64,000 bases of DNA, taken from contig RPFO01000178.1 in NCBI GenBank assembly GCA_009746045.1, positions 622,125 to 686,124 of the forward strand, read 5' to 3'. The position numbers were made by a program, and so were the translations under genes. Under the pieces are notes generated by a model that ran no database searches, had not been told where the DNA came from, and saw nothing but the letters and a program-made list of their open reading frames with translations. This document shows, in pieces, positions 1 to 64,000 of this stretch; position 1 is the stretch's first letter; every line of letters starts with the position of its first letter. This stretch comes from Mesostigma viride (Eukaryota; Streptophyta; Mesostigmatophyceae; Mesostigmatales; Mesostigmataceae).

Positions 1-1734
1 ATCTGGAGTACATGCGCCTGGCTCCTGGGCATGGCGTGCAGGAGTCCCGCGGAAATTGAGCAGGGCCGGAGGATGGCCGGGGGTTGCGAGCGAGATGGAT
101 GAGGACGAGCTTTGATAGTACACCATCCGCCCTTGAGCTGATTGCTTGCACAGCATGATGGTTGTATGAATGGGACTGCTTGCACGGGGGTCTGGCATCA
201 TGTTTGCGTGGGTAGGATGTCCTTGTTGGTTGGATGATGGGCGGGATCAACGGAGCTACAACTGTGGGGCAGGATGGAATCTTTGGCATGACAGTGATGA
301 CAATGATGCCCACTCCGTTGACTCTTAATTGAGGAGTTGGACTACTTGGTGCTGGGCGGGGGCTCACATGGGCTTAGAGGTGTGGGTTAGTTGGGGGACC
401 CATTCAGCCCTCTACCACCCTTACAACCTGCCTCATGTGCATCAGTATCCGTGGTACACTGACATTAATACCATTTGGCAGTCTACGTGGTCCACGGACA
501 TGGATACTACTTTCCATGCTTTGACTAGGGGGACATGGTTCAGTCTACTTGCTAGGGCCCTGCCAAGCTGAGGGTGTATCTGTTTGATGACTGATGGCCT
601 CATCCAGCATACCCTTACGCTGCCCTACTTGTGCAACCTTGTCTTGGGCTCCTTCGATCCTAATGCCCACATTACCTTGCATGGTAGTGCCACCTGGATG
701 GATGCGGGGAGTGATTTTTGTTGCTGGGCCCTGCCAAGCTTGGGCACATCAGTTGGCTGATTGGTGATTGCTTTCAGTCTGCTCTCAAGCTGCCTTGTAT
801 GCAACTCTGTCTTGGATGCTGTAGTTCCCACCCCATCTTTAGTCATGAGGTGCATAGGACGTCTTAATAGAGCGACCCTGCAGGCCACCAGTGGTTTAGT
901 GGGCTGAGAGACTTGCCTCCCCCACCCTTCTCTGGTTGGCTGGGCCTCTGTCTTCATGCGTATCCCATGGCGTTTGTTCCTGCTAGGTCATGCTGTCAAT
1001 CTTGGGAAGCTGATACCAGGATTATTACAGCTTATTCTACGCAGAGGGGTGGAATTATTAGGCATGCTGGTAGTCTCCAGTTTACCAGTTATGCTGAGGG
1101 GGATTTGTGTGGGGAGCAGGGCGTGCAGGGGATTGGGCTGCACCTAGCCCTTGCATGGGGTAGCGTGTGCTACGATTTACAAGTTGGGGCATACCGTTCA
1201 TAATGCTGGTGAGGCATTACTGATCTTCTGCTATCCCTCTCAAGGCTGTGGATAGTTTTCCCAGGCATCTTATGGAGAAATAGTGTGCCTTGTGATTATC
1301 ATAGGCCACTGGCTATGGGTTTGAGTGTACTAGCTACTAAGGAGATGTGGCTTTACCTCACTCTCACTCCTTTGGTGCGACTGGAGGGGGGGAATTTTGT
1401 TCTGGTGGGGAGGAGATCTGTGAGGATCATAGCGTGGATTCACCCTGGGATTTCAGTTCATCCTGTCGGGCTCACCTCATAGATCCCTGACTATGTGGTA
1501 TCCTGGTTTCGCTGGCCATCGGTGGGCTATTTTGGCTGTGCTTTGTGGCACCTCCCCAACCTGCTGGCGGGTACCCACTGGTGACAACCCTGTCCACGGC
1601 CTCTCTTCATCATGGGTGTACTTCTGAGATACCCTTGATCTTCCTGAGGCGACCCTGTTGGCGACGTCTTCCTGCTGGATTGCTCCTGCCTCTTGGTGAC
1701 TGCACTTCCACCTGGGGCGCTGTTGACGTTTCCT

Positions 1735-1868
1735 CGTTCCAGTTTGCGTGGACTGACGGGTGTCAGCAGGCCTTGGACTTGCTGCAGCAGAAGCTCACGC
1801 CAGCCCCTGTGTTAGGATTGAGCATTCTTGGAATCCACCCAGCCTGCTATGACCTGTTGGTGATCTGA
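1735..1868 (+). pseudogene. Ty3-like pol fragment next to RNase H
   Basis: The short frame contains F-x-W-T-D-x-C-Q-Q-A-x-D-L-L-Q-Q-K-L followed by A-P-V-L. This resembles the RT connection that leads into RNase H in Ty3/gypsy polyproteins. A stop follows at once and no catalytic Asp is found downstream. The same fragment occurs on the minus strand near 37923-38050 in copy 2, so it belonged to the G2 pol. Assignment rests on this one motif; no intact RT, protease or integrase is visible in either copy. Confidence 0.5.
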
Positions 1869-2595
1869 GGGAGGTCCCCAGTTGGGATGGATTGGGGATT
1901 TATTATGGCTCGGTTACCTGCCACTCTGTTGTGGTGATACAGCATCTGTCCCTGACTACCTCTTCCCTTGAGAAGGGCTGGAATCTTTGGGTGTGCTGTG
2001 GTGACTAGCTTTGATGAGCCTTGGACCCTGGCAGCCCAGTTAGTTTTGTGGGGTTCGCTGTATAGAGGGTTAGCCTTGCTACATGACACTCTGCTTCCTG
2101 CCTGATCAAGCAGTGAGAGTTGTCAGTATTTCGTGGCATGGATCCCTGTGGATGACCCGTTATCCCTGGGAATGTCAGGCTTGTCTTTCACCCGTGGACT
2201 CTAGCTGAGGGAGGGTGGTGTCCCAGAACATGGAGTGGCCTCGCCTTGTTTGGCTTAGGTGCCTTGATCCTGTTTACTCCTTCTTGGATTCATGTGGACT
2301 CATTGAATCCGACGGGGATCTGAGTTGAGTGGGATGGACTCTGGTGGGAGTTTGGTTGGACTAAGCTGAGATGACATCCAGATTTTGGTGACCAGTTTCT
2401 GAGGATGGTTGAGGGGATCTGAGCTTGGATGGCACATGGAGAGTGACTTCTGTGTTGTACCCTCGACATATGGAGTGGTTCACCTAGGGCTTGATTCCTG
2501 GTATGATTAAGACACGTGGGTCATGTTCTGCATGCACGTCTTCGTGTACCAGACCAATAGTATATACCTGGAGGTTTCTACCTTGGTGCTGCTGA

Positions 2596-3409
2596 GTGGC
2601 CTATGTGGATCATAGGAACTGCACGGGCCCCTGTGACCACTATGAGACTTTGGCCAAGGCGTTGGCTGCACTCAACAGAGAGGAGGGGGAGGTGAGCTCT
2701 GAAGGCTATGTGGAGGAGGTCCTATCTCAGCTGCACACAAGCCTGTATGAGAGTGGCTCCCCTTTTTGTGGCTCATCTGCTGCGTAGGATGTATGCATTG
2801 TCACCAGGACCTGAGATTGACATGAGGCCTGCTGAGGGGCCGGTCATGCTGGCAGCCTTACCTGAGGCCTTGAAGGAGGCATTTACTCAGTTGCAGCCAG
2901 TGAGTATGGGAGAGGCTTCCTACATGGAGCTGTTGGAGTTTTCAGTTCAGAAGGGTGCCTTTGATTTGGTTCCTTCTTCCTCCAGCTCTGCCAGAAGGTG
3001 TTTTCCTTTGGAGACTTCTAACCTCTTTGGCCATCCAGGGTTGCCCAAGTACACTGTGGAACTTAAGATCCGTCAGACGCCACTAAGGGTGCTGGTGCCT
3101 CTGATAGGTGCTAAGTGGTCGGTGGTCAAGACCTTTCTGCAGTTCTGGTGGGCGTACAGATCATGGGTGAGCAGGCACAAGACGTCCTCTACTTGGGTGA
3201 TGGACCCTGAGAGTCAGTCTGTGGTGCTCTTCTCCTATCCAGGGGCATGCCTTCGCTATGCTGCCCAGATGGTGGCAGGAGCTGCTGAGACTTGCGTGGT
3301 GTTGCAGGTCAGCAGGGACTGGCCAGAGTTGGCCCACATGGTGGAGCAGTTTCCCATGGGTGGACTCAAGGGCAAGGATGGCCTGAATGGGGATTGGTAT
3401 AGCCTGTGA
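2596..3409 (+). pseudogene. Conserved ORF of G2 element before the 3' LTR (one frameshift)
   Basis: About 271 codons lie between the dead pol region and the polypurine tract. The frame begins at a GTG directly after an in-frame TGA, and the first ATG comes much later, so the true start is uncertain. In this copy an extra T in the T run near 2765-2772 shifts the frame. Copy 2 (36381-37192, minus) is intact there but has a different single-base deletion. The product has a Cys-containing N-terminus, an acidic helical segment, a Ser run followed by Ala-Arg-Arg-Cys, and a C-terminus of about 130 residues rich in Val, Trp and Ala. I recognise no family. The position resembles additional ORFs or env genes of LTR elements, but no signal peptide or clear membrane span is seen. 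Confidence 0.6.
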
Positions 3410-3768
3410 GGAACAGGGCTGAGAAGGAAAGGGGGCTTTGGATTGTGGTGTGAGGGGGGGATTCCAGGATGGATGATGGGGGGGCTCCAGTCCAGTTCTG
3501 ATGTTCCAGTCCAGAGTTCCAGGTTCCAGGATGCTGAATGGAAGACCTTGTATTATGAGATGTGTTTATCTGGATTTATAGTAGATAAGGTAGTGACTTG
3601 TCTGCTGTAGAAACCTGTGACTAGATGTTTATGAGATAGGAGGCCCTGTTTCCAGGGATGTAAAAACCCATCTGCTTTTCCCAAGAGATGGTGGATTTCT
3701 GTTCAATGTTCCTCTGCCTTCAAGAGTTGGCTATTGGACCTGGGAGGTCCAGTTTTGAGGGGGAGATA
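3410..3768 (+). other. Non-coding 3' region with polypurine tract
   Basis: No ORF. The segment ends with a G/A-rich tract (GAGGGGGAGATA, about 3757-3768) directly against the LTR start. This is the expected plus-strand priming site. The same tract lies next to the minus-strand LTR at 30520-30532. Confidence 0.7.
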
Positions 3769-4548
3769 TGTAACAAGCAAAAATGACTTTGTTGTTACAT
3801 CCTTTGTTTTGTGAATGTTTGGCTTTTATTTGAGGACTTTTGGATCAGTATTGAGAAAGTTATGAGGTTTCTAAGACGACGGTACTTGGAGCTGATACTT
3901 TGTCAACCAACTGATAGGAACCCTCATTGGTCGTGGCCTGATCCACGTAGGGTTGTAGTTTGTTGGCTGATACTACTGATAGGAGCCCTCATTGGTCGTG
4001 GCCTGATCCACGTGGGGTTGTAGTTTGTTAGTTGGTACTGTTGAGTCTTAAATGCTCCTTTGGGACTTCAGTGCTTACGACAGATTTAGGATCTCATGGA
4101 AAGATTCTGCCAGGCTGTGTGTGGTGTTGTTCTGTTCTGTGTGACTAGGATGGATACGAAGATCTTGTATAGAATCCCATGGTTCTGATTGGTTCTCTTC
4201 AGGCTAAGGTTGGAGCAAGTTCGACAAGCACGTCGATATCAAGGACGTGGGGTCGCCATTGTTGCTACGTTGGTTTTGATTCACCATGGTATAATAAAGC
4301 TTGGCTTTGTTGTCCAATCCATAAGAGCCCCTTGGCTATAGACGTCCTTCAGTTCCACAGAGGTCGTCTACACACGAGCTTGTCTTTGTGTCTACAAGGG
4401 GTTGTGATTCCCTAAATCACGTGCTGTGGAATCTCCATCTCAACGTTGCTCGGATACTTGAAGTTCTGCGACTCAGGAAAGCAACCCAGGTAAAAGATCT
4501 TTCATATTGGACTGTGGATGATGTTGATGATCATTTTTAGTCGTTACA
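3769..4548 (+). repeat. 3' LTR of G2 copy 1
   Basis: 780 bp beginning TGTAACAA and ending TCGTTACA, so it has TG...CA ends within a short inverted repeat (TGTAAC/GTTACA). It is homologous along its length to the minus-strand LTR at 29805-30519 (715 bp). The 65-bp length difference is explained by an internal tandem duplication (3911-4040). An AATAAA lies near 4290. The sequence after it (4549 on) is chromovirus gag rather than a primer-binding site, so this is the 3' LTR. Confidence 0.9.
3911..4040 (+). repeat. 65-bp tandem duplication inside the LTR
   Basis: Two units (3911-3975, 3976-4040) start CTGATAGGA and contain TCATTGGTCGTGGCCTGATC; they differ at a few bases. The 715-bp LTRs of copy 2 carry one unit, so the duplication is specific to this copy or its sublineage. 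Confidence 0.85.
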
Positions 4549-5848
4549 CCTGGTCCTACCCTGAGACGGCCTATGAGGCTGCCCAGGTCCCTACCCGTGT
4601 GGCTGATTTAGAAGTTAACAATGATTTTAGTACCATGCCCCTAGATGATAGGAACTATGATCATTTTGCCTACTCCTCTCTTCGTGAGCAATATACTGTT
4701 CCCTTCTCCTATGGTCACCATCCTGAAACGGTGGCTCCCTCTAGACCCCTACCCAAGACTTTTCCTATCCCCTCCTTCTATCCCGCTTATGTAGCAGTGG
4801 AAGATAGTGGCCCTATGGGAAAAACTGATTCTTCTAATCCCCCTAAGCCTCCTGCTCTTCCCCTCTTTGCTAACCTTCCTAAGCTGGATGTCAAGTCTAC
4901 CCCTCAACAGTTTTTCACCTTCATTATGTTGCTCACCCAGAACACAGAGTCCTGGCAGAACCACAATAGGTGGCGCCTCTCTGACGCTGTACTAGTTCCT
5001 CATTATCTTACTACCTGTATTACTCCTGAGCTTGCTAACCTCATCCAGTGTGAGTCTCTTGCCTCTCATGCCTACCCAAACTCTGTAGCAGAATTGTTCA
5101 AGCGTTTAGAGAACCATTTAGTCCCTCCCGATGCAGATTGGCAGGATAGATTATCATTTGGTACCTTGCAGCAGGGTACCAAGTCCTTCAAAGAATATAT
5201 GAAAGAGTTTGATGCTCAGATGGTACGAATTAGGGATCTGTCGGGTGCAGAAGTGCGTGCCCGCTTCCTTCAGGGCCTCAGTAGACCCTTATTGCGTGAA
5301 GTCAAGCGTCAGTTCTCTGCCTACCGTTTTACTGACCTGCCCCTCAAGCATGTGCGCCAGCATCTTTTACGAGTAGCAGATTTCTTCTCCACGCCTTCTC
5401 TTCCTACCCGTTCCCGTATTAATAATATTAGCCTTACCCCTGAGGAGGAGAACTCCTATGTAGAAGAACTAGATATTTGTGTGACTGACCTTTCAGCTTT
5501 GGATGTCTCTCATATCACCTGTTATCATTGTAAAGAAGTAGGTCATCTTAAACGCGAGTGCCCCAAGTTTCTTTCGGGTGCTCCCCTCATCCCGACGCCC
5601 GCCCTCCTCGTACCCCTCAGCGTGCTCCTATTCGTCCCATTTCAGGACGCATTCCTTCACCTACCCCTAGTAGGCTGAATGCTTTGCAGACAGGATCCCC
5701 AGGGTTCCCCTATGATAATCAGGCTCCCGCACCCTCTTCACTCCCTCGTGACCCTCCAGCAGTGGCTTTTCCGCCAGGGTCTTCTTCGGGGTTAGTTCCT
5801 ATGGATTTGGGGGGGAGGGGGAACAGTAGGCCTGTCAGCCGGGGGTAA
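4549..5848 (+). pseudogene. Chromovirus Gag (5' truncated, frameshifted)
   Basis: The frame is open from the LTR boundary to 5678. The central part resembles the capsid-type retrotransposon Gag core, with aromatic residues and the motif F-K-E-Y-M-K-E-F-D-A-Q-M at about 5190-5222. A CCHC zinc knuckle (C-x2-C-x4-H-x4-C) lies at 5520-5561 and would bind the RNA genome. Just after it the coding sense moves to another frame (to 5848), which gives a Pro/Arg-rich tail. A further shift near 5843 leads towards protease. The ATG at 4518 lies in the G2 LTR and is chance read-through, so the authentic N-terminus is lost. Confidence 0.8.
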
Positions 5849-5972
5849 CCTGGACAGGTCCTTAGATAGTACCCCAAATAATCATTTTTGCTTGCCTGTT
5901 TTTATAACCTCTGTAGGAGCAGAATCATCCCTACCACTACGTGTGCGTCCTCTGATGTTCTTGAATGGTGGC

Positions 5973-7679
5973 TTAACCCCTAAATGGGCAGAAATACTGC
6001 CGATGCATCGGCTGTAACTTCACAATTTTGCAAACCAGATGCCATCCAACCCACCCATATCCAATGGCTGTCCTTGGGGGCCAAGCATGTCCATGAGTTG
6101 CCCTTCGGGTTGGTATATCACAACCTTACATATATGCAGGGTAGGCCATGTATAACTGCCGTCAAAGTCAGGGGGGTCAAGACGAGCGTTTTCATTTTTG
6201 GTAGAATGTGCATTTTGAATTATGTTGTAAGAGCTAGGCACCTACCACTTCAGGGATGATAAACAATTAGTTGCTGAACAGTTTGAGCCATTGGGGTCAT
6301 CATTTGGGTGGGTATGCCAGCAGTTACACCCAGTACAGCCCATAGGGGTACCGTTGGTAAAAAGCAACCAAGGGGGTAGGAGTGGGCATACTACCTACTA
6401 ATACCTACTAATATGGCCCCCAACCATGCCACACAATACATTTCCCTTCCACAATGATGGGGAAACATAACTGCATCATCACACTGCCCTTACATGGCAC
6501 CTATGTGCAGGTGCCACCTTGTCCATGCACGTAGGTAACGTGGTACGGATACCCTACGTAAGGCATGCATTCTAGGAGGCAGCCACCAACAAACTAGTGA
6601 TTTTAAGCCTATTTCAGCTTGCCCTAGCAAGGATAAACTAGGCCTAAGCTGCTATAGCTTGCCAGGTGATGGCCAGCACACCTGGTGGCACATGCTGACA
6701 ATGGGAAGCTTCTACTCACCGGTTACATGCTTGATGATGCCACAGAGACCAGCCAACTGCCTCACACTCATGCAATATGTGTGTGGGAAATGTATAACAA
6801 ACATATATGGAGGTATTCAAACCCATACAGCATCTAAAACTTATCACCATCACACTGTGGCAGGTCAACTGACTGAGGGAAGCATCTAAGAAGGGTGTTT
6901 TAGAAAGGGGCCAGGCCAGGGTCAAGAAAGAGCATGAATAATGCAAAAAGAATGTGCTACACAAGCTAGAACGTATATATAAACGTCAAACATCGATAGG
7001 AAAACGATGCTGAAGCTTTACCAGGCATGGATGGCGTTACCTTGGCCCAGGCGGTGGCCGCAAAATGGCGCATTTCGGCACACCAAAGTTGTGCAGCATG
7101 GTCGCTGGATTCGGCGATTTCTGGCCACCCTTGCACGTTTACGACTACTATGTATCATAAAAATTACAAAGAAACCAATATATCCTTTAAAATACGCCGG
7201 AAAGGTATTGCTGTCAACGTTTCTATCGTCCGGCCTGATCGCAGTTTTTTCCAGCAAGAACGCTGCCGACACCTATCAAATGGCATTCCCGCGGTCCAAA
7301 AATTGGCCTGTGTGATCTTTAGGACGTATAAAATCAATTTCCTAAGTTTGGTCAGAAAATTCGAACGAAAACGTAAATGCCATGCGTGGGCGCAAGCCGC
7401 CATGGCCAGGTCGTCGTTTTCCGGAATGCACGTTGTACGTGAAAAAGTACCCTGACCCCTTGTACTTTGACCGGCCAGAACACCTCTATAACTTTGTCAG
7501 AAGTATGCAAACCCTAGTACCATGCTGTGAGGAAAATTATAAACTTTCGATCTTCTCAGCTAAACTTTTCCTAATTCTCAATAGTTTTCGCGGCATTTGG
7601 TCCCCCGAGAAGGGGCCGACGTGTCGGCTGTAACTCAGTTTTAGGCGGAAAATCGGCAGCCAGACCATTTAGGGGTTAA
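5973..7679. mobile_element. piggyBac-like non-autonomous DNA transposon (1699 bp) with TTAA TSD
   Basis: The insertion is bounded by TTAA at 5973-5976 and 7676-7679. Its terminal inverted repeats are CCCCTAAATGG and CCATTTAGGGG (5977-5987, 7665-7675), with a subterminal GGCTGTAACT also inverted at both ends. TTAA duplications with CCC-starting termini are typical of the piggyBac superfamily; Kolobok and Sola3 also use TTAA. No transposase is seen, and the short frames inside look random. Removing it rejoins the chromovirus frame upstream of protease, so it landed within pol. Confidence 0.8.
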
Positions 7680-9265
7680 CCGTCCCTCATACTGTTGTAG
7701 ACCCCTTCCTGCATGCTGATGAACTCTTGAATGTCTCTGTGTTAGTGGATAGCGGTGCGGCTAGCTCCTTTGTGAGCGAGGCCCTAGTTAGGCGTTTAGG
7801 ACTAGTCCCTACCCCTCACACAAAAACTGTCACTGTCCATTATGCTGACGGTCGCACCAGTCATTCCCCGGGTACGGTGTCCCTTCCCCTGGTCATACAA
7901 GGACGTACGGTCAACCTGACGGCCACTATAGGCCCTATCACTACAGCTGATGTATTACTAGGATTAGACTGGCACCAGGATAATAAAATCACTATTAATT
8001 ATGATACTATGGTCATTTGGTTTCCAGATAGCTCTTACTGGGTACCAGAACGACATTATAGGTTAGAAAATTTATCCTTGGTAGATATTACTCCTCCTAC
8101 ACCTGTTGATCCTCCTGTTAGACCTATACCTGAAGTATTAATGTCAAATGACGAATTACGTTCTGAATTAAAGCAATATGGATACCTATTATGTATGTTC
8201 CTTCAGTTAGAAGTACAAGAGATACCTATCACTAATAATAGTGTGGATATAGATGTAAATACAGTGGATACAATAGGAGTAGGATTTACTGAAAATGAAA
8301 TAGTAAGATACATGGCTGTGATAGATTCCTCAAAAGTATTTGAAGAAAAGACTCCTTCTTATCCTCCTCCTCGTTCTGTTTTACACCGTGTAGTTATCAA
8401 GGACGGTGCAGTTCCTACGCACTCTCCGATGTATAGAATGGGCCCTACAGAATTAAAGGAACTAAAACAGATTTTAGTATCACTATTAGAAGCAGGATTG
8501 ATAGAGCCTAGTAACTCCCCCTACTCCGCTGGTGTCCTGTTAGTTCCTAAACCAAATGGCAAGTTTCGCCTAGTTACTGATTATAGGAAGTTAAACGATA
8601 TTACTGTGAAGTCTAAATACCCTCTACCTCGTATTGATGATATATTTAATAAGGTTAAAGGTTCTACCTGTTTCACAGTACTAGATTGTGCGGATGGTTT
8701 TTGGCAACTACGTATAGCTCCTGAGGATTGCCACAAAACCGCCTTTGCTACCCCTTTTGGGCATTACCAGTTTAGAGTAGCGGCTATGGGACTCTGTAAC
8801 TCTCCTGCCTCTTTCCAAATGTTAATGAATGAAGTGCTTAGACCTGTTATGGGAAATTCCCACCTTCCTCAAGTGTCCTCTGATTTAAAGGATCCTTCCT
8901 TCTCCTCTGTTTCTTTATCTGAGCATGACCGTTCTTGTGCTCAAGCTTACTTAGATGATATCCTTATTTATTCTCCTGATTTTGAAACGCACCTACGTGA
9001 TTTAAAGAAAGTATTAGAAATCATGGCTGAAAATTCTTTATGGGCGCGCCGTGCTAAAGTTCGCTCTGGTAGAAGTGTCCCATTCTTAGGGCACGTTCTG
9101 TCAGATGCCGGGGTTGCTACCGACCCGGATAAGACTAAGTCAATTCAGGAATGGCCTACCCCTACCGACGTTAAAGGTGTACGTAGTTTTCTAGGAATTG
9201 CTTCTTACTATAGGCGTTTTATCCCGCGTTTCGCAACTATAGCAGCCCTATTAATCATCTATTAA
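7680..9265 (+). pseudogene. Chromovirus protease and reverse transcriptase
   Basis: The frame is open from the TTAA site. The retropepsin-like protease has its active site as V-D-S-G-A at about 7745-7759. The RT domain follows from about 8340, with F-R-L-V-T-D-Y-R-K-L-N (about 8565-8597), motif A near L-D-C-A-D-G-F-W-Q-L (about 8683), and catalytic Y-L-D-D-I-L-I-Y-S (about 8947-8973). F-L-G-H and the S-Y-Y-R-R-F-I thumb/connection signature are present. About 29 extra residues sit between the helix after motif B and the YLDD box, longer than usual. The frame closes at 9265 through a small indel, and RNase H continues in another frame. Confidence 0.9.
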
Positions 9266-9750
9266 AGAAGGATATCCCCTTTGTTTGGAGTAGTGAATGT
9301 CAGTCGGCTTTTCAGTGTCTAAAATCCCTACTCCTCTCCCCTCCTGTACTCATCCTACCGGATACTACTAAACCCTTTGTTGTAGCTACAGATGCTAGCA
9401 AGGTAGCTATAGGGGGCGTCCTTCTCCAGGATCAGGGTCAGGGCTTACAGCCAATCGAGTATATCTCTAGGACAATGCTTCCTGCGGAGCGTAACTATCC
9501 CGTACACCAGCAAGAACTATTAGCTGTGGTGTATTGTTGCCACGCGTGGCAGCACTTTCTTAAAGGTGCTCAATTTGATGTTTGTCTGAATGAACCCTGT
9601 GAGATTGATCCTTATAGATTAGTTATCCAGACAGATCACCGCCCTCTTACCCATCTTCTCTCACAACCCAACCTTACCCCTCGTCAAGCGCGCTGGATGG
9701 AGTTTTTAGCACAGTTTCCCCTTTTAAACTTCAGTATGTTAAGGGTGTAG
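9250..9750 (+). pseudogene. Chromovirus RNase H
   Basis: After the break near 9250, a frame continues with F-V-W-S-S-E-C-Q-S-A-F, then A-T-D-A-S-K-V-A-I-G-G-V-L (about 9387-9425), the H-Q-Q-E-L-L-A-V-V segment (about 9508) and I-Q-T-D-H-R-P-L-T-H (about 9628). These are the standard Ty3 RNase H blocks with the acidic catalytic residues. Another slip in the CCCCTTTT run near 9718-9725 ends the frame at 9750, and coding sense continues in a different frame (V-D-N-I-V-P-D-A-L-S, near 9750). Confidence 0.88.
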
Positions 9751-10264
9751 ATAACATAGTACCAGATGCACTCTCCGTCGTGCAGATTACTCCTTTTTCG
9801 AGGACCTTGATGTTCTCAATACTACTCTAGTTCCTACTACTATGGGTGTAACCCCGTATGGTGAACTACCTGATGATGAATCCTATGCCTACCTCTTTCA
9901 TACAGCTGTTCGCATGCCTGATCTCCTTTCTCACGTAGGACTCTCTCTCCTTGTGAGGCCCTCCTGTGGCCTCGGTGGGGGGGGAGGGGAAAAATAAAAT
10001 TTCTATACCGCTTAGCCATATAGCGACTAGGTCAGGAAAGTCTTATGAAAACATAGTCCCTCTAGGACCTCCCCTTCTCTTTGGCAAGGCGGTAGGAGAC
10101 CTCTTTAAACCTGTTCTGGATACCTCTGTTGCGATGCCGACATCTGATCTTGAACGCCTTATTAGTAGATTTACGGCCACTGAGCCGGAAGCATTAGCTG
10201 CCATTTCTGCCCATCCCCACAATTAGGCAAGCACCCTTGTAAATTTGTAGGTGGATTTTTATAT
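9751..10264 (+). pseudogene. RNase H-integrase linker, multiple frameshifts
   Basis: Coding sense can be followed only in short pieces. One runs from the P-D-A-L-S-R-R-A-D end of RNase H (near 9770) to about 9990. Another lies at 9966-10226. Shifts coincide with a G run (9975-9985) and an A run (9990-9995). No catalytic motif is expected or seen here. Confidence 0.55.
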
Positions 10265-11271
10265 GTGCAGATAGCAGATTCTCCCCCTCAATGGCGCCTG
10301 TATGTCCCTCCTATCTGTCGCTCCTCCTTGCTCTTTGAGTTGCATGACTTAGCTGCTCATCAGGGTGGTAAACGGGTACGGGACCTAGTAGCCCGCTCTT
10401 ACTACTGGCCTTCCCTTCTAAAGGATGTAGATGAGTATGTTAGAACCTGTCAATCTTGCCAGGAGATGAAACCAACAATGTAGGACAGATAGCAGAGCCT
10501 AGGACCTTACCTGATCCCATCATGCCGTGGGACTCCATTATGATGGATTTTGTAGGACCTTTTAGGAAGAATGATAGAGGTAACGCCCAGATCCTTGTTT
10601 TTGTAGATCGTTTTACTCGTATGTGTCATCTCGTGCCGTGTCCCTTAGAACTCACCGCACGCGATTGCGCACGCCTATACCTTAATAACGTATATAGATA
10701 TCATGGTTTGAGTAGGCAGTTTATTAGTGATAAGGATAAGTTATTTACTTCTGATTTTTGGCAGCAGTTCTTTGCTGCTATCGGTACCAAGGTCACCTTC
10801 GGTACTGCCTACCACTCCTCCTCGTCTCATTTAGTAGAACGTTTGAATAGGGTAGTGGAAGAAGCTCTGCGTCACTATGTGAATGGCTCTGGGAGTGATT
10901 GGGAGGATTACCTATGTTTGGTAGAGTTTTCCCTTAACAACTGCCCTCAGGCTGCGCATGGTTATACGCCCTTCTTCCTAGATACTGGTAGACAACCTCT
11001 TACCCCTACCTCTCTCTTAGCTAGTCCTTTAAGGGACAAGGATGATGTGTCCCGGGATACTGTAGAAGGTGTGCAGGCGTTATTAGATAAGATGAAGCAT
11101 GCACACGACAACGCTATTGCAGGGTACCATAGGGCGCAGGCCAAATACCTTGCTAGGTTGCGTGCCTCATTAGATAGAAGAGCACCTGAGATAGAAATAG
11201 GAGATTTAGTCTTAGTAGAAGGCCCCCGTGTTGGCCGCTTCGCTCATAAGTTCGAAGCTGAACTGAAGTGA
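10265..11271 (+). pseudogene. Chromovirus integrase
   Basis: The zinc-binding domain is seen as H-D-L-A-A-H-Q-G-G-K-R-V and C-Q-S-C-Q (HHCC type, 10340-10465). After a shift in the overlap at 10456-10483, the catalytic core follows with M-D-F-V-G-P-F (about 10543), the I-S-D-K-D block (about 10724) and the S-S-S-H-L-V-E-R-L-N-R block (about 10820-10855) that carries the last acidic residue. The D,D-35-E residues can be placed, with D-K-D replacing the usual D-R-G/D. The core frame closes at 11271 and coding sense resumes in another frame. Confidence 0.88.
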
Positions 11272-11279
11272 AACTTAGG

Positions 11280-11655
11280 CCCGCCTTCTTAGGACCTTCC
11301 GTGTGTTGTCTAGAGTAGGTAATTTTCTGTATGAGATAGATATTCCTACCTCTTGGCAGACCCACTCTCGCACCTTTCATAGAAGCCAGCTGAAGCTCTA
11401 TCATCAGAGCACGTTCGCTGGTAGAGAATTAGCCCCTGCCCCTTTAGAGCATAACCCGGATACTGGTGAGGTAGAGGATGAGGTAGAGGGTATCGTGGCC
11501 CATAGAGATATCAAAAAGGCCGCGGTACCCAGCGCCAGTATAAGGTGAAGTGGATGTATGCTCGTAGTGAAGTAGATAAGGTCTGGTATACTGAGAGTGA
11601 GCTAGATGGGTGTAGTCGCCTGCTGCAGGAGTATAAAACCCTGCATAAGCTCTAG
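11280..11655 (+). pseudogene. Integrase C-terminus with chromodomain
   Basis: The frame reads Y-E-I-D-I-P-x-S-W-Q-x-H-x-R-T-F-H-R-S-Q-L-K (about 11330-11395), the chromoviral linker before the chromodomain. After an acidic stretch the chromodomain starts V-E-G-I-V-A-H-R-D-I (about 11485-11515). A one-base slip near 11515-11525 is needed to continue with Q-Y-K-V-K-W and the closing E-L...L-L-Q-E-Y helix (to the TAG at 11653-11655). In chromoviruses this module binds modified histones and steers integration into heterochromatin. Confidence 0.75.
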
Positions 11656-11731
11656 TTGTAGACCTTCTCCTCTCTTATGTTATGTCTGCTGTCGACGGAT
11701 GGTTGGTTGTCCCCTCCCCTCCGCAGCCGTC

Positions 11732-14028
11732 ATGTCAGAGCCTACCCCTCCGGCTGAGAGCTCGCTGCCGTCCCCGCCCCCACCGGACCCTGAGCTGTAT
11801 TTCGAGGCCCTTCCGGGCCGCTGGGTGTCGCGATCAAGTTACCCGGGTGGCGTGGTGCAGCCGGCCCTTCAGGCCCAACATGCGGGCTTAGTCAGGGCGG
11901 CCCTCTTCGGGGTCACGTGGTATGGTCCTTCCCCTGATGAGCCGCACCAGCTTGTCCTGCACGGGTTCGATGATGCCGGACACTGTTTGTTGGGGTGTGG
12001 TTCCGCTGTCCCGCCTTGGGGCAGATAGATGCGGTTCTCCGGTGCTGCCGTGTGTTCTCCTACCTCTCTACCCTGTGGGCCGTACCTGCCTACGGGAGGT
12101 GTTCCCTTGGCTTCCGGCTGAGGGTGATGCTGAGGTAGATGAGAACCCCTGCGACCTTTTACGGGCCGTAGAATTCATGGAGATAGCTGATCAGGCGCGG
12201 GACTAGCGGTTGGTGGTCCTGCCCCTTCGGGCGCCCCAGCCGAGGTACATTATACTCCAGATTATTCTGCCTCGAGCGCTGCGTCCGCCTCCTCGGCGTC
12301 TGTTCCTCCCTCTCCGGTCCCGTCGTCCCCTCGGTCGACCCGGGATGTTGCAGTGGAGCCTACCCCTTCGGGTTTGCCTGATCCTCTTTCGGCGACGGTC
12401 TCGGCTATGCAGGCTCAGATCCAGTCCTTGACCACTGCGTTTGGGGCCTTCCTTGCGGCCCAGGCGCAGGTCCCGGCCACGCCAGCTGGATCCGCGCCCC
12501 CTACCCCTTCTGTCGCCCCGGCGACTACGGCTTCGCCCGCGCCCCCGCCTGCGCCCGCGGTCGCTGTGGTTCCGGCGGCTCCTGCGACTCCTGCTGCCTC
12601 TGCGCCTGTTACCGCTGCACCTGCGCCTACGCGTGAGTCTCCTGCCCCTGTTAGCGCGCCCTCCGTCGCTGCTTCCGAGCCTCCTTCAGCTCAGGCGCAG
12701 ACGTCGCGCGGCTTCTTTGGTGATACTAGCGGGCTTCCCAGACTTTGGGAGGGTGGTCCTCCGCAGCGGATTCCGGTTCCTGACTGGAGCCTGGATGGTA
12801 GTCAATCTTATGCAGGCCTGCCTGTCCCTACGGGCCCCATTTTTAACATGTGGCCTGAGGGTGCACCGGCAACCGAGACCGGCGCGCCAGCTTCGGTGGC
12901 GGGTCCGTCACGGCCCCCTCTGGCTTCGGGTCCGGCGCGACCGCCTGCTGTACCAGTGTCACCTGCGACGGTGTCGGCTCCTGCCCCTGCTTCGGCCCCT
13001 GCCCCTTCGGCCTCGCGGTCTTTGGCTGCGGTTGTTCGGTCCACCGGCCAGGATCCTCGCGCTACCCGCGCTACCGACTCCCTCCGGGAGTTGTCCCAGG
13101 GTGATCGGGACAGGGCTCCTTCTGTGGTGCACGCGACTCCGGAGTCGCGCGACACGCCCGTGCTTGGATGTGGTATGTCCGCACTCGCATGCCGCCAGTG
13201 TGACCTGCCGCGTGCCTCCGCTGAGCTCGCCATCTCGCCCATGTCCTACGGGTTTTCCCAGGTGTGCCGGGCGCCTCGTGATCGTAACCTACCCATTGAG
13301 ACTGATCGGCCTCCTTTCGACATGGTTATTTTAGCTGATCCTGTGTTCCAGGGTGAGATCCTGGTTCGGCGCGTTCTGTATCGCTGGGCTAGGCGCCACA
13401 ACGACTTGGACACCTACGGTGGGTTCCAGTGGGCTTACCCTCCGCCTCTGGGCATTATGGCTTCGGATGCCCTTACGGTAGAGTTTCCTGCGGTGCCGGG
13501 TGTTACGTATACCACGGTCCTCCAGCCCATCCTCGAGTGGGATGCCCGACGTCCGGCGCCCCTCCCGGGCCAGGGTCTAGACTCCCGCGGTCACCCTCCT
13601 CCTCGGGCCAGCGACTACCTAGAGACATTCGGGTCGCGCCAGTGTACGCGTCGGTGGCGCTCCCGAGAGGTTCGGCACATCCGGTTGTGGCCGTCCAACG
13701 TGGAGCCCTGGTGGACCTGTTTTTCCCGACGGGTTTGCGCCCTCGGATCCGGTATCATCGCCTCCTCCTGCGGGCCCTCTGTTTGATAGCGGTAGAGCCT
13801 TTCCTTCGCCTCTTTGCCTGTGGCTTCCTGGACTGGGCCCGTGGCCAGGTCGTTCTTACTCAGCATAGGTATTACTGGGCCTTTCTGGGCCTTTTTCCTG
13901 ACGGCGTGTGGGCCGATGTTTTCCTCACCGTAGATAGGCATGACAATGTTGAGGATGTGGCCCATTACCAGGCCTACCTGGATGTCCTGCTGGCCTCCCG
14001 TGGTACCTACCAGACGGATGGCCATTAG
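11732..14028 (+). pseudogene. Extra ORF between pol and 3' LTR (function unknown, frameshifted)
   Basis: Coding sense of about 760 codons starts at ATG 11732 and needs shifts near 12005, 12200 and 13600-13700. The N-terminus (about 90 residues) begins with a Pro/Glu-rich tail. The middle (12353-13150) is extremely Ala/Pro-rich with a short helix (A-M-Q-A-Q-I-Q-S-L) like a small coiled coil. The C-terminal 250 residues are mixed and moderately hydrophobic near 13770-13830. I recognise no domain. It is in sense with pol and just before the purine tract, where some Ty3 elements keep env or accessory ORFs. No signal peptide is visible, so env is not supported. Confidence 0.55.
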
Positions 14029-14397
14029 ATAGAGGGCCTTAGGCCCGACCTGAGGGTGTTGTCCCTCCGGTATGTAGAGTCGCCCTCATGTTCTGGCCAG
14101 TTGACTGGTCGTTCTTGGTCCTTGGTGCTGATTGGTTTACTCTGTGTGTCCTGCCCAGTGCCGTTCCCCCCGGCAAGGACTTCGTTCCAGGCAGTTAGGG
14201 GAACCTACCACCAGGCTTGGTGCTGGCTAACCCTACACCTCCAGGCGTGGTGGTGGAGACCGTGTGAACTATTGGTGCCTTGTATCTTGGATGGCCTGCT
14301 GACTGTGTTAGTATGTGCTGGGTGCATTAGGTTTCCTACCCCTTGTTTTCCTCCCTGTACGTAGGGAGAGGGCTCCCTACCTTTGTGGGGGGGGAGG
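14029..14397 (+). other. Non-coding 3' region with purine tract
   Basis: No convincing ORF. The stretch ends with TGGGGGGGGAGG (14386-14397) directly before the LTR, a polypurine tract for plus-strand synthesis. Confidence 0.7.
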
Positions 14398-14969
14398 TGT
14401 TACGTCGCGTAACAATTCGTTGTAGTTACGGACGTAAATTAGGTCCTTTGCCTCGGTTGTCCCTAGGTTTACGTTTAGGCTCCTACCGGGACATTATTGT
14501 CCTCGTAACAGTACTGAGGTACATTGGGTGCCGTTGGGCGCCGTGCCGCGTACTTTACTAGTGGTCCTGATCCTGTGGTAGAATGTAGTGGACCAGCGTG
14601 CATCAGTAGATTTAGTGGACCAGCGTGCACCTGTAGGCGAGGGCCATGTCGGCCCGAGCGTGTTGGACCGTTGGTGACCATTTATGCGTGTTCTACCCCT
14701 TGTGTGTGCACTCGGCGTGTGTTAAATGAATTAACACATATTAGCTTGGGTCACGGCAGTGTAGTTGTGTTTCCTTCCTCTTTTCCTGGAGTAAACGGGT
14801 TTGACTAAATGGCCTATGGCATATTACAGTAGTACATATGTAAATGCATTGAGATCTGGTTCGTCTCGGTCGTCTTTCGCTAAGGGTGCAAATAGAAGTG
14901 GCCTTACTAGTCTAGGTAGTATTAGGACAAGTAGAGGTAGAGGTGGCGGCCGAGGCTTGCGGCGTAACA
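14398..14969 (+). repeat. Chromovirus 3' LTR
   Basis: 572 bp with TG...CA ends, starting TGTTACGTCGCGTAACA (itself an inverted repeat) and ending GCGGCGTAACA. It is preceded by the purine tract. A short direct repeat containing GTGGACCAGCGTGCA occurs at about 14590 and 14617. The partner 5' LTR is not in the window. Confidence 0.85.
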
Positions 14970-15317
14970 ACCGGATGCAGTAATGGATGTAAATAGGATT
15001 GGCAATAAAGGATGATGATACTGTAATGGCAATGATAAAGTGCTCCAATCCAATTAATAATAAAGTGATCCAATCCAATTTCATTTTCCATTTGCATTGA
15101 CGTACGTGTCTTTCAACTGCTCGCGGATTCGCTGTACGCGCGCCATCAGCCGTTGCTTGATGGACTCCGATATGCCGTCCTCTCGCGCCCTCTTATTTTT
15201 CCCCTTCTCCATCGTCGTATATATAGATGCGCAGATTTCTGGTGCGGTACTTGCCACGTATCACTTGCGCGTTCGTTCCGCCCCCGGTTTTATGGCCGCC
15301 TACATCGACATCGCGGC
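14970..15317. other. Junction between chromovirus LTR and virus-like island
   Basis: No ORF that I trust. The first 130 bp are A+T-rich with two similar short pieces (AAAGTGCTCCAATCCAATT and AAAGTGATCCAATCCAATTT, 15038-15082). From about 15100 composition becomes G+C-rich. A TATA-like ATATATAGATG lies at about 15217-15228, upstream of the first island gene. Confidence 0.5.
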
Positions 15318-15638
15318 ATGTCTATCGGGTTGGACCAGATGCTGACGTGCTACCGGTGCGGCGGCTCGGTGGATCTCGAGGAGGCGTGGAACTCCTGCGA
15401 GGGCGAGCTCGTGCACTTGTACGTGCATTACTTGTACGGAGAGGGGCTCGAGGTGCGCCCGCCGCACATCGCGTGCCGAGAATGCGGAGAGGAAGCTATG
15501 GATGAAGGCGAACGCTGGTACGAACGCATGAGTCTAGACGCCCTGCTCATACTATGCAACCTCAAGGGGTCGCGGCTGCCGGAGATATGGCGATGGGCTC
15601 ACCCCCGTGGGTGCATTGACAGTAATGCCAAACTGTAA
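15318..15638 (+). CDS. Small Cys-rich (zinc-ribbon-like) protein, paralogue of the palindrome gene
   Basis: 106 codons from ATG 15318. Two Cys pairs, L-T-C-Y-R-C and I-A-C-R-E-C, flank a middle segment of about 45 residues, which suggests a zinc ribbon or split zinc site. The C-terminal motif D-A-L-L-I-L-C-x-L-K-G-x-x-L-P-E matches D-A-M-L-I-L-C-T-L-K-G-V-K-L-P-P of the proteins at 21258-21647 and 24526-24915, so these are paralogues. The stop lies in CTGTAAGG, which also looks like a splice donor; the palindrome paralogue ends in a similar GGTAAGTGA. A spliced extension cannot be excluded. The function is unknown; binding of nucleic acid is only a guess from the Cys pairs. Confidence 0.65.
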   Translation: MSIGLDQMLTCYRCGGSVDLEEAWNSCEGELVHLYVHYLYGEGLEVRPPHIACRECGEEAMDEGERWYERMSLDALLILCNLKGSRLPEIWRWAHPRGCIDSNAKL

Positions 15639-15833
15639 GGCCAACTGCCCCACCAGTTCGGGGTGTACCCAAACACCGTGCTCGTCGACGGGCCCGGTCT
15701 TTGTGGTACTCGTGACCTCGCCAGTATAGAACGCAGATATGTGTTCTACCTCTCCGGTGCCTCTGCAAGGCTACGGTCGGTCTCTTATGCACCAAGGGTA
15801 GATCCCATCTGAGGGCACGGTGATCGTGGCCAA
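15639..15833. other. Short intergenic gap in the island
   Basis: No clear gene. A short plus-strand frame with V-Y-P-N-T-V-L-V-D-G-P (about 15660-15695) vaguely resembles the tail of the downstream paralogue after M-W-V-V, so this may be the decayed or spliced 3' end of the preceding gene. Confidence 0.3.
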
Positions 15834-16757
15834 TCAAGCGGCCAGCCTCGCGCGGCCCTCGCGATTGAAACACCTGTTCGCGTCCATCAGGCGTTTATTG
15901 GGCCCGGCAAACTCCAGGCCCCTGTACTCCCTTGCCTCCTCGTAGTACCCCAGCTCGCCCAAACCGGGCCCGAGCTTCTCCAGTATCCTCCTCGCCGCCT
16001 CCTCGGGATCGCTCCCCTTGCCGACCATGGCGCGGTGGCGGTCGTGGAAGAGGCTCATCACGGCACTCATCCCGTCCGTGAAGGTGTCCCTCGTTGCCTG
16101 GCTCCTCTTGGTCAGCCCCTGGTCGCGCCTGTAATCCGCGGTCTGCTCGTACCCGGTCACCAGCCGGTTGCCCGTGTTGTTCACGGACGCGTACACGCGC
16201 GCGGGCACCGCGCGGAGGCTGCTTTCCTTGATGGCACGCATGTCCAGCTTCGTCAGCTCGCACGCCTTCACGCGGGGGGCGCCGGCCACCTGCTGGCGGG
16301 TCAGAGGCACGAAGGCCTGTCCCGTCTTCTCCTCGTACCTGTCCAGCAGGTCCTGGATCAGCGCAGGGTCCACCTCCAGGTACCGCTCCAGCAGGACCGC
16401 CATGTTAAGGCGAAAGGCGGCCGCCTTCCTCCCGGGCAGCAGCTGGATGATCTGGATGATCCCCTGCCGACTGGCGACCGGCGTGTCCCGCTGCCCCTGA
16501 CCGGCAAATCGGAAGTGTGATCTAAAACTTGCAACTTCTTCATGCTCCTTTTCGATGCGTGAGAAGGCGTGACTAGCCATCTGGTGGGCATTTGCCTTGA
16601 CTGTGCCATCATCGTTGGCGAACAAGGCAAATTTTATCACGTCGATAACCGAAATCTTACCATCCGGCGTCACCCGGATCTTGTTCGCGAACGGGTCGTC
16701 TGCGCCCTCTGCAAGGGGAGCGGACGGCTGCAAGTACTTGACAAGAGCTGTCGACAT
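15834..16757 (-). CDS. MSV199/KilA-N-type virus-like protein
   Basis: 307 codons from ATG at 16757. Residues 30-140 follow a pattern known from MSV199/BRO/KilA-N-type domains of large DNA viruses and their relatives in algae: K-I-S-V-I-D-V-I-K, then an F-R-F-x-G-Q-G-Q-R-x-T-P-V core, then L-L-P-G-R-x-A-A-x-F-R and L-L-E-R-Y-L. These domains are generally taken to bind DNA. The C-terminal half (A-D-Y-R-R-D-Q-G-L-T-K-R and a helical, charged tail) is not recognised. The frame is intact and intronless. It is divergent from the gene at 16888 across 130 bp of A+T-rich DNA. Family assignment is from memory of the pattern only. Confidence 0.65.
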   Translation of the reverse strand: MSTALVKYLQPSAPLAEGADDPFANKIRVTPDGKISVIDVIKFALFANDDGTVKANAHQMASHAFSRIEKEHEEVASFRSHFRFAGQGQRDTPVASRQGIIQIIQLLPGRKAAAFRLNMAVLLERYLEVDPALIQDLLDRYEEKTGQAFVPLTRQQVAGAPRVKACELTKLDMRAIKESSLRAVPARVYASVNNTGNRLVTGYEQTADYRRDQGLTKRSQATRDTFTDGMSAVMSLFHDRHRAMVGKGSDPEEAARRILEKLGPGLGELGYYEEAREYRGLEFAGPNKRLMDANRCFNREGRARLAA

Positions 16758-16887
16758 CCTCACATGTTTGCATTAATAAAGAGAAATATTACGGCCCCAA
16801 ATAAGCGCGCCGGGTGCTCATATTTTGTTTTTATTACACGTTTACATTATGTTAGGAATATTTTCGCAGCCGGGTGTACTCGAGGAC
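16758..16887. promoter_or_regulatory. A+T-rich divergent promoter region
   Basis: This 130-bp gap separates two divergent genes and is much richer in A+T than the genes. It contains TTAATAAAGAGAAATATTAC and a TTTTGTTTTTATTACACG tract. A shared bidirectional promoter is the simplest reading. If translation of the right-hand gene starts at an upstream in-frame ATG (16825 or 16849), the promoter is shorter. Confidence 0.45.
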
Positions 16888-17952
16888 ATGGCGCGGCGGA
16901 GAGCGACCCGAAGACACAGGGTGCGGGCGGACGACGCGGGGGACGACGACGGCCTGGGGGACCTGGACCTGGACGAGCTGGTGGGCCTAGACATGGATGA
17001 GGTGGGGGGCCTTAACATGGACGAGATGGGGGGCCTTGACATGGACGAGCTGGGGGCCCTAGACATGGACGAGCTGGCCCGCTTCGAGGAGCCCGGTGAC
17101 CCGCTTAACACGCCCGGGATGCCCGAGGGACTCGACAAAGCCGATGACGTTTTTTTCGACCTGGACGCGCACGAGAAGGAGCGATCCGCCCAGGATGGTG
17201 ACGAGGAGGGGGGCGGGCGGCAACAGGCGCAGAGGCAGGAAACACAAAGAGAAGCAAAAAATCGTAAAGCCCGGGAAAGATACGCTGAACTGAAAAAGAG
17301 AAAGGATCCCGACGACATCGCACGATCGGAAGCCAACAATCTCAAAGCCCGGGCCAGCTACAAGAGAGAAGGGCAGGAGACGAATCGCGAAGTCCAAAAT
17401 CGGAAACGGAGGGAACGACGCGCCGAACGATGGAAGAGCCAAGACCCAGACGACATCGCATGGGTGAAAAAAGAACGGGCCAGGACTAAGGAAAGGCGTA
17501 AACAAGAATCTGAACGATGGAAGAGCGAAGACCCCAACGACATTGCATGGGTAAAAAAAGAACTGGCCCGCCACAACAAATGGCTTCAAAAAACCGCCGA
17601 GGAAGGGCAGGAGACGAATCACGAAGTCCAAAAGCGCTATTGGAGGGAGCGTCAGCGTCACATACGTTGGCCGAAGAGATCCGCCGCCACGGAAGCCGGT
17701 CCTTCTCGACGACAAAGCCCTCCTCCTCCCCAGCCGGAACTGCCACAACAGATACCCGCCGACCCCAGGTGGCTCGTCCCTCCACCCGCCAGCGAGCAGG
17801 AGAGGCGCCACCGGGACAAAGGCAAGGCGGGGGCGGACCCGGAAGCGGCCTACCGATGGTGGATGGACAACTACGGCCCGCCACCGCCCTCGCCACCGGA
17901 CCCCGGCCACCCCACCGCCGCCAGGCGGGTCAGAAGGGCGCGAGCCCGATAA
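16888..17952 (+). CDS. Charged repeat protein, copy 1 of a tandem gene pair
   Basis: 354 codons from ATG 16888 (M-A-R-R-R-A-T-R-R-H); in-frame ATGs at 16825 and 16849 are possible but lie in the A+T-rich promoter. It has four parts: a basic start; acidic octapeptide-like repeats of the G-L-D-M-D-E type (about residues 25-65); a long, highly charged helical part with repeats around A-R-E-R-Y-A-E-L and K-S-Q-D-P-D-D-I-A-W-V-K-K-E (about 115-260); and a Pro-rich tail with a conserved R-W-W-M-D-N-Y-G-P block. It looks structural or scaffold-like, but I know no family. The next gene is its duplicate, beginning 12 bp after this stop. Confidence 0.65.
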   Translation: MARRRATRRHRVRADDAGDDDGLGDLDLDELVGLDMDEVGGLNMDEMGGLDMDELGALDMDELARFEEPGDPLNTPGMPEGLDKADDVFFDLDAHEKERSAQDGDEEGGGRQQAQRQETQREAKNRKARERYAELKKRKDPDDIARSEANNLKARASYKREGQETNREVQNRKRRERRAERWKSQDPDDIAWVKKERARTKERRKQESERWKSEDPNDIAWVKKELARHNKWLQKTAEEGQETNHEVQKRYWRERQRHIRWPKRSAATEAGPSRRQSPPPPQPELPQQIPADPRWLVPPPASEQERRHRDKGKAGADPEAAYRWWMDNYGPPPPSPPDPGHPTAARRVRRARAR

Positions 17953-17963
17953 AATTCTCAGAC

Positions 17964-19019
17964 ATGTATCAAAACATGGCGCGGCGGAGAGCGACCCGAA
18001 GACACAGGGTGCGGGCGGACGATCCGGGAGACGACGACGGCCTGGGGGACCTGGACCTGGACGAGCTGGTGGGCCTAGACATGGATGAGGTGGGGGGCCT
18101 TGACATGGACGAGCTGGGGGCCCTTGACATGGACGAGCTGGCCCGCTTCGAGGAGCCCGGTGACCCGCTTAACACGCCCGGGATGCCCGAGGGACTCGAC
18201 AAAGCCGATCACGTTTTTTTCGACATGGACGCGTACGAGAAGGAGCGATCCGCCCAGGATGGTGACGAGGAGGGCGGGCGGCAACAGGCGCAGAGGCAGG
18301 AAACACAAAGAGAAGCAAAAAATAGCAAAGCCCGGGAAAGATACGCTGAACTGAGAAAGAGCAAGGACCCCGACGACATCGCGCGATTGGAAGCCAAAAA
18401 TCGCAAAGCCCGGGAAAGATATGCTGAACTGAGAAAGAGCAAGGACCCCGACGACATTGCACGGTTACAAAAAGTCCAGGACGCAGCGAGAGAAAGAAGA
18501 TGTCGCAGAAGACCCTCCGAGAGGGCCTGGAAGAGAGAATGGCTTGATAAAACTGCCAAGGAAGGGCAGGAGACAAATCGTGATGTTAAAAATCGCAAAT
18601 GGAGGGAACTGCGCGCCGAACGATGGAAGAGCCAAGACCCAAACGACATCGCATGGGTGAAAAAAGAACGGGCCAGGATTAGGGACGGTCGCCAGCGTCG
18701 CGCACGGATGGCGAAGAGATCCGCCGCCACGGAAAGCGGTCCCTCTCGACGACAAAGCCCCCCTCCTCCCCCGCCGGAACTGCCACAACAACAACAGATA
18801 CCCGCCGACCCCAGGTGGCTGGTCCCCCCACCCGCCAGCGAGCAGGAGAGGCGACACCGGGACAAAGGCAAGGCGGGGGCGGACCCGGAAGCGGCCTACC
18901 GATGGTGGATGGATAACTACGGCCCGCCACCGCCCTCGCCACCGCCACCGGACCCCGGCCACCCCACCGCCGCCAGGCGGGTCAGGAGGCCACAGAGTGC
19001 CGTGCGGAGGCGGCGCTGA
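17964..19019 (+). CDS. Charged repeat protein, copy 2 of the tandem gene pair
   Basis: 351 codons from ATG 17964 (or 17976, which aligns with copy 1). The ends are nearly identical to copy 1: same basic start, acidic M-D-E-L repeats (one unit fewer) and Pro-rich tail with R-W-W-M-D-N-Y-G-P. The middle differs in repeat content, with two successive R-K-A-R-E-R-Y-A-E-L-R-K-S-K-D-P-D-D-I-A-R units and a D-A-A-R-E-R-R block. The divergent middle and conserved ends suggest unequal exchange between repeats. With 12 bp between genes there is no room for a usual promoter, so co-transcription or internal initiation is likely. Confidence 0.65.
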   Translation: MYQNMARRRATRRHRVRADDPGDDDGLGDLDLDELVGLDMDEVGGLDMDELGALDMDELARFEEPGDPLNTPGMPEGLDKADHVFFDMDAYEKERSAQDGDEEGGRQQAQRQETQREAKNSKARERYAELRKSKDPDDIARLEAKNRKARERYAELRKSKDPDDIARLQKVQDAARERRCRRRPSERAWKREWLDKTAKEGQETNRDVKNRKWRELRAERWKSQDPNDIAWVKKERARIRDGRQRRARMAKRSAATESGPSRRQSPPPPPPELPQQQQIPADPRWLVPPPASEQERRHRDKGKAGADPEAAYRWWMDNYGPPPPSPPPPDPGHPTAARRVRRPQSAVRRRR

Positions 19020-19061
19020 ATACCGTGCATTTGCGCTCACTGTATTGCATCCATCGAGGTT

Positions 19062-20180
19062 TTATTCATCATTATTATTATTACGCGTCGTTCCTAGCGC
19101 CCTCCGGGCCACCCCCGTCACCCACACCGTGCGCTTCTCCTCCTCCCCGCTGCCCATGCGCACGTTTCCTGTCACGGCGACCCCGTGGGGGGCCAGCAGG
19201 GCGGCCAGGTCCGCGTTGGGCACTCGCCGCGTCATGCGGCTGCCGTTCTGGAGGTACTCCACGAAGAACAGGCGGCGGAACTCCGCCAGCGGCAGGCGCC
19301 CGCCGCATTCCAGGACCACCAGGTCGCTGTGCTGCAGGAACAGCCGCAGGTACGTGTCCAGCGCCGCCGCCTCGCGCTCCTTGCCCTCCTCCTCGCGCCC
19401 GCCCCGCGCCTCGCCCGACCCCTGCAGGTCGTGCTCCTCCTCCTCCGCCGACCGCCACTTCAGCCGCGCCGTCAGCGCGTCGCCCGCCTGGTTGTCGCGC
19501 AGGCGCCAGCGCGAGGACGAACCCTGCTTGCGGCTGAACGCCGCCGTGAGCCGCTCGCGGATCTCGCGGACGCGCTCGTTCATCCACGCGGGGGGCGCGC
19601 CGCCCACCTTCGCCATGTGCGCGCGGATCTCGCGCAGGCCCTTCAGGTCCGCCATCTCGCCCTCGGGGTAGCCGTGGCACTCCTCCAGGAACGACTCCTC
19701 CTCCTCCGTGATCTCCGCGAACAGCCCGTGCTCGCCCGCGTACGCGCTCACCCACCTGCGCATCTCCTCGCGCCTCTTGCCCGCCTCGCGGGCAGCCAGG
19801 AAACGCTCCCCGTTGAACCAAGGGGGGAACGGCTTCACCTCCCCGTCCGAGGGCACGGGAGCCGGATGGACCAGCGACACGTTCTGCGCCCAGTACCACC
19901 CCCCGCTCTCGCCCCCAGCGACCCCCGCCACGTGCATCAGCACGCCCCCCTTGCCCGCCAGCACGCCGGACCACAGGGCCAGGTCGTCCGCCCCCGGGCA
20001 GGGGCCTGCCAGCCGGGACGCGGCGTACGGGGGCAGACCCTTCGCCGCGAGGAACGCGTTGAAGGCGTCCGCCAGCTTGCCCGCCACCGGCCACTCCTGG
20101 ATGTGCGACGACGGCTGCACGCACGCGCCCACGAACTCGCACATCAGACGCGCCTCTGACAACCAACCCGGATGCATCAT
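19062..20180 (-). CDS. Virus-like protein with possible D5-type C-terminal domain
   Basis: 372 codons from ATG 20180. It converges on the tandem pair, with a 42-bp gap. The last codons and stop overlap an AATAAA on the minus strand, so the poly(A) signal begins within the coding end. Residues 285-360 (D-T-Y-L-R-L-F-L-Q-H, F-R-R-L-F-F-V-E-Y-L, then T-V-W-V-T-G-V) resemble the winged-helix-like C-terminal part found after D5-type primase-helicase ATPases in large DNA viruses. No Walker motifs are present in this protein, so it is not a helicase. The N-terminal 280 residues (W-L-S-E-A-R-L-M-C-E-F-V; charged helices) are unassigned. Confidence 0.55.
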   Translation of the reverse strand: MMHPGWLSEARLMCEFVGACVQPSSHIQEWPVAGKLADAFNAFLAAKGLPPYAASRLAGPCPGADDLALWSGVLAGKGGVLMHVAGVAGGESGGWYWAQNVSLVHPAPVPSDGEVKPFPPWFNGERFLAAREAGKRREEMRRWVSAYAGEHGLFAEITEEEESFLEECHGYPEGEMADLKGLREIRAHMAKVGGAPPAWMNERVREIRERLTAAFSRKQGSSSRWRLRDNQAGDALTARLKWRSAEEEEHDLQGSGEARGGREEEGKEREAAALDTYLRLFLQHSDLVVLECGGRLPLAEFRRLFFVEYLQNGSRMTRRVPNADLAALLAPHGVAVTGNVRMGSGEEEKRTVWVTGVARRALGTTRNNNNDE

Positions 20181-20490
20181 GGCGCGCCACTAATATGCCG
20201 AACGACGAGATTATTTTAGCGCGACCATAAACGCACGCACACCGCCAGCGGAGACTGACACGGACTTGCCGACGTACTCACACACTCGCACACTCGTACT
20301 CTCGATCACGGACTCGCGCGCGGGGGACAGACAATCACGCGCGGGGGGAACAGGGAAACAGACAAGCACTCGGCGCGGAACGGGGGGGACACGCAGGGGG
20401 GAACAGGGGGAAAAGAGGGGGTCACTCACGCAATTGCTGGGAAGGGTTTAGGGGTGCCTTAGCCACGGTGAAAGCCACCCTAAAGCCTTC
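20181..20490. other. Non-coding spacer left of the palindrome
   Basis: No gene. It is rich in simple G/C/A runs (CGCGCGGGGGG-type) and in CACACTCGCACACTCG repeats (about 20276-20297). The right end holds an imperfect hairpin continuous with the palindrome arm. Confidence 0.6.
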
Positions 20491-20506
20491 CCAGCAACTA
20501 CGTGAG
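20424..20506. repeat. 83-bp imperfect hairpin at the palindrome edge
   Basis: CTCACGCAATTGCTGGGAAG at 20424 pairs with the complementary CTTCCCAGCAACTACGTGAG ending at 20506, continuing inward over about 32 bases per side with a few mismatches and a loop of about 18 nt. The outer half of the right stem (20491-20506) is also the first 16 bp of the palindrome arm. So the arm end is present in both orientations here but only once at 25686. Confidence 0.75.
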
Positions 20507-20537
20507 CTACCCCCCCAGAGCCTCTGCAGCCCCCAGT

Positions 20538-20600
20538 CCCCCTGGACCCCCTGGACCCCCTGGACCCCCTAGACCCCTTGGACCCCCCGGAGCCCCCGGT
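20538..20600. repeat. 9-bp CCCCCTGGA tandem repeat (mirrored near 25577-25639)
   Basis: A run of CCCCCTGGA-like units. Read on the plus strand it gives Pro-Pro-Gly repeats that look collagen-like; on the minus strand it gives Gly-Ser-Arg repeats. Neither frame has a convincing start or domain, so I annotate only the repeat. Confidence 0.6.
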
Positions 20601-20777
20601 CCGAACAGAAGTCCTGTAATCTCCACCGCCGCCGTCGCCTGTCCCGGCCCTGGGAGGCGGCGAAGGGGCAAACGAGGGGGAGAAGGTAATCCACCTCCGA
20701 CCGGCGAGAGGGGCCGGAGAGGCCCCGCCAATTTCACTCGCCCCCCGCCCCGGCCCTCCCGATGGGCGACGCTTGCT

Positions 20778-20931
20778 TGGATTCTCTTGCACTACTTCTT
20801 TTTTAGACTCTTTCAAAAATAATTATATGGGTAATGAAAAATTGCAAAGGGTATAGGCTATATATAGGGCTATATATACAGGAATAATATTTCCCGGGGT
20901 GGCTGAAAAAGAAGTCGTGCACGAGAATCCA
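20778..20931. promoter_or_regulatory. Inverted repeat flanking an A+T-rich core with paired TATA-like tracts
   Basis: Arms TGGATTCTCTTGCACTACTT (from 20778) and its near complement (ending at 20931) match with about three mismatches over 26 bp. They flank 102 bp containing ATAATTATAT and two CTATATATA tracts, in otherwise G+C-rich DNA. This could be a bidirectional promoter or an origin. The mirrored copy is at 25242-25395. Confidence 0.5.
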
Positions 20932-21167
20932 CTCCACCTCCGATGGTCGGGGGCGGCGGGAGAGGTGGCGGCAGGTTCGCTCGCCCCCCGTCCCGGGTCC
21001 GTCGCGCCCCGAGTCTGGATGTGTTTGAAACGTCCTTTTCTCTTCTGGAGGGGCGGCGCGGGCGGGTGGGGGGTCGAGGGTGGATGAGAATGCGTGGTTT
21101 CGGTCGGGCTTCTTTTGGGCTCGGATCCGTCCGGTCTTCCTGTCGAGTCGACCCGTTCCAGTCTGCG

Positions 21168-21224
21168 TCCCGGCGCCCCCCGGGCCGGGGTTGGGAGGGG
21201 GTCGCGCTTAGGGGGCGGGAATAT
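21168..21224 (+). promoter_or_regulatory. Promoter-like block upstream of the Cys-rich gene
   Basis: TCCCGGCGCCCCCCGGGCCG followed by GGGTTGGGAGGGGGTCGCGC, then TTA, a G-rich gap and GGGAATATTATG. Nearly the same order of blocks recurs at 21664-21722 before the next gene, ending GGGAATAAAATG. Repetition only upstream of the two ORFs suggests a shared promoter. The mirrored copy is at about 24949-25005. Confidence 0.6.
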
Positions 21225-21257
21225 TATGCGGGGTCATGGTAAGGGAGATCGAGAGAG

Positions 21258-21647
21258 ATGGGGACGACTCTGGAGGACGTCCTGACCTGCCACGACTGCC
21301 GGCGCGGCATCCCGCTGGAGGGCTGGGACCCGGACCCCACCAGGGTGGACGCGGACGTCCGCGGGTACCTGCGCGGTCTGATCCCGAGCGTGTACGGCGA
21401 CGTCGTCGCCCCGTGCCTGGTCTGCCGCGGGTGCCACGAGAGGGAGGAGAAGAAGGAGGAGTGGGAGGACCCGCCGAGGATGTTCGACGAGCCCCTGAGC
21501 GACGACGCGATGCTGATCCTGTGCACCCTGAAGGGCGTGAAGCTGCCCCCAGAGTACAAATGGACCACCCCGATGGCCATGTGGGTGGTCCGCGACGGGG
21601 GTGTGGTGCTGGCCGGCCCGGCGACCCTGGGCCCGGCGGGTAAGTGA
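21258..21647 (+). CDS. Cys-rich (zinc-ribbon-like) protein, left arm copy
   Basis: 129 codons from ATG 21258. Cys pairs L-T-C-H-D-C (residues 9-14) and L-V-C-R-G-C (about 53-58) bracket a segment beginning G-W-D-P-D-P. The C-terminal block D-A-M-L-I-L-C-T-L-K-G-V-K-L-P is shared with the island protein at 15318-15638. It then continues W-T-T-P-M-A-M-W-V-V-R-D-G. The stop falls within GGGTAAGTGA, a strong splice-donor look-alike, so a longer spliced product is possible. It follows the promoter-like block by 33 bp. Function unknown; nucleic-acid binding is a guess. Confidence 0.65.
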   Translation: MGTTLEDVLTCHDCRRGIPLEGWDPDPTRVDADVRGYLRGLIPSVYGDVVAPCLVCRGCHEREEKKEEWEDPPRMFDEPLSDDAMLILCTLKGVKLPPEYKWTTPMAMWVVRDGGVVLAGPATLGPAGK

Positions 21648-21663
21648 CCGCGGCAAGTCTAAG

Positions 21664-21722
21664 TCCCGGCGCCCCTCGGGCCGGGGTTGGGAGGGGGTCG
21701 CGCTTACGGGAGAGGGAATAAA
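21664..21722 (+). promoter_or_regulatory. Promoter-like block upstream of the HNH-like gene
   Basis: Second copy of the block at 21168-21224: TCCCGGCGCCCCTCGGGCCG, GGGTTGGGAGGGGGTCGCGC, TTACG and GGGAATAAAATG. Here the ATG of the A+T-rich end is the start codon of the next gene (21723). That would leave almost no 5' leader unless transcription starts upstream. Confidence 0.6.
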
Positions 21723-22706
21723 ATGTGGGGGTATGATAACAGCGGCGATAGGCGAGAAAAGAAGATGACGACCCCCGCGTTCCAGCGCATGAACCTGCTG
21801 AACGAGATCGAGAGCTGCAAGAAGATAGCCCACATGCGCAAGAAGATGGGCGTGCACCGCGTGGTGAGGAAGTTCAACTCGGACTGGCGGTACAAGTGCG
21901 GTAAGACGCAGAGGAGGTTCAAGCCTCTGAGCGAGGCGGCGGCTTACGACCGCTGGACCGGCAAGTGCGCCGAGTGCCGGACGCCCCTCCGCTTCTTCGG
22001 CGCGCCGGAGCCCTTGGGCCTCCTGGTCCCCTCGCCGCACCCGAGCAGCGCCGGGCTCTCGCTGACCGGATCGGCCTCGGGCTGGCCCCCGGAGTGGCGG
22101 TGCGGTCTGTGCAGGGCGGGACCTCTGGACTCCGAGGCGGACGAGTTGCGCCACCTGAGGACGGAGGAGGAGTACCTGCGCGCCCGGAAGGGGGTGGCGA
22201 TCCCCAGCGGCCCCAAGGTGCCGGTTCTCCCCTTCCCCGAGGTCGCGCCGGAGAGCGCGCCGAAGGCGAAGCCCCCTCCCCGCTCCTGGGGGGGCGGGGA
22301 ATGCCCGGCCGGCGTGGAGCCGGAGGCGTGGCAGCACGTGAAGGGGTGCCTGACGTCCGCGGACTCCAGGGTGAAGAAGGACCTGCCCCTGAGCTGGCAG
22401 AGTACGGCTCACGGCGAGCGGGACCTGTCTGGGTACCTGCTGGATGGCGTGAGGAAGCTGGAGGCGCAAGGATGGGCCTGCGCCCACTGCGGCGGTCTGA
22501 TGTCCCTGCACGCGCCGCCCGAGCTGGAGCTGAAGCCGTCTCCCGACAAGATCGACACGCTGAACCGGGCGTACTTCCCCGACAACTACAGGTGGCTGCA
22601 CGTGAGCTGCAACCAGTCCAAGGGCGTGGACGACGGCATAGACCAGTGCAGGAGGAGGATGGCGGAGTACGAGAAGCTGCCGGACGCACCTGACCCCGTA
22701 GCATAA
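21723..22706 (+). CDS. HNH-like nuclease with extra Cys pairs, left arm copy
   Basis: 327 codons from ATG 21723 (a start at 21765 is possible). The C-terminal 90 residues carry an HNH/treble-clef pattern: W-A-C-A-H-C-G-G, then P-S-P-D-K-I-D, then Y-x-x-D-N-Y-R-W-L-H-V-S-C-N-Q-S-K-G. This is the C-x2-C ... S-x-D-x-x-D ... N-x3-W-L-H-x2-C-N-x-x-K layout of algal-virus and phage HNH proteins; the first His is replaced by S-P-D. Upstream are two further Cys pairs (C-A-E-C, C-G-L-C) that may form another zinc site. Such proteins cut or nick DNA, but activity here is unproven. The right arm has the identical gene inverted. Confidence 0.7.
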   Translation: MWGYDNSGDRREKKMTTPAFQRMNLLNEIESCKKIAHMRKKMGVHRVVRKFNSDWRYKCGKTQRRFKPLSEAAAYDRWTGKCAECRTPLRFFGAPEPLGLLVPSPHPSSAGLSLTGSASGWPPEWRCGLCRAGPLDSEADELRHLRTEEEYLRARKGVAIPSGPKVPVLPFPEVAPESAPKAKPPPRSWGGGECPAGVEPEAWQHVKGCLTSADSRVKKDLPLSWQSTAHGERDLSGYLLDGVRKLEAQGWACAHCGGLMSLHAPPELELKPSPDKIDTLNRAYFPDNYRWLHVSCNQSKGVDDGIDQCRRRMAEYEKLPDAPDPVA

Positions 22707-22845
22707 CGAACACCGAATGCTAATGACAAGTTCCCTCATCCAATGCATGTCTGACATGCCACGCGTCACTGTGCCATTGGTAGACAGTCCCAAAGCAAAG
22801 AAGGGCCCATCACCGCAGAGGTGACAGGCCCGGGATGCGCACAAG

Positions 22846-22970
22846 GAGGGCCGGGTTTGACCGCATGAGGGAGAGCTGGTTTCAAACAGGGAGGGCTGGG
22901 TTTGACAGCATAAGGGAGAGCTGGTTTCAAACAGGGAGGGCTGGGTTTGACAGCATAAGGACGGGTGCGG
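22846..22970. repeat. 45-bp tandem repeats near the palindrome centre (mirrored at 23203-23327)
   Basis: Units containing GGGTTTGACAGCATAAGGGA and GAGCTGGTTTCAAACAGGGA recur with period 45 (GGGTTTGA at 22853, 22898 and 22943). The inner 100 bp then run unbroken into the palindrome centre. Confidence 0.8.
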
Positions 22971-23466
22971 GTACAGGGCTCCCAGAAAAAATATCTAACC
23001 CCCATGGTATAGAGGATATCTAGGGTTTCCCAACTCACCCCTGTCCCCATGGGACCATGGGAGATGGTCCCGGCCCCATCAGAACGCGTTCTGATGGGGC
23101 CGGGACCATCTCCCATGGTCCCATGGGGACAGGGGTGAGTTGGGAAACCCTAGATATCCTCTATACCATGGGGGTTACATATTTTTTCTGGGAGCCCTGT
23201 ACCCGCACCCGTCCTTATGCTGTCAAACCCAGCCCTCCCTGTTTGAAACCAGCTCTCCCTTATGCTGTCAAACCCAGCCCTCCCTGTTTGAAACCAGCTC
23301 TCCCTCATGCGGTCAAACCCGGCCCTCCTTGTGCGCATCCCGGGCCTGTCACCTCTGCGGTGATGGGCCCTTCTTTGCTTTGGGACTGTCTACCAATGGC
23401 ACAGTGACGCGTGGCATGTCAGACATGCATTGGATGAGGGAACTTGTCATTAGCATTCGGTGTTCG

Positions 23467-24450
23467 TTATGCTACGGGGTCAGGTGCGTCCGGCAGCTTC
23501 TCGTACTCCGCCATCCTCCTCCTGCACTGGTCTATGCCGTCGTCCACGCCCTTGGACTGGTTGCAGCTCACGTGCAGCCACCTGTAGTTGTCGGGGAAGT
23601 ACGCCCGGTTCAGCGTGTCGATCTTGTCGGGAGACGGCTTCAGCTCCAGCTCGGGCGGCGCGTGCAGGGACATCAGACCGCCGCAGTGGGCGCAGGCCCA
23701 TCCTTGCGCCTCCAGCTTCCTCACGCCATCCAGCAGGTACCCAGACAGGTCCCGCTCGCCGTGAGCCGTACTCTGCCAGCTCAGGGGCAGGTCCTTCTTC
23801 ACCCTGGAGTCCGCGGACGTCAGGCACCCCTTCACGTGCTGCCACGCCTCCGGCTCCACGCCGGCCGGGCATTCCCCGCCCCCCCAGGAGCGGGGAGGGG
23901 GCTTCGCCTTCGGCGCGCTCTCCGGCGCGACCTCGGGGAAGGGGAGAACCGGCACCTTGGGGCCGCTGGGGATCGCCACCCCCTTCCGGGCGCGCAGGTA
24001 CTCCTCCTCCGTCCTCAGGTGGCGCAACTCGTCCGCCTCGGAGTCCAGAGGTCCCGCCCTGCACAGACCGCACCGCCACTCCGGGGGCCAGCCCGAGGCC
24101 GATCCGGTCAGCGAGAGCCCGGCGCTGCTCGGGTGCGGCGAGGGGACCAGGAGGCCCAAGGGCTCCGGCGCGCCGAAGAAGCGGAGGGGCGTCCGGCACT
24201 CGGCGCACTTGCCGGTCCAGCGGTCGTAAGCCGCCGCCTCGCTCAGAGGCTTGAACCTCCTCTGCGTCTTACCGCACTTGTACCGCCAGTCCGAGTTGAA
24301 CTTCCTCACCACGCGGTGCACGCCCATCTTCTTGCGCATGTGGGCTATCTTCTTGCAGCTCTCGATCTCGTTCAGCAGGTTCATGCGCTGGAACGCGGGG
24401 GTCGTCATCTTCTTTTCTCGCCTATCGCCGCTGTTATCATACCCCCACAT
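23467..24450 (-). CDS. HNH-like nuclease, right arm copy
   Basis: Mirror image of 21723-22706 with identical translation, from ATG at 24450. It has the same C-x2-C ... N-x3-W-L-H-x2-C-N pattern near its C-terminus. The two copies are convergent on the palindrome centre, separated by about 760 bp of non-coding DNA including the 45-bp repeats. Identity between copies indicates either very recent duplication, ongoing gene conversion or an assembly artefact. Confidence 0.65.
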   Translation of the reverse strand: MWGYDNSGDRREKKMTTPAFQRMNLLNEIESCKKIAHMRKKMGVHRVVRKFNSDWRYKCGKTQRRFKPLSEAAAYDRWTGKCAECRTPLRFFGAPEPLGLLVPSPHPSSAGLSLTGSASGWPPEWRCGLCRAGPLDSEADELRHLRTEEEYLRARKGVAIPSGPKVPVLPFPEVAPESAPKAKPPPRSWGGGECPAGVEPEAWQHVKGCLTSADSRVKKDLPLSWQSTAHGERDLSGYLLDGVRKLEAQGWACAHCGGLMSLHAPPELELKPSPDKIDTLNRAYFPDNYRWLHVSCNQSKGVDDGIDQCRRRMAEYEKLPDAPDPVA

Positions 24451-24525
24451 TTTATTCCCTCTCCCGTAAGCGCGACCCCCTCCCAACCCCGGCCCGAGGG
24501 GCGCCGGGACTTAGACTTGCCGCGG

Positions 24526-24915
24526 TCACTTACCCGCCGGGCCCAGGGTCGCCGGGCCGGCCAGCACCACACCCCCGTCGCGGACCACCCACATGGCCAT
24601 CGGGGTGGTCCATTTGTACTCTGGGGGCAGCTTCACGCCCTTCAGGGTGCACAGGATCAGCATCGCGTCGTCGCTCAGGGGCTCGTCGAACATCCTCGGC
24701 GGGTCCTCCCACTCCTCCTTCTTCTCCTCCCTCTCGTGGCACCCGCGGCAGACCAGGCACGGGGCGACGACGTCGCCGTACACGCTCGGGATCAGACCGC
24801 GCAGGTACCCGCGGACGTCCGCGTCCACCCTGGTGGGGTCCGGGTCCCAGCCCTCCAGCGGGATGCCGCGCCGGCAGTCGTGGCAGGTCAGGACGTCCTC
24901 CAGAGTCGTCCCCAT
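24526..24915 (-). CDS. Cys-rich (zinc-ribbon-like) protein, right arm copy
   Basis: Mirror image of 21258-21647 with identical translation. Same two Cys pairs and D-A-M-L-I-L-C-T-L-K-G block, and the mirrored promoter-like block lies just upstream on the minus strand. It is separated from the HNH-like gene by the second promoter-like block, as in the left arm. Confidence 0.65.
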   Translation of the reverse strand: MGTTLEDVLTCHDCRRGIPLEGWDPDPTRVDADVRGYLRGLIPSVYGDVVAPCLVCRGCHEREEKKEEWEDPPRMFDEPLSDDAMLILCTLKGVKLPPEYKWTTPMAMWVVRDGGVVLAGPATLGPAGK

Positions 24916-25686
24916 CTCTCTCGATCTCCCTTACCATGACCCCGCATAATATTCCCGCCCCCTAAGCGCGACCCCCTCCCAACCCCGGCCCGGGGGGCGC
25001 CGGGACGCAGACTGGAACGGGTCGACTCGACAGGAAGACCGGACGGATCCGAGCCCAAAAGAAGCCCGACCGAAACCACGCATTCTCATCCACCCTCGAC
25101 CCCCCACCCGCCCGCGCCGCCCCTCCAGAAGAGAAAAGGACGTTTCAAACACATCCAGACTCGGGGCGCGACGGACCCGGGACGGGGGGCGAGCGAACCT
25201 GCCGCCACCTCTCCCGCCGCCCCCGACCATCGGAGGTGGAGTGGATTCTCGTGCACGACTTCTTTTTCAGCCACCCCGGGAAATATTATTCCTGTATATA
25301 TAGCCCTATATATAGCCTATACCCTTTGCAATTTTTCATTACCCATATAATTATTTTTGAAAGAGTCTAAAAAAGAAGTAGTGCAAGAGAATCCAAGCAA
25401 GCGTCGCCCATCGGGAGGGCCGGGGCGGGGGGCGAGTGAAATTGGCGGGGCCTCTCCGGCCCCTCTCGCCGGTCGGAGGTGGATTACCTTCTCCCCCTCG
25501 TTTGCCCCTTGAATCGCCGCCTCCCAGGGCCGGGACAGGCGACGGCGGCGGTGGAGATTACAGGACTTCTGTTCGGACCGGGGGCTCCGGGGGGTCCAAG
25601 GGGTCTAGGGGGTCCAGGGGGTCCAGGGGGTCCAGGGGGACTGGGGGCTGCAGAGGCTCTGGGGGGGTAGCTCACGTAGTTGCTGG

Positions 25687-27815
25687 CCTAGGTCACAACT
25701 TCATGTGCTTATTCACAAATGGTTCATGAAAAAAATCTGGCTTCTTGCACGAGCTATGGGCAACATATGCAGGCTTTGTGGAACAAAACTCAGGCCCATT
25801 GGGCCACTGGAGCTATTTTTCATTAGCATCACAAACACAACGCAGTACAACGCAGTGGGGAAAATGAGAGCCCTTCACAACATGACGCAACCACACGAGC
25901 CCCATCGAGTTAACGGGGCCATAGTGAGCTTGGAGGGTCAAAACGTTGAAAATAGGTGTTGTATAAGTTATACAGCATCAAACATGCATCAAACATCATG
26001 ACTGGATGACCTAATTTGACTGAATCAGGCAGCCATAGCCAAAGCATCATCCACACTCACAACGTGTTGAGCACATGCCTCGTGGGAACGGAGGTGCTGG
26101 GTTTTCATTCCAAAACGCGTGCAATACTGAAAGAAAGAGGAACGTGTAATGCAAGGCTTGGATAGGTTGAGTGATCCATGAGCTTACATGCAGGCAAAGA
26201 TGACGCTGGAATGCATGCTAGCAAATGGTGGCAAGATGCTAACAACACATGATTATACACCATGATTATGGGCACCTAGCTGATCTTCTTGCACAATCAA
26301 CGCTGTATAAACCATCAACATCCAATCCTCACGATATATGCACGGCTTGACGACCTATACAGCACCTAAATACTGCACAACTGCAACCTGCTATGGCTGA
26401 CATGCAAGCAACGTCGAGAAGGATGGCGGTCTTAGAGAGGCTGGGCAGAGGTCGGTAGAAATAAGTGGAAAACTGGCAGAAACTAGGTAGAAACACGATA
26501 TACTTACGCCTGCAAGCACTATTGAGCCGGTGGCAGAGGCCATTTCCAGGAAACTGGAAAATACAGCGTACCGTAGCAATAACCACGGTCACGCCTTACG
26601 CTATTTGCAGGCACCATCATGCCCGGAGCTACCCAATAAAAGTCTGCACAAATCTCGGTTTAGCCGAGAGTCCGGGCGTTCGGAATGAATAAACATGTGA
26701 AGTCGAAACACCATGGAAATACCAAGCATGGTGCCGCAGCAGACCCGAGTCTTGCCGTAATAATATGTATGCTGGTTACCAGGGTTTCCGCATGAAAGTT
26801 GGGTGAGAAACTGGAAAAAACTACGTTTCCTTTGCCCTAGTACCTCAACAAACTTGTAGAAACCTAATTATCAACCTTTGAACGCATCATCATGGTCGTG
26901 CTACCCAACAGCCACTGAAATTCGCGCAAAAACTGGCGAGATCTACCTGCCGCCATCGCCGTCGTCTTCACCTTCGTCCCGCGAAAATGCCTGATTTCAG
27001 TGGTACATATTTGTTTGCATGCAGCTGTCACAAAGAAAATACAAAAAATACCAGGATTTTTTCTTGAATTCTATGAGATGTTTCTGACTTGTGTTGAAAG
27101 TTTCAGACCAAAAATCGCATGTTTAATAGGTTTGCCACGTGTCAGATTACAACGCGATACATCGCGTTCTAACCCTACGACGCGATGTATCACGTTGTAA
27201 AAAAACACGGGTTTAACCCGTGTTTTTTAAATAATTAATAATTTAATTAATAAATTAACACGTAACAGCGTTACGTGAGCATAACCTTTCTTGTTACCCT
27301 CTGTCTCCCTCTATGCAGGTCTTCCTAGAGATAGCCACGCGGCTCCCGCGCGGCCTTCGCGTCTTTCCTCTCAGAAAACTACCCTAGCTAGTCCTTCCAC
27401 GGCGTTGGCCCAGGCATAGTTGTCTCGCTTCATAAGGCCTCAGTCGTTGAGAAACTGGCTTCGTGCCTAAAATTTCACAATTTCTCGGACTTTAGCGATT
27501 AATTAACGTCCGGGAATGGGGTTTTGGCATTTTTAGACCCCTGAAAATGAAAAAAATACAACTCATAGATAGGCCACAACTCCAAATACCCCCAACCAAG
27601 GTGCTAGGAGTATCTACACTTGAAGGGCTTTTAGAAAATGCAATAATATCACGAGTCCATTAAGTGATTTGATAATTGGTTAATTAATTAAGTGATTTGC
27701 AAGATATTTACTGTCAAAGTTGGACAAAAGACGATCATTTTCAGGTAAGCAAAAGCCCCTTAGATACTAACACCTTCTGGGAGGGTCGGGAACCTCAATA
27801 TTAACATCGGACATT
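25687..27815. other. A+T-rich region without recognisable genes
   Basis: Composition changes abruptly at the palindrome edge to A+T-rich DNA. Short frames exist but none shows a domain or a credible length. Loosely repeated phrases such as AGAAACTGG and GGCAGAAACTAGG (26460-26830) hint at an old degenerate transposon. Two inverted repeats at 27149-27228 are annotated separately. Confidence 0.5.
27149..27228. repeat. Two adjacent inverted repeats
   Basis: Arms at 27149-27170 and 27177-27198 (starting ACAACGCGATACATCGCG) pair with about three mismatches and a 6-nt loop. Directly next to them AAAAAACACGGGTT at 27200-27213 pairs perfectly with 27215-27228 around one base. The second could fold as a terminator- or terminus-like hairpin. 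They may mark a transposon end, but I cannot find its partner. Confidence 0.6.
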
Positions 27816-28141
27816 GGATGGATGGATGGATGGATGGATGGATGGATGGATGGATGGATGGATGGATGGATGGATGGATGGATGGATGGATGGATGGATG
27901 GATGGATGGATGGATGGATGGATGGATGGATGGATGGATGGATGGATGGATGGATGGATGGATGGATGGATGGATGGATGGATGGATGGATGGATGGATG
28001 GATGGATGGATGGATGGATGGATGGATGGATGGATGGATGGATGGATGGATGGATGGATGGATGGATGGATGGATGGATGGATGGATGGATGGATGGATG
28101 GATGGATGGATGGATGGATGGATGGATGGATGGATGGATGG
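27816..28141. repeat. (GGAT)n microsatellite, left block
   Basis: About 81 uninterrupted GGAT units (326 bp). Every frame is open because the unit is 4 bp and stop-free, which produces long meaningless ORFs. It continues at 29597 after the hAT insertion. Confidence 0.97.
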
Positions 28142-29596
28142 CCGGGTTGGCAAATACGGGTACGGGGTATAATACGCGGACCTAAAATACGCGTATTATA
28201 CGTGGGGGGTGTAAAATACGCGGCGGTAAAATACGCGACAGTTTTTGTAGTCCAATTGTCAGTCACCCAATTAGCACGCTCCTTGATGATGGTCATGCAG
28301 TTATTGCAACTGAAATTTGGTGTATATGCTTATTTATTAACATCTTCCATTTATTCCCGGCAATCCTATCTGATTATGATTTGTTAGATGCAGGGGGGAG
28401 CAGGCTGCAACGGGCATTGTAAGGATTAATCAATTAATTAATTAATTGTAAGGAAAGCCATCCACTATATAATGCATGAGAGGACATAAGACACAACTAA
28501 GGACCATGCTTTCAAGGATCCCACAACAAGCTTCATACACATACACACACATTCGTTATTGACAAAATGCACAACAGCAGAGGATATAAGACACAAGGAC
28601 CTTGCTCTCCTTCTTCTTCACGAGAAGCTCGCCACCCAACAACTTCCGAGAAGGAGGGGTGGCGTGCCCTCCTTTGTACTGGATCATGCCGGCCACCATC
28701 TGCTTGAAAGATCGAGGCGCTCTCAGCCGCATTGAAGGCAATGCCGTTCTCGATAAAAAAATTCGGCAGCCAGCAGCTGGACACCTTGTTCGTCGACGGG
28801 AACCAGCCATTTGGTGATGCTCAGCTGGCCTTTGCTGGGACCCGACGACAAGTCAGCCGGCGCAGCCCCTCCTATCTCCGCCATTGCCCTGTTCAAATTG
28901 TGATGCTTCTTGGCGTCTGACTTCTGCAACTTGTTGTTAGCAATCCTGAGAAACCTGCTCCGGATATTCGGTAGAATTTTGTCGCAGGGTAACATCCCTT
29001 CCCCTGCGATTCCGGCAAAGTGTGCACGGATCGACTCGGAATACGCTGATTGGCCCCGCCTTGTAGGAGAAGTTCTTGTTGCAAAATGAGCAGAACATCC
29101 TCGACACATACTGCGTTGTGTTACTAACAGCATCTGTGACTGCTTCTTTCTTCTCGACAACGAAATCCCATTCAGGCCCTTTCTTCGGCATGGCTGCAAA
29201 TCGAAAATGGCTGCACACTATCGCACAGTCGCACTGGCCTCGTCGTCGCTATATTGCATTACACCGTCAGTAGCACAGCTGGCATGCATTTGCTGGCATT
29301 ATGCGTTATGTACCTAGTCCTAGCTGTCTCCTACCGGCCAAAGATTTTGCAAGGCTTGCACTTTATGGAAAGAACTGTACGCATCTACTTCTAGTAGTAA
29401 AATCTCAAATGTGCAGTGAACGCGCCGCGCCCAGAACCTGGGGACCGCGCCAGTGCCCGCTGCCCGCTGGTACCCCCGAAAAATTCTAAGTCCAAACCGC
29501 GTATTCTGAAGTAAAGTACGCGTATATAAGGCGGAGGCCTTCAGTGTACGTTTTCCCGTATTTTTGCGGCTCCGTACGGCGTACTGACCAACCCGG
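28142..29596 (-). mobile_element. hAT transposon remnant inside the microsatellite
   Basis: The termini are inverted: CCGGGTTGGCAAATACGGG at 28142 and ...CCAACCCGG at 29588-29596, with further similarity (ACGGGTACGG / CCGTACGG). Termini with C-x-G-G-G-T-T-G-G are typical of hAT. The 8 bp on either side read ATGGATGG, consistent with a hAT target duplication though uninformative in a repeat. It encodes only an N-terminal transposase remnant (28533-29191). Confidence 0.75.
28533..29191 (-). pseudogene. hAT transposase N-terminal fragment (BED finger), frameshifted
   Basis: From ATG at 29191 the product begins M-P-K-K-G. It shows F-C-S-F-C (a C-x2-C) and, after a frameshift near 29035, a downstream R-A-H-F-A-G...G-E-G-M-L-P-C: the BED-type zinc finger that lets hAT transposases bind their ends. 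After another shift near 28770, F-F-Y/I-E-N-G-I-A-F-N-A-A-E-S-A-S-F matches the hAT segment that precedes the RNase H-like core. The sequence then runs out; the catalytic core and C-terminal dimerisation region are absent. Confidence 0.7.
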
Positions 29597-29779
29597 ATGG
29601 ATGGATGGATGGATGGATGGATGGATGGATGGATGGATGGATGGATGGATGGATGGATGGATCGATGGATGGATGGATGGATGGATGGATGGATGGATGG
29701 ATGGATGGATGGATGGATGGATGGATGGATGGATGGATGGATGGATGGATGGATGGATGGATGGATGGATGGATGGATG
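29597..29779. repeat. (GGAT)n microsatellite, right block
   Basis: About 45 GGAT/ATGG units with one variant (GGATCGATGG near 29661). It is the continuation of the block at 27816-28141, split by the hAT element. Confidence 0.95.
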
Positions 29780-29804
29780 TCAGGCTTGTCTTACATGATG
29801 CAGT

Positions 29805-30519
29805 TGTAACGACTAAAAATGATCATCAGCATCATCCATAGTCCAAATATGAAAGATCTTTTACCTGGGTTGCTTTCTTGAGTTACAGATCTTCAAGTAT
29901 CGAAGCAACGTTGAGATGGAAATTCCACAGCACGTAATTTAGGGAATCACAACCCCTTGTAGACACAAAGACAAGCTCGTGTATAGACGACCTCTGTGGA
30001 ACTGAAGGACGTCTATAGCCAAGGGGCTCTTATGAATGGACAACAAAGACAAGCTTTATTATACCATGATGAATCAAAACCAACGTAGCAACAATGGCGA
30101 CCCCACGTCCTTGATATCGACGTGCTTGTCGAGCATGCCTCAACCTTAGCCTGAAGAGAACCAATCAAAATCATGGAATTCTAAACAAGATCTTCGTATC
30201 CATCCTAGTCACACAAAACAGAACAACAACACCAACAGCCTGGCAGAATCTGTACATGAGATCCTGAATCTGTAGTAAGCACTAAAGTCCCAAAGGAACA
30301 TTTAAGACTTGGTAGTACCGACCAACAAACTATAACCCCACGTGGATCAGGCCACGACCAATAAGGGCTTCTAACAGTCGGTTGACAAAGTACAAGTTTC
30401 AAGTACCGCCTTCTTGGAAACCTCATAACTTTCCCAATACTGATCCAAAAGTCCTCGAATAAAAGTCAAACATTCACAAAACAAAGGATGTAACAACAAA
30501 GTCATTTTTGATTGTTACA
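29805..30519 (-). repeat. 3' LTR of G2 copy 2
   Basis: 715 bp, TGTAAC...GTTACA ends. It differs from the reconstructed 5' LTR at only a few visible positions (for example near 29895-29945 versus 44560-44610), and the piece at 55340-55616 looks identical. So this copy is younger than the decay of its internal genes would suggest. The polypurine tract is at 30520-30532, read on the minus strand. Confidence 0.92.
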
Positions 30520-30532
30520 TATCTCCCCCTCA

Positions 30533-30685
30533 AGACTGGAACCACCAGTTCGCCAAAATCAACTACTCTTTAAGGAGGAGTGACAATGAACAGAAATCCA
30601 CCATCTCTTGGGAAAAGCAGATGGGTTTTTACATCCCTCAAGCCAGGGCCTCCTATCTCATAAACATCTAGTCACAGGTGCTTAA
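30533..30685 (-). other. G2 copy 2 non-coding 3' region left of PAT-A
   Basis: Reverse complement of the region just upstream of the LTR in copy 1 (about 3610-3750). No ORF. It is interrupted at 30685/30686 by the PAT-A insertion and resumes at 36189. Confidence 0.8.
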
Positions 30686-31121
30686 AGAATCGTGGTTCTC
30701 TGAACATAGTTTCTTTATAGTGAGATGGAAGGGTAGCCGCTATAGCTAGGTTATTGGGTTCACGTGACATACCTTTTGAGGCCGGTGCGGCCTGATCCGG
30801 ATCAGTCGTGGCCAAAGCTTTGGCCAGTTTTTCTTGGCCAGGTGGCAGGAGCTACGTTGAGATATAAACCTGCCACTGTCTAGGTTTCTTGGCTCATGGC
30901 GTAGTGATTAACTAGATCTAGATTCTTTCTCTCACGCAGTATGTGACCTAATAGCCCCGGCAGCCTTACGTAAGCTGCCGGCAATTAGAACGCCACATTG
31001 CGTCATTTGTTCAGACGCAACATTTGCGTGGCGAAAAAATGCCGTCCGGGCCAAGGCCGCATGACACGCAAAAAAGGACAAAAACAAACCCACCTAGCTA
31101 AGGTCGGCCTCTTTTCTTTTC
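30686..31121 (+). repeat. PAT-A repeat A1
   Basis: 436 bp identical by eye to A2 at 35591-36026. It starts AGAATCGTGGTTCTCTGAAC and ends in a pyrimidine tract CTTTTCTTTTC, after which the gag leader (ACGAGGGCGG) begins. It probably carries promoter and leader functions. A TTACGTAAGCTGCCGGCAAT hairpin-like stretch lies near 30966. Confidence 0.9.
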
Positions 31122-31208
31122 ACGAGGGCGGCGACAGCAAGCCAGGGGAAACGAACCTCTGGTTTGACGAACCTGTACTGTCGGAGCCATTTTTGGCCCT
31201 GAGCAGCA

Positions 31209-32263
31209 ATGCCGAAGGGGCGCAAAGCTACAGGAGGGCAGGCAGCGCGCGGGGAGGACGGGACGCCCACACCGCGGGCTGCTGCCGCCAGTCACGCGCC
31301 AGTCGCCTTCAGCGCCAAAAAGAAGCAGCTCGCCACTCTGCTCGCCAAGTGCATCAGCCCCGCAGAGGCGGTGGGGGCAGTCGAGCAGGTCTTCGGTGCC
31401 GAGGACTGGGTGACGGACGCCAGCTCGTGGAGCTCGAGCCAGCTGAAGTCTGTCGTGCAGTTGCTGGCCGATCACGTTGATGTTGGCGACGTGTTGGACG
31501 CACGTGACCCAAACGGAACGTTGGTGGCAAAACTGCTGGCCGTGGCAGATCTCGCGGCGGACGAGGAGGAGGATCAGGCGCTGCCACCAACGACACCTGC
31601 GCAGCGAAAAATGGCCAAGCCGAAAGGCGCGGCCAAGGTTTCGGCAGGTGGGGGGGCTGTCGGAAAGGAAATGAGGGCGAGGTTGGCGACATTCGTTGGG
31701 GCACCTCCGGAAACCGAAAATCAGGACGACGAGGAGGACGAGGAGGGGGAGGTCGCAGCCGAGAAATTCATGCAAGGTTTGAAGGCAGCGCTGGGAGGAA
31801 TGGAGGGGGCGGGAAGCCACTTCAAGGCCTCGAAAGGGGTGGCGCTGCCAAGCCGAGCCAAGAGCGTGAAATATCGGGTTTCGGAGCGGGTGCTGCCGGG
31901 GGTGTTGGAGGACGCCAGCGACAATGGGATGGGAATCCGGTCGTGGGTCATGACGGTAAAGCCTGGAAATTGGCGGAACATGGAGAACAGGAAAATTGTC
32001 ATGAACATTGCATTGGCCATGGACACCCTTCTCAAGGAGCTGGGCTCAGCAGCCGGGGAGCTTGTGGGCATGGAGTACCTAATGAGGGTGGTGGCGGCCT
32101 TGCTGCAGGTGGAAGGGCAAGGAGGGGGGGGTGGAAGGTGGCCAGCCACCTCCTGCCATTGGGGGAGGAGGCTGCACTGTCAGCCACCCCGGCTGTCAAG
32201 GCAGCTCTCCAAACTGCCATCCTCTTGGACAAGCTCAGCAAGGCTCAACAAGTAGGGAAATAG
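31209..32263 (+). pseudogene. PAT-A Gag-like ORF1 (slip at a G8 run)
   Basis: It opens with M-P-K-G-R-K at 31209. The N-terminus is basic and Ala-rich, followed by helical segments and an acidic stretch (D-D-E-E-D-E-E-G-E). The C-terminal region (G-M-E-Y-L-M-R-V-V-A-A-L-L-Q-V-E, about 32065-32115) aligns with C-F-E-Y-L-A-R-V-V-E-A-F-L-M-V-E of the PAT-B Gag. Homology to the PAT-B C-terminus (H-L-L-P-L...) continues only in another frame after a run of eight G (32124-32131), to the stop at 32263. So either the gene is broken or a slip at G8 is used. No zinc knuckle is visible. Confidence 0.7.
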
Positions 32264-35200
32264 AATCCCAGCGGGACCGCTCCCTTTTCCCGCTGCCATA
32301 CCCACTTAGGCCAGCGTACACCGCGTGGGGCAGGGTGAGATCGGCACGCCGGCGACAGCGTGCCACGCGCCGCCACCGCGAGTACACACTGCAATGCAAG
32401 GTAGTGCGTTGGCTTAATTGGCTGTGGGGAGGGGGGCAAGACCCTCCTCCTAACCCTAGAGGGGCGTGCTCTAAGGGGAGGGAGGAGGCCCTTGCGAGGG
32501 TCAAGAGGCACTGCACCTGGCACAGTCGCCGCGTAGGGGGCGTTGCGACAGGCCAGGAGCAAGAAGGTGCTGATGCAATATATGGGAAGCAGAATAAGTA
32601 TGAACAACTGCGCGCGGACGCGGTGAGTCTACCAAAGGCGGAGGTGGCGGGGAAGGCACGGCTGCTCGACCTGTTGGCTATGCGGCCGAGCTGGCGGGAG
32701 ATATATGCCAGCGAAGAGAACTGCATCAAGCCAGCGGTCGTGGCGAGCGCAAAGTATTGGAATGTGCCCAAGCCCAGCCGGGGATGCTCCATGGCTGAAT
32801 GGGGCAAGCTCATGAGCCGGGCAGCGGGCGTGGGCATGGTGGCGTTCCGGGAGAGGCGGCCCAAGTGGGTGGATGGCTGCTTTGGAGTGGCCAAGGGGGT
32901 GGGTGAGCTTCGGTTCATCGTCAACAGGAAGCTGGGCAACCTGCTGTGGGTGGACCCCCCCAAGATCCTGCTACCCCACCTGGGCATCCTCGTGGAGGTC
33001 TACATCAAAGGCTGGTGCTACTGCGCCAAGAGCGACCTCGTGTCATACTACTATTCCATCGAGGTGCCCGAGTGGTGGTGGGACTACCAAGGGCTTCCTA
33101 GTGTGTGGTCGACTAGCGTAGGTCTGGCAGGGCCCAGGCGGAAGGTGTGGCCCGTGCTCAAGGTGCTGGCCATGGGACATTCCCATGCGGTGGCGCTGGG
33201 GGAGGCCATCCATGAGATGGTGCTCTACATGACCGGTGCCCTGGATCCGAGGCGCCAGGTCAACTACCTCTCAAGCGCAGGTGAGCTCACCTTGGTGCGC
33301 GACGAGTGTGGCCAGCCACTGCGCTTGGCCATCGAGTACAAGGAGGAGCGCGCCGGGGAGCTTCAGATTGACCTGGAAAACCCCCCTGCCCCCATGCTGT
33401 CCATCACTATTGATGACTTGGTGGCCAGCAACGGGCGGACCTGCGAGGCGGTGAACCAGCTCATCACGCGCGCTATTGAGGAAGGCTACCTCCCTAACAA
33501 CCTTGTGCCGTCTAAGGAGAAGACTAAGATGGCGAGCCTGGAAGGGGACGAGCTAGAAGCCCTAGGGGTGGTGCACCGACGGAACGGCGTGCTGGAACCA
33601 ACGGTCAAGCAGCTCAACCTTGTGATCGCCCACACGCAGGCTATACTCACTCGAGGCCGAGCTACGGCCGAGGGGCTGGCTGCCGTCTTGGGGCGGTGGT
33701 TGTGGCTGCAGATGTTAAGCCGCAGCTGCTTGTCCATTTGGCAGCAATGTTTCAAATTCATCAGCCTGCAAGGGTGGGGGCAGCGATCCTGGGTGCTGTG
33801 GGCCGGGGTGCGGGAGGAGTTAGAGTGTGCCCTGGCCTTGGCTCCCATGCTAAGGGTTGACCGAAGCGCACCTTTGGCCCGTGAGGTGGTTGCATCTGAC
33901 GCGTCCACCTACGGGCAAGGTGTCGTGTACGCAACCATGGAGCCGGGCGATGTGACGGAGCTGGCGAGGGCACGAGAGGTGCGGGGGTACCCGACTTTGC
34001 TCATACCAAGTGAGGTGGCCTACGCTGGCCCTAGGCCACTGAGCGCGCGGGCGCAACAAGCAATCACTAGCCAGCAATGGCGGGTTGGGGTCCGGAGTCG
34101 TTGGCGGGATCCGGGGATGCACATCAACGAGAAGGAGGTGCGGGCTGCAGTGAAGGGCGTGGAGAGGAGTGCGCGCAGCTTGGCAAACCGAGGCAAGCGG
34201 GTGGTGAGGTTGGTGGACTCCACCGCGGCGTTGGGCTGCTTGGCTAAGGGGCGGTCCTCATCCCACAAGCTCAACAAGCAGTGCCGCCGCTTGTGCGCGC
34301 TGACCCTCGCCACGGGGAGTCGTTCCCAGTGGGTGTGGACGCCGAGTGCACTTCAACCAGCCGATGGCGTTTCTCGCGGCCAATCCATGGCGACTTTCTT
34401 GGCAGGCTGGGTGCGCGACCTGACCGCGGAAGGCATCCATCCTAACCCGGGGCCCCCTGCACCTGTTAGCTACCTTCCATTGCTAGAGGGGAAAGTAAAG
34501 CCGGCTACTTTGCTGGCCTACCGTCGTGGTCTTGATTCCCTCTTGACTTGGTGGGAGGCTGGTGGGCGGGCGGACGGGTCATCGTCACGAGCTGACACCC
34601 TTGAGGAGACATTTTGTGCGTATGTCGCCTGGGCTCATTTTCGGGGGTACAGCCGCCAAGTGTGTGTCAATGCCTTGATGGGGTTGCAACTTTATTATCC
34701 CGGTATGGTGAAGCGGTGGGACTTGGCCCGTGGCGTCCTCGCTGGGTGGAAAACACTTGTGCCCCCCCGTGCCCCTCCTCCCATTCCATGGGAGGCGGCG
34801 TTTGCACTTGCCAGCACGATGGTCATGCAAGGTCAGCGCCTTGCGGGCCTGCTGGTTGTCATCGTGTTCCGCCATTACCTGCGAATCTCGGAGGCGCTGA
34901 ACCTCCGTGTTGGCCATGTGCGCCTCCAGCCTGACGTTCGGCTTGGGCCGGCTCAACGGGGCGCCCTACTGCTGAGGTCTACCAAGACCTCTAAGGGCAA
35001 GACTCAGTCAGTGGTGGTAGAAGATGTGATGTCTGAAACCATCCTCCGTCACTGCATCGCGGGTAAGCACGCTTGGGAGGCCGTGTTCCCTTTCACCTAC
35101 CCGCAATTCCGGCGCATTTGGCAGGCTGCGAGTCAGGCCTTGGGGGTCGCCCAGATTTTCACCATTCACGGGCTGCGGCATGGAGGTGCCACTCACGATT

Positions 35201-35385
35201 TCCTCGCGGGTCGCAGCATGGGGGACATCCAGGGCCGGGGGCGCTGGCTTAGCAGCTCCACGGTTGCCCATTATGTGGGCTTGCACCGCAGTTTGGAGGT
35301 GCAGCTGCCTGAGGTTATTCTTCGGGCCATGGCCGCCTGCCCCCCTCGGGCCTGGCGGGCTATTTTGAAATTGCCCTCCACCTAA
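32131..35385 (+). CDS. PAT-A ORF2: RT - RNase H - 2A-like - tyrosine recombinase
   Basis: A single open frame of about 1084 codons overlaps the end of ORF1 in another frame; the listed start is a GTG and the real entry may be by frameshift. RT: F-R/I-V-N-R-K (about 33055-relative residue 262), motif A with K-S-D-L (Asp about residue 302), motif C I-D-D-L (about 428-429). RNase H: A-S-D-A-S-T-Y-G (590), N-E-K-E (667-669), V-D-S-T (696), A-D-G-V-S-R-G (about 750). A degenerate 2A-like motif sits at about 769-775. Recombinase: Y-L-R-I-S-E-A (Arg 918), H-G-L-R-H-G-G (His 1013, Arg 1016), G-R-W, and Tyr about 1048 in A-H-Y-V-G-L-H. All catalytic residues are present; no protease or DDE integrase. 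This copy could be active. Confidence 0.92.
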   Translation: MEGGQPPPAIGGGGCTVSHPGCQGSSPNCHPLGQAQQGSTSREIESQRDRSLFPLPYPLRPAYTAWGRVRSARRRQRATRRHREYTLQCKVVRWLNWLWGGGQDPPPNPRGACSKGREEALARVKRHCTWHSRRVGGVATGQEQEGADAIYGKQNKYEQLRADAVSLPKAEVAGKARLLDLLAMRPSWREIYASEENCIKPAVVASAKYWNVPKPSRGCSMAEWGKLMSRAAGVGMVAFRERRPKWVDGCFGVAKGVGELRFIVNRKLGNLLWVDPPKILLPHLGILVEVYIKGWCYCAKSDLVSYYYSIEVPEWWWDYQGLPSVWSTSVGLAGPRRKVWPVLKVLAMGHSHAVALGEAIHEMVLYMTGALDPRRQVNYLSSAGELTLVRDECGQPLRLAIEYKEERAGELQIDLENPPAPMLSITIDDLVASNGRTCEAVNQLITRAIEEGYLPNNLVPSKEKTKMASLEGDELEALGVVHRRNGVLEPTVKQLNLVIAHTQAILTRGRATAEGLAAVLGRWLWLQMLSRSCLSIWQQCFKFISLQGWGQRSWVLWAGVREELECALALAPMLRVDRSAPLAREVVASDASTYGQGVVYATMEPGDVTELARAREVRGYPTLLIPSEVAYAGPRPLSARAQQAITSQQWRVGVRSRWRDPGMHINEKEVRAAVKGVERSARSLANRGKRVVRLVDSTAALGCLAKGRSSSHKLNKQCRRLCALTLATGSRSQWVWTPSALQPADGVSRGQSMATFLAGWVRDLTAEGIHPNPGPPAPVSYLPLLEGKVKPATLLAYRRGLDSLLTWWEAGGRADGSSSRADTLEETFCAYVAWAHFRGYSRQVCVNALMGLQLYYPGMVKRWDLARGVLAGWKTLVPPRAPPPIPWEAAFALASTMVMQGQRLAGLLVVIVFRHYLRISEALNLRVGHVRLQPDVRLGPAQRGALLLRSTKTSKGKTQSVVVEDVMSETILRHCIAGKHAWEAVFPFTYPQFRRIWQAASQALGVAQIFTIHGLRHGGATHDFLAGRSMGDIQGRGRWLSSSTVAHYVGLHRSLEVQLPEVILRAMAACPPRAWRAILKLPST
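34432..34455 (+). other. Degenerate 2A-like motif in PAT-A ORF2
   Basis: The codons read G-I-H-P-N-P-G-P, in the position where PAT-B has a canonical 2A. The N-P-G-P core is intact, but the consensus D is missing and E is H. It lies between the RNase H end (A-D-G-V-S-R-G) and the recombinase N-terminus. Skipping activity is doubtful. Confidence 0.6.
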
Positions 35386-35426
35386 TTTGGTTGTTCATTT
35401 CTCTGTCATTATGCTAGGTTCTTTGC

Positions 35427-35447
35427 CCCTGGCATGGATCGCCAGGG
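35427..35447 (+). other. Hairpin after the PAT-A recombinase stop
   Basis: CCCTGGC - ATGGATC - GCCAGGG: a 7-bp perfect stem with a 7-nt loop, 42 bp after the stop codon and just before repeat B1. PAT-B elements have a hairpin at a similar place. Confidence 0.55.
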
Positions 35448-35457
35448 AGGGATATAA

Positions 35458-36188
35458 GGGTAAGGCTAGCCTTTGCCAAGCAATAAGTGTTCCCATGAGC
35501 ATCGGCGGCCGGGATGTGGCCTGCCTTTTGTATGTGCTCCACTCATTGTTTTAATAAAGAGTCTGGTTACCCTGGAGTTCCACGGTTAATAGAATCGTGG
35601 TTCTCTGAACATAGTTTCTTTATAGTGAGATGGAAGGGTAGCCGCTATAGCTAGGTTATTGGGTTCACGTGACATACCTTTTGAGGCCGGTGCGGCCTGA
35701 TCCGGATCAGTCGTGGCCAAAGCTTTGGCCAGTTTTTCTTGGCCAGGTGGCAGGAGCTACGTTGAGATATAAACCTGCCACTGTCTAGGTTTCTTGGCTC
35801 ATGGCGTAGTGATTAACTAGATCTAGATTCTTTCTCTCACGCAGTATGTGACCTAATAGCCCCGGCAGCCTTACGTAAGCTGCCGGCAATTAGAACGCCA
35901 CATTGCGTCATTTGTTCAGACGCAACATTTGCGTGGCGAAAAAATGCCGTCCGGGCCAAGGCCGCATGACACGCAAAAAAGGACAAAAACAAACCCACCT
36001 AGCTAAGGTCGGCCTCTTTTCTTTTCCCGCCCACCCTCCCTGCGTGTTTGGGGGTAAGGCTAGCCTTTGCCAAGCAATAAGTGTTCCCATGAGCATCGGC
36101 GGCCGGGATGTGGCCTGCCTTTTGTATGTGCTCCACTCATTGTTTTAATAAAGAGTCTGGTTACCCTGGAGTTCCACGGTTAATAGAA
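35458..36188 (+). repeat. PAT-A 3' block: B1 - A2 - G4 linker - B2
   Basis: B1 35458-35590 (133 bp) and B2 36052-36184 match; A2 35591-36026 matches A1. B contains TTTTAATAAAGAG, a poly(A) signal (35551-35563, 36145-36157). B1 and A2 are directly joined, as a circle junction would be. A2 and B2 are separated by a 25-bp linker with CCCGCCCACCCTCCC at 36026-36040, so the complementary strand carries four G triplets with one-base loops. Confidence 0.92.
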
Positions 36189-36380
36189 GACAAGTCACAT
36201 CCTTATCCACTACAAGCCCAGATAAACACAGCAATACTGGTAGTCATCCCGTCATCATTCTGGAATTCTGGAACTCTGGACTGGAACATCAGAATTGGAA
36301 TGGAGCCCCCCCATCATCCATCCTGGAACCCCCCCCTCACACCACAATCCAAAGCCCCCTTTCCTTCTCAGCCCTGTTCC
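36189..36380 (-). other. G2 copy 2 internal DNA, non-coding
   Basis: Reverse complement of about 3410-3605 in copy 1, resuming after PAT-A. No ORF. Confidence 0.75.
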
Positions 36381-37192
36381 TCACAGGCTATACCAATCTC
36401 CATTCAGGCCATCCTTGCCCTTGGGTCCACACATGGGAAACTGCTCCACCATGTGGGCCAACTCTGGCCAGTTCCTGCTGACCTGCAGCACCACGCAAGT
36501 CTCAGCAGCCCCTGCCACCATCTGGGCAGCACAGCGAAGGCATGCCCCTGGATAGGAGAGGAGCACCACAGACTGACTCTCAGGGTCCATCACCCAAGTA
36601 GAGGACGTCTTGTGCCTGCTCACCCATGATCTGTACGCCCACCGGAACTGCAGAAAGGTCTTGACCACAGACCACTTAGCACCTATCAGAGGCACCAGCA
36701 CCCTTAGTGGCGTCAGACGCACCTTGGGTTCCACAGTGTACTTGGGCAACCCTGGATTGCAAAAGAGGTTAGAAGTCTCCAAAGGAAAACACCTTCTGGC
36801 AGAGCTGGAGGAAGAAGGAACCAAATCAAAGTCACCCTGCTGAACTGAAAACTCCACAGCTCCATGTAGGAAGCCTCTCCCGTACTCACTGGCTGCAACT
36901 GAGTAAATGCCTCCTTCAAGGCCTCAGGTAAGGCTGCCAGCATGTCCTGCCCCTCAGCACGCCTCATGTCAAAAACAGGGCCTGGTGACAATGCATACAT
37001 CCTATGCAGCAGATGAGCCACAAAAGGGGAGCCACTCTCATACAGGCTGGTGTGCAGCTGAGATAGGACCTCCTCCACATAGCTTTCAGAGCTCACCTCC
37101 CCCTCCTGTCTGTTGAGTGCAGCCAACGCCTTGGCCGAAGTCTCACAGTGATCACAGGGGCCCATGCACTTCCTATGATCCACATAGGCCAC
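36381..37192 (-). pseudogene. Conserved ORF of G2 element, copy 2 (one frameshift)
   Basis: Homologue of 2596-3409. The N-terminal part reads from 37192 (GTG after a TGA, as in copy 1) and the C-terminal part ends at 36381. Here the T run is intact, so S-P-F-V-A-H-L-L-H-R-M-Y-A-L-S reads through, but one T is lost in the CTGTTGGAG of copy 1 (near 36855) and shifts the frame. The two copies have different lesions, so their ancestor had an open ORF of about 271 codons. The product is unrecognised. Confidence 0.6.
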
Positions 37193-40100
37193 TCAGCAGC
37201 ACCAAGGTAGAAACCTCCAGTTATATACTATTGGTCTGGTACAAGAAGACGTGCAGAACATGAACCCCGTGTCTTATAATCATACCAGGAATCAAGCCCT
37301 AGGTGAACAACTCCATATGTCGAGGGTACAACACAGAAGTCACTCTCCATGTGCCATCCAGGCTCATATCCCCTCAACCATCCTCAGAAACTGGTCACCA
37401 AAATCTGGATGTCATCTCAGCTCAGTCCAACCAAACTCCCACCAGAGTCCATCCCACTCAACTCAGATCCCCGTCGGATTCAATGAGTCCACATGTATCC
37501 AAGAGGGAGTAAACAGGATCAAGGCACCTAAGCCAAACAAGGCGAGGCCACTCCATATTCTGGGACACCACCCTCCCTCAGCTATGAGTCCACGGGTGAA
37601 AGACAAGCCTGACATTCCCAGGGATAACGGTTCATCCACAGGGATCCATGCCACCAAATACTGACAACTCTCACTGCTTGATCAGGGCAGGAAGCCGAGT
37701 GTCATGTAGCCAGGCTAACCCTCTATACAGCGAACCCCACAAAACTAACTGGGCTGCCAGAGTCCAAGGCTTATCCAAGCTAGTCAACACTGCACACCCC
37801 AAAGATCCCAGCCCTTCTCAAGGGAACAGGTAGTCAGGGACAGATGCTGTATCACCTCAACAAAGAGTGGCAGGTAACAGAGCCATAATAAATCCCCAAT
37901 CCATCCCAACTGGGGACCTCCCTCAGATCACCAACAGGTCATAGCAGGCTGGATGGATTCCAAGAATGCTCAATCCTAACACAGGGGCTGGTGTGAGCTT
38001 CTGCTGCAGCAAGTCAAAGGCCTGCTGACACCCGTCAGTCCACGCAAACTGGACCGTGGAAACGTCAACCGCGCCCCAGGTGGAAGTGCAGTCACCAAGA
38101 GGCAGGAGCAAATCCAGCAGGGAAACGTCGCCAACAGGGTCGCCTCAGGAAGAGCAAGGGTATCTCAGAAGTACACCCATGATGAAGAGAGGCCGTGGAC
38201 AGGGTTGTCACCAGTGGGTACCCGTCAGCAGGTTGGGGAGATGCCACAAAGCACAGCCAAAATAGCCCACCGATAGCCCGCGAAACCAGGATACCACATA
38301 GTCAGGGATCTATGAGGTGACCCCGAAAGGATGAACTCAAATCCCAGGGTGAATCCACGCTATGATCCTCACAGATCTCCTCCCCACCAGAACAAAATTC
38401 CCCCCCTCCAGTCGCACCAAAGGAGTGAGAGTGAGGTTACTAAAGCCACATCTCCTTAGTAGCTAGTACACTCAAACCCATAGCCAGTGGCCTATGATAA
38501 TCACAAGGCACACTACTATGTCTCCATAAGATGCCTGGGAAAACCATCCACAGCCTTGAGAGGGATAGCAGAAGATCAGTAATGCCTCACCCGCATTATG
38601 AACGGTATGCCCGGCCCAACTTGTAAATCGTAGCACGCGCTACCCCCATGCAAGGTTTAGATGCAGCCCAATCCCCTGCACGCCCTGCTCCCCACACAAA
38701 TCCCCCTCAGCATAACTGGTAAACTGGAGACTACCAGCATGCCTAGTAATTCCACCCCTCTGCGTAGAATAAGCGGTAATAATCCTGGTATCAGCTCCCC
38801 AAGATTGACAGCATGACCTAACAGGAACAAACGCCATGGGATACGCATGAAGACAGAGGCCCAGCCAACCAGAGAAGGGTGGGGGAGGCAAGTCTCTCAG
38901 CCCACTAAACCACTGGTGGCCTGCAGGGTCGCTCTATTAAGAAGTCCTATGCACCTCATGACTAAAGATGGGGTGGGAACTACAGCATCCAAGACAGAGT
39001 TGCATACAAGGCAGCTTGAGAGCAGACTGAAAGCAATCACCAATCAGCCAACTGATGTGCCCAAGCTTGGCAGGGCCCCACCAACAACATCACTCCCCGC
39101 AACCATCCAGGTGGCACTACCATGCAAGGTAATGTGGACATTTGGATCGCAGGAGTCCAGAACACGGTTGCACAAGTAGGGCAGCGTAAGGGTATGCTGG
39201 ATGAAGCCATCAGTCAGCAACCGGATATACCCTCAGCTTGGCAGGGCCCTAGCAAGTAGACTGAACAATGTCACCATAGTCAAAGCATGGAAGGTAGCAT
39301 CCATGTCCGTGGACCACGTAGACTGCCAAACAAATGGTATCAATGTCAGTGCACCACGGAAACTGACGCCCATGAGGCAGGTTGTAAGGGTGGTAGAGGG
39401 CTGAATGGGTCCCCCAACAAACCCACACCTCTAAGCTCATGTGAGCCCCCGCCCAGCACCAAGTAGTCCAACTCCTCAATTAAGAGTCAACGGAGTGGGC
39501 ACCATTGTCATCACTGTCATGCCAAAGATTCCAGCCTGCCCCACAGTTGTAGCTCCGTTGATCCCGCCCATCATCCAACCCACAAGGACATCCTACCCAT
39601 GCAAACATGATGCCAGACCCCCCGTGCAAGCAGTCCCATTCATACAACCATCATGCTGTGCAAGCAATCAGCTCAAGGGCGGATGGTGTACTATCAAGAC
39701 AACAAGCCATCCTGGCACCATGCAAGCAAGGATAAGTCCATAGCAGGGCAAAGCAAGGGTAGGAGGTTACTCATCTGCACACGGCTGGCTTGATGTCCAC
39801 CAGCAGGCAGGACCCAACACAGCGTCAGGAGCAGGCACCAGCATTACAGATACGCGTCACTTGGGCGTCCCCAAGTCACCAGAGTCGCCAGCGGCCACCA
39901 TGCAGTGCTTGATGAAGTCTCCACCCTTGAGTGCTTGCAGTCGCCACCAACAGCACTAGTCCACCACCAGGATATACTCTCCAACGTCGCCCCCATGTGC
40001 CATGCCCGCCATAGACAAGTCACCAATCCCCCACTGACCTCAAGCCCCCAATAGGCTACTGCCACAACGCCCAATCAGCGTCACCCCCACATGTGGGTAT

Positions 40101-42059
40101 CCAACACAGCTATTGCTTGACTGGACAACCAAGACTAGCTGCTTGCGCCGGTCACGCTGTGGGGAAGTGACTAAGCTGCTTGAAGGAGGCCTGGAACGGA
40201 CACCAATGAGCTTGGCTCCGGAAGCTGCTTGGAAGAAGGACCACATGCATGCTGTCAACTGCCCGGACTAAACGTCAATCAGGCTGCAGGAAGGAGCCAG
40301 CACTCTTCACTATGGCACTCAGAAAAACTGCCTAGTAGGCAAGCCACAGACTGCCAACCTATTAAGACAGCAGACTCGAACAGGGCTACTACCAAGTGCC
40401 AGGTAGCCAGAACTCCTAAGCCGGAGGAGCACAAGGGCCTGAGGTGGTCCAACAGCCAGCAGAATTGCCCAAAAGTCGAAAGAATGGGCCTAAAACGCCT
40501 TGACCAGTGTCAAAAATTCTGATCTGAGAACTATATCAGATATATTCACAGATAAGAACTATGACAGCAGCCCTGGTGTCCATACTTGCTGTCCTAGTGC
40601 ACCTCCTAGGCCCAACAGGGGCCATCTGCCCACAAGCAGTGGTAACCATCATGTCCTGGGAGAAGTAAATGCGTGGTCACAATGGTCTGGCGCAGGTAAG
40701 GGCCCCAACTGGCAAGTGACCCACACCCCACTTGTAAAGGGACGTTGTCAAGCAAGTGGTCCACCCCCTCTGGGAACATGTGTCAAAGGACACCGTCTGG
40801 CAAGTGGGCAACCCATGCAAGAGACACCTGGCAACTCATGGGTGCACGTGTGATACCCTCTAGGGGACAACCCACTGCAGGTATCCCGATGTCCCCTGAT
40901 GTGGTGGCATCTACCATGCCATATGCCTCCATGATAGCGTCTGGCAACCCTTTGGCAGACCTGGGGTATCCACTCCCCCACAGAAATTTTCTCAGGGTAA
41001 CTAGACACAGCTGTCCAAGTATGATTGGTTGATCTTACGATCTGGATTCCCTGATTTGCGACAGAGGAAGTGGAAACCCCGTAAATGCTGTTGTTCTGCC
41101 CTGGCATGTGCGATGCCGTCTGGAAATTACATTGCAGACATCCAGGATGTCCACTCCCCCGCAAAAAATTGCTCAGGGTAGCCAGACGTAGCCGCCACCA
41201 ATCTGGACAACTCCTAGGGAGCTCGCCCTACCCATAGTACCATGATGATAGTGGGAACAACACAAATGCCGTTGTTCTCCTCCCCCCCAAAACCAAACCA
41301 CCATACACGTGGGAGGAACCAAAGCTCAACCTAGAACGCCTCCACTGTCATGATGCTCAACAAGAAAAGGAAGAGTTTCCCCCACAACGGAAACAAATGT
41401 TTGGCGACGCGTGAATTAAGGACGTGCCACAGTCCTTAAACAGCAAGGGTAGGCTGCCCATGCACGGAAGAAAAGGATCCTGAAAGATTGTCAAGTGAGT
41501 GCAAAAGGAACCTTGCGTAAAAAAAAGCAGCCATGAATCCCTACTACTGTCCGCTCATCCGGAGCCATCCTCAAAAGACACGAGGTGTAACCTGAGCCAC
41601 ACCGTAAAAATGTCGTCAAAGAAAGGCAGCACCGGGGAAAAAAAAACAACCTTAGACGGCGACGTCGTCAGGCGGTCGCGGTGGTGGTCGTGCGTGCAGC
41701 CGCAACCCGGAAATCGGGTGATAGGTGCCGTCGGCAGCAACAGTGCGTCGGCTCAGCCATAACCCGTAGCGCCATGTCAGCCTGGCCGAAAACAGAGCCT
41801 GCAGGGAAAAAAAACAGCTCCTCGCAGGATTCTGGAGCCGGACCTGCTGAGCTACTGGACCAACACTCCGCATTGCCCTGCTCGAAACGTAGCAACACTT
41901 GCGTAATGCTAATATATAAAGATAGATGTTTGGAGCTAGGCGGAGACTGCGGCGTCAGCAGCCACGACAGACAGGGTGGTGGTCGGACTTCAGCACGATG
42001 CGGCCAGCCAGCCGAAAGCCCGTAAGTAAGGACGCTTGCCAATGAAATATTGCACGAAT
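37193..42059 (-). mobile_element. G2 copy 2 decayed internal region
   Basis: To about 39750 this mirrors copy 1 positions 110-2595. It contains the RNase H-adjacent fragment at about 37923-38050 (F-A-W-T-D-G-C-Q-Q-A-F). From 39750 to 42059 no counterpart is in the window and no gag or pol motif is recognisable. At about 40975 and 41160 two related phrases (TCAGGGTAACTAGACACAGC and TCAGGGTAGCCAGACGTAGC) suggest an old tandem repeat of roughly 180 bp. A PAT-like terminus lies at 41029. Confidence 0.65.
41026..41066 (+). repeat. Isolated PAT-B-type terminal fragment
   Basis: GGTTGATCTTACGATCTGGA followed by TTCCCTGATTTGCGAC is the same as the start of the A repeat at 58236, then similarity stops. 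It may be a non-autonomous relative or a truncated insertion; no B repeat or linker was found next to it. Confidence 0.55.
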
Positions 42060-43952
42060 TTAAGGGGAGGTGGCACCCCAAAACCCTTAAAAATTGAACT
42101 ATGGTAATAACACATGAAATTCATTTGCACAATGCTGAAATATGATTGCGGGCACTAAATAACATCTCTTGTGAGTTGTCCATGCACTTGTTGGGGGTAC
42201 TACCCCCAAGTATACGCCAATATTGCGCTATAAATAGAAAAAGACGCTAATTAGGGCTGGGTATGCCCCAGCCAATGCACACATTTGTTGGCAACCAAAA
42301 ATCAACCATTTGTAGTTCCCTGAGTGTGTAGCTTGCTGAGCTATTTACATCATGGAAATGGCAAAACCTTGAACAGTTATTAATTTTCCCGCAAAACAGG
42401 TCTTTTTTTACCGGACATAGGGAATAAACATATCATAAACACTTCAGATAAGGCCACAAAATCAAGCGAAAATCCGGCTAACAGGGGGACAGCAGTGGTC
42501 CAAGTCCCAGGTCATTCCGACAAGTCTAGCTCAAGTTATAAGGTTTTGCGTGCTAAAACCTGAACATACGCTAAATGAGGTTTTTCTGTGTATAAGGCCA
42601 CCTAGACATCATGTTTTCCATCCAAGAGGCCAAAAAACATGCCCAACTCGATCACACAACATAAGAAAAGGCTAGGCACCTCATCTGCCCTCCCCTGCCC
42701 TCAGCATGGCCAGCCTTGCCAGCGTGCGCATAGCAACACCATCGCTAGGCATACACGCACCAAGAGAGCATACACTAAGCTCAGCCCAAGTTTACCATGT
42801 AAATTTATGCCAAGAACTCAGCAAGTATACGTGTAAAAACCTTAGAAAGACTGCCCAAGCAATAGAGGCAACTGCAGCCTGCAAACTTGGCAGCAAATCA
42901 TACATGTTGTCTGCCAAGCATTCACATCCTATCCAGCTTGCCTTGCTGCACACATAGCAGGGAAGTCTTAATGGTTATAGCTCAAGGAAAGCAATGGAAA
43001 CACCTATCTAATGCAATGCCACTCATGCAGTATGGCCAGCAAAAGAACCACTCTCACCTTCCTTTCCAATAGGGCAATTTGCTAAGAAGCTGATGCCAGC
43101 TTGTTAGCCTCTAGGCACATGCCGGATGTCGTTCTAAAACAGGCGTGTCAGATCCGGCACATAACAAAGCGTCTGAGCAAGCTCACGTCCAAAGGATTAT
43201 GGAAAACAAATGTCAACACATTACCAACAACTTGACCTCGGCGCATTTAGCATGCCAGCCACAAACTACACGAAATTGTACGAAATAGCTAGGAATCTGA
43301 CGATGCAACCGAAAGAAATGGAGCGCTTCCTGCAGGGAAACTGCCCGAAAAAAAGGCGAAAGGCCGACGTTAATGCACCTGCCTGCGTGGAAATGTTTCA
43401 TGCATAAACTGGCACGCAAGCTCGAACAATAAAAGACGTCATCCATGGATCAGGCGAACAAGGAAGGTGCGCCTTCCGTGAATACGTCGAAGGCGACATG
43501 CGCAGGCCTGCGTAGGTTCTTACCTTGAATGCCGGAAATGTAAAAGAAACCGGGAAGCTTCGGCACAAACTCGACAACACCATTAAGTTAGCTTCATAAT
43601 CGCTCTTTAGAGCCTACGTTGCCTCACAATAGCTGCCGTAAACCTGCATTAAATTTCATGATCCGCAAGAGAAATTATATCCTGGACCCCCGCGCCCGTA
43701 GCCGTTCGAGAAATTAGCGATATTGCAAACCGTAAACTTTCCGCCTCGAAATGAGGTCATCAACTAATCTTCTGCGAAATTCAAGCATTTTTTCTAGCTG
43801 TTTACGTGCCATATCGATTAATATTGCATAAAGGCATGCCGCCATGGCCACTTCCGCGAGGGTTGAGCGGTCCGGGCACACATTATACACCGTACGGACG
43901 GTACCGCGAATTTTTTGGCGCGGAAAATATTCGGCGCGCCACGTCCCCTTAA
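42060..43952. mobile_element. TTAA-flanked non-autonomous DNA transposon (1885 bp)
   Basis: TTAA at 42060-42063 and 43949-43952 flank termini GGGGAGGTGGCACCCC (42064) and the complement GGGGACGTGGCGCGCC (from 43948 inward), about 16 bp with three mismatches. No transposase is seen, and the short frames inside have no motif. TTAA duplication fits piggyBac, Kolobok or Sola3. It shares no obvious termini with the TTAA element at 5977-7675. Confidence 0.6.
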
Positions 43953-44469
43953 AGAAAAGGACGGTGACGTAGTGGTGCGTTAATAATGGCTCATGCAACA
44001 CCCTTTTCTAGGGAGAGGTGAAGGAGAAGAAGTTCGCCCACACCTGGTTCCGTAGGGATGAAGGTGATTGTGTATCCCGCCTCACTTCAGTCATAGAAGT
44101 ACGATTAAAATCACAAGTTGACGCCGTGGAGTATGAGTAGTTGTCTCAGCACCTTCCCTAGCAATGGGTTCAAGAGATGATGACGGATCGCTCGCACCTT
44201 GATTAGTAGGGGGTAAAGGTGATTGTGTCTTCAAACTACTCATACAACCACATGAAGTCGCGATCGTCTGCCTAGTAGAGACAACGGTTACGGCTGACTT
44301 CCAGTGTTACAGAGCAAGACAGTCACATAAGGATGTGTCTCTCTCTGTATCAGCGTAAGTTTTCCGCAACTCCATGAATCTTCTCGGATGACAGACATCT
44401 TTTCAACATTGTACTACCCAGAAGGTTACAACTCAAGAGAAACACCGAAGTAGAGATCCCCGATACCAA
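43953..44469 (-). other. G2 copy 2 leader with tRNA primer-binding site
   Basis: Directly inside the 5' LTR (one base away) the plus strand reads CCCGATACCA ending at 44468. On the element strand this is TGGTATCGGG, a site complementary to a tRNA 3' CCA end, similar to initiator-Met-type sites (TGGTATC). The rest of the leader has no ORF that I trust. Confidence 0.7.
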
Positions 44470-44688
44470 TGTAACGACTAAAAATGATCATCAGCATCAT
44501 CCATAGTCCAAATATGAAAGATCTTTTACCTGGGTTGCTTTCTTGAGTTACAGATCTTCAAGTATCCGAGCAACGTTGAGATGGAAATTCCATAGCACGT
44601 GATTTAGGGAATCACAACCCCTTGTAGACACAAAGACAAGCTCGTGTATAGACGACCTCTGTGGAACTGAAGGACGTCTATAGCCAAG
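44470..44688 (-). repeat. 5' LTR of G2 copy 2, piece 1 of 3
   Basis: 219 bp matching 29805-30023. It ends with CAAG, the duplication made by the TGTC...GACA transposon that follows. Confidence 0.92.
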
Positions 44689-44898
44689 TGTCTCAGTGTC
44701 CAGAGGCCTCAATTGAGGCCTTTTGGCTCAATTGAGGCCTTTTTTCCCAAGATCTCACAAAGTACGGTATTTTGGCGGGAAGGACCGGTCCTATGGGTCG
44801 TCCGGCCCCAGTGGCGCGAATCTGGTACATGTGCTGAGCGTCCTGACCCGTTGGGGTCGACAGGGGTCGACGGTTACTGAAAAATACGTGAGGTGGAA

Positions 44899-47213
44899 AA
44901 TCGGTTTTCTCTGAATATAGTTTAATTAACGCATGCGGGAAAGATAAGGCCGCCATGCCTTGGCCTGGATGTGGAAGGCTGTCTGCGACATGGGCTGACT
45001 AATTCGATCTGTACAAAGGGTTTCCTGCTCGCCCGAATTTTCCTTGGATGACCCGGTTGTTTATAAGGGTCGGTGGCTATTAATTAACGGTCCGAGAAAA
45101 TTAATTGTAGGTTTTATGCGACTTCACTTGCAAAGATTCGTGTTGGGTTGCACCAGCTGAGGTTAGGTGGGGACCTGTAGGGTCGGCTGGTTGCTTACCG
45201 AATCTTTGGCTGATTTGGGTTATTTAGTGAGTCGTGATTAATTATTGTATAGTGGATTCGGACCGGCCCAAGGGGTCGATGGGCGCGTTTTATGTTTGTC
45301 AGTCTTGGGAACCTTGTACAACTACCTGTACGGTTAACGCACTAGCCTGCGTGGCCACGCTGTTTGTAGTGGCGTTTTCAGCACTGTTCAGGCCGGTGTG
45401 TGACGCATGCCGGTGTTAATTAATTTAGGATGATGTCAGCTTGTGTGTCGGCGGGCCATGCCTTAAGCAAGCTAGGCAGGCAATGATCCGCAATTGTTTC
45501 TTTCCCAATGGCGGCAATGGCCGCCTGTGCAAAATTGCACATTCTAGCGCGGGTTGCATCTGTCTTGTAGCCGAGGCAGATGGTGGCACAACCGCTAAGT
45601 TGTTCGACCAAGCATAGTATAGTTGGTCGTGCAACGGAAAGAAAATTTAAATTTACCCCCATGTCGTTTTCCCCGGCTGCGGGTCTTTTTGACATGGGCG
45701 AAGGATGGGGCGCTACTCCGGCGGTTTGGCCAGCTTCGGCGGAGCTGTTTATAAGTTTCTAAAACAGCTCTAGTGTCACATCGCAGGCTTGCCACCTTGC
45801 GATGGTGCGTGGGAAGTGACCTGGACTCAAAAGGTCCCGAACCAGGTTCCTGTCAGCAACGACTTTTTTTGTCATAAAATATTTTTTGTGGCGGCAGGTC
45901 AGTTGTCTAGCTGCCCCTGCCGAGGAGGGGTGGTTGGGGACAATAGGAGCCGCGCGAGAGTTGCGCTCCGAAGCTAGAAATTTCCCTATTGCGAGACTCG
46001 AGTTGGGGAGGGCGTCTCAGGGAGGCGAGGCTACGCCAGACCTTTGTCGTTCCTTTTCGGCTCAGCACCTGCTGCGCGGCTCAGTCTATTACGGTGTCGT
46101 AAAACCTCTTTCCTTTTTGGACGGTTCCGGAATTGCGAAATGCTGGCTCTTTTTGAGGGCTTGCTTTTGGGGTTGTCACCGGCTTGTGTCGCATTGAACC
46201 AGCGGGCCCCTGCGGGGGTTAATATAGCCTAGCGCGGGCTGAGTCGCCATTTAAGATGTTGCGACACGCTCTTTGGCGCACGGTGGTCATGAGTTTAATC
46301 GGCGCAATGGGGTTGGCGCCAGGGGGGGTAATTGGGTGGAGGCTTCTTGCTTCCGCGTGCGGATTGAGAAACCTTAAGGCCACTGTTAACTGCTGCATTT
46401 GTGGCAGGGCTCCACTTATTGTATTCAATCAAATGCTGGTCTTCTTGGGAGCTGAGTGATCTTAATCGGTTTTCTCTGAATATAGTTTAATTAACGCATG
46501 CGGGAAAGATAAGGCCGCCATGCCTTGGCCTGGATGTGGAAGGCTGTCTGCGACATGGGCTGACTAATTCGATCTGTACAAAGGGTTTCCTGCTCGCCCG
46601 AATTTTCCTTGGATGACCCGGTTGTTTATAAGGGTCGGTGGCTATTAATTAACGGTCCGAGAAAATTAATTGTAGGTTTTATGCGACTTCACTTGCAAAG
46701 ATTCGTGTTGGGTTGCACCAGCTGAGGTTAGGTGGGGACCTGTAGGGTCGGCTGGTTGCTTACCGAATCTTTGGCTGATTTGGGTTATTTAGTGAGTCGT
46801 GATTAATTATTGTATAGTGGATTCGGACCGGCCCAAGGGGTCGATGGGCGCGTTTTATGTTTGTCAGTCTTGGGAACCTTGTACAACTACCTGTACGGTT
46901 AACGCACTAGCCTGCGTGGCCACGCTGTTTGTAGTGGCGTTTTCAGCACTGTTCAGGCCGGTGTGTGACGCATGCCGGTGTTAATTAATTTAGGATGATG
47001 TCAGCTTGTGTGTCGGCGGGCCATGCCTTAAGCAAGCTAGGCAGGCAATGATCCGCAATTGTTTCTTTCCCCTCCCTCCCACCCAGGAGGCTTCTTGCTT
47101 CCGCGTGCGGATTGAGAAACCTTAAGGCCACTGTTAACTGCTGCATTTGTGGCAGGGCTCCACTTATTGTATTCAATCAAATGCTGGTCTTCTTGGGAGC
47201 TGAGTGATCTTAA
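44899..47213 (+). mobile_element. PAT-C: non-autonomous split-direct-repeat element
   Basis: A1 44899-45506, internal 45507-46337, B1 46338-46463, A2 46464-47071, linker 47072-47085, B2 47086-47211. A1 and A2 are both 608 bp and look identical; B1 and B2 are both 126 bp. The B1/A2 junction is seamless. The internal 0.8 kb has no ORF with RT or recombinase motifs, so it must be moved in trans by an autonomous PAT. Its ends share only AA with the target, and no duplication is seen. It sits inside the TGTC...GACA transposon. Confidence 0.88.
46338..47211 (+). repeat. PAT-C 3' block: B1 - A2 - G4 linker - B2
   Basis: Same order as PAT-A and PAT-B. The A2/B2 junction holds CCCTCCCTCCCACCC at 47070-47084; the opposite strand is four G triplets with one-base loops. 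Repeat A begins ATCGGTTTTCTCTGAATATA, loosely like the PAT-A start (TCGTGGTTCTCTGAACATAG), so the two families are related at their ends. Confidence 0.9.
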
Positions 47214-48780
47214 GTACCTATTTTGGCCACTTTCGTGCAACGGGACGAGGAATTTTCACGAATGCACGACCATGGCGGCCTCGAGTAACATGGACCGTAT
47301 GGCCACGTTCGTGCATCATTTCGAGCAGTATGGAGCGCGTTGGGCAGATAAGTTATCCTTGAAGCTAGCCCGACCGCTAAATGTGTCAAAAGTCGATTTA
47401 TAAATTCGTGGGATCGTTATTTGTGTGCTGAATGCCAGGTTATTGAAGTTCAGATGGGGCGTAGATGGCGTTGATAGTGCGCCTGCCAGCAGGACGATGC
47501 TTCGATATGTTGGGAAGGAGACTAGCGGAACGGCGGGGGGGGGTGTTGGGGCAGCCGTGACTAAAGGGGCGCTGGTTATATTCGAGCCTTTTGTCGTGAA
47601 TCCATAGGTAGAGGAAGGGGTGTTTTTAGCTAGGAAAAACTGGGTTGCGGACAATAAACGCGCGCGCGCCCCCAGATATGGGAGCGCAGTTATGCGAACA
47701 GCGCTGGTGAGGCCGCTGCAGCCGCTTTCATACGTCAATGGACGACGCATGGAGCGTCTGTCCGGCCAGATTAGCGGGCTGCATCGCTTCCGGACAACTT
47801 GAAAACGCCGAGCTTGAACAGCTTTTCTGATGCAGCCACGTTCAGCGCCAACGCATGTGCGTGCTTAGTGATCCCGGGTGTGAGGGGTGTGAAAGGTAAG
47901 TGCGTCCTGGTGGTAGAAAGGGAATGGCATCGATTTGCTTGTGATATCGCCAGTTTTCAGCTGCCTATCGGCACCTAGTGCCGAGGTAACGTAAGGCAGG
48001 CTATATTGCTTCGTGCAGTGCTCTGCGGCTGGCCCCCACCGTGTAGACGTGTTTACTTTCCATAAGAAGCATGGCAGTTCCTGCCATGCTGGCCATGTCT
48101 TAGGCAACCCTTGCAAAGCTTAAAATCAAGCTAGAGGTCTAGAAGACAGTGCAAATGGTGTCCAGTTATGCTTGTATATCTTGCCATGTGCTGTTCATCT
48201 GCTGCCGCGGCAGCAAACCCCTGTCAGAATATACCGTAACAACGTAGATATTGGGGCTATGTGAGTGAAGCTAAGCGCTTGGAAGGTCACACCTATTATT
48301 ATAATGCATGATCCTTGTGCGTGTTTGTAATAGAGGCTTTGGATTCCTCATGGTTACGTGCAATACCCATGGCAGGCTGTTGCTGCCTGCAGTGCTGCGC
48401 GACAGCCCCGGCCGTGCAATTGTGTAAGAGGCGTCCCTTGGGGAGCATGCCATGTCATGCCATGCTTACCGTGTTGTGGGGAAACCTCGTAAGGTCCAAA
48501 AGACACCTAAGAGGCAGAGGGAACTGAGTACTAGCGCCTTTTTTCTGCTTGCATCTATGGTCATGCTGTGTTTATGGTGCCACCGCAGCGACACCCTGTT
48601 TTGTTAAATCATAATTAAATAGGTATTGGGGCTATATGACTGATGTTAAGTGCTGGCAACCCCAAAACAATCATAATAATGCATGGCCTATGCTCATATT
48701 CGGAAAAAAGTTGTTTGGCTGCATGCAACACCCAATATAAAAAAGGCCTCAATTGAGGCCTTTTTCTGGACATTGGGACA
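47214..48780. other. Right part of the TGTC...GACA transposon, non-coding
   Basis: No ORF with motifs. TATTGGGGCTATRTGA and TAATAATGCATG phrases occur twice (about 48250-48310 and 48625-48690), showing an internal degenerate repeat of about 370 bp. Confidence 0.55.
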
Positions 48781-48784
48781 CAAG

Positions 48785-49003
48785 GGGCTCTTATGAATGG
48801 ACAACAAAGACAAGCTTTATTATACCATGATGAATCAAAACCAACGTAGCAACAATGGCGACCCCACGTCCTTGATATCGACGTGCTTGTCGAGCATGCC
48901 TCAACCTTAGCCTGAAGAGAACCAATCAAAATCATGGAATTCTAAACAAGATCTTCGTATCCATCCTAGTCACACAAAACAGAACAACAACACCAACAGC
49001 CTG
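48785..49003 (-). repeat. 5' LTR of G2 copy 2, piece 2 of 3
   Basis: 219 bp continuing exactly from piece 1. It ends CAGCCTG at 49003, where PAT-B1 is inserted. Piece 3 resumes GCAGAATC at 55340 with no base lost or duplicated. Confidence 0.92.
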
Positions 49004-49510
49004 ATTGATCTTACGATCGGGATTCCCTGATTTTGCCTGGGGGAGCGGAGGGATGGAGGTGCGCCGCTACCTTGGAGGCGCTACACCGTTGCCCAGTGGT
49101 GCAAGTCGACATGCGGGAGCCAAACGGGGTGGCCACGTCCTCTCTGGAGGGTCTGACAGCCTTGGATGGGCCTCAGATGTAGTTCGAACTAGTTCAAAGT
49201 TAGTACAGGTAGTACCAACTAGTTCAAACTAGTTCAATCTACTTCAACTAGTATCCAGGGACCCTCAAGATATGCCAGGTGGTTGCTGAACGGTTCTGAC
49301 ATGACAGAACATGTGTGACATCATAAAAATGTAGTACAATGTTGAAAAAAGTAGTATCAGGGTCCTAGATCTAGTACAGTAGTATTCTGAGGTCATTCTT
49401 ACATGGAGCGCCGCGCCAGCGGGGCGCCGCACTTGCGTGTGTCACGGATGCAACGTTGATGCGATGTATTTCAAGGTGGTGATGGCTGCCAAGCCAGCTT
49501 ATCAGTTTTC
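49004..49510 (+). repeat. PAT-B1 repeat A1
   Basis: It starts ATTGATCTTACGATCGGGAT and ends CAGTTTTC; A2 at 54651-55157 is the same length with only a few base differences (ACCAACTAG versus ACAAACTAG near 49210). It contains clustered GTAGTAC/GTTCAAACTAG motifs (49185-49250) that also occur in the 58235 family, perhaps binding sites or promoter elements. Confidence 0.9.
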
Positions 49511-49751
49511 AACACAACTAGAGCAATACTTCACCGTTTTTGACAAAGTTGGTGTCAAACTAATCGTGAGACAATAGCCGACAACATTTTGACGGTTTTC
49601 GCACCAAGTTTTGACGGGTTTGCGCAACGGGAGTAAAAGTCCGCAAGGTAGAACTGAGTGACAAATTTTCAGTCCGAAATTTTTCTCAGTCTCCAAGATT
49701 GCGGAATATTGAGCCTAGTTGTGAGAAATTTCTTCATCTTTGAATTCTATA

Positions 49752-50462
49752 ATGGCTAGTGATCACGAAGACACCACCCTTGAGGCAGTAGACCGAGATT
49801 TCTTATTAAATGTGAAAAAATCGTATTTTCAGGGGGGCAAGGAGCTGTTAACGACTTTGAAGTTCTTGACTGAGTATCTCGGTCCAAACTGGGCCCAAAG
49901 GCTTACTACTATGTCTGAGGGTCGTTTGACATCCTTGGGACAGTTTCTCAAGACTGCAGGGCTCCAGATTAGTGAGGGGTCAAGTGATTCCGACATGGGT
50001 TCCATGTTGTGCAAGGCCATTACTCTAGAGATGAAGAAGCCCCCAGTGGCCACTGGGGGCAAGGGGAAGACTGGTCCAGCCAGGGGCGAAAGGACCCGAA
50101 AGGATCCTCCCAGCAACGGCACCGACGAGGAAGAGGAGGACGCGACGAGCTCTGAGGATTTTTTGGACGCGCGCGAGCAGCTGGCCCCTGCTGCTGCTCG
50201 CGCCAAGGGAAAGAAGTCTCAGGGCAGGAACCGAAAGCTGGCAGAGAATGCTGCCCTTCTGGCGGGCGTCCGCGAGCTCATCGGAGCGGAGTTGCAAGCC
50301 CTGGCGCGGGGGAAGAGGAGGGACGCGAGGAAAGGGAAGAGCCAGCGCGAGGACAAGGGGGGCAAGGGCCATCCGAAGAGCAAGCGCCAGGAGAAGAGAC
50401 GCGCGCGGCGCGGGAGCAGCCCAGGCTCGACAGACACCAGCAGTGGGAGCGACGAGAGTCGC

Positions 50463-50531
<69 letters not shown>

Positions 50532-51276
50532 CAGCTCCGACAGCGAGAGCAGAGGCCGTGGCAGGGGCAGGGGTGGCGCTCGGTCGCGCCGCGACAAGTC
50601 CCGGGAGCGACGTGGGCATGGCAGGGGCCGTTCTGCGGAGCCCAAGGGGCGTCGGGATCGCTCCCGCGAGCGTCGCAAGGAGCGGCAGCGGTCCAGCAGC
50701 CGGAGCACGAGTCGGGACTCCTCCCAGCGGAGCTCGCGTCGATCGCGGGAGCGTGTGAGGGAGAGAGACCTGCGCCGAACCACCAAGGGGGTGCGTCTCC
50801 CCCGGCGAGCTTTCAAAGTGGCCTGGCGCCTGTTGGTCAAGGACCGCGACGACAGGGTGCTGCCGCTGCAGGTGCTGGATGCGCGCCAGGTCGCGCACGG
50901 GAGCCTGCAGGCCCGCTTGGCCCTTCGCAAGGAGCAGGAGGGCGTTGGGGCTGCACCGGGAGCCCCCCGCGGGTGGAAGAACAGCACGCACCATCTGGTG
51001 TGCAACAACCTGACCTACATTCTGGATGTGGCCATCCAAGAGCTGGGGGAGGATGTGGTGACGGAGCTGGCCTGCTTCGAGTACCTGGCGCGTGTGGTCG
51101 AGGCGTTCCTCATGGTGGAGAAGACCAGCGGCTGGAACAACGGGGCGATGCACCTGCTGCCACTGGTGGAGGGCAGTACTATTGGAAGCGCAGCAGCCCG
51201 GGCAGCGCGGAAGGCGGCTCGCCAGGAGGCGGAGCTGGCATCGGCGGCGGCGGCGGCGGCCAAAAAGGACAAGTGA
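49752..51276 (+). pseudogene. PAT-B1 Gag-like ORF1, frame change at a CAG tract
   Basis: It starts M-A-S-D-H-E-D at 49752. The N-terminal 230 residues (helical start, acidic D-E-E-E-E-D, basic K/R-rich) are in one frame up to a tract of 22 CAG codons read as Ser (50465-50530). The matching downstream part is in another frame: D-S-S-D-S-E-S-R-G-R-G-R-G, then Arg-Ser repeats like an SR protein, then the conserved C-terminus ending A-K-K-D-K at 51276. The C-terminus aligns with PAT-A Gag. PAT-B2 shows the same frame change with 13 CAGs, so it is ancestral to both or is recoded. RNA binding through the RS-rich part is plausible. Confidence 0.75.
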
Positions 51277-52327
51277 GGGGCAGGGGTGTGCTCCCGCTGC
51301 CAGTGAAGATGGTCCCCCGCTCGACCGCAGCCGCCTGCGATCCAACCGCAGGCTGCAGCGCGCTCTGCGTGCCAGAGCAAGGCTGCGGTGTCAAGAGCGG
51401 GCCACAAGGGGCCTGAACTGGCTGTGGGGCAGGACCCGGGAACGGTCCGGTGGACCGGCGGTGCAGCAGCAGGCTATTACTGCGAGCCCCTGCACCGTCG
51501 CCCAAAGGGCCGCCCTACAAGGGATGGAGGATGCTGCCCGCGTCTACAACCGCCGGCTTACCGCCGTAGCGGAGGCGACAGACACGGGGGACGCAGAGCC
51601 CGCGCCATACGGGCCGGGCGGTCAATACGAAATTATTGACCCGGAGAGGCTGGCACTGCCAAAAGGAGGAGCTGCAGGTAGTGTCAAGCTGCTGGACTGC
51701 CTGCCGGAGGCATGGCAGAGGACGTATGAGGACATAAACAACATTCTACAAAGATGCGACGCGGAGGCGGGGGCGTGGATGCGGCGGGGCCGGGTGTCTC
51801 ATGGTTGTGCAAGCGATGCGGCGTACGCACGACTGAGCATCAGGCTGGCGGAGACGCGGATGATCGAGTACAGTGAGGAGGCGCCGCCTGTGGTGAACGG
51901 CTGTTTTGCCGTCCCCAAGAAAGACCCCGGGGTTGTGGAGCCCAGCGAACGACGGCAGCGGTTTATAGGGAATATGGTGCCGTGCAACCGGCGCTTCCTC
52001 AAGCCGCCTACCTGTTACCTGCCTAACTTGGGCGAGGTCGCTGAGCTGAGTGTGGGGGCGCCATGCTATTCGGGCAAGACAGACCTTGACACCTACTATT
52101 ACCGGTTCGAGGTACCTGAGAGCTGGCGCCCCTATTTCTCGCTGCCCCCCGTGTGGTCCGATGAGGTCGGCCAGCTGGGACGACGGCGAAAGTTGTACCC
52201 CAGGTTCCGGGTCCTTGTCATGGGCTGGAGCCACTCGGTGGTCCTTGCACAGGTTGCCCACCTGCACTGTCTCTACGGGGCGGGGTGCTCGATGCCAAGA
52301 GAGGGCTGTCATATCCCATGCACTTGA
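51092..52327 (+). pseudogene. PAT-B1 ORF2 part 1: reverse transcriptase (fingers/palm)
   Basis: The frame is open from 51092, overlapping the Gag C-terminus; the conserved sense starts near L-N-W-L-W-G (about 51415), which PAT-A also has. Motifs: N-G-C-F-A-V-P-K-K-D (about 51897), K-T-D-L-D-T-Y-Y-Y (motif A, about 52077) and V-L-V-M-G-W-S-H-S (motif B, about 52210). The frame then ends, and RT continues after a -1 shift at the GGGGCGGGG near 52277-52285. PAT-B2 has the same break, while PAT-A reads straight through. Confidence 0.85.
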
Positions 52328-54435
52328 TGGGGGTGCGCACAGTGCGCGGGGATGGCATGGACCGGCTGGAGTTGGTGGAGAGCGCAGCCAGTGCAGCGTG
52401 GCGGCTGCTGCCGGAGGATCCCCCACATCCCGCTCAGCTGGTCATGATCGATGATCTGGGGGTCACCCATGGGCGGAGCGCGGAGGAGACCAACGCCGTG
52501 CTCACCAAGGCGTGCGAGGAGAGCTACGGTCCCAAGGGGTTGGTGGTCAACGAGAAGAAGGTGGAGAGAGCTGAGGAGGGGCGCCCGGTGGAAATCTTGG
52601 GGATTGAGTTCTGCCAGGACGGGTCCATGCGGCCGAGCGCGGCCCGGATGGCGGCCTTGGTGCGCGACACGCAGGCAATGCTGGGGCGTGGACGGGCCAC
52701 TTACCACCAACTGGCCTCGTTGCTGGGACGGTGGGTGTGGGTCCACTTGCTGCGTCGGGGTCTACTGTCCATCTGGTTTCACGCCTACCGCTTGCTGCAG
52801 CAAGTCCTGGTGCACAAGCGGGGCTGGAGCTATCGGCTGTGGGGTAGTGTAAGGGAAGAGCTCCAGGCTGCAATGGACTTGGCCCCGCTGGTGCATGCGC
52901 AGCGCGACCAGCCCCTGAGCTGCACCGTGGTGGCCACTGATGCGTCAACCCACGGTTCTGGGGTGGTGTACAGCCGGTGGGAGGCGCCTGCGGTGCGTGG
53001 CCTGTCCAACTGTCGGGAGCGGAAGGGCTGGAAGACGCTCTGTGTGGACTCTGAGACGGCCAGCGTGGAGCGCACAGGGGAGATTGAGCACCGAGCCATG
53101 GCAGCGGCGCAGTGGCGGACCGCTCTTGCCCACCGGTGGCTCGATCCCTCGGCCCACATCAACGAGAAGGAGATTCGTGCGGCTGTGCAAGGGATCGAGT
53201 GGGGCCTGCGCTCACAGGTTCACTGGCAGCAACGTCACGTGCGGCTGGTGGACAATTCGGCAGTTGTCGGTGCGCTCGTCAAAGGGCGTTCGTCGTCCTA
53301 CCGGCTGAACGCCTGGTGCCGCCGGGCGATCGCGCTAGGGCTGGCCAGCAACACCCGCTACCACTGGGTGTATGTGAGGTCGGAGCGCAACCCGGCCGAC
53401 GCGCCCAGTCGTGGTCGATGGGTGCGCAACCTCACTGCGGATGGCGACGTGGAGAGCAATCCGGGGCCACATGGGCGGCAGGAATTGCTGGAGGCCACTG
53501 TGCAGCCCAGCACGCTAGCTGCATATCACCGAGCGCTGAGGGCGTACGTGGAGTATGGTCAACCCCTCGCTCCCGTGGCCAAGACGGAGGCGGAAGGCGT
53601 CTTTTGTGAGTGGCTGGTCAGCGTGTATGAGGAAGGGGGAAGCCGGACCATGGTTGTGCGCGCATTATGCGGGCTGCAGCTGTACTTCCCCAACGAGATT
53701 AAGGGGTGGTACGAGGCGCGTCGCTTGCTGGCCGGCTGGGCGCGACGAGTTCCCGTGCAGAGCCCTCACCCCGTCCCGTGGCAGCTACTGTACCTCGTGG
53801 CAAACATTCTTCGTGCACAAGGCTCGATATTAGCTGCCTGCTGCTGCATCATTGTTTTTCAGCAATACTTGCGCATCGGAGAAGCGTTCAAGCTTCGCGT
53901 GGGGGACGTGGCTCTGCGCGGGGACTTCCGCCTGGGGCCCAGTAACCAGGGTGCGCTGCTGCTACGCGACCCCAAGACAGCCAAGGGCCAGGCCCAGGCA
54001 GTGGTGGTTGTTGAGCCCCTTTCACTCACGTTGCTTGGCGCCCTGTGTGCTGGGCGGGCGCACGAGGAGCTGCTCTTTGGCGCACTCAGCTACAGCCGTT
54101 TCTTGCGGCGGTGGCACGCCGCCTGGGACCTCCTTGGCTTGCGGGGGATGTTTTCACCCTACAGCATGCGCCACGGGGGGGCCACCCATGACTACCTGCG
54201 CGGGGTACCAATCGCGGACATCCAAAAGCGTGGCCGGTGGCGCCAGTTTTCGTCCGTGGACCATTACGTGGGGCTCCACCGCGCCCTGCAGGTGCGGGTG
54301 CCCCAGGTGGTGTGGGACCTCGCGGGCAGACTGCCCCCCGTGACTGGCGTCGTCACTTTGGGCCGTAGATTTCGGCCATACTTCGGTGAGGCGCACTCTA
54401 GCGGACACGCTAGGGCTTCACCAGCTGGAGGGTAA
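52285..54435 (+). CDS. PAT-B1 ORF2 part 2: RT catalytic end, RNase H, 2A, tyrosine recombinase
   Basis: About 716 codons. RT motif C is M-I-D-D-L (about 52445). RNase H: A-T-D-A-S-T-H-G (52937), I-N-E-K-E (53158), L-V-D-N-S-A-V (53248) and N-P-A-D-A-P-S-R-G (53390). A canonical 2A motif follows at 53446-53469. Recombinase: Y-L-R-I-G-E-A-F (Arg about 53871), D-P-K-T-A-K (Lys about 53980), Y-S-M-R-H-G-G-A-T-H (Arg about 54168), R-G-R-W and D-H-Y-V-G-L-H (Tyr about 54265). The first His of the H-x-x-R box is Tyr here and in PAT-B3, whereas PAT-A keeps His. No DDE integrase or protease is present. Confidence 0.9.
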   Translation: MLDAKRGLSYPMHLMGVRTVRGDGMDRLELVESAASAAWRLLPEDPPHPAQLVMIDDLGVTHGRSAEETNAVLTKACEESYGPKGLVVNEKKVERAEEGRPVEILGIEFCQDGSMRPSAARMAALVRDTQAMLGRGRATYHQLASLLGRWVWVHLLRRGLLSIWFHAYRLLQQVLVHKRGWSYRLWGSVREELQAAMDLAPLVHAQRDQPLSCTVVATDASTHGSGVVYSRWEAPAVRGLSNCRERKGWKTLCVDSETASVERTGEIEHRAMAAAQWRTALAHRWLDPSAHINEKEIRAAVQGIEWGLRSQVHWQQRHVRLVDNSAVVGALVKGRSSSYRLNAWCRRAIALGLASNTRYHWVYVRSERNPADAPSRGRWVRNLTADGDVESNPGPHGRQELLEATVQPSTLAAYHRALRAYVEYGQPLAPVAKTEAEGVFCEWLVSVYEEGGSRTMVVRALCGLQLYFPNEIKGWYEARRLLAGWARRVPVQSPHPVPWQLLYLVANILRAQGSILAACCCIIVFQQYLRIGEAFKLRVGDVALRGDFRLGPSNQGALLLRDPKTAKGQAQAVVVVEPLSLTLLGALCAGRAHEELLFGALSYSRFLRRWHAAWDLLGLRGMFSPYSMRHGGATHDYLRGVPIADIQKRGRWRQFSSVDHYVGLHRALQVRVPQVVWDLAGRLPPVTGVVTLGRRFRPYFGEAHSSGHARASPAGG
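53446..53469 (+). other. Canonical 2A ribosome-skipping motif
   Basis: The codons read D-V-E-S-N-P-G-P, matching the 2A consensus D-(V/I)-E-x-N-P-G-P, preceded by L-T-A-D-G. It lies after the RNase H terminus and before the recombinase N-terminal (SAM-like) domain. If active it would release RT-RNase H from the recombinase during translation. Confidence 0.85.
54398..54413 (+). other. GNNA-loop hairpin at the end of the PAT-B1 recombinase
   Basis: CTAGCG-GACA-CGCTAG, within the last codons of ORF2. Related hairpins with changed but still paired stems occur in PAT-B3 at 59577-59592, 59637-59652 and 59750-59765. Confidence 0.7.
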
Positions 54436-54502
54436 GGATGTGCCCTCCCATGGCTCCTGACGCGGTTTCCAGATGTACGGCCTGCGGCCAGGTTGGAGAT
54501 GC

Positions 54503-55339
54503 GGGTCAAGTGGAAGCGGCGGCCAGGGACTGCCAAAAAATATTTTATGTCTCTCTGTCTACTAAGTCCGGTCGGCTTCAACATATAGTGTAATAAACAA
54601 GTTCTGGTGCCCTTCAACCAGAAGTGGACCTAGGCAATGCACAGTGGATGATTGATCTTACGATCGGGATTCCCTGATTTTGCCTGGGGGAGCGGAGGGA
54701 TGGAGGTGCGCCGCTACCTTGGAGGCGCTACACCGTTGCCCAGTGGTGCAAGTCGACATGCGGGAGCCAAACGGGGTGGCCACGCCCTCTCTGGAGGGTC
54801 TGACAGCCTTGGATGGGCCTCAGATGTAGTTCGAACTAGTTCAAAGTTAGTACAGGTAGTACAAACTAGTTCAAACTAGTTCAATCTACTTCAACTAGTA
54901 TCCAGGGACCCTCAAGATATGCCAGGTGGTTGCTGAACGGTTCTGGCATGACAGAACATGTGTGACATCATAAAAATGTAGTACAATGTTGAAAAAAGTA
55001 GTATCAGGGTCCTAGATCTAGTACAGTAGTATTCTGAGGTCATTCTTACATGGAGCGCCGCGCCAGCGGGGCGCCGCACTTGCGTGTGTCACGGATGCAA
55101 CGTTGATGCGATGTATTTCAAGGTGGTGATGGCTGCCAAGCCAGCTTATCAGTTTTCCCCACCCACCCACCCTTTTCTGTTTTGTCTTGGGGGGTCAAGT
55201 GGAAGCGGCGGCCAGGGACTGCCAAAAAATATTTTATGTCTCTCTGTCTACTAAGTCCGGTCGGCTTCAACATATAGTGTAATAAACAAGTTCTGGTGCC
55301 CTTCAACCAGAAGTGGACCTAGGCAATGCACAGTGGATG
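54503..55339 (+). repeat. PAT-B1 3' block: B1 - A2 - G4 linker - B2
   Basis: B1 54503-54650 and B2 55192-55339 match over 148 bp; A2 54651-55157. B includes GTGTAATAAACAAG, a poly(A)-like signal. The linker is CCCACCCACCCACCC (55158-55172), a T-rich piece, then GGGGG. The opposite strand of the first part is GGGTGGGTGGGTGGG, a textbook parallel quadruplex motif. Confidence 0.92.
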
Positions 55340-55616
55340 GCAGAATCTGTACATGAGATCCTGAATCTGTAGTAAGCACTAAAGTCCCAAAGGAACATTT
55401 AAGACTTGGTAGTACCGACCAACAAACTATAACCCCACGTGGATCAGGCCACGACCAATAAGGGCTTCTAACAGTCGGTTGACAAAGTACAAGTTTCAAG
55501 TACCGCCTTCTTGGAAACCTCATAACTTTCCCAATACTGATCCAAAAGTCCTCGAATAAAAGTCAAACATTCACAAAACAAAGGATGTAACAACAAAGTC
55601 ATTTTTGATTGTTACA
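55340..55616 (-). repeat. 5' LTR of G2 copy 2, piece 3 of 3
   Basis: 277 bp, apparently identical to 30243-30519. It ends GTTACA at 55616 and is followed by the GCAGT target duplication. Confidence 0.93.
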
Positions 55617-55621
55617 GCAGT

Positions 55622-57393
55622 GGAACTTTGGTGCTGGAAGGTTAATTGTGGCCCGGTCTGGTTTAGCTTCAGTGCTCTCATGTCGGCCTTCATTTGTAAT
55701 TATTTGAATGTATGCCCATTGGGCCATGCATAGTGTATATTTTTTATGCATGCACGCCCATTATGTATCGCTGGGTCCATCCCATCAATGCTGGTTTATC
55801 GCCAGGTCTGGTGTAAGTAAGTTAGTACATGCATGTCATGCGCATGGGCATGTTTAGAGTACTATGCTAATCTCTTTAGAAACATAATTACACGGAAGTT
55901 ACAAATCTCATCTGCATCATGCCCCAAAACACTACATTAAGGAATCAAATAAAATTATAACATGCCTCCGTTGGGAGATCATGCAGCACATGCATATTCC
56001 TTGCTGAATGGGTAGAGGTGGGTCAAGCCGCGACATCGAAATAAGCCGTAACTCTAAGCTATCTAGTCTACAAAATACTAACTACACTTCTCCCCAAAGA
56101 CTACACTTCTCCCCGGCCCCTTCCGCTTTGGGGGAGGGGGCTTACCCACATGGGCTGGCGTGTGAGCCGGGACATTGGTCTTCCACCTCTTCTTGTTCTG
56201 CATAGGAACAGAGAGCGAAGAAATGCGGTGTGGGGACCCCTTCTCGTGGTAATGCGTTACATGTACTCCCCACCGGGCTTTGCTCTTCATGGGTTCATAA
56301 AGACAACAATTATTCAGTAAGAATTTAATAAATTAGGAACATATATCCGTTGGGAGTCACTGTTACACATATAGCTGAAAAGGGGCATATGATTTTAAAT
56401 ACATTCTGAGCTACAACCTGCACGTGCATGGGTTTAGTTAACTGGCACCTATACTAGAGGCCTGACATGGGGTGGAGCTTCAGTGCTTCCCCGCCTTCTC
56501 CTTCTCCCACACTGGGTGCTCCGCGTCCTTCTTCTCCGGCCCTGCCCATGGGTGCACCGGCCCCGCCTCCTCCTTCTCCTCACGGGACGATTCGCGCTCC
56601 ACGCATGGCTGCAGCATCAGTTAGCACGGGCAAGACACAGCAGTAACCGCGCTATGGCTGTTCTAGCACCAGCCTAGCAGATTGCCATGATCACTCAGCA
56701 AACCCACGACAGCTAAACCCTTGGCTGTCACAACCAGTCCATGCATCATTAAGTATGGGTACAGGGAAAGCTTCCCGCATATCCATGGCCATATGGATGG
56801 CAGCAACACAACGACTTGCCCCCTAGCCCCCCGTGCACACACTAAAATGTGGGTCGTGGCTTCCACGCCCCATCCTCCATGCATGACAGCGCGTACCTTA
56901 CTCGCATTCACACCGGGCTGCATCCCAGCGCCGTTGCTGTCCCCATGTGACACGTCGGCTGATTAAGCAGATACACAGCAGAGTCTGATGTAAACCGCTA
57001 AACCCCAAACCCATGCAGACCACAGTCAAGGACGCGTGCATGTCAAGCCATGCCAATCGTGAACCGTACAGCAATTTACTTTTCAAGCCTGAAGAGGTGG
57101 ATAGCAGATAGTAGCCTGGAAGAGTTTACAGGGGCACATGTCCATTAGCGAGCGGAACAACACAGCTCCCACCCTACAAGCGTACCGCACAATGTCCTCC
57201 TGCAGTTGTCTGCCGATCTCCCAATCCCGCAGACATCTCCACTGCTCTCATGGCGATTGCAAATCCTTCATGCCGCAGACATCTCCACTGCTCTCATGGC
57301 GATTGCAAATGCTTGATGCCGCACCTCTGCTTACAGCAGAAAAGCTTCCTCCGGGCGAGGCACCTGACTGGAACCAACACCCATTCCTTGGCT
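55622..57393. other. Region without firm genes right of G2 copy 2
   Basis: This is probably the original insertion target, continuous with DNA left of 29800. A plus-strand frame of 59 codons (56468-56647) is Pro/Ser-rich with no domain. A minus frame at 56078-56290 ends in a Lys/Pro-rich tail and could be an exon of the spliced gene upstream, but no link is proven. A 46-bp tandem pair is at 57227-57318. Confidence 0.45.
57227..57318. repeat. 46-bp tandem duplication
   Basis: Two units beginning CCGCAGACATCTCCACTGCT at 57227 and 57273, nearly identical, differing around AATCCTTC/AATGCTTG. Confidence 0.85.
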
Positions 57394-58098
57394 TCACAAC
57401 GTGGCCATGACAGCATCGTGAATCTGCTTCGCCAACGCCCACACATCAGGACCCGCGCCCTGCACCGCCATGGCCACAGGCTGCACCGCTGCAATCGATG
57501 CAGCATTCACTGCCTGCGCCGCACCATGTACTGCATGCACGAAAGCCAATCCTGGCTCGGTTATCAAGGTCTTGCCCGATTCCTGCTGCTTCTTCTTCTT
57601 CGATGCGGTCATGCGCACTTTATACCCCTTCCTCTCCAAGCACGCCTTCAGCACCTGGTTCGTGCGGTGCTGAATATGCTTCTGAAGGCGCGCCTTCTAA
57701 ACACGAAATGTTGGCAATGTATGATTCCCAAACGGCATGATAGGCACATAATCAGTCCCATTAATTGCTTTGCGGCAGTCAATGCACCAGAACACCTGTT
57801 GAAAGAAGAAGGTTATGCACGCTAGCGATTACCCGTGGCAAGAAGCAATCAACACACCTCGCTAACAACTGCAACCACAATGTAATTCATGACGGGCCAC
57901 TCACCGCTAGCCTGCTCTCCTGCTTCAATGTCTCCCCATTCTCAAGGCCTACATTGTAAACCTCTCCGTCTTCACCATCGTCAACGTCTTCCTCTTCGTC
58001 CACTCCGACGTATCCGTGCTTCCTTTTCCTAAGATACCTAGGGTTGTTCAAGTCGTATGTGCGGCGTTGGCACACTTCCAACAAAATTTGGGCCGCCT
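57394..58098 (-). pseudogene. Probable spliced gene fragment of unknown function, with in-frame stop
   Basis: Exon 1 runs 58098-57905 and exon 2 runs 57795-57394, joined in phase 0. The intron (57904-57796, 109 bp) has the donor GTGAGT and the acceptor TTCTTTCAACAG; exon 1 itself is preceded by an AG acceptor at 58099-58100, so more exons lie upstream. Exon 1 encodes V-C-Q-R-R-T-Y-D-L-N-N-P-R-Y and an acidic stretch (D-E-E-E-D-V-D-D-G-E-D). Exon 2 encodes F-W-C-I-D-C-R-K-A-I, then an in-frame TAG (57697-57699), then continues V-L-K-A-C-L-E-R-K-G-Y and an Ala-rich end. It may be a host gene or a transposon gene; upstream exons are cut off by the PAT insertion at 58235. Confidence 0.5.
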
Positions 58099-58234
58099 CT
58101 ACCCATTACCATTTATTCGTACTATCATAACATATTCAGGCGTTTGAAAAATCATTCCCTCGTTCGAACTTCTACGCCTGGGCGTCCATGACGAGGCAGT
58201 CACGACGGGACGCAGATGCACAAAAATAAAACAA
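58099..58234. other. Short gap between gene fragment and PAT fragment
   Basis: A+T-rich, probably intron or upstream sequence of the gene at 57394-58098. Nothing else is seen. Confidence 0.4.
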
Positions 58235-58685
58235 TGGTTGATCTTACGATCTGGATTCCCTGATTTGCGACTAAGGGGAGCGGAGTGCGAGTCGGTGCCG
58301 CTGCCTCATGGCTGATCTGCGAGAAATGCTCCTGGAAAGGGTGAAAGTCCCTGCAAATGACCTCTGGACTGCTTCCAAGTACTTGGATGTAGTTCAAAGT
58401 ACTTCATTGGTACTACAGGGTAGTACAATCTACTTCAAACTAGTTCAAACTAGCTCAGGCTAGTAAAGATTCGTTCAGGTGTAGCACAACCTGCCTAGGA
58501 GGTGGTATGACCACCTGGGTTGAAGTAGACAGTGACTAAACGTAGTACAATGTCGAAAGAATCAGTACAAATGGGTTCTTTGTAGTACAACTGTTCATTG
58601 GCACCTGGGCGCCGTGCCAGTACTGTACCGGACTTGCATCCGTCACCGTGTGCATGCAATGCAGCCAATTTATTGAGGAAGACAT
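58235..58685 (+). repeat. Plus-strand A repeat of a PAT-B-type element (truncated)
   Basis: It starts TGGTTGATCTTACGATCTGG and runs to GAGGAAGACAT. It is the inverted copy of 58930-59369, the A2 repeat of PAT-B3. It stops where PAT-B3's B2 begins. So PAT-B3 probably inserted into an older plus-strand relative. Confidence 0.7.
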
Positions 58686-59519
58686 TCCTCTGTGCATGCT
58701 TTCAGGTTCACTTTGTTTGAGAAGGCACCAGAACTTGTATATTGCAAAATTATATGCTTAAGCCGCTTGTAGGCCTTGGTAGACCGAGAGACTGGCAAAT
58801 TGTGCGCAAGTCCCAGGCGGCTGCCACCATATAACACCCCCAGAGACAACAAACGAACAAACAAACAAAAGAGGGTGGGTGGGTGGGGAAAACTGATAAA
58901 GCATGCGCCGCCATGTCTTCCTCAATAAATTGGCTGCATTGCATGCGCACGGTGACGGATGCAAGTCCGGTACAGTACTGGCGCGGCGCCCAGGTGCCAC
59001 TGAACAGTTGTACTACAAAGAACCCATTTGTACTGATTCTTTCGACATTGTACTACGTTTAGTCACTGTCTACTTCAACCCAGGTGGTCATACCACCTCC
59101 TAGGCAGGTTGTGCTACACCTGAACGAATCTTTACTAGCCTGAGCTAGTTTGAACTAGTTTGAAGTAGATTGTACTATACCCTGCAGTACCAATGAAGTA
59201 CTTTGAACTACATCCAAGTACTTGGAAGCAGTCCAGAGGTCATTTGCAGGGACTTTCACCCTTTCCAGGAGCATTTCTCGCAGATCAGCCATGAGGCAGC
59301 GGCACCGACTCGCACTCCGCTCCCCTTAGTCGCAAATCAGGGAATCCAGATCGTAAGATCAACCATCCTCTGTGCATGCTTTCAGGTTCACTTTGTTTGA
59401 GAAGGCACCAGAACTTGTATATTGCAAAATTATATGCTTAAGCCGCTTGCAGGCCTTGGTAGACCGAGAGACTGGCAAATTGTGCGCAAGTCCCAGGCGG
59501 CTGCCACCATATAACACCC
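58686..59519 (-). repeat. PAT-B3 3' block: B1 - A2 - G4 linker - B2
   Basis: Same order as the other PATs, read on the minus strand. The linker on the plus strand shows GGGTGGGTGGGTGGG (58873-58887) next to A2, then an A/C-rich tract, then CCCCC. Repeat B contains CTTAAGCATATAATTTTGCA and repeat A carries the clustered GTAGTAC motifs. Confidence 0.9.
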
Positions 59520-59576
59520 GCATCTCCAACCTGGCCGTCCCCGGCCGCATCTGGAGTGGTTGTAGAGGGGGAAGCC

Positions 59577-59765
59577 CTAGCATGGCTGCTAGAGTGCGCC
59601 TCCCCTGCACCTGTCAACGCAGGTACCCGCAGAGCCCTAGTGTATCCACTAGAGTGCGCCCCGCCGGCTCTGTCCAAGGCAGGATACGGTCGAAGGTGAG
59701 CCAAACGGGAAATCAGGATGATGGCGCGACGCCCAAAACCAGCAGGGCCCCAGCGTGTCCGCTGG
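59577..59765 (-). other. Three GNNA-loop hairpins with covarying stems
   Basis: On the element strand: CTAGCA-GCCA-TGCTAG (59592-59577), CTAGTG-GATA-CACTAG (59652-59637) and CCAGCG-GACA-CGCTGG (59765-59750). Each is preceded by GGCGCACT and followed by GGG. They lie after the recombinase stop and before B1. Every stem change is compensated. Confidence 0.75.
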
Positions 59766-59823
59766 AGTGCGCCCTGCCGACTCCTCCAACGGAGCTGCAT
59801 CGTTTTATACTGCGCCCCCCGGC

Positions 59824-60550
59824 CTAGACCGGGGCAGGCGCATCCCCACACTTGCTACTGCCAGTGTGAACTCCACTGAGCGGGGGGAACTCCTCAGCCA
59901 GCAACCACACCCACCGCGGCACTTGCACCGCTAGAGCACGGTGCAGGCCCACGTAGTGGTCCACCGACTTGAACTGGCGCCAACGCCCGCGCTTCTGGAT
60001 GTCTGGGAGTGAAACGCCCTGCAGGTAGTCGTACGTTGCCCCACCATGTCGCATGGAGTAGGGCGGAAACATACCCCGCAGGCCCAGAACATCCCACGCC
60101 GCGTGCCACCGACGAGAGAACTGGCTGTAGTTGAGGCTCCCAAACAAGGGCTCCTCGGGCTCCCGCCCAGCGCACAGGCGCTCGAGCACGTACAGCGAGA
60201 GGGGATCCTGCACCACCACCGCCTGTGCACCCCCCTTGGCTGTCTTGGGATCCCGCAGAAGAAGCGCGCCCAGTCCTCGCTGCCCCAGGCGACGGTCGCC
60301 GCGCAGTGCCACGTCCCCCACTCGGAGCTTGAAGGCCTCCCCGATGCGCAGGTATTGCTGGAAAGTGATGACGCACACGGCTGCTGCCATGGGCGCCCCC
60401 TGCCAGCGGAGGATCTGCACCACCAGGTAGAGCAGCTCCCACGGCACCGGATTGGGGCTATCCGTTTGAACGTGTCGCTGCCACCCGTACAGGAGCCGGC
60501 GGGCCTCGCGCCACCCCTGCACTTGGCTGGGGTAGTACAGTTGCAGCCTG
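59824..60550 (-). CDS. PAT-B3 tyrosine recombinase (5' part displaced)
   Basis: The frame is open from the PAT-B2 junction (60550) to the stop at 59824, about 240 codons. Motifs match PAT-B1: L-Y-Y-P, E-A-R-R-L-L, Y-L-R-I-G-E-A-F-K-L (catalytic Arg), D-P-K-T-A-K (Lys), Y-S-M-R-H-G-G-A-T-Y-D-Y, R-G-R-W, and D-H-Y-V-G-L-H with the nucleophilic Tyr. The catalytic domain is complete apart from the upstream N-terminal DNA-binding part. It is disrupted as a gene by PAT-B2. Confidence 0.88.
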
Positions 60551-61097
60551 ATTGATCTTACGATCGGGATTCCCTGATTTTGCCTGGGGGAGCGGAGGGA
60601 TGGAGGTGCGCCGCTACCTTGGAGGCGCTACACCGTTGCCCAGTGGTGCAAGTCGACATGCGGGAGCCAAACGGGGTGGCCACGCCCTCTCTGGAGGGTC
60701 TGACAGCCTTGGATGGGCCTCAGATGTAGTTCGAACTAGTTCAAAGTTAGTACAGGTAGTACAAACTAGTTCAAACGAGTTCAATCTACTTCAACTAGTA
60801 TCCAGGGACCCTCAAGATATGCCAGGTGGTTGCTGAACGGTTCTGGCATGACAGAACATGTGTGACATCATAAAAATGACAGTGCCGTAAGCGGAACCGC
60901 CCACACATCATAAAAATGTAGTACAATGTTGAAAAAAGTAGTATCAGGGTCCTAGATCTAGTACAGTAGTATTCTGAGGTCATTCTTACATGGAGCGCCG
61001 CGCCAGCGGGGCGCCGCACTTGCGTGTGTCACGGATGCAACGTTGATGCGATGTATTTCAAGGTGGTGATGGCTGCCAAGCCAGCTTATCAGTTTTC
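60551..61097 (+). repeat. PAT-B2 repeat A1 with a 40-bp insertion
   Basis: 547 bp against 507 in PAT-B1. The extra 40 bp (about 60875-60914) begin ACAGTGCCGTAAGCGGAACC and end with a second copy of CATCATAAAAATG, so the insert is bounded by a short direct repeat. Confidence 0.85.
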
Positions 61098-61338
61098 AAC
61101 ACAACTAGAGCAATACTTCACCGTTTTTGACAAAGTTGGTGTCAATTTAATCGTGAGACAATAGCCGACATCATTTTGACGGTTTTCGCACCAAGTTTTG
61201 ACGGGTTTGCGCAACGGGAGTAAAAGTCCGCAAGGTAGAACTGAGTGACAAATTTTCAGTCCGAAATTTTTCTCAGTCTCCAAGATTGCGGAATATTGAG
61301 CCTAGTTGTGAGAAATTTCTTCATCTTTGAATTCTATA

Positions 61339-62049
61339 ATGGCTAGTGATCACGAAGACACCACCCTTGAGGCAGTAGACCGAGATTTCTTATTAAATGT
61401 GAAAAAATCGTATTTTCAGGGGGGCAAGGAGTTGTTAACGACTTTGAAGTTCTTGACTGAGTATCTCGGTCCAAACTGGGCCCAAAGGCTTACTACTATG
61501 TCTGAGGGTCGTTTGACATCCTTGGGACAGTTTCTCAAGACTGCAGGGCTCCAGATTAGTGAGGGGTCAAGTGATTCCGACATGGGTTCCATGTTGTGCA
61601 AGGCCATTACTCTAGAGATGAAGAAGCCCCCAGTGGCCACTGGGGGCAAGGGGAAGACTGGTCCAGCCAGGGGCGAAAGGACCCGAAAGGATCCTCCCAG
61701 CAACGGCACCGACGAGGAAGAGGAGGACGCGACGAGCTCTGAGGATTTTTTGGACGCGCGCGAGCAGCTGGCCCCTGCTGCTGCTCGCGCCAAGGGAAAG
61801 AAGTCTCAGGGCAGGAACCGAAAGCTGGCAGAGAATGCTGCCCTTCTGGCGGGCGTCCGCGAGCTCATCGGAGCGGAGTTGCAAGCCCTGGCGCGGGGGA
61901 AGAGGAGGGACGCGAGGAAAGGGAAGAGCCAGCGCGAGGACAAGGGGGGCAAGGGCCATCCGAAGAGCAAGCGCCAGGAGAAGAGACGCGCGCGGCGCGG
62001 GAGCAGCCCAGGCTCGACAGACACCAGCAGTGGGAGCGACGAGAGTCGC

Positions 62050-62091
<42 letters not shown>

Positions 62092-62836
62092 CAGCTCCGA
62101 CAGCGAGAGCAGAGGCCGTGGCAGGGGCAGGGGTGGCGCTCGGTCGCGCCGCGACAAGTCCCGGGAGCGACGTGGGCATGGCAGGGGCCGTTCTGCGGAG
62201 CCCAAGGGGCGTCGGGATCGCTCCCGCGAGCGTCGCAAGGAGCGGCAGCGGTCCAGCAGCCGGAGCACGAGTCGGGACTCCTCCCAGCGGAGCTCGCGTC
62301 GATCGCGGGAGCGTGTGAGGGAGAGAGACCTGCGCCGAACCACCAAGGGGGTGCGTCTCCCCCGGCGAGCTTTCAAAGTGGCCTGGCGCCTGTTGGTCAA
62401 GGACCGCGACGACAGGGTGCTGCCGCTGCAGGTGCTGGATGCGCGCCAGGTCGCGCACGGGAGCCTGCAGGCCCGCTTGGCCCTTCGCAAGGAGCAGGAG
62501 GGCGTTGGGGCTGCACCGGGAGCCCCCCGCGGGTGGAAGAACAGCACGCACCATCTGGTGTGCAACAACCTGACCTACATTCTGGATGTGGCCATCCAAG
62601 AGCTGGGGGAGGATGTGGTGACGGAGCTGGCCTGCTTCGAGTACCTGGCGCGTGTGGTCGAGGCGTTCCTCATGGTGGAGAAGACCAGCGGCTGGAACAA
62701 CGGGGCGATGCACCTGCTGCCACTGGTGGAGGGCAGTACTATTGGAAGCGCAGCAGCCCGGGCAGCGCGGAAGGCGGCTCGCCAGGAGGCGGAGCTGGCA
62801 TCGGCGGCGGCGGCGGCGGCCAAAAAGGACAAGTGA
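61339..62836 (+). pseudogene. PAT-B2 Gag-like ORF1, frame change at a CAG tract
   Basis: It starts M-A-S-D-H-E-D at 61339. The sequence is the same as PAT-B1 Gag except for 13 instead of 22 CAG units (62052-62090). The N-terminal part is in one frame to the Ser tract; the RS-rich and C-terminal parts are in another frame ending A-K-K-D-K at 62836. Because 27 bp is a multiple of three, the mismatch of frames is preserved. Confidence 0.75.
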
Positions 62837-64000
62837 GGGGCAGGGGTGTGCTCCCGCTGCCAGTGAAGATGGTCCCCCGCTCGACCGCAGCCGCCTGCGA
62901 TCCAACCGCAGGCTGCAGCGCGCTCTGCGTGCCAGAGCAAGGCTGCGGTGTCAAGAGCGGGCCACAAGGGGCCTGAACTGGCTGTGGGGCAGGACCCGGG
63001 AACGGTCCGGTGGACCGGCGGTGCAGCAGCAGGCTATTACTGCGAGCCCCTGCACCGTCGCCCAAAGGGCCGCCCTACAAGGGATGGAGGATGCTGCCCG
63101 CGTCTACAACCGCCGGCTTACCGCCGTAGCGGAGGCGACAGACACGGGGGACGCAGAGCCCGCGCCATACGGGCCGGGCGGTCAATACGAAATTATTGAC
63201 CCGGAGAGGCTGGCACTGCCAAAAGGAGGAGCTGCAGGTAGTGTCAAGCTGCTGGACTGCCTGCCGGAGGCATGGCAGAGGACGTATGAGGACATAAACA
63301 ACATTCTACAAAGATGCGACGCGGAGGCGGGGGCGTGGATGCGGCGGGGCCGGGTGTCTCATGGTTGTGCAAGCGATGCGGCGTACGCACGACTGAGCAT
63401 CAGGCTGGCGGAGACGCGGATGATCGAGTACAGTGAGGAGGCGCCCCTGTGGTGAACGGCTGTTTTGCCGTCCCCAAGAAAGACCCCGGGGTTGTGGAGC
63501 CCAGCGAACGACGGCAGCGGTTTATAGGGAATATGGTGCCGTGCAACCGGCGCTTCCTCAAGCCGCCTACCTGTTACCTGCCTAACTTGGGCGAGGTCGC
63601 TGAGCTGAGTGTGGGGGCGCCATGCTATTCGGGCAAGACAGACCTTGACACCTACTATTACCGGTTCGAGGTACCTGAGAGCTGGCGCCCCTATTTCTCG
63701 CTGCCCCCCGTGTGGTCCGATGAGGTCGGCCAGCTGGGACGACGGCGAAAGTTGTACCCCAGGTTCCGGGTCCTTGTCATGGGCTGGAGCCACTCGGTGG
63801 TCCTTGCACAGGTTGCCCACCTGCACTGTCTCTACGGGGCGGGGTGCTCGATGCCAAGAGAGGGCTGTCATATCCCATGCACTTGATGGGGGTGCGCACA
63901 GTGCGCGGGGATGGCATGGACCGGCTGGAGTTGGTGGAGAGCGCAGCCAGTGCAGCGTGGCGGCTGCTGCCGGAGGATCCCCCACATCCCGCTCAGCTGG
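62652..64000 (+). pseudogene. PAT-B2 ORF2, RT part, with a private 1-bp deletion
   Basis: The frame runs to 63455, where GGCGCCGCCTGTGG of PAT-B1 has become GGCGCCCCTGTGG (one base lost near 63446), and RT continues at 63449-63886 in another frame. It then shows the same GGGGCGGGG frame change as PAT-B1 (about 63835-63845) and continues to the window end before motif C. RT motifs F-A-V-P-K-K-D, K-T-D-L-D-T-Y-Y-Y and V-L-V-M-G-W-S-H-S are present. The private deletion makes this copy defective even if the shared shift is recoded. Confidence 0.85.

Follow-up and report, generated by a model that had tools for sequence, protein, structure and literature searches.

Does an octapeptide that lies between the RNase H and the tyrosine recombinase (YR) of a Mesostigma viride retrotransposon separate the two enzymes during translation? 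The window analysed here, a stretch of 64,000 nt, contains two PAT-like elements, PAT-B1 and PAT-A, and the first-pass annotation had proposed that a D-V-E-S-N-P-G-P in PAT-B1 acts as a 2A motif. Our analysis leads us to conclude that the octapeptide and its 9-10 upstream residues very probably act at the RNase H/YR junction as a StopGo/2A recoding element, which would free YR from a single RT-RNase H-YR frame without a protease.

Position of the motif within two PAT-like elements

To place the motif, we read both elements from their frames, repeats and domain matches, and DVESNPGP was confirmed at 53446-53469 of the forward strand, where it forms residues 428-435 of a 756-aa stop-to-stop ORF (52165-54435), in frame with ERNPADAPSRGRWVRNLTADG on the RNase H side and HGRQELLEATVQPSTLAAYHRAL on the recombinase side. 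The related GIHPNPGP that the annotation had seen at the homologous place in PAT-A is likewise there, in frame, at 34432-34455. The features of PAT-B1 and then of PAT-A are as follows.

49002..49524, + strand: PAT-B1 split direct repeat A1
49725..51416, + strand: PAT-B1 gag-like ORF, N-terminal part (reading frames)
51062..52327, + strand: PAT-B1 start of RT, in a different frame, the copy being frame-broken (reading frames)
52165..54435, + strand: PAT-B1 open frame with the 3' part of RT, RNase H, 2A and YR; about the first 39 codons lie outside the RT frame
53419..53445, + strand: PAT-B1 residues before the core, W-V-R-N-L-T-A-D-G (corresponding to StopGo upstream motif 4, DLTxDG, except that N replaces the initial D; PMC12846837)
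53446..53469, + strand: PAT-B1 StopGo/2A core D-V-E-S-N-P-G-P (read from sequence and translation)
53464-53466 / 53467-53469, + strand: Gly / Pro of the predicted unmade bond in PAT-B1 (StopGo/2A core match)
53467..54432, + strand: predicted free YR of PAT-B1, starting with the Pro of NPG/P (Pfam; Cre/Xer fold in the PAT-A counterpart)
54503..54650, + strand: PAT-B1 split direct repeat B1
54649..55171, + strand: PAT-B1 split direct repeat A2
55192..55339, + strand: PAT-B1 split direct repeat B2
30686..31141 / 35591-36046, + strand: PAT-A split direct repeats A1 / A2
32086..35385, + strand: PAT-A single open frame RT-RNase H-2A-YR, 1099 aa (Pfam, copy comparison)
34408..34431, + strand: PAT-A upstream context W-V-R-D-L-T-A-E (StopGo upstream motif 1; PMC12846837)
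34432..34455, + strand: PAT-A StopGo-type octapeptide G-I-H-P-N-P-G-P (p12 = G, p14 = H), inside the 1099-aa ORF
35458..35594 / 36052-36188, + strand: PAT-A split direct repeats B1 / B2

Both elements show the split direct repeat order A1-ORFs-B1-A2-B2 of PAT-like elements, and with their recombinase and split repeats they are not APE-type non-LTR retrotransposons. The annotation had assigned the motif to ORF2 of PAT-B1, and while it does lie there in frame at the RNase H/YR boundary, the start of RT is in another frame, so the window copy is not one open RT-RNase H-YR frame; the PAT-A window copy is open throughout. Judging from the reading frames, the frame of 50035-51276 appears to carry the C-terminal part of the PAT-B1 gag-like product.

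Domain searches further supported the recombinase assignment, with Phage_integrase matches in Pfam at E 6e-7 and 6.7e-7, the former at residues 551-703 of the PAT-B1 ORF, a match to the YR 4a8e (E 1.1e-4) when the Mesostigma-type alignment was searched against PDB sequences, and a Cre/XerA-like fold downstream of the motif in the PAT-A structure model (Foldseek to Cre, E 1.6e-6). In that model the motif falls where confidence is low (pLDDT < 50, model residues 168-195), in a linker with folded units on both sides. No RT or RNase H family exceeded the Pfam cut-off, the only hit being a sub-threshold DNA_pol_viral_C (P0001 residues 384-419, E 0.063), and these two domains were tentatively assigned by motifs that we take to mark them (IDD; DAS...E...D...NPAD) and also by homology to other fused proteins. 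That PAT elements lack a protease, as the annotation stated, holds for window ORFs P0001-P0004, in which Pfam returned no protease family at E 0.1.

Six-frame counts revealed 7 NPGP in the window, of which only the PAT-B1 and PAT-A sites fit [DG][VI]xxNPGP and only the one at 53446 fits [DGCN][VI]ExNPGP, and D(V/I/M)ExNPGP had 177 matches genome-wide against 0 for a reversed-pattern control. On these counts a chance origin of the motif was rejected.

Match to assayed StopGo classes and conservation at the junction

Evaluating the motif against StopGo sequences assayed in reticulocyte lysate in vitro, we found close agreement in both core and context. Upstream motif 1 ((R/K)DLTxE, p12 = G, p15 = P) and motif 4 (DLTxDG, p12 = D, p15 = S) have the common pattern WV(R/K)DLTx[acidic]G and are almost 100% active; peptides with H at p14 or p16 are uncommon but still active, and p14 = H is also found within the p12 = G set (PMC12846837). 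The core (D/G/C/N)(V/I)ExNPGP is exact in PAT-B, and PAT-A has its G12/H14 variant, a combination whose exact peptide does not occur among the assayed sequences in the available text of PMC12846837. Active-class context is present in PAT-A (RDLTAE, motif 1), in family C (DLTADG, motif 4) and in family D (L051 and L054; DLTSDG, motif 4), and PAT-B (NLTADG) matches motif 4 but for one residue, having N in place of D in 30/30 of the B-family loci that were taken first.

Comparing related proteins, we found DVExNPGP kept in P0006-P0011 (P0006 being the window's own), with x as the sole varying position (S, A, S, R, S and T). Between families B and C, a single pair, the eight codons of the octapeptide hold 4 synonymous and 0 non-synonymous differences, against an overall dS of 1.46 and dN of 0.23 and a dN of 0.35 in the 25 codons after it. 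This pattern points to conservation at the amino-acid and not the codon level, and the synonymous changes, in 4/8 of the codons, do not support a role for the motif at the level of codons or RNA. All 42 scored PAT-A copies are 100% protein-identical and open over 1099 aa, although these were the best of 3266 first-look candidates and decayed copies are therefore under-counted. In PAT-A and several B/C copies no stop interrupts the frame at the junction, and longer stop-to-stop frames of 1421, 1065, 1102 and 1102 aa run through the motif elsewhere in the genome. The same genome also holds DLTxDGDVExNPGP outside recognisable RNase H/YR junctions (L052, L053 and L056).

Among distant relatives, one has WVRDLTRE-CVEPHPGP at its RNase H/YR junction; P0023, 33% identical to PAT-A, has WVRDLTRECVEPHPGP aligned with WVRDLTAEGIHPNPGP. 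A lack of the motif at this boundary in related elements, which would have refuted the annotation, was not observed. Among the dinoflagellate-type proteins, of which 120 of 305 matches were listed, 118 of the listed ones carry D[IVK][EH]x[NH]PGP at the junction after an L-rich context. Within these 118 listed carriers, 100 have the exact D(V/I)ExNPGP and 117 have a 1-22-aa linker after the octapeptide; of the columns shown, the one that follows the final Pro varies most (3.73 bits). The two listed exceptions, P0064 and P0125, have no [NH]PGP, and P0125 compared with P0111 is missing precisely DVERNPG. By fold, the model of the dinoflagellate-type P0039 matches Cre (E 2e-4), which marks its recombinase, and, weakly, DNMT1 (E 0.011). 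A PDB sequence match of the dinoflagellate-type alignment to a ribosomal protein (E 0.022) was taken as chance.

Since fused RNase H-YR relatives without NPGP exist (P0022, P0024, P0025, P0026 and P0030), 2A separation is not universal for fused frames. Other peptides stand at the same place, namely RIGEA(S/R)NPGP (P0016, P0019 and P0029) and FDSTLGFPGEGP (P0022 and P0030); a search of viral contigs for these two gave 0 and 0 and for relatives of P0023 and P0028 gave none, and Pfam returned nothing on P0028, P0036 and P0016. A 27-protein tree, built from whole proteins with 2A columns included, rooted at the midpoint and having long branches, placed Mesostigma-type and dinoflagellate-type 2A in separate supported groups with elements lacking canonical 2A beside them. 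We tentatively suggest, as a possibility about which we have more doubt than confidence, that recoding peptides recur at the RNase H/YR junction of YR retrotransposons, with motif 1, motif 4 and L-rich classes in separate branches and with RIGEA(S/R)NPGP and FDSTLGFPGEGP as unrecognised StopGo classes. If so, ribosome skipping would be the usual means by which algal and dinoflagellate retrotransposons with a fused YR set their integration enzyme free.

Proposed ribosome skipping and its alternatives

Under the proposed mechanism, a ribosome on the single RT-RNase H-YR frame would leave the Gly-Pro bond of NPG/P unformed, RT-RNase H would be released with a short 2A tail, and continued translation would yield a free recombinase with an N-terminal Pro, such that StopGo would do duty for a protease and also for the separate ORF from which other DIRS elements make YR. 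The annotation's StopGo/2A reading gains support from placement, frame, conservation, upstream context and the StopGo-type octapeptides of distant relatives. We infer that the element needs a free YR, and skipping in the alga, with its efficiency, is presumed from sequence.

The NPGP stretch might alternatively be a conserved structural linker, a Pro-Gly turn in a polyprotein that works as a fusion, as the fused relatives without NPGP presumably do, and it does occupy the linker between the RNase H and recombinase domains. We consider this unlikely, because a linker would not select D-(V/I)-E-x-N-P-G-P plus an 8-10-residue context matching assayed StopGo classes, conservation ends at the final Pro, and the variation seen here (p15; N/H at p16; H at p14) falls at the same positions as in StopGo. 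Another route to YR might be internal initiation, a spliced mRNA or a subgenomic transcript, with the motif playing only a minor part; typical DIRS1-like elements have YR in a separate ORF (PMC3266345), and in the database protein P0021 the junction seems to be missing, as it would be from a spliced gene model. A predicted gene model is, however, no evidence of splicing, and the open junction-spanning frame of PAT-A and several B/C copies makes such a route quite improbable. Least credible, and close to dismissible, is a relic 2A with no present role, acquired by recombination with a virus or non-LTR retrotransposon. The frame-broken window copy of PAT-B1 and the off-junction motifs of L052, L053 and L056 would fit a relic, whereas the absence of non-synonymous beside 4 synonymous differences in the octapeptide, the intact and identical PAT-A copies (among the best candidates) and the octapeptide kept in 118/120 listed dinoflagellate-type proteins argue against it.

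Relation to known 2A users and DIRS-type elements

Read as StopGo, the peptide would belong to the regular make-up of chromosomal retrotransposons in a streptophyte alga and, combined with a different upstream class, to that of a large set of dinoflagellate-type elements. This would explain how a one-frame DIRS-type element obtains free recombinase without a protease, would add a retrotransposon order to the natural 2A users, and offers many natural StopGo-type sequences of green-lineage and dinoflagellate origin for direct testing. PMC12846837 describes StopGo as frequent among RNA viruses but rare among cellular genes, with no evidence that plant viruses use it naturally. According to the annotation, 2A is not known from YR retrotransposons, and our literature search agreed in finding no such report, the survey of viral and cellular proteomes by Rao et al. 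2025 (Cell Rep; as cited in PMC12846837) being outside its reach; neither DIRS nor tyrosine recombinase occurs in the available text of PMC5009743.

Compared with RNA-virus StopGo (motifs 1, 4 and L-rich 2/6; PMC12846837), the elements here have the same core D/G(V/I)ExNPGP, the same WV(R/K)DLTx[acidic]G or LLLLxG preceding it, the same G offset between p11 and p12, the same free p15 and the same rare variants H14, H16 and C12. They differ in being chromosomal YR retrotransposons, of a green alga and of dinoflagellate type, with the putative StopGo peptide at the RNase H/recombinase junction, and the Mesostigma B family differs from viral motif 4 in its N at p6. Non-LTR retrotransposons likewise have 2A-like peptides within their reading frames, as in L1Tc of Trypanosoma cruzi and APE-type elements (Odon et al. 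2013, cited in PMC11512398 and PMC4981915), whereas the present peptides belong to the DIRS/PAT order, with YR integration and split direct repeats, and lie at the pol end before the integration enzyme. SymbioDIRS-Dnmt3 of Symbiodiniaceae (PMC5890265) is a DIRS-type element with a cytosine-methyltransferase domain in pol, comparable to the P0039 model with its weak DNMT1 matches besides Cre; its YR is in a separate ORF and the available text mentions no 2A, whereas YR here follows in frame after a StopGo-type peptide. Finally, PAT-like members of the DIRS order (PMC3266345) have the same A-ORFs-B-A-B repeats, gag, RT-RNase H and YR, but their YR ORF is separate or overlapping, whereas here YR is fused in frame to RT-RNase H through the StopGo-type peptide.

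An octapeptide at the RNase H/recombinase junction of two window elements

Two PAT-type elements lie complete in the window, and its right end carries part of a further B-type copy. Each complete element carries an octapeptide ahead of its tyrosine recombinase (YR), as follows.

Elements and octapeptides (positions in the window)
PAT-B1, about 49002-55339: split direct repeats A1 49002-49524, B1 54503-54650, A2 54649-55171, B2 55192-55339
PAT-A, about 30686-36188: split direct repeats on the plan of PAT-B1
DVESNPGP of PAT-B1, 53446-53469: read in frame within ORF 52165-54435
GIHPNPGP of PAT-A, 34432-34455: inside a single 1099-aa frame, 32086-35385

The recombinase 3' of both octapeptides is identified by Pfam (Phage_integrase, E 6e-7 and 6.7e-7). 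Upstream of both lie what we take to be reverse transcriptase (RT) and RNase H (RH), assigned from characteristic motifs plus homology; no RT or RNase H family in Pfam exceeded the cut-off for these upstream parts, and a DNA_pol_viral_C match in the window ORF product P0001 (384-419) was sub-threshold (E 0.063). The first-pass annotation had placed DVESNPGP in frame at the RH/YR boundary of PAT-B1, where it would release YR from RT-RH without a protease. The in-frame position holds. The window copy begins RT in frame 51062-52327, continues in 52165-54435 and is not one open RT-RH-YR frame. GIHPNPGP does lie at the homologous place in PAT-A, in a single frame.

PAT-A residues 601-1099 were modelled with AlphaFold2 (mean pLDDT 77; best Foldseek matches Cre and XerA over ~300 columns). 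The motif (model residues 183-190) falls within a stretch of pLDDT under 50 (168-195), flanked by an alpha/beta unit and the recombinase's helical start. The dinoflagellate-type protein P0039 likewise has its motif (residues 470-477) in such a stretch (450-483), followed by a Cre-like recombinase, and weaker DNMT1 matches would fit an upstream cytosine-methyltransferase domain.

Elsewhere in the window, a perfect inverted repeat (20663-25510; arms of 2424 nt, no spacer) is either a palindrome of recent origin or a fold-back error of the assembly, and a nearly perfect tandem array of an 8-nt unit begins at 27720.

Copies, families and selection in the Mesostigma genome

Across the genome (440 Mb, 2243 contigs), D(V/I/M)ExNPGP matched 177 times (86 + 91) versus 0 for the reversed control, with at least 12 distinct DNA spellings among the places listed, and is thus more frequent than chance. 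One identical 102-base junction recurs at 30/30 loci (L001-L030) from the copy search described below, and at 19/20 of the larger loci L031-L050 the motif sits in a segment open for 200 aa or more, L047 having none by that filter. Six places outside the main B spelling were examined (L051-L056): three are RH/YR junctions, namely L051 and L054, which belong to a further family D (junction GGWRRDLTSDGDVEANPGP or GGWHRDLTSDGDVEANPGP), and L055, a C-like copy with DVER; at L052, L053 and L056 there is no RH/YR junction, or none identifiable. DLTxDGDVExNPGP also occurs beyond recognisable recombinase elements, at these three loci and at L057, where an 81-codon unit carrying the motif is tandemly duplicated.

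A search for further copies, in which the best 59 of 2497 first-look candidates were scored, revealed stop-to-stop frames across the motif of 1421, 1065, 1102 and 1102 aa in family B copies elsewhere, and of 909 to 1044 aa in family C, a second family 71-72% identical. The family C junction also appears in the EukProt record Mesvir1 P0010. For PAT-A, scoring covered the best 42 of 3266 first-look candidates. Every one of these copies encodes the window's protein at 100% identity, with all 1099 codons open, and the presence of at least 42 such copies points to recent spread. Because only best candidates were scored and the window's own copy is missing from those listed, more PAT-A copies, decayed ones included, likely exist.

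The PAT-A gag-like protein (31203-32263) apparently continues in another frame after an eight-G run (32124-32131). The pol frame (32086 onward) has no Met before residue 199, and the run falls where its protein is identical in all scored copies; slippage or frameshifting upstream of the 2A is possible.

Comparison of family B with family C shows 4 synonymous and 0 non-synonymous differences in the octapeptide, and 8 and 1 in the 17 residues WVR..NPGP, with dS 1.46 and dN 0.23 over the whole aligned part and dN 0.35 in the 25 codons past the final Pro. By itself this pair, at eight codons, is weak evidence of selection on the octapeptide; the case is strengthened because relatives P0007-P0011 keep DVExNPGP, x alone varying (P0011 stops shortly past the motif, with no recognisable YR).

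Junctions of relatives beyond this genome

The first-pass annotation had called for a search of relatives' RH/YR junctions, and such a search recovered StopGo-type motifs well beyond the P0007-P0011 set. PAT-A residues 640-1099 retrieved 14 proteins, among them P0023 (33% identical to PAT-A), in which AWVRDLTRECVEPHPGP aligns to GWVRDLTAEGIHPNPGP. The junction of P0028 (EukProt Skav206696, presumably from a Symbiodiniaceae alga) reads RWIRFLLMLCGDIHPNPGP. Its C-terminal 440 residues matched 305 proteins, and D[IVK][EH]x[NH]PGP stands at the junction in 118 of the 120 listed, query included, a list biased to carriers since the query held the motif, although this makes up 8 of the 440 residues. 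The carriers, which cluster into 87 groups at 80% identity and into 25 at 60%, comprise 100 exact D(V/I)ExNPGP, 13 D(V/I)ExHPGP, 2 DIHPNPGP, 2 DIHPHPGP and 1 DKEPNPGP. From the few listed proteins that are named (Symbiodinium, Skav), we infer that the whole set is dinoflagellate. In P0064, a predicted gene model, the junction was not found by the pattern expression used. P0125, a dinoflagellate-type element protein that stands for 6 member sequences, differs from P0111 in missing precisely DVERNPG, seven residues; it may be a naturally occurring variant without 2A, or the gap may stem from the gene prediction.

Among the carriers, the RW(L)RxLLLLxGD(I/V)E columns hardly vary, whereas p15 takes several residues (R 53, P 45, E 15, others). 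PGP shows no variation in any of its three columns; the column after it has the top entropy of those printed (3.73 bits), and the linker to a conserved RG spans 1 to 22 residues in 117/118. Such constraint, ending abruptly at the Pro, is what StopGo would predict. Profile-profile comparison of Mesostigma-type with dinoflagellate-type alignments (the latter from 40 of the 120 proteins) gave a strong match (probability 100, 834 columns, 12% identity).

Counter-evidence comes from fused RH-YR proteins without NPGP (P0022, P0024, P0025, P0026, P0030), whose YR is recognised by characteristic motifs, that of P0022 by Pfam too. P0022 and P0030 share FDSTLGFPGEGP at the junction though ~25% identical, possibly an unrecognised separating peptide; it had 0 matches in viral contigs. 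The related P0016, P0019 and P0029 carry RIGEA(S/R)NPGP ahead of YR at the same junction, NPGP-ending with a core that is not canonical 2A, and the S form likewise had 0 matches in viral contigs. A 27-protein tree, with long branches, assigns Mesostigma-type elements and L-rich dinoflagellate-type ones to separate supported groups, and it also separates the two FDST proteins (P0022, P0030); there may therefore have been repeated gain, loss or exchange of junction peptides, or replacement of an older 2A, a reading we hold tentatively.

Comparison with known elements and assayed StopGo classes

Non-viral 2A-like carriers include non-LTR retrotransposons and some NLR proteins, according to portions of PMC11512398 and PMC4981915. 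YR is described in a separate ORF in dinoflagellate DIRS-Dnmt3 elements, the available text of PMC5890265 having no occurrence of "self-cleav", and in separate or overlapping ORFs in DIRS1-like elements (PMC3266345, in part). The first-pass annotation knew of no description in tyrosine-recombinase retrotransposons, and our literature search on 2A in DIRS or tyrosine-recombinase elements, outside which the survey of Rao et al. 2025 lay, likewise found no report. The motif itself is confirmed, and its interpretation as StopGo/2A with predicted skipping is supported, with a reach that would be wider than first proposed: a known mechanism, at a functionally sensible place, in a retrotransposon order for which we found no such report.

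As excerpted from PMC12846837, the StopGo core is (D/G/C/N)(V/I)ExNPGP, with H at p14 or p16 among rare active variants; P0023 combines C12 and H16, each reported active singly. The same excerpts give upstream motif 1 as (R/K)DLTxE (p12 = G, p15 = P) and motif 4 as DLTxDG (p12 = D, p15 = S), sharing WV(R/K)DLTx[acidic]G at a one-residue offset, and activity of almost 100% in reticulocyte lysate for the tested representatives of both. The PAT-A stretch (WVRDLTAE-GIHPNPGP) falls in the class of motif 1, with H14, whereas families C and D match motif 4, as does PAT-B (WVRNLTADG-DVESNPGP) save for N in place of D at the first position. On these sequences, both offsets at homologous places of sister elements would be hard to explain other than by StopGo.
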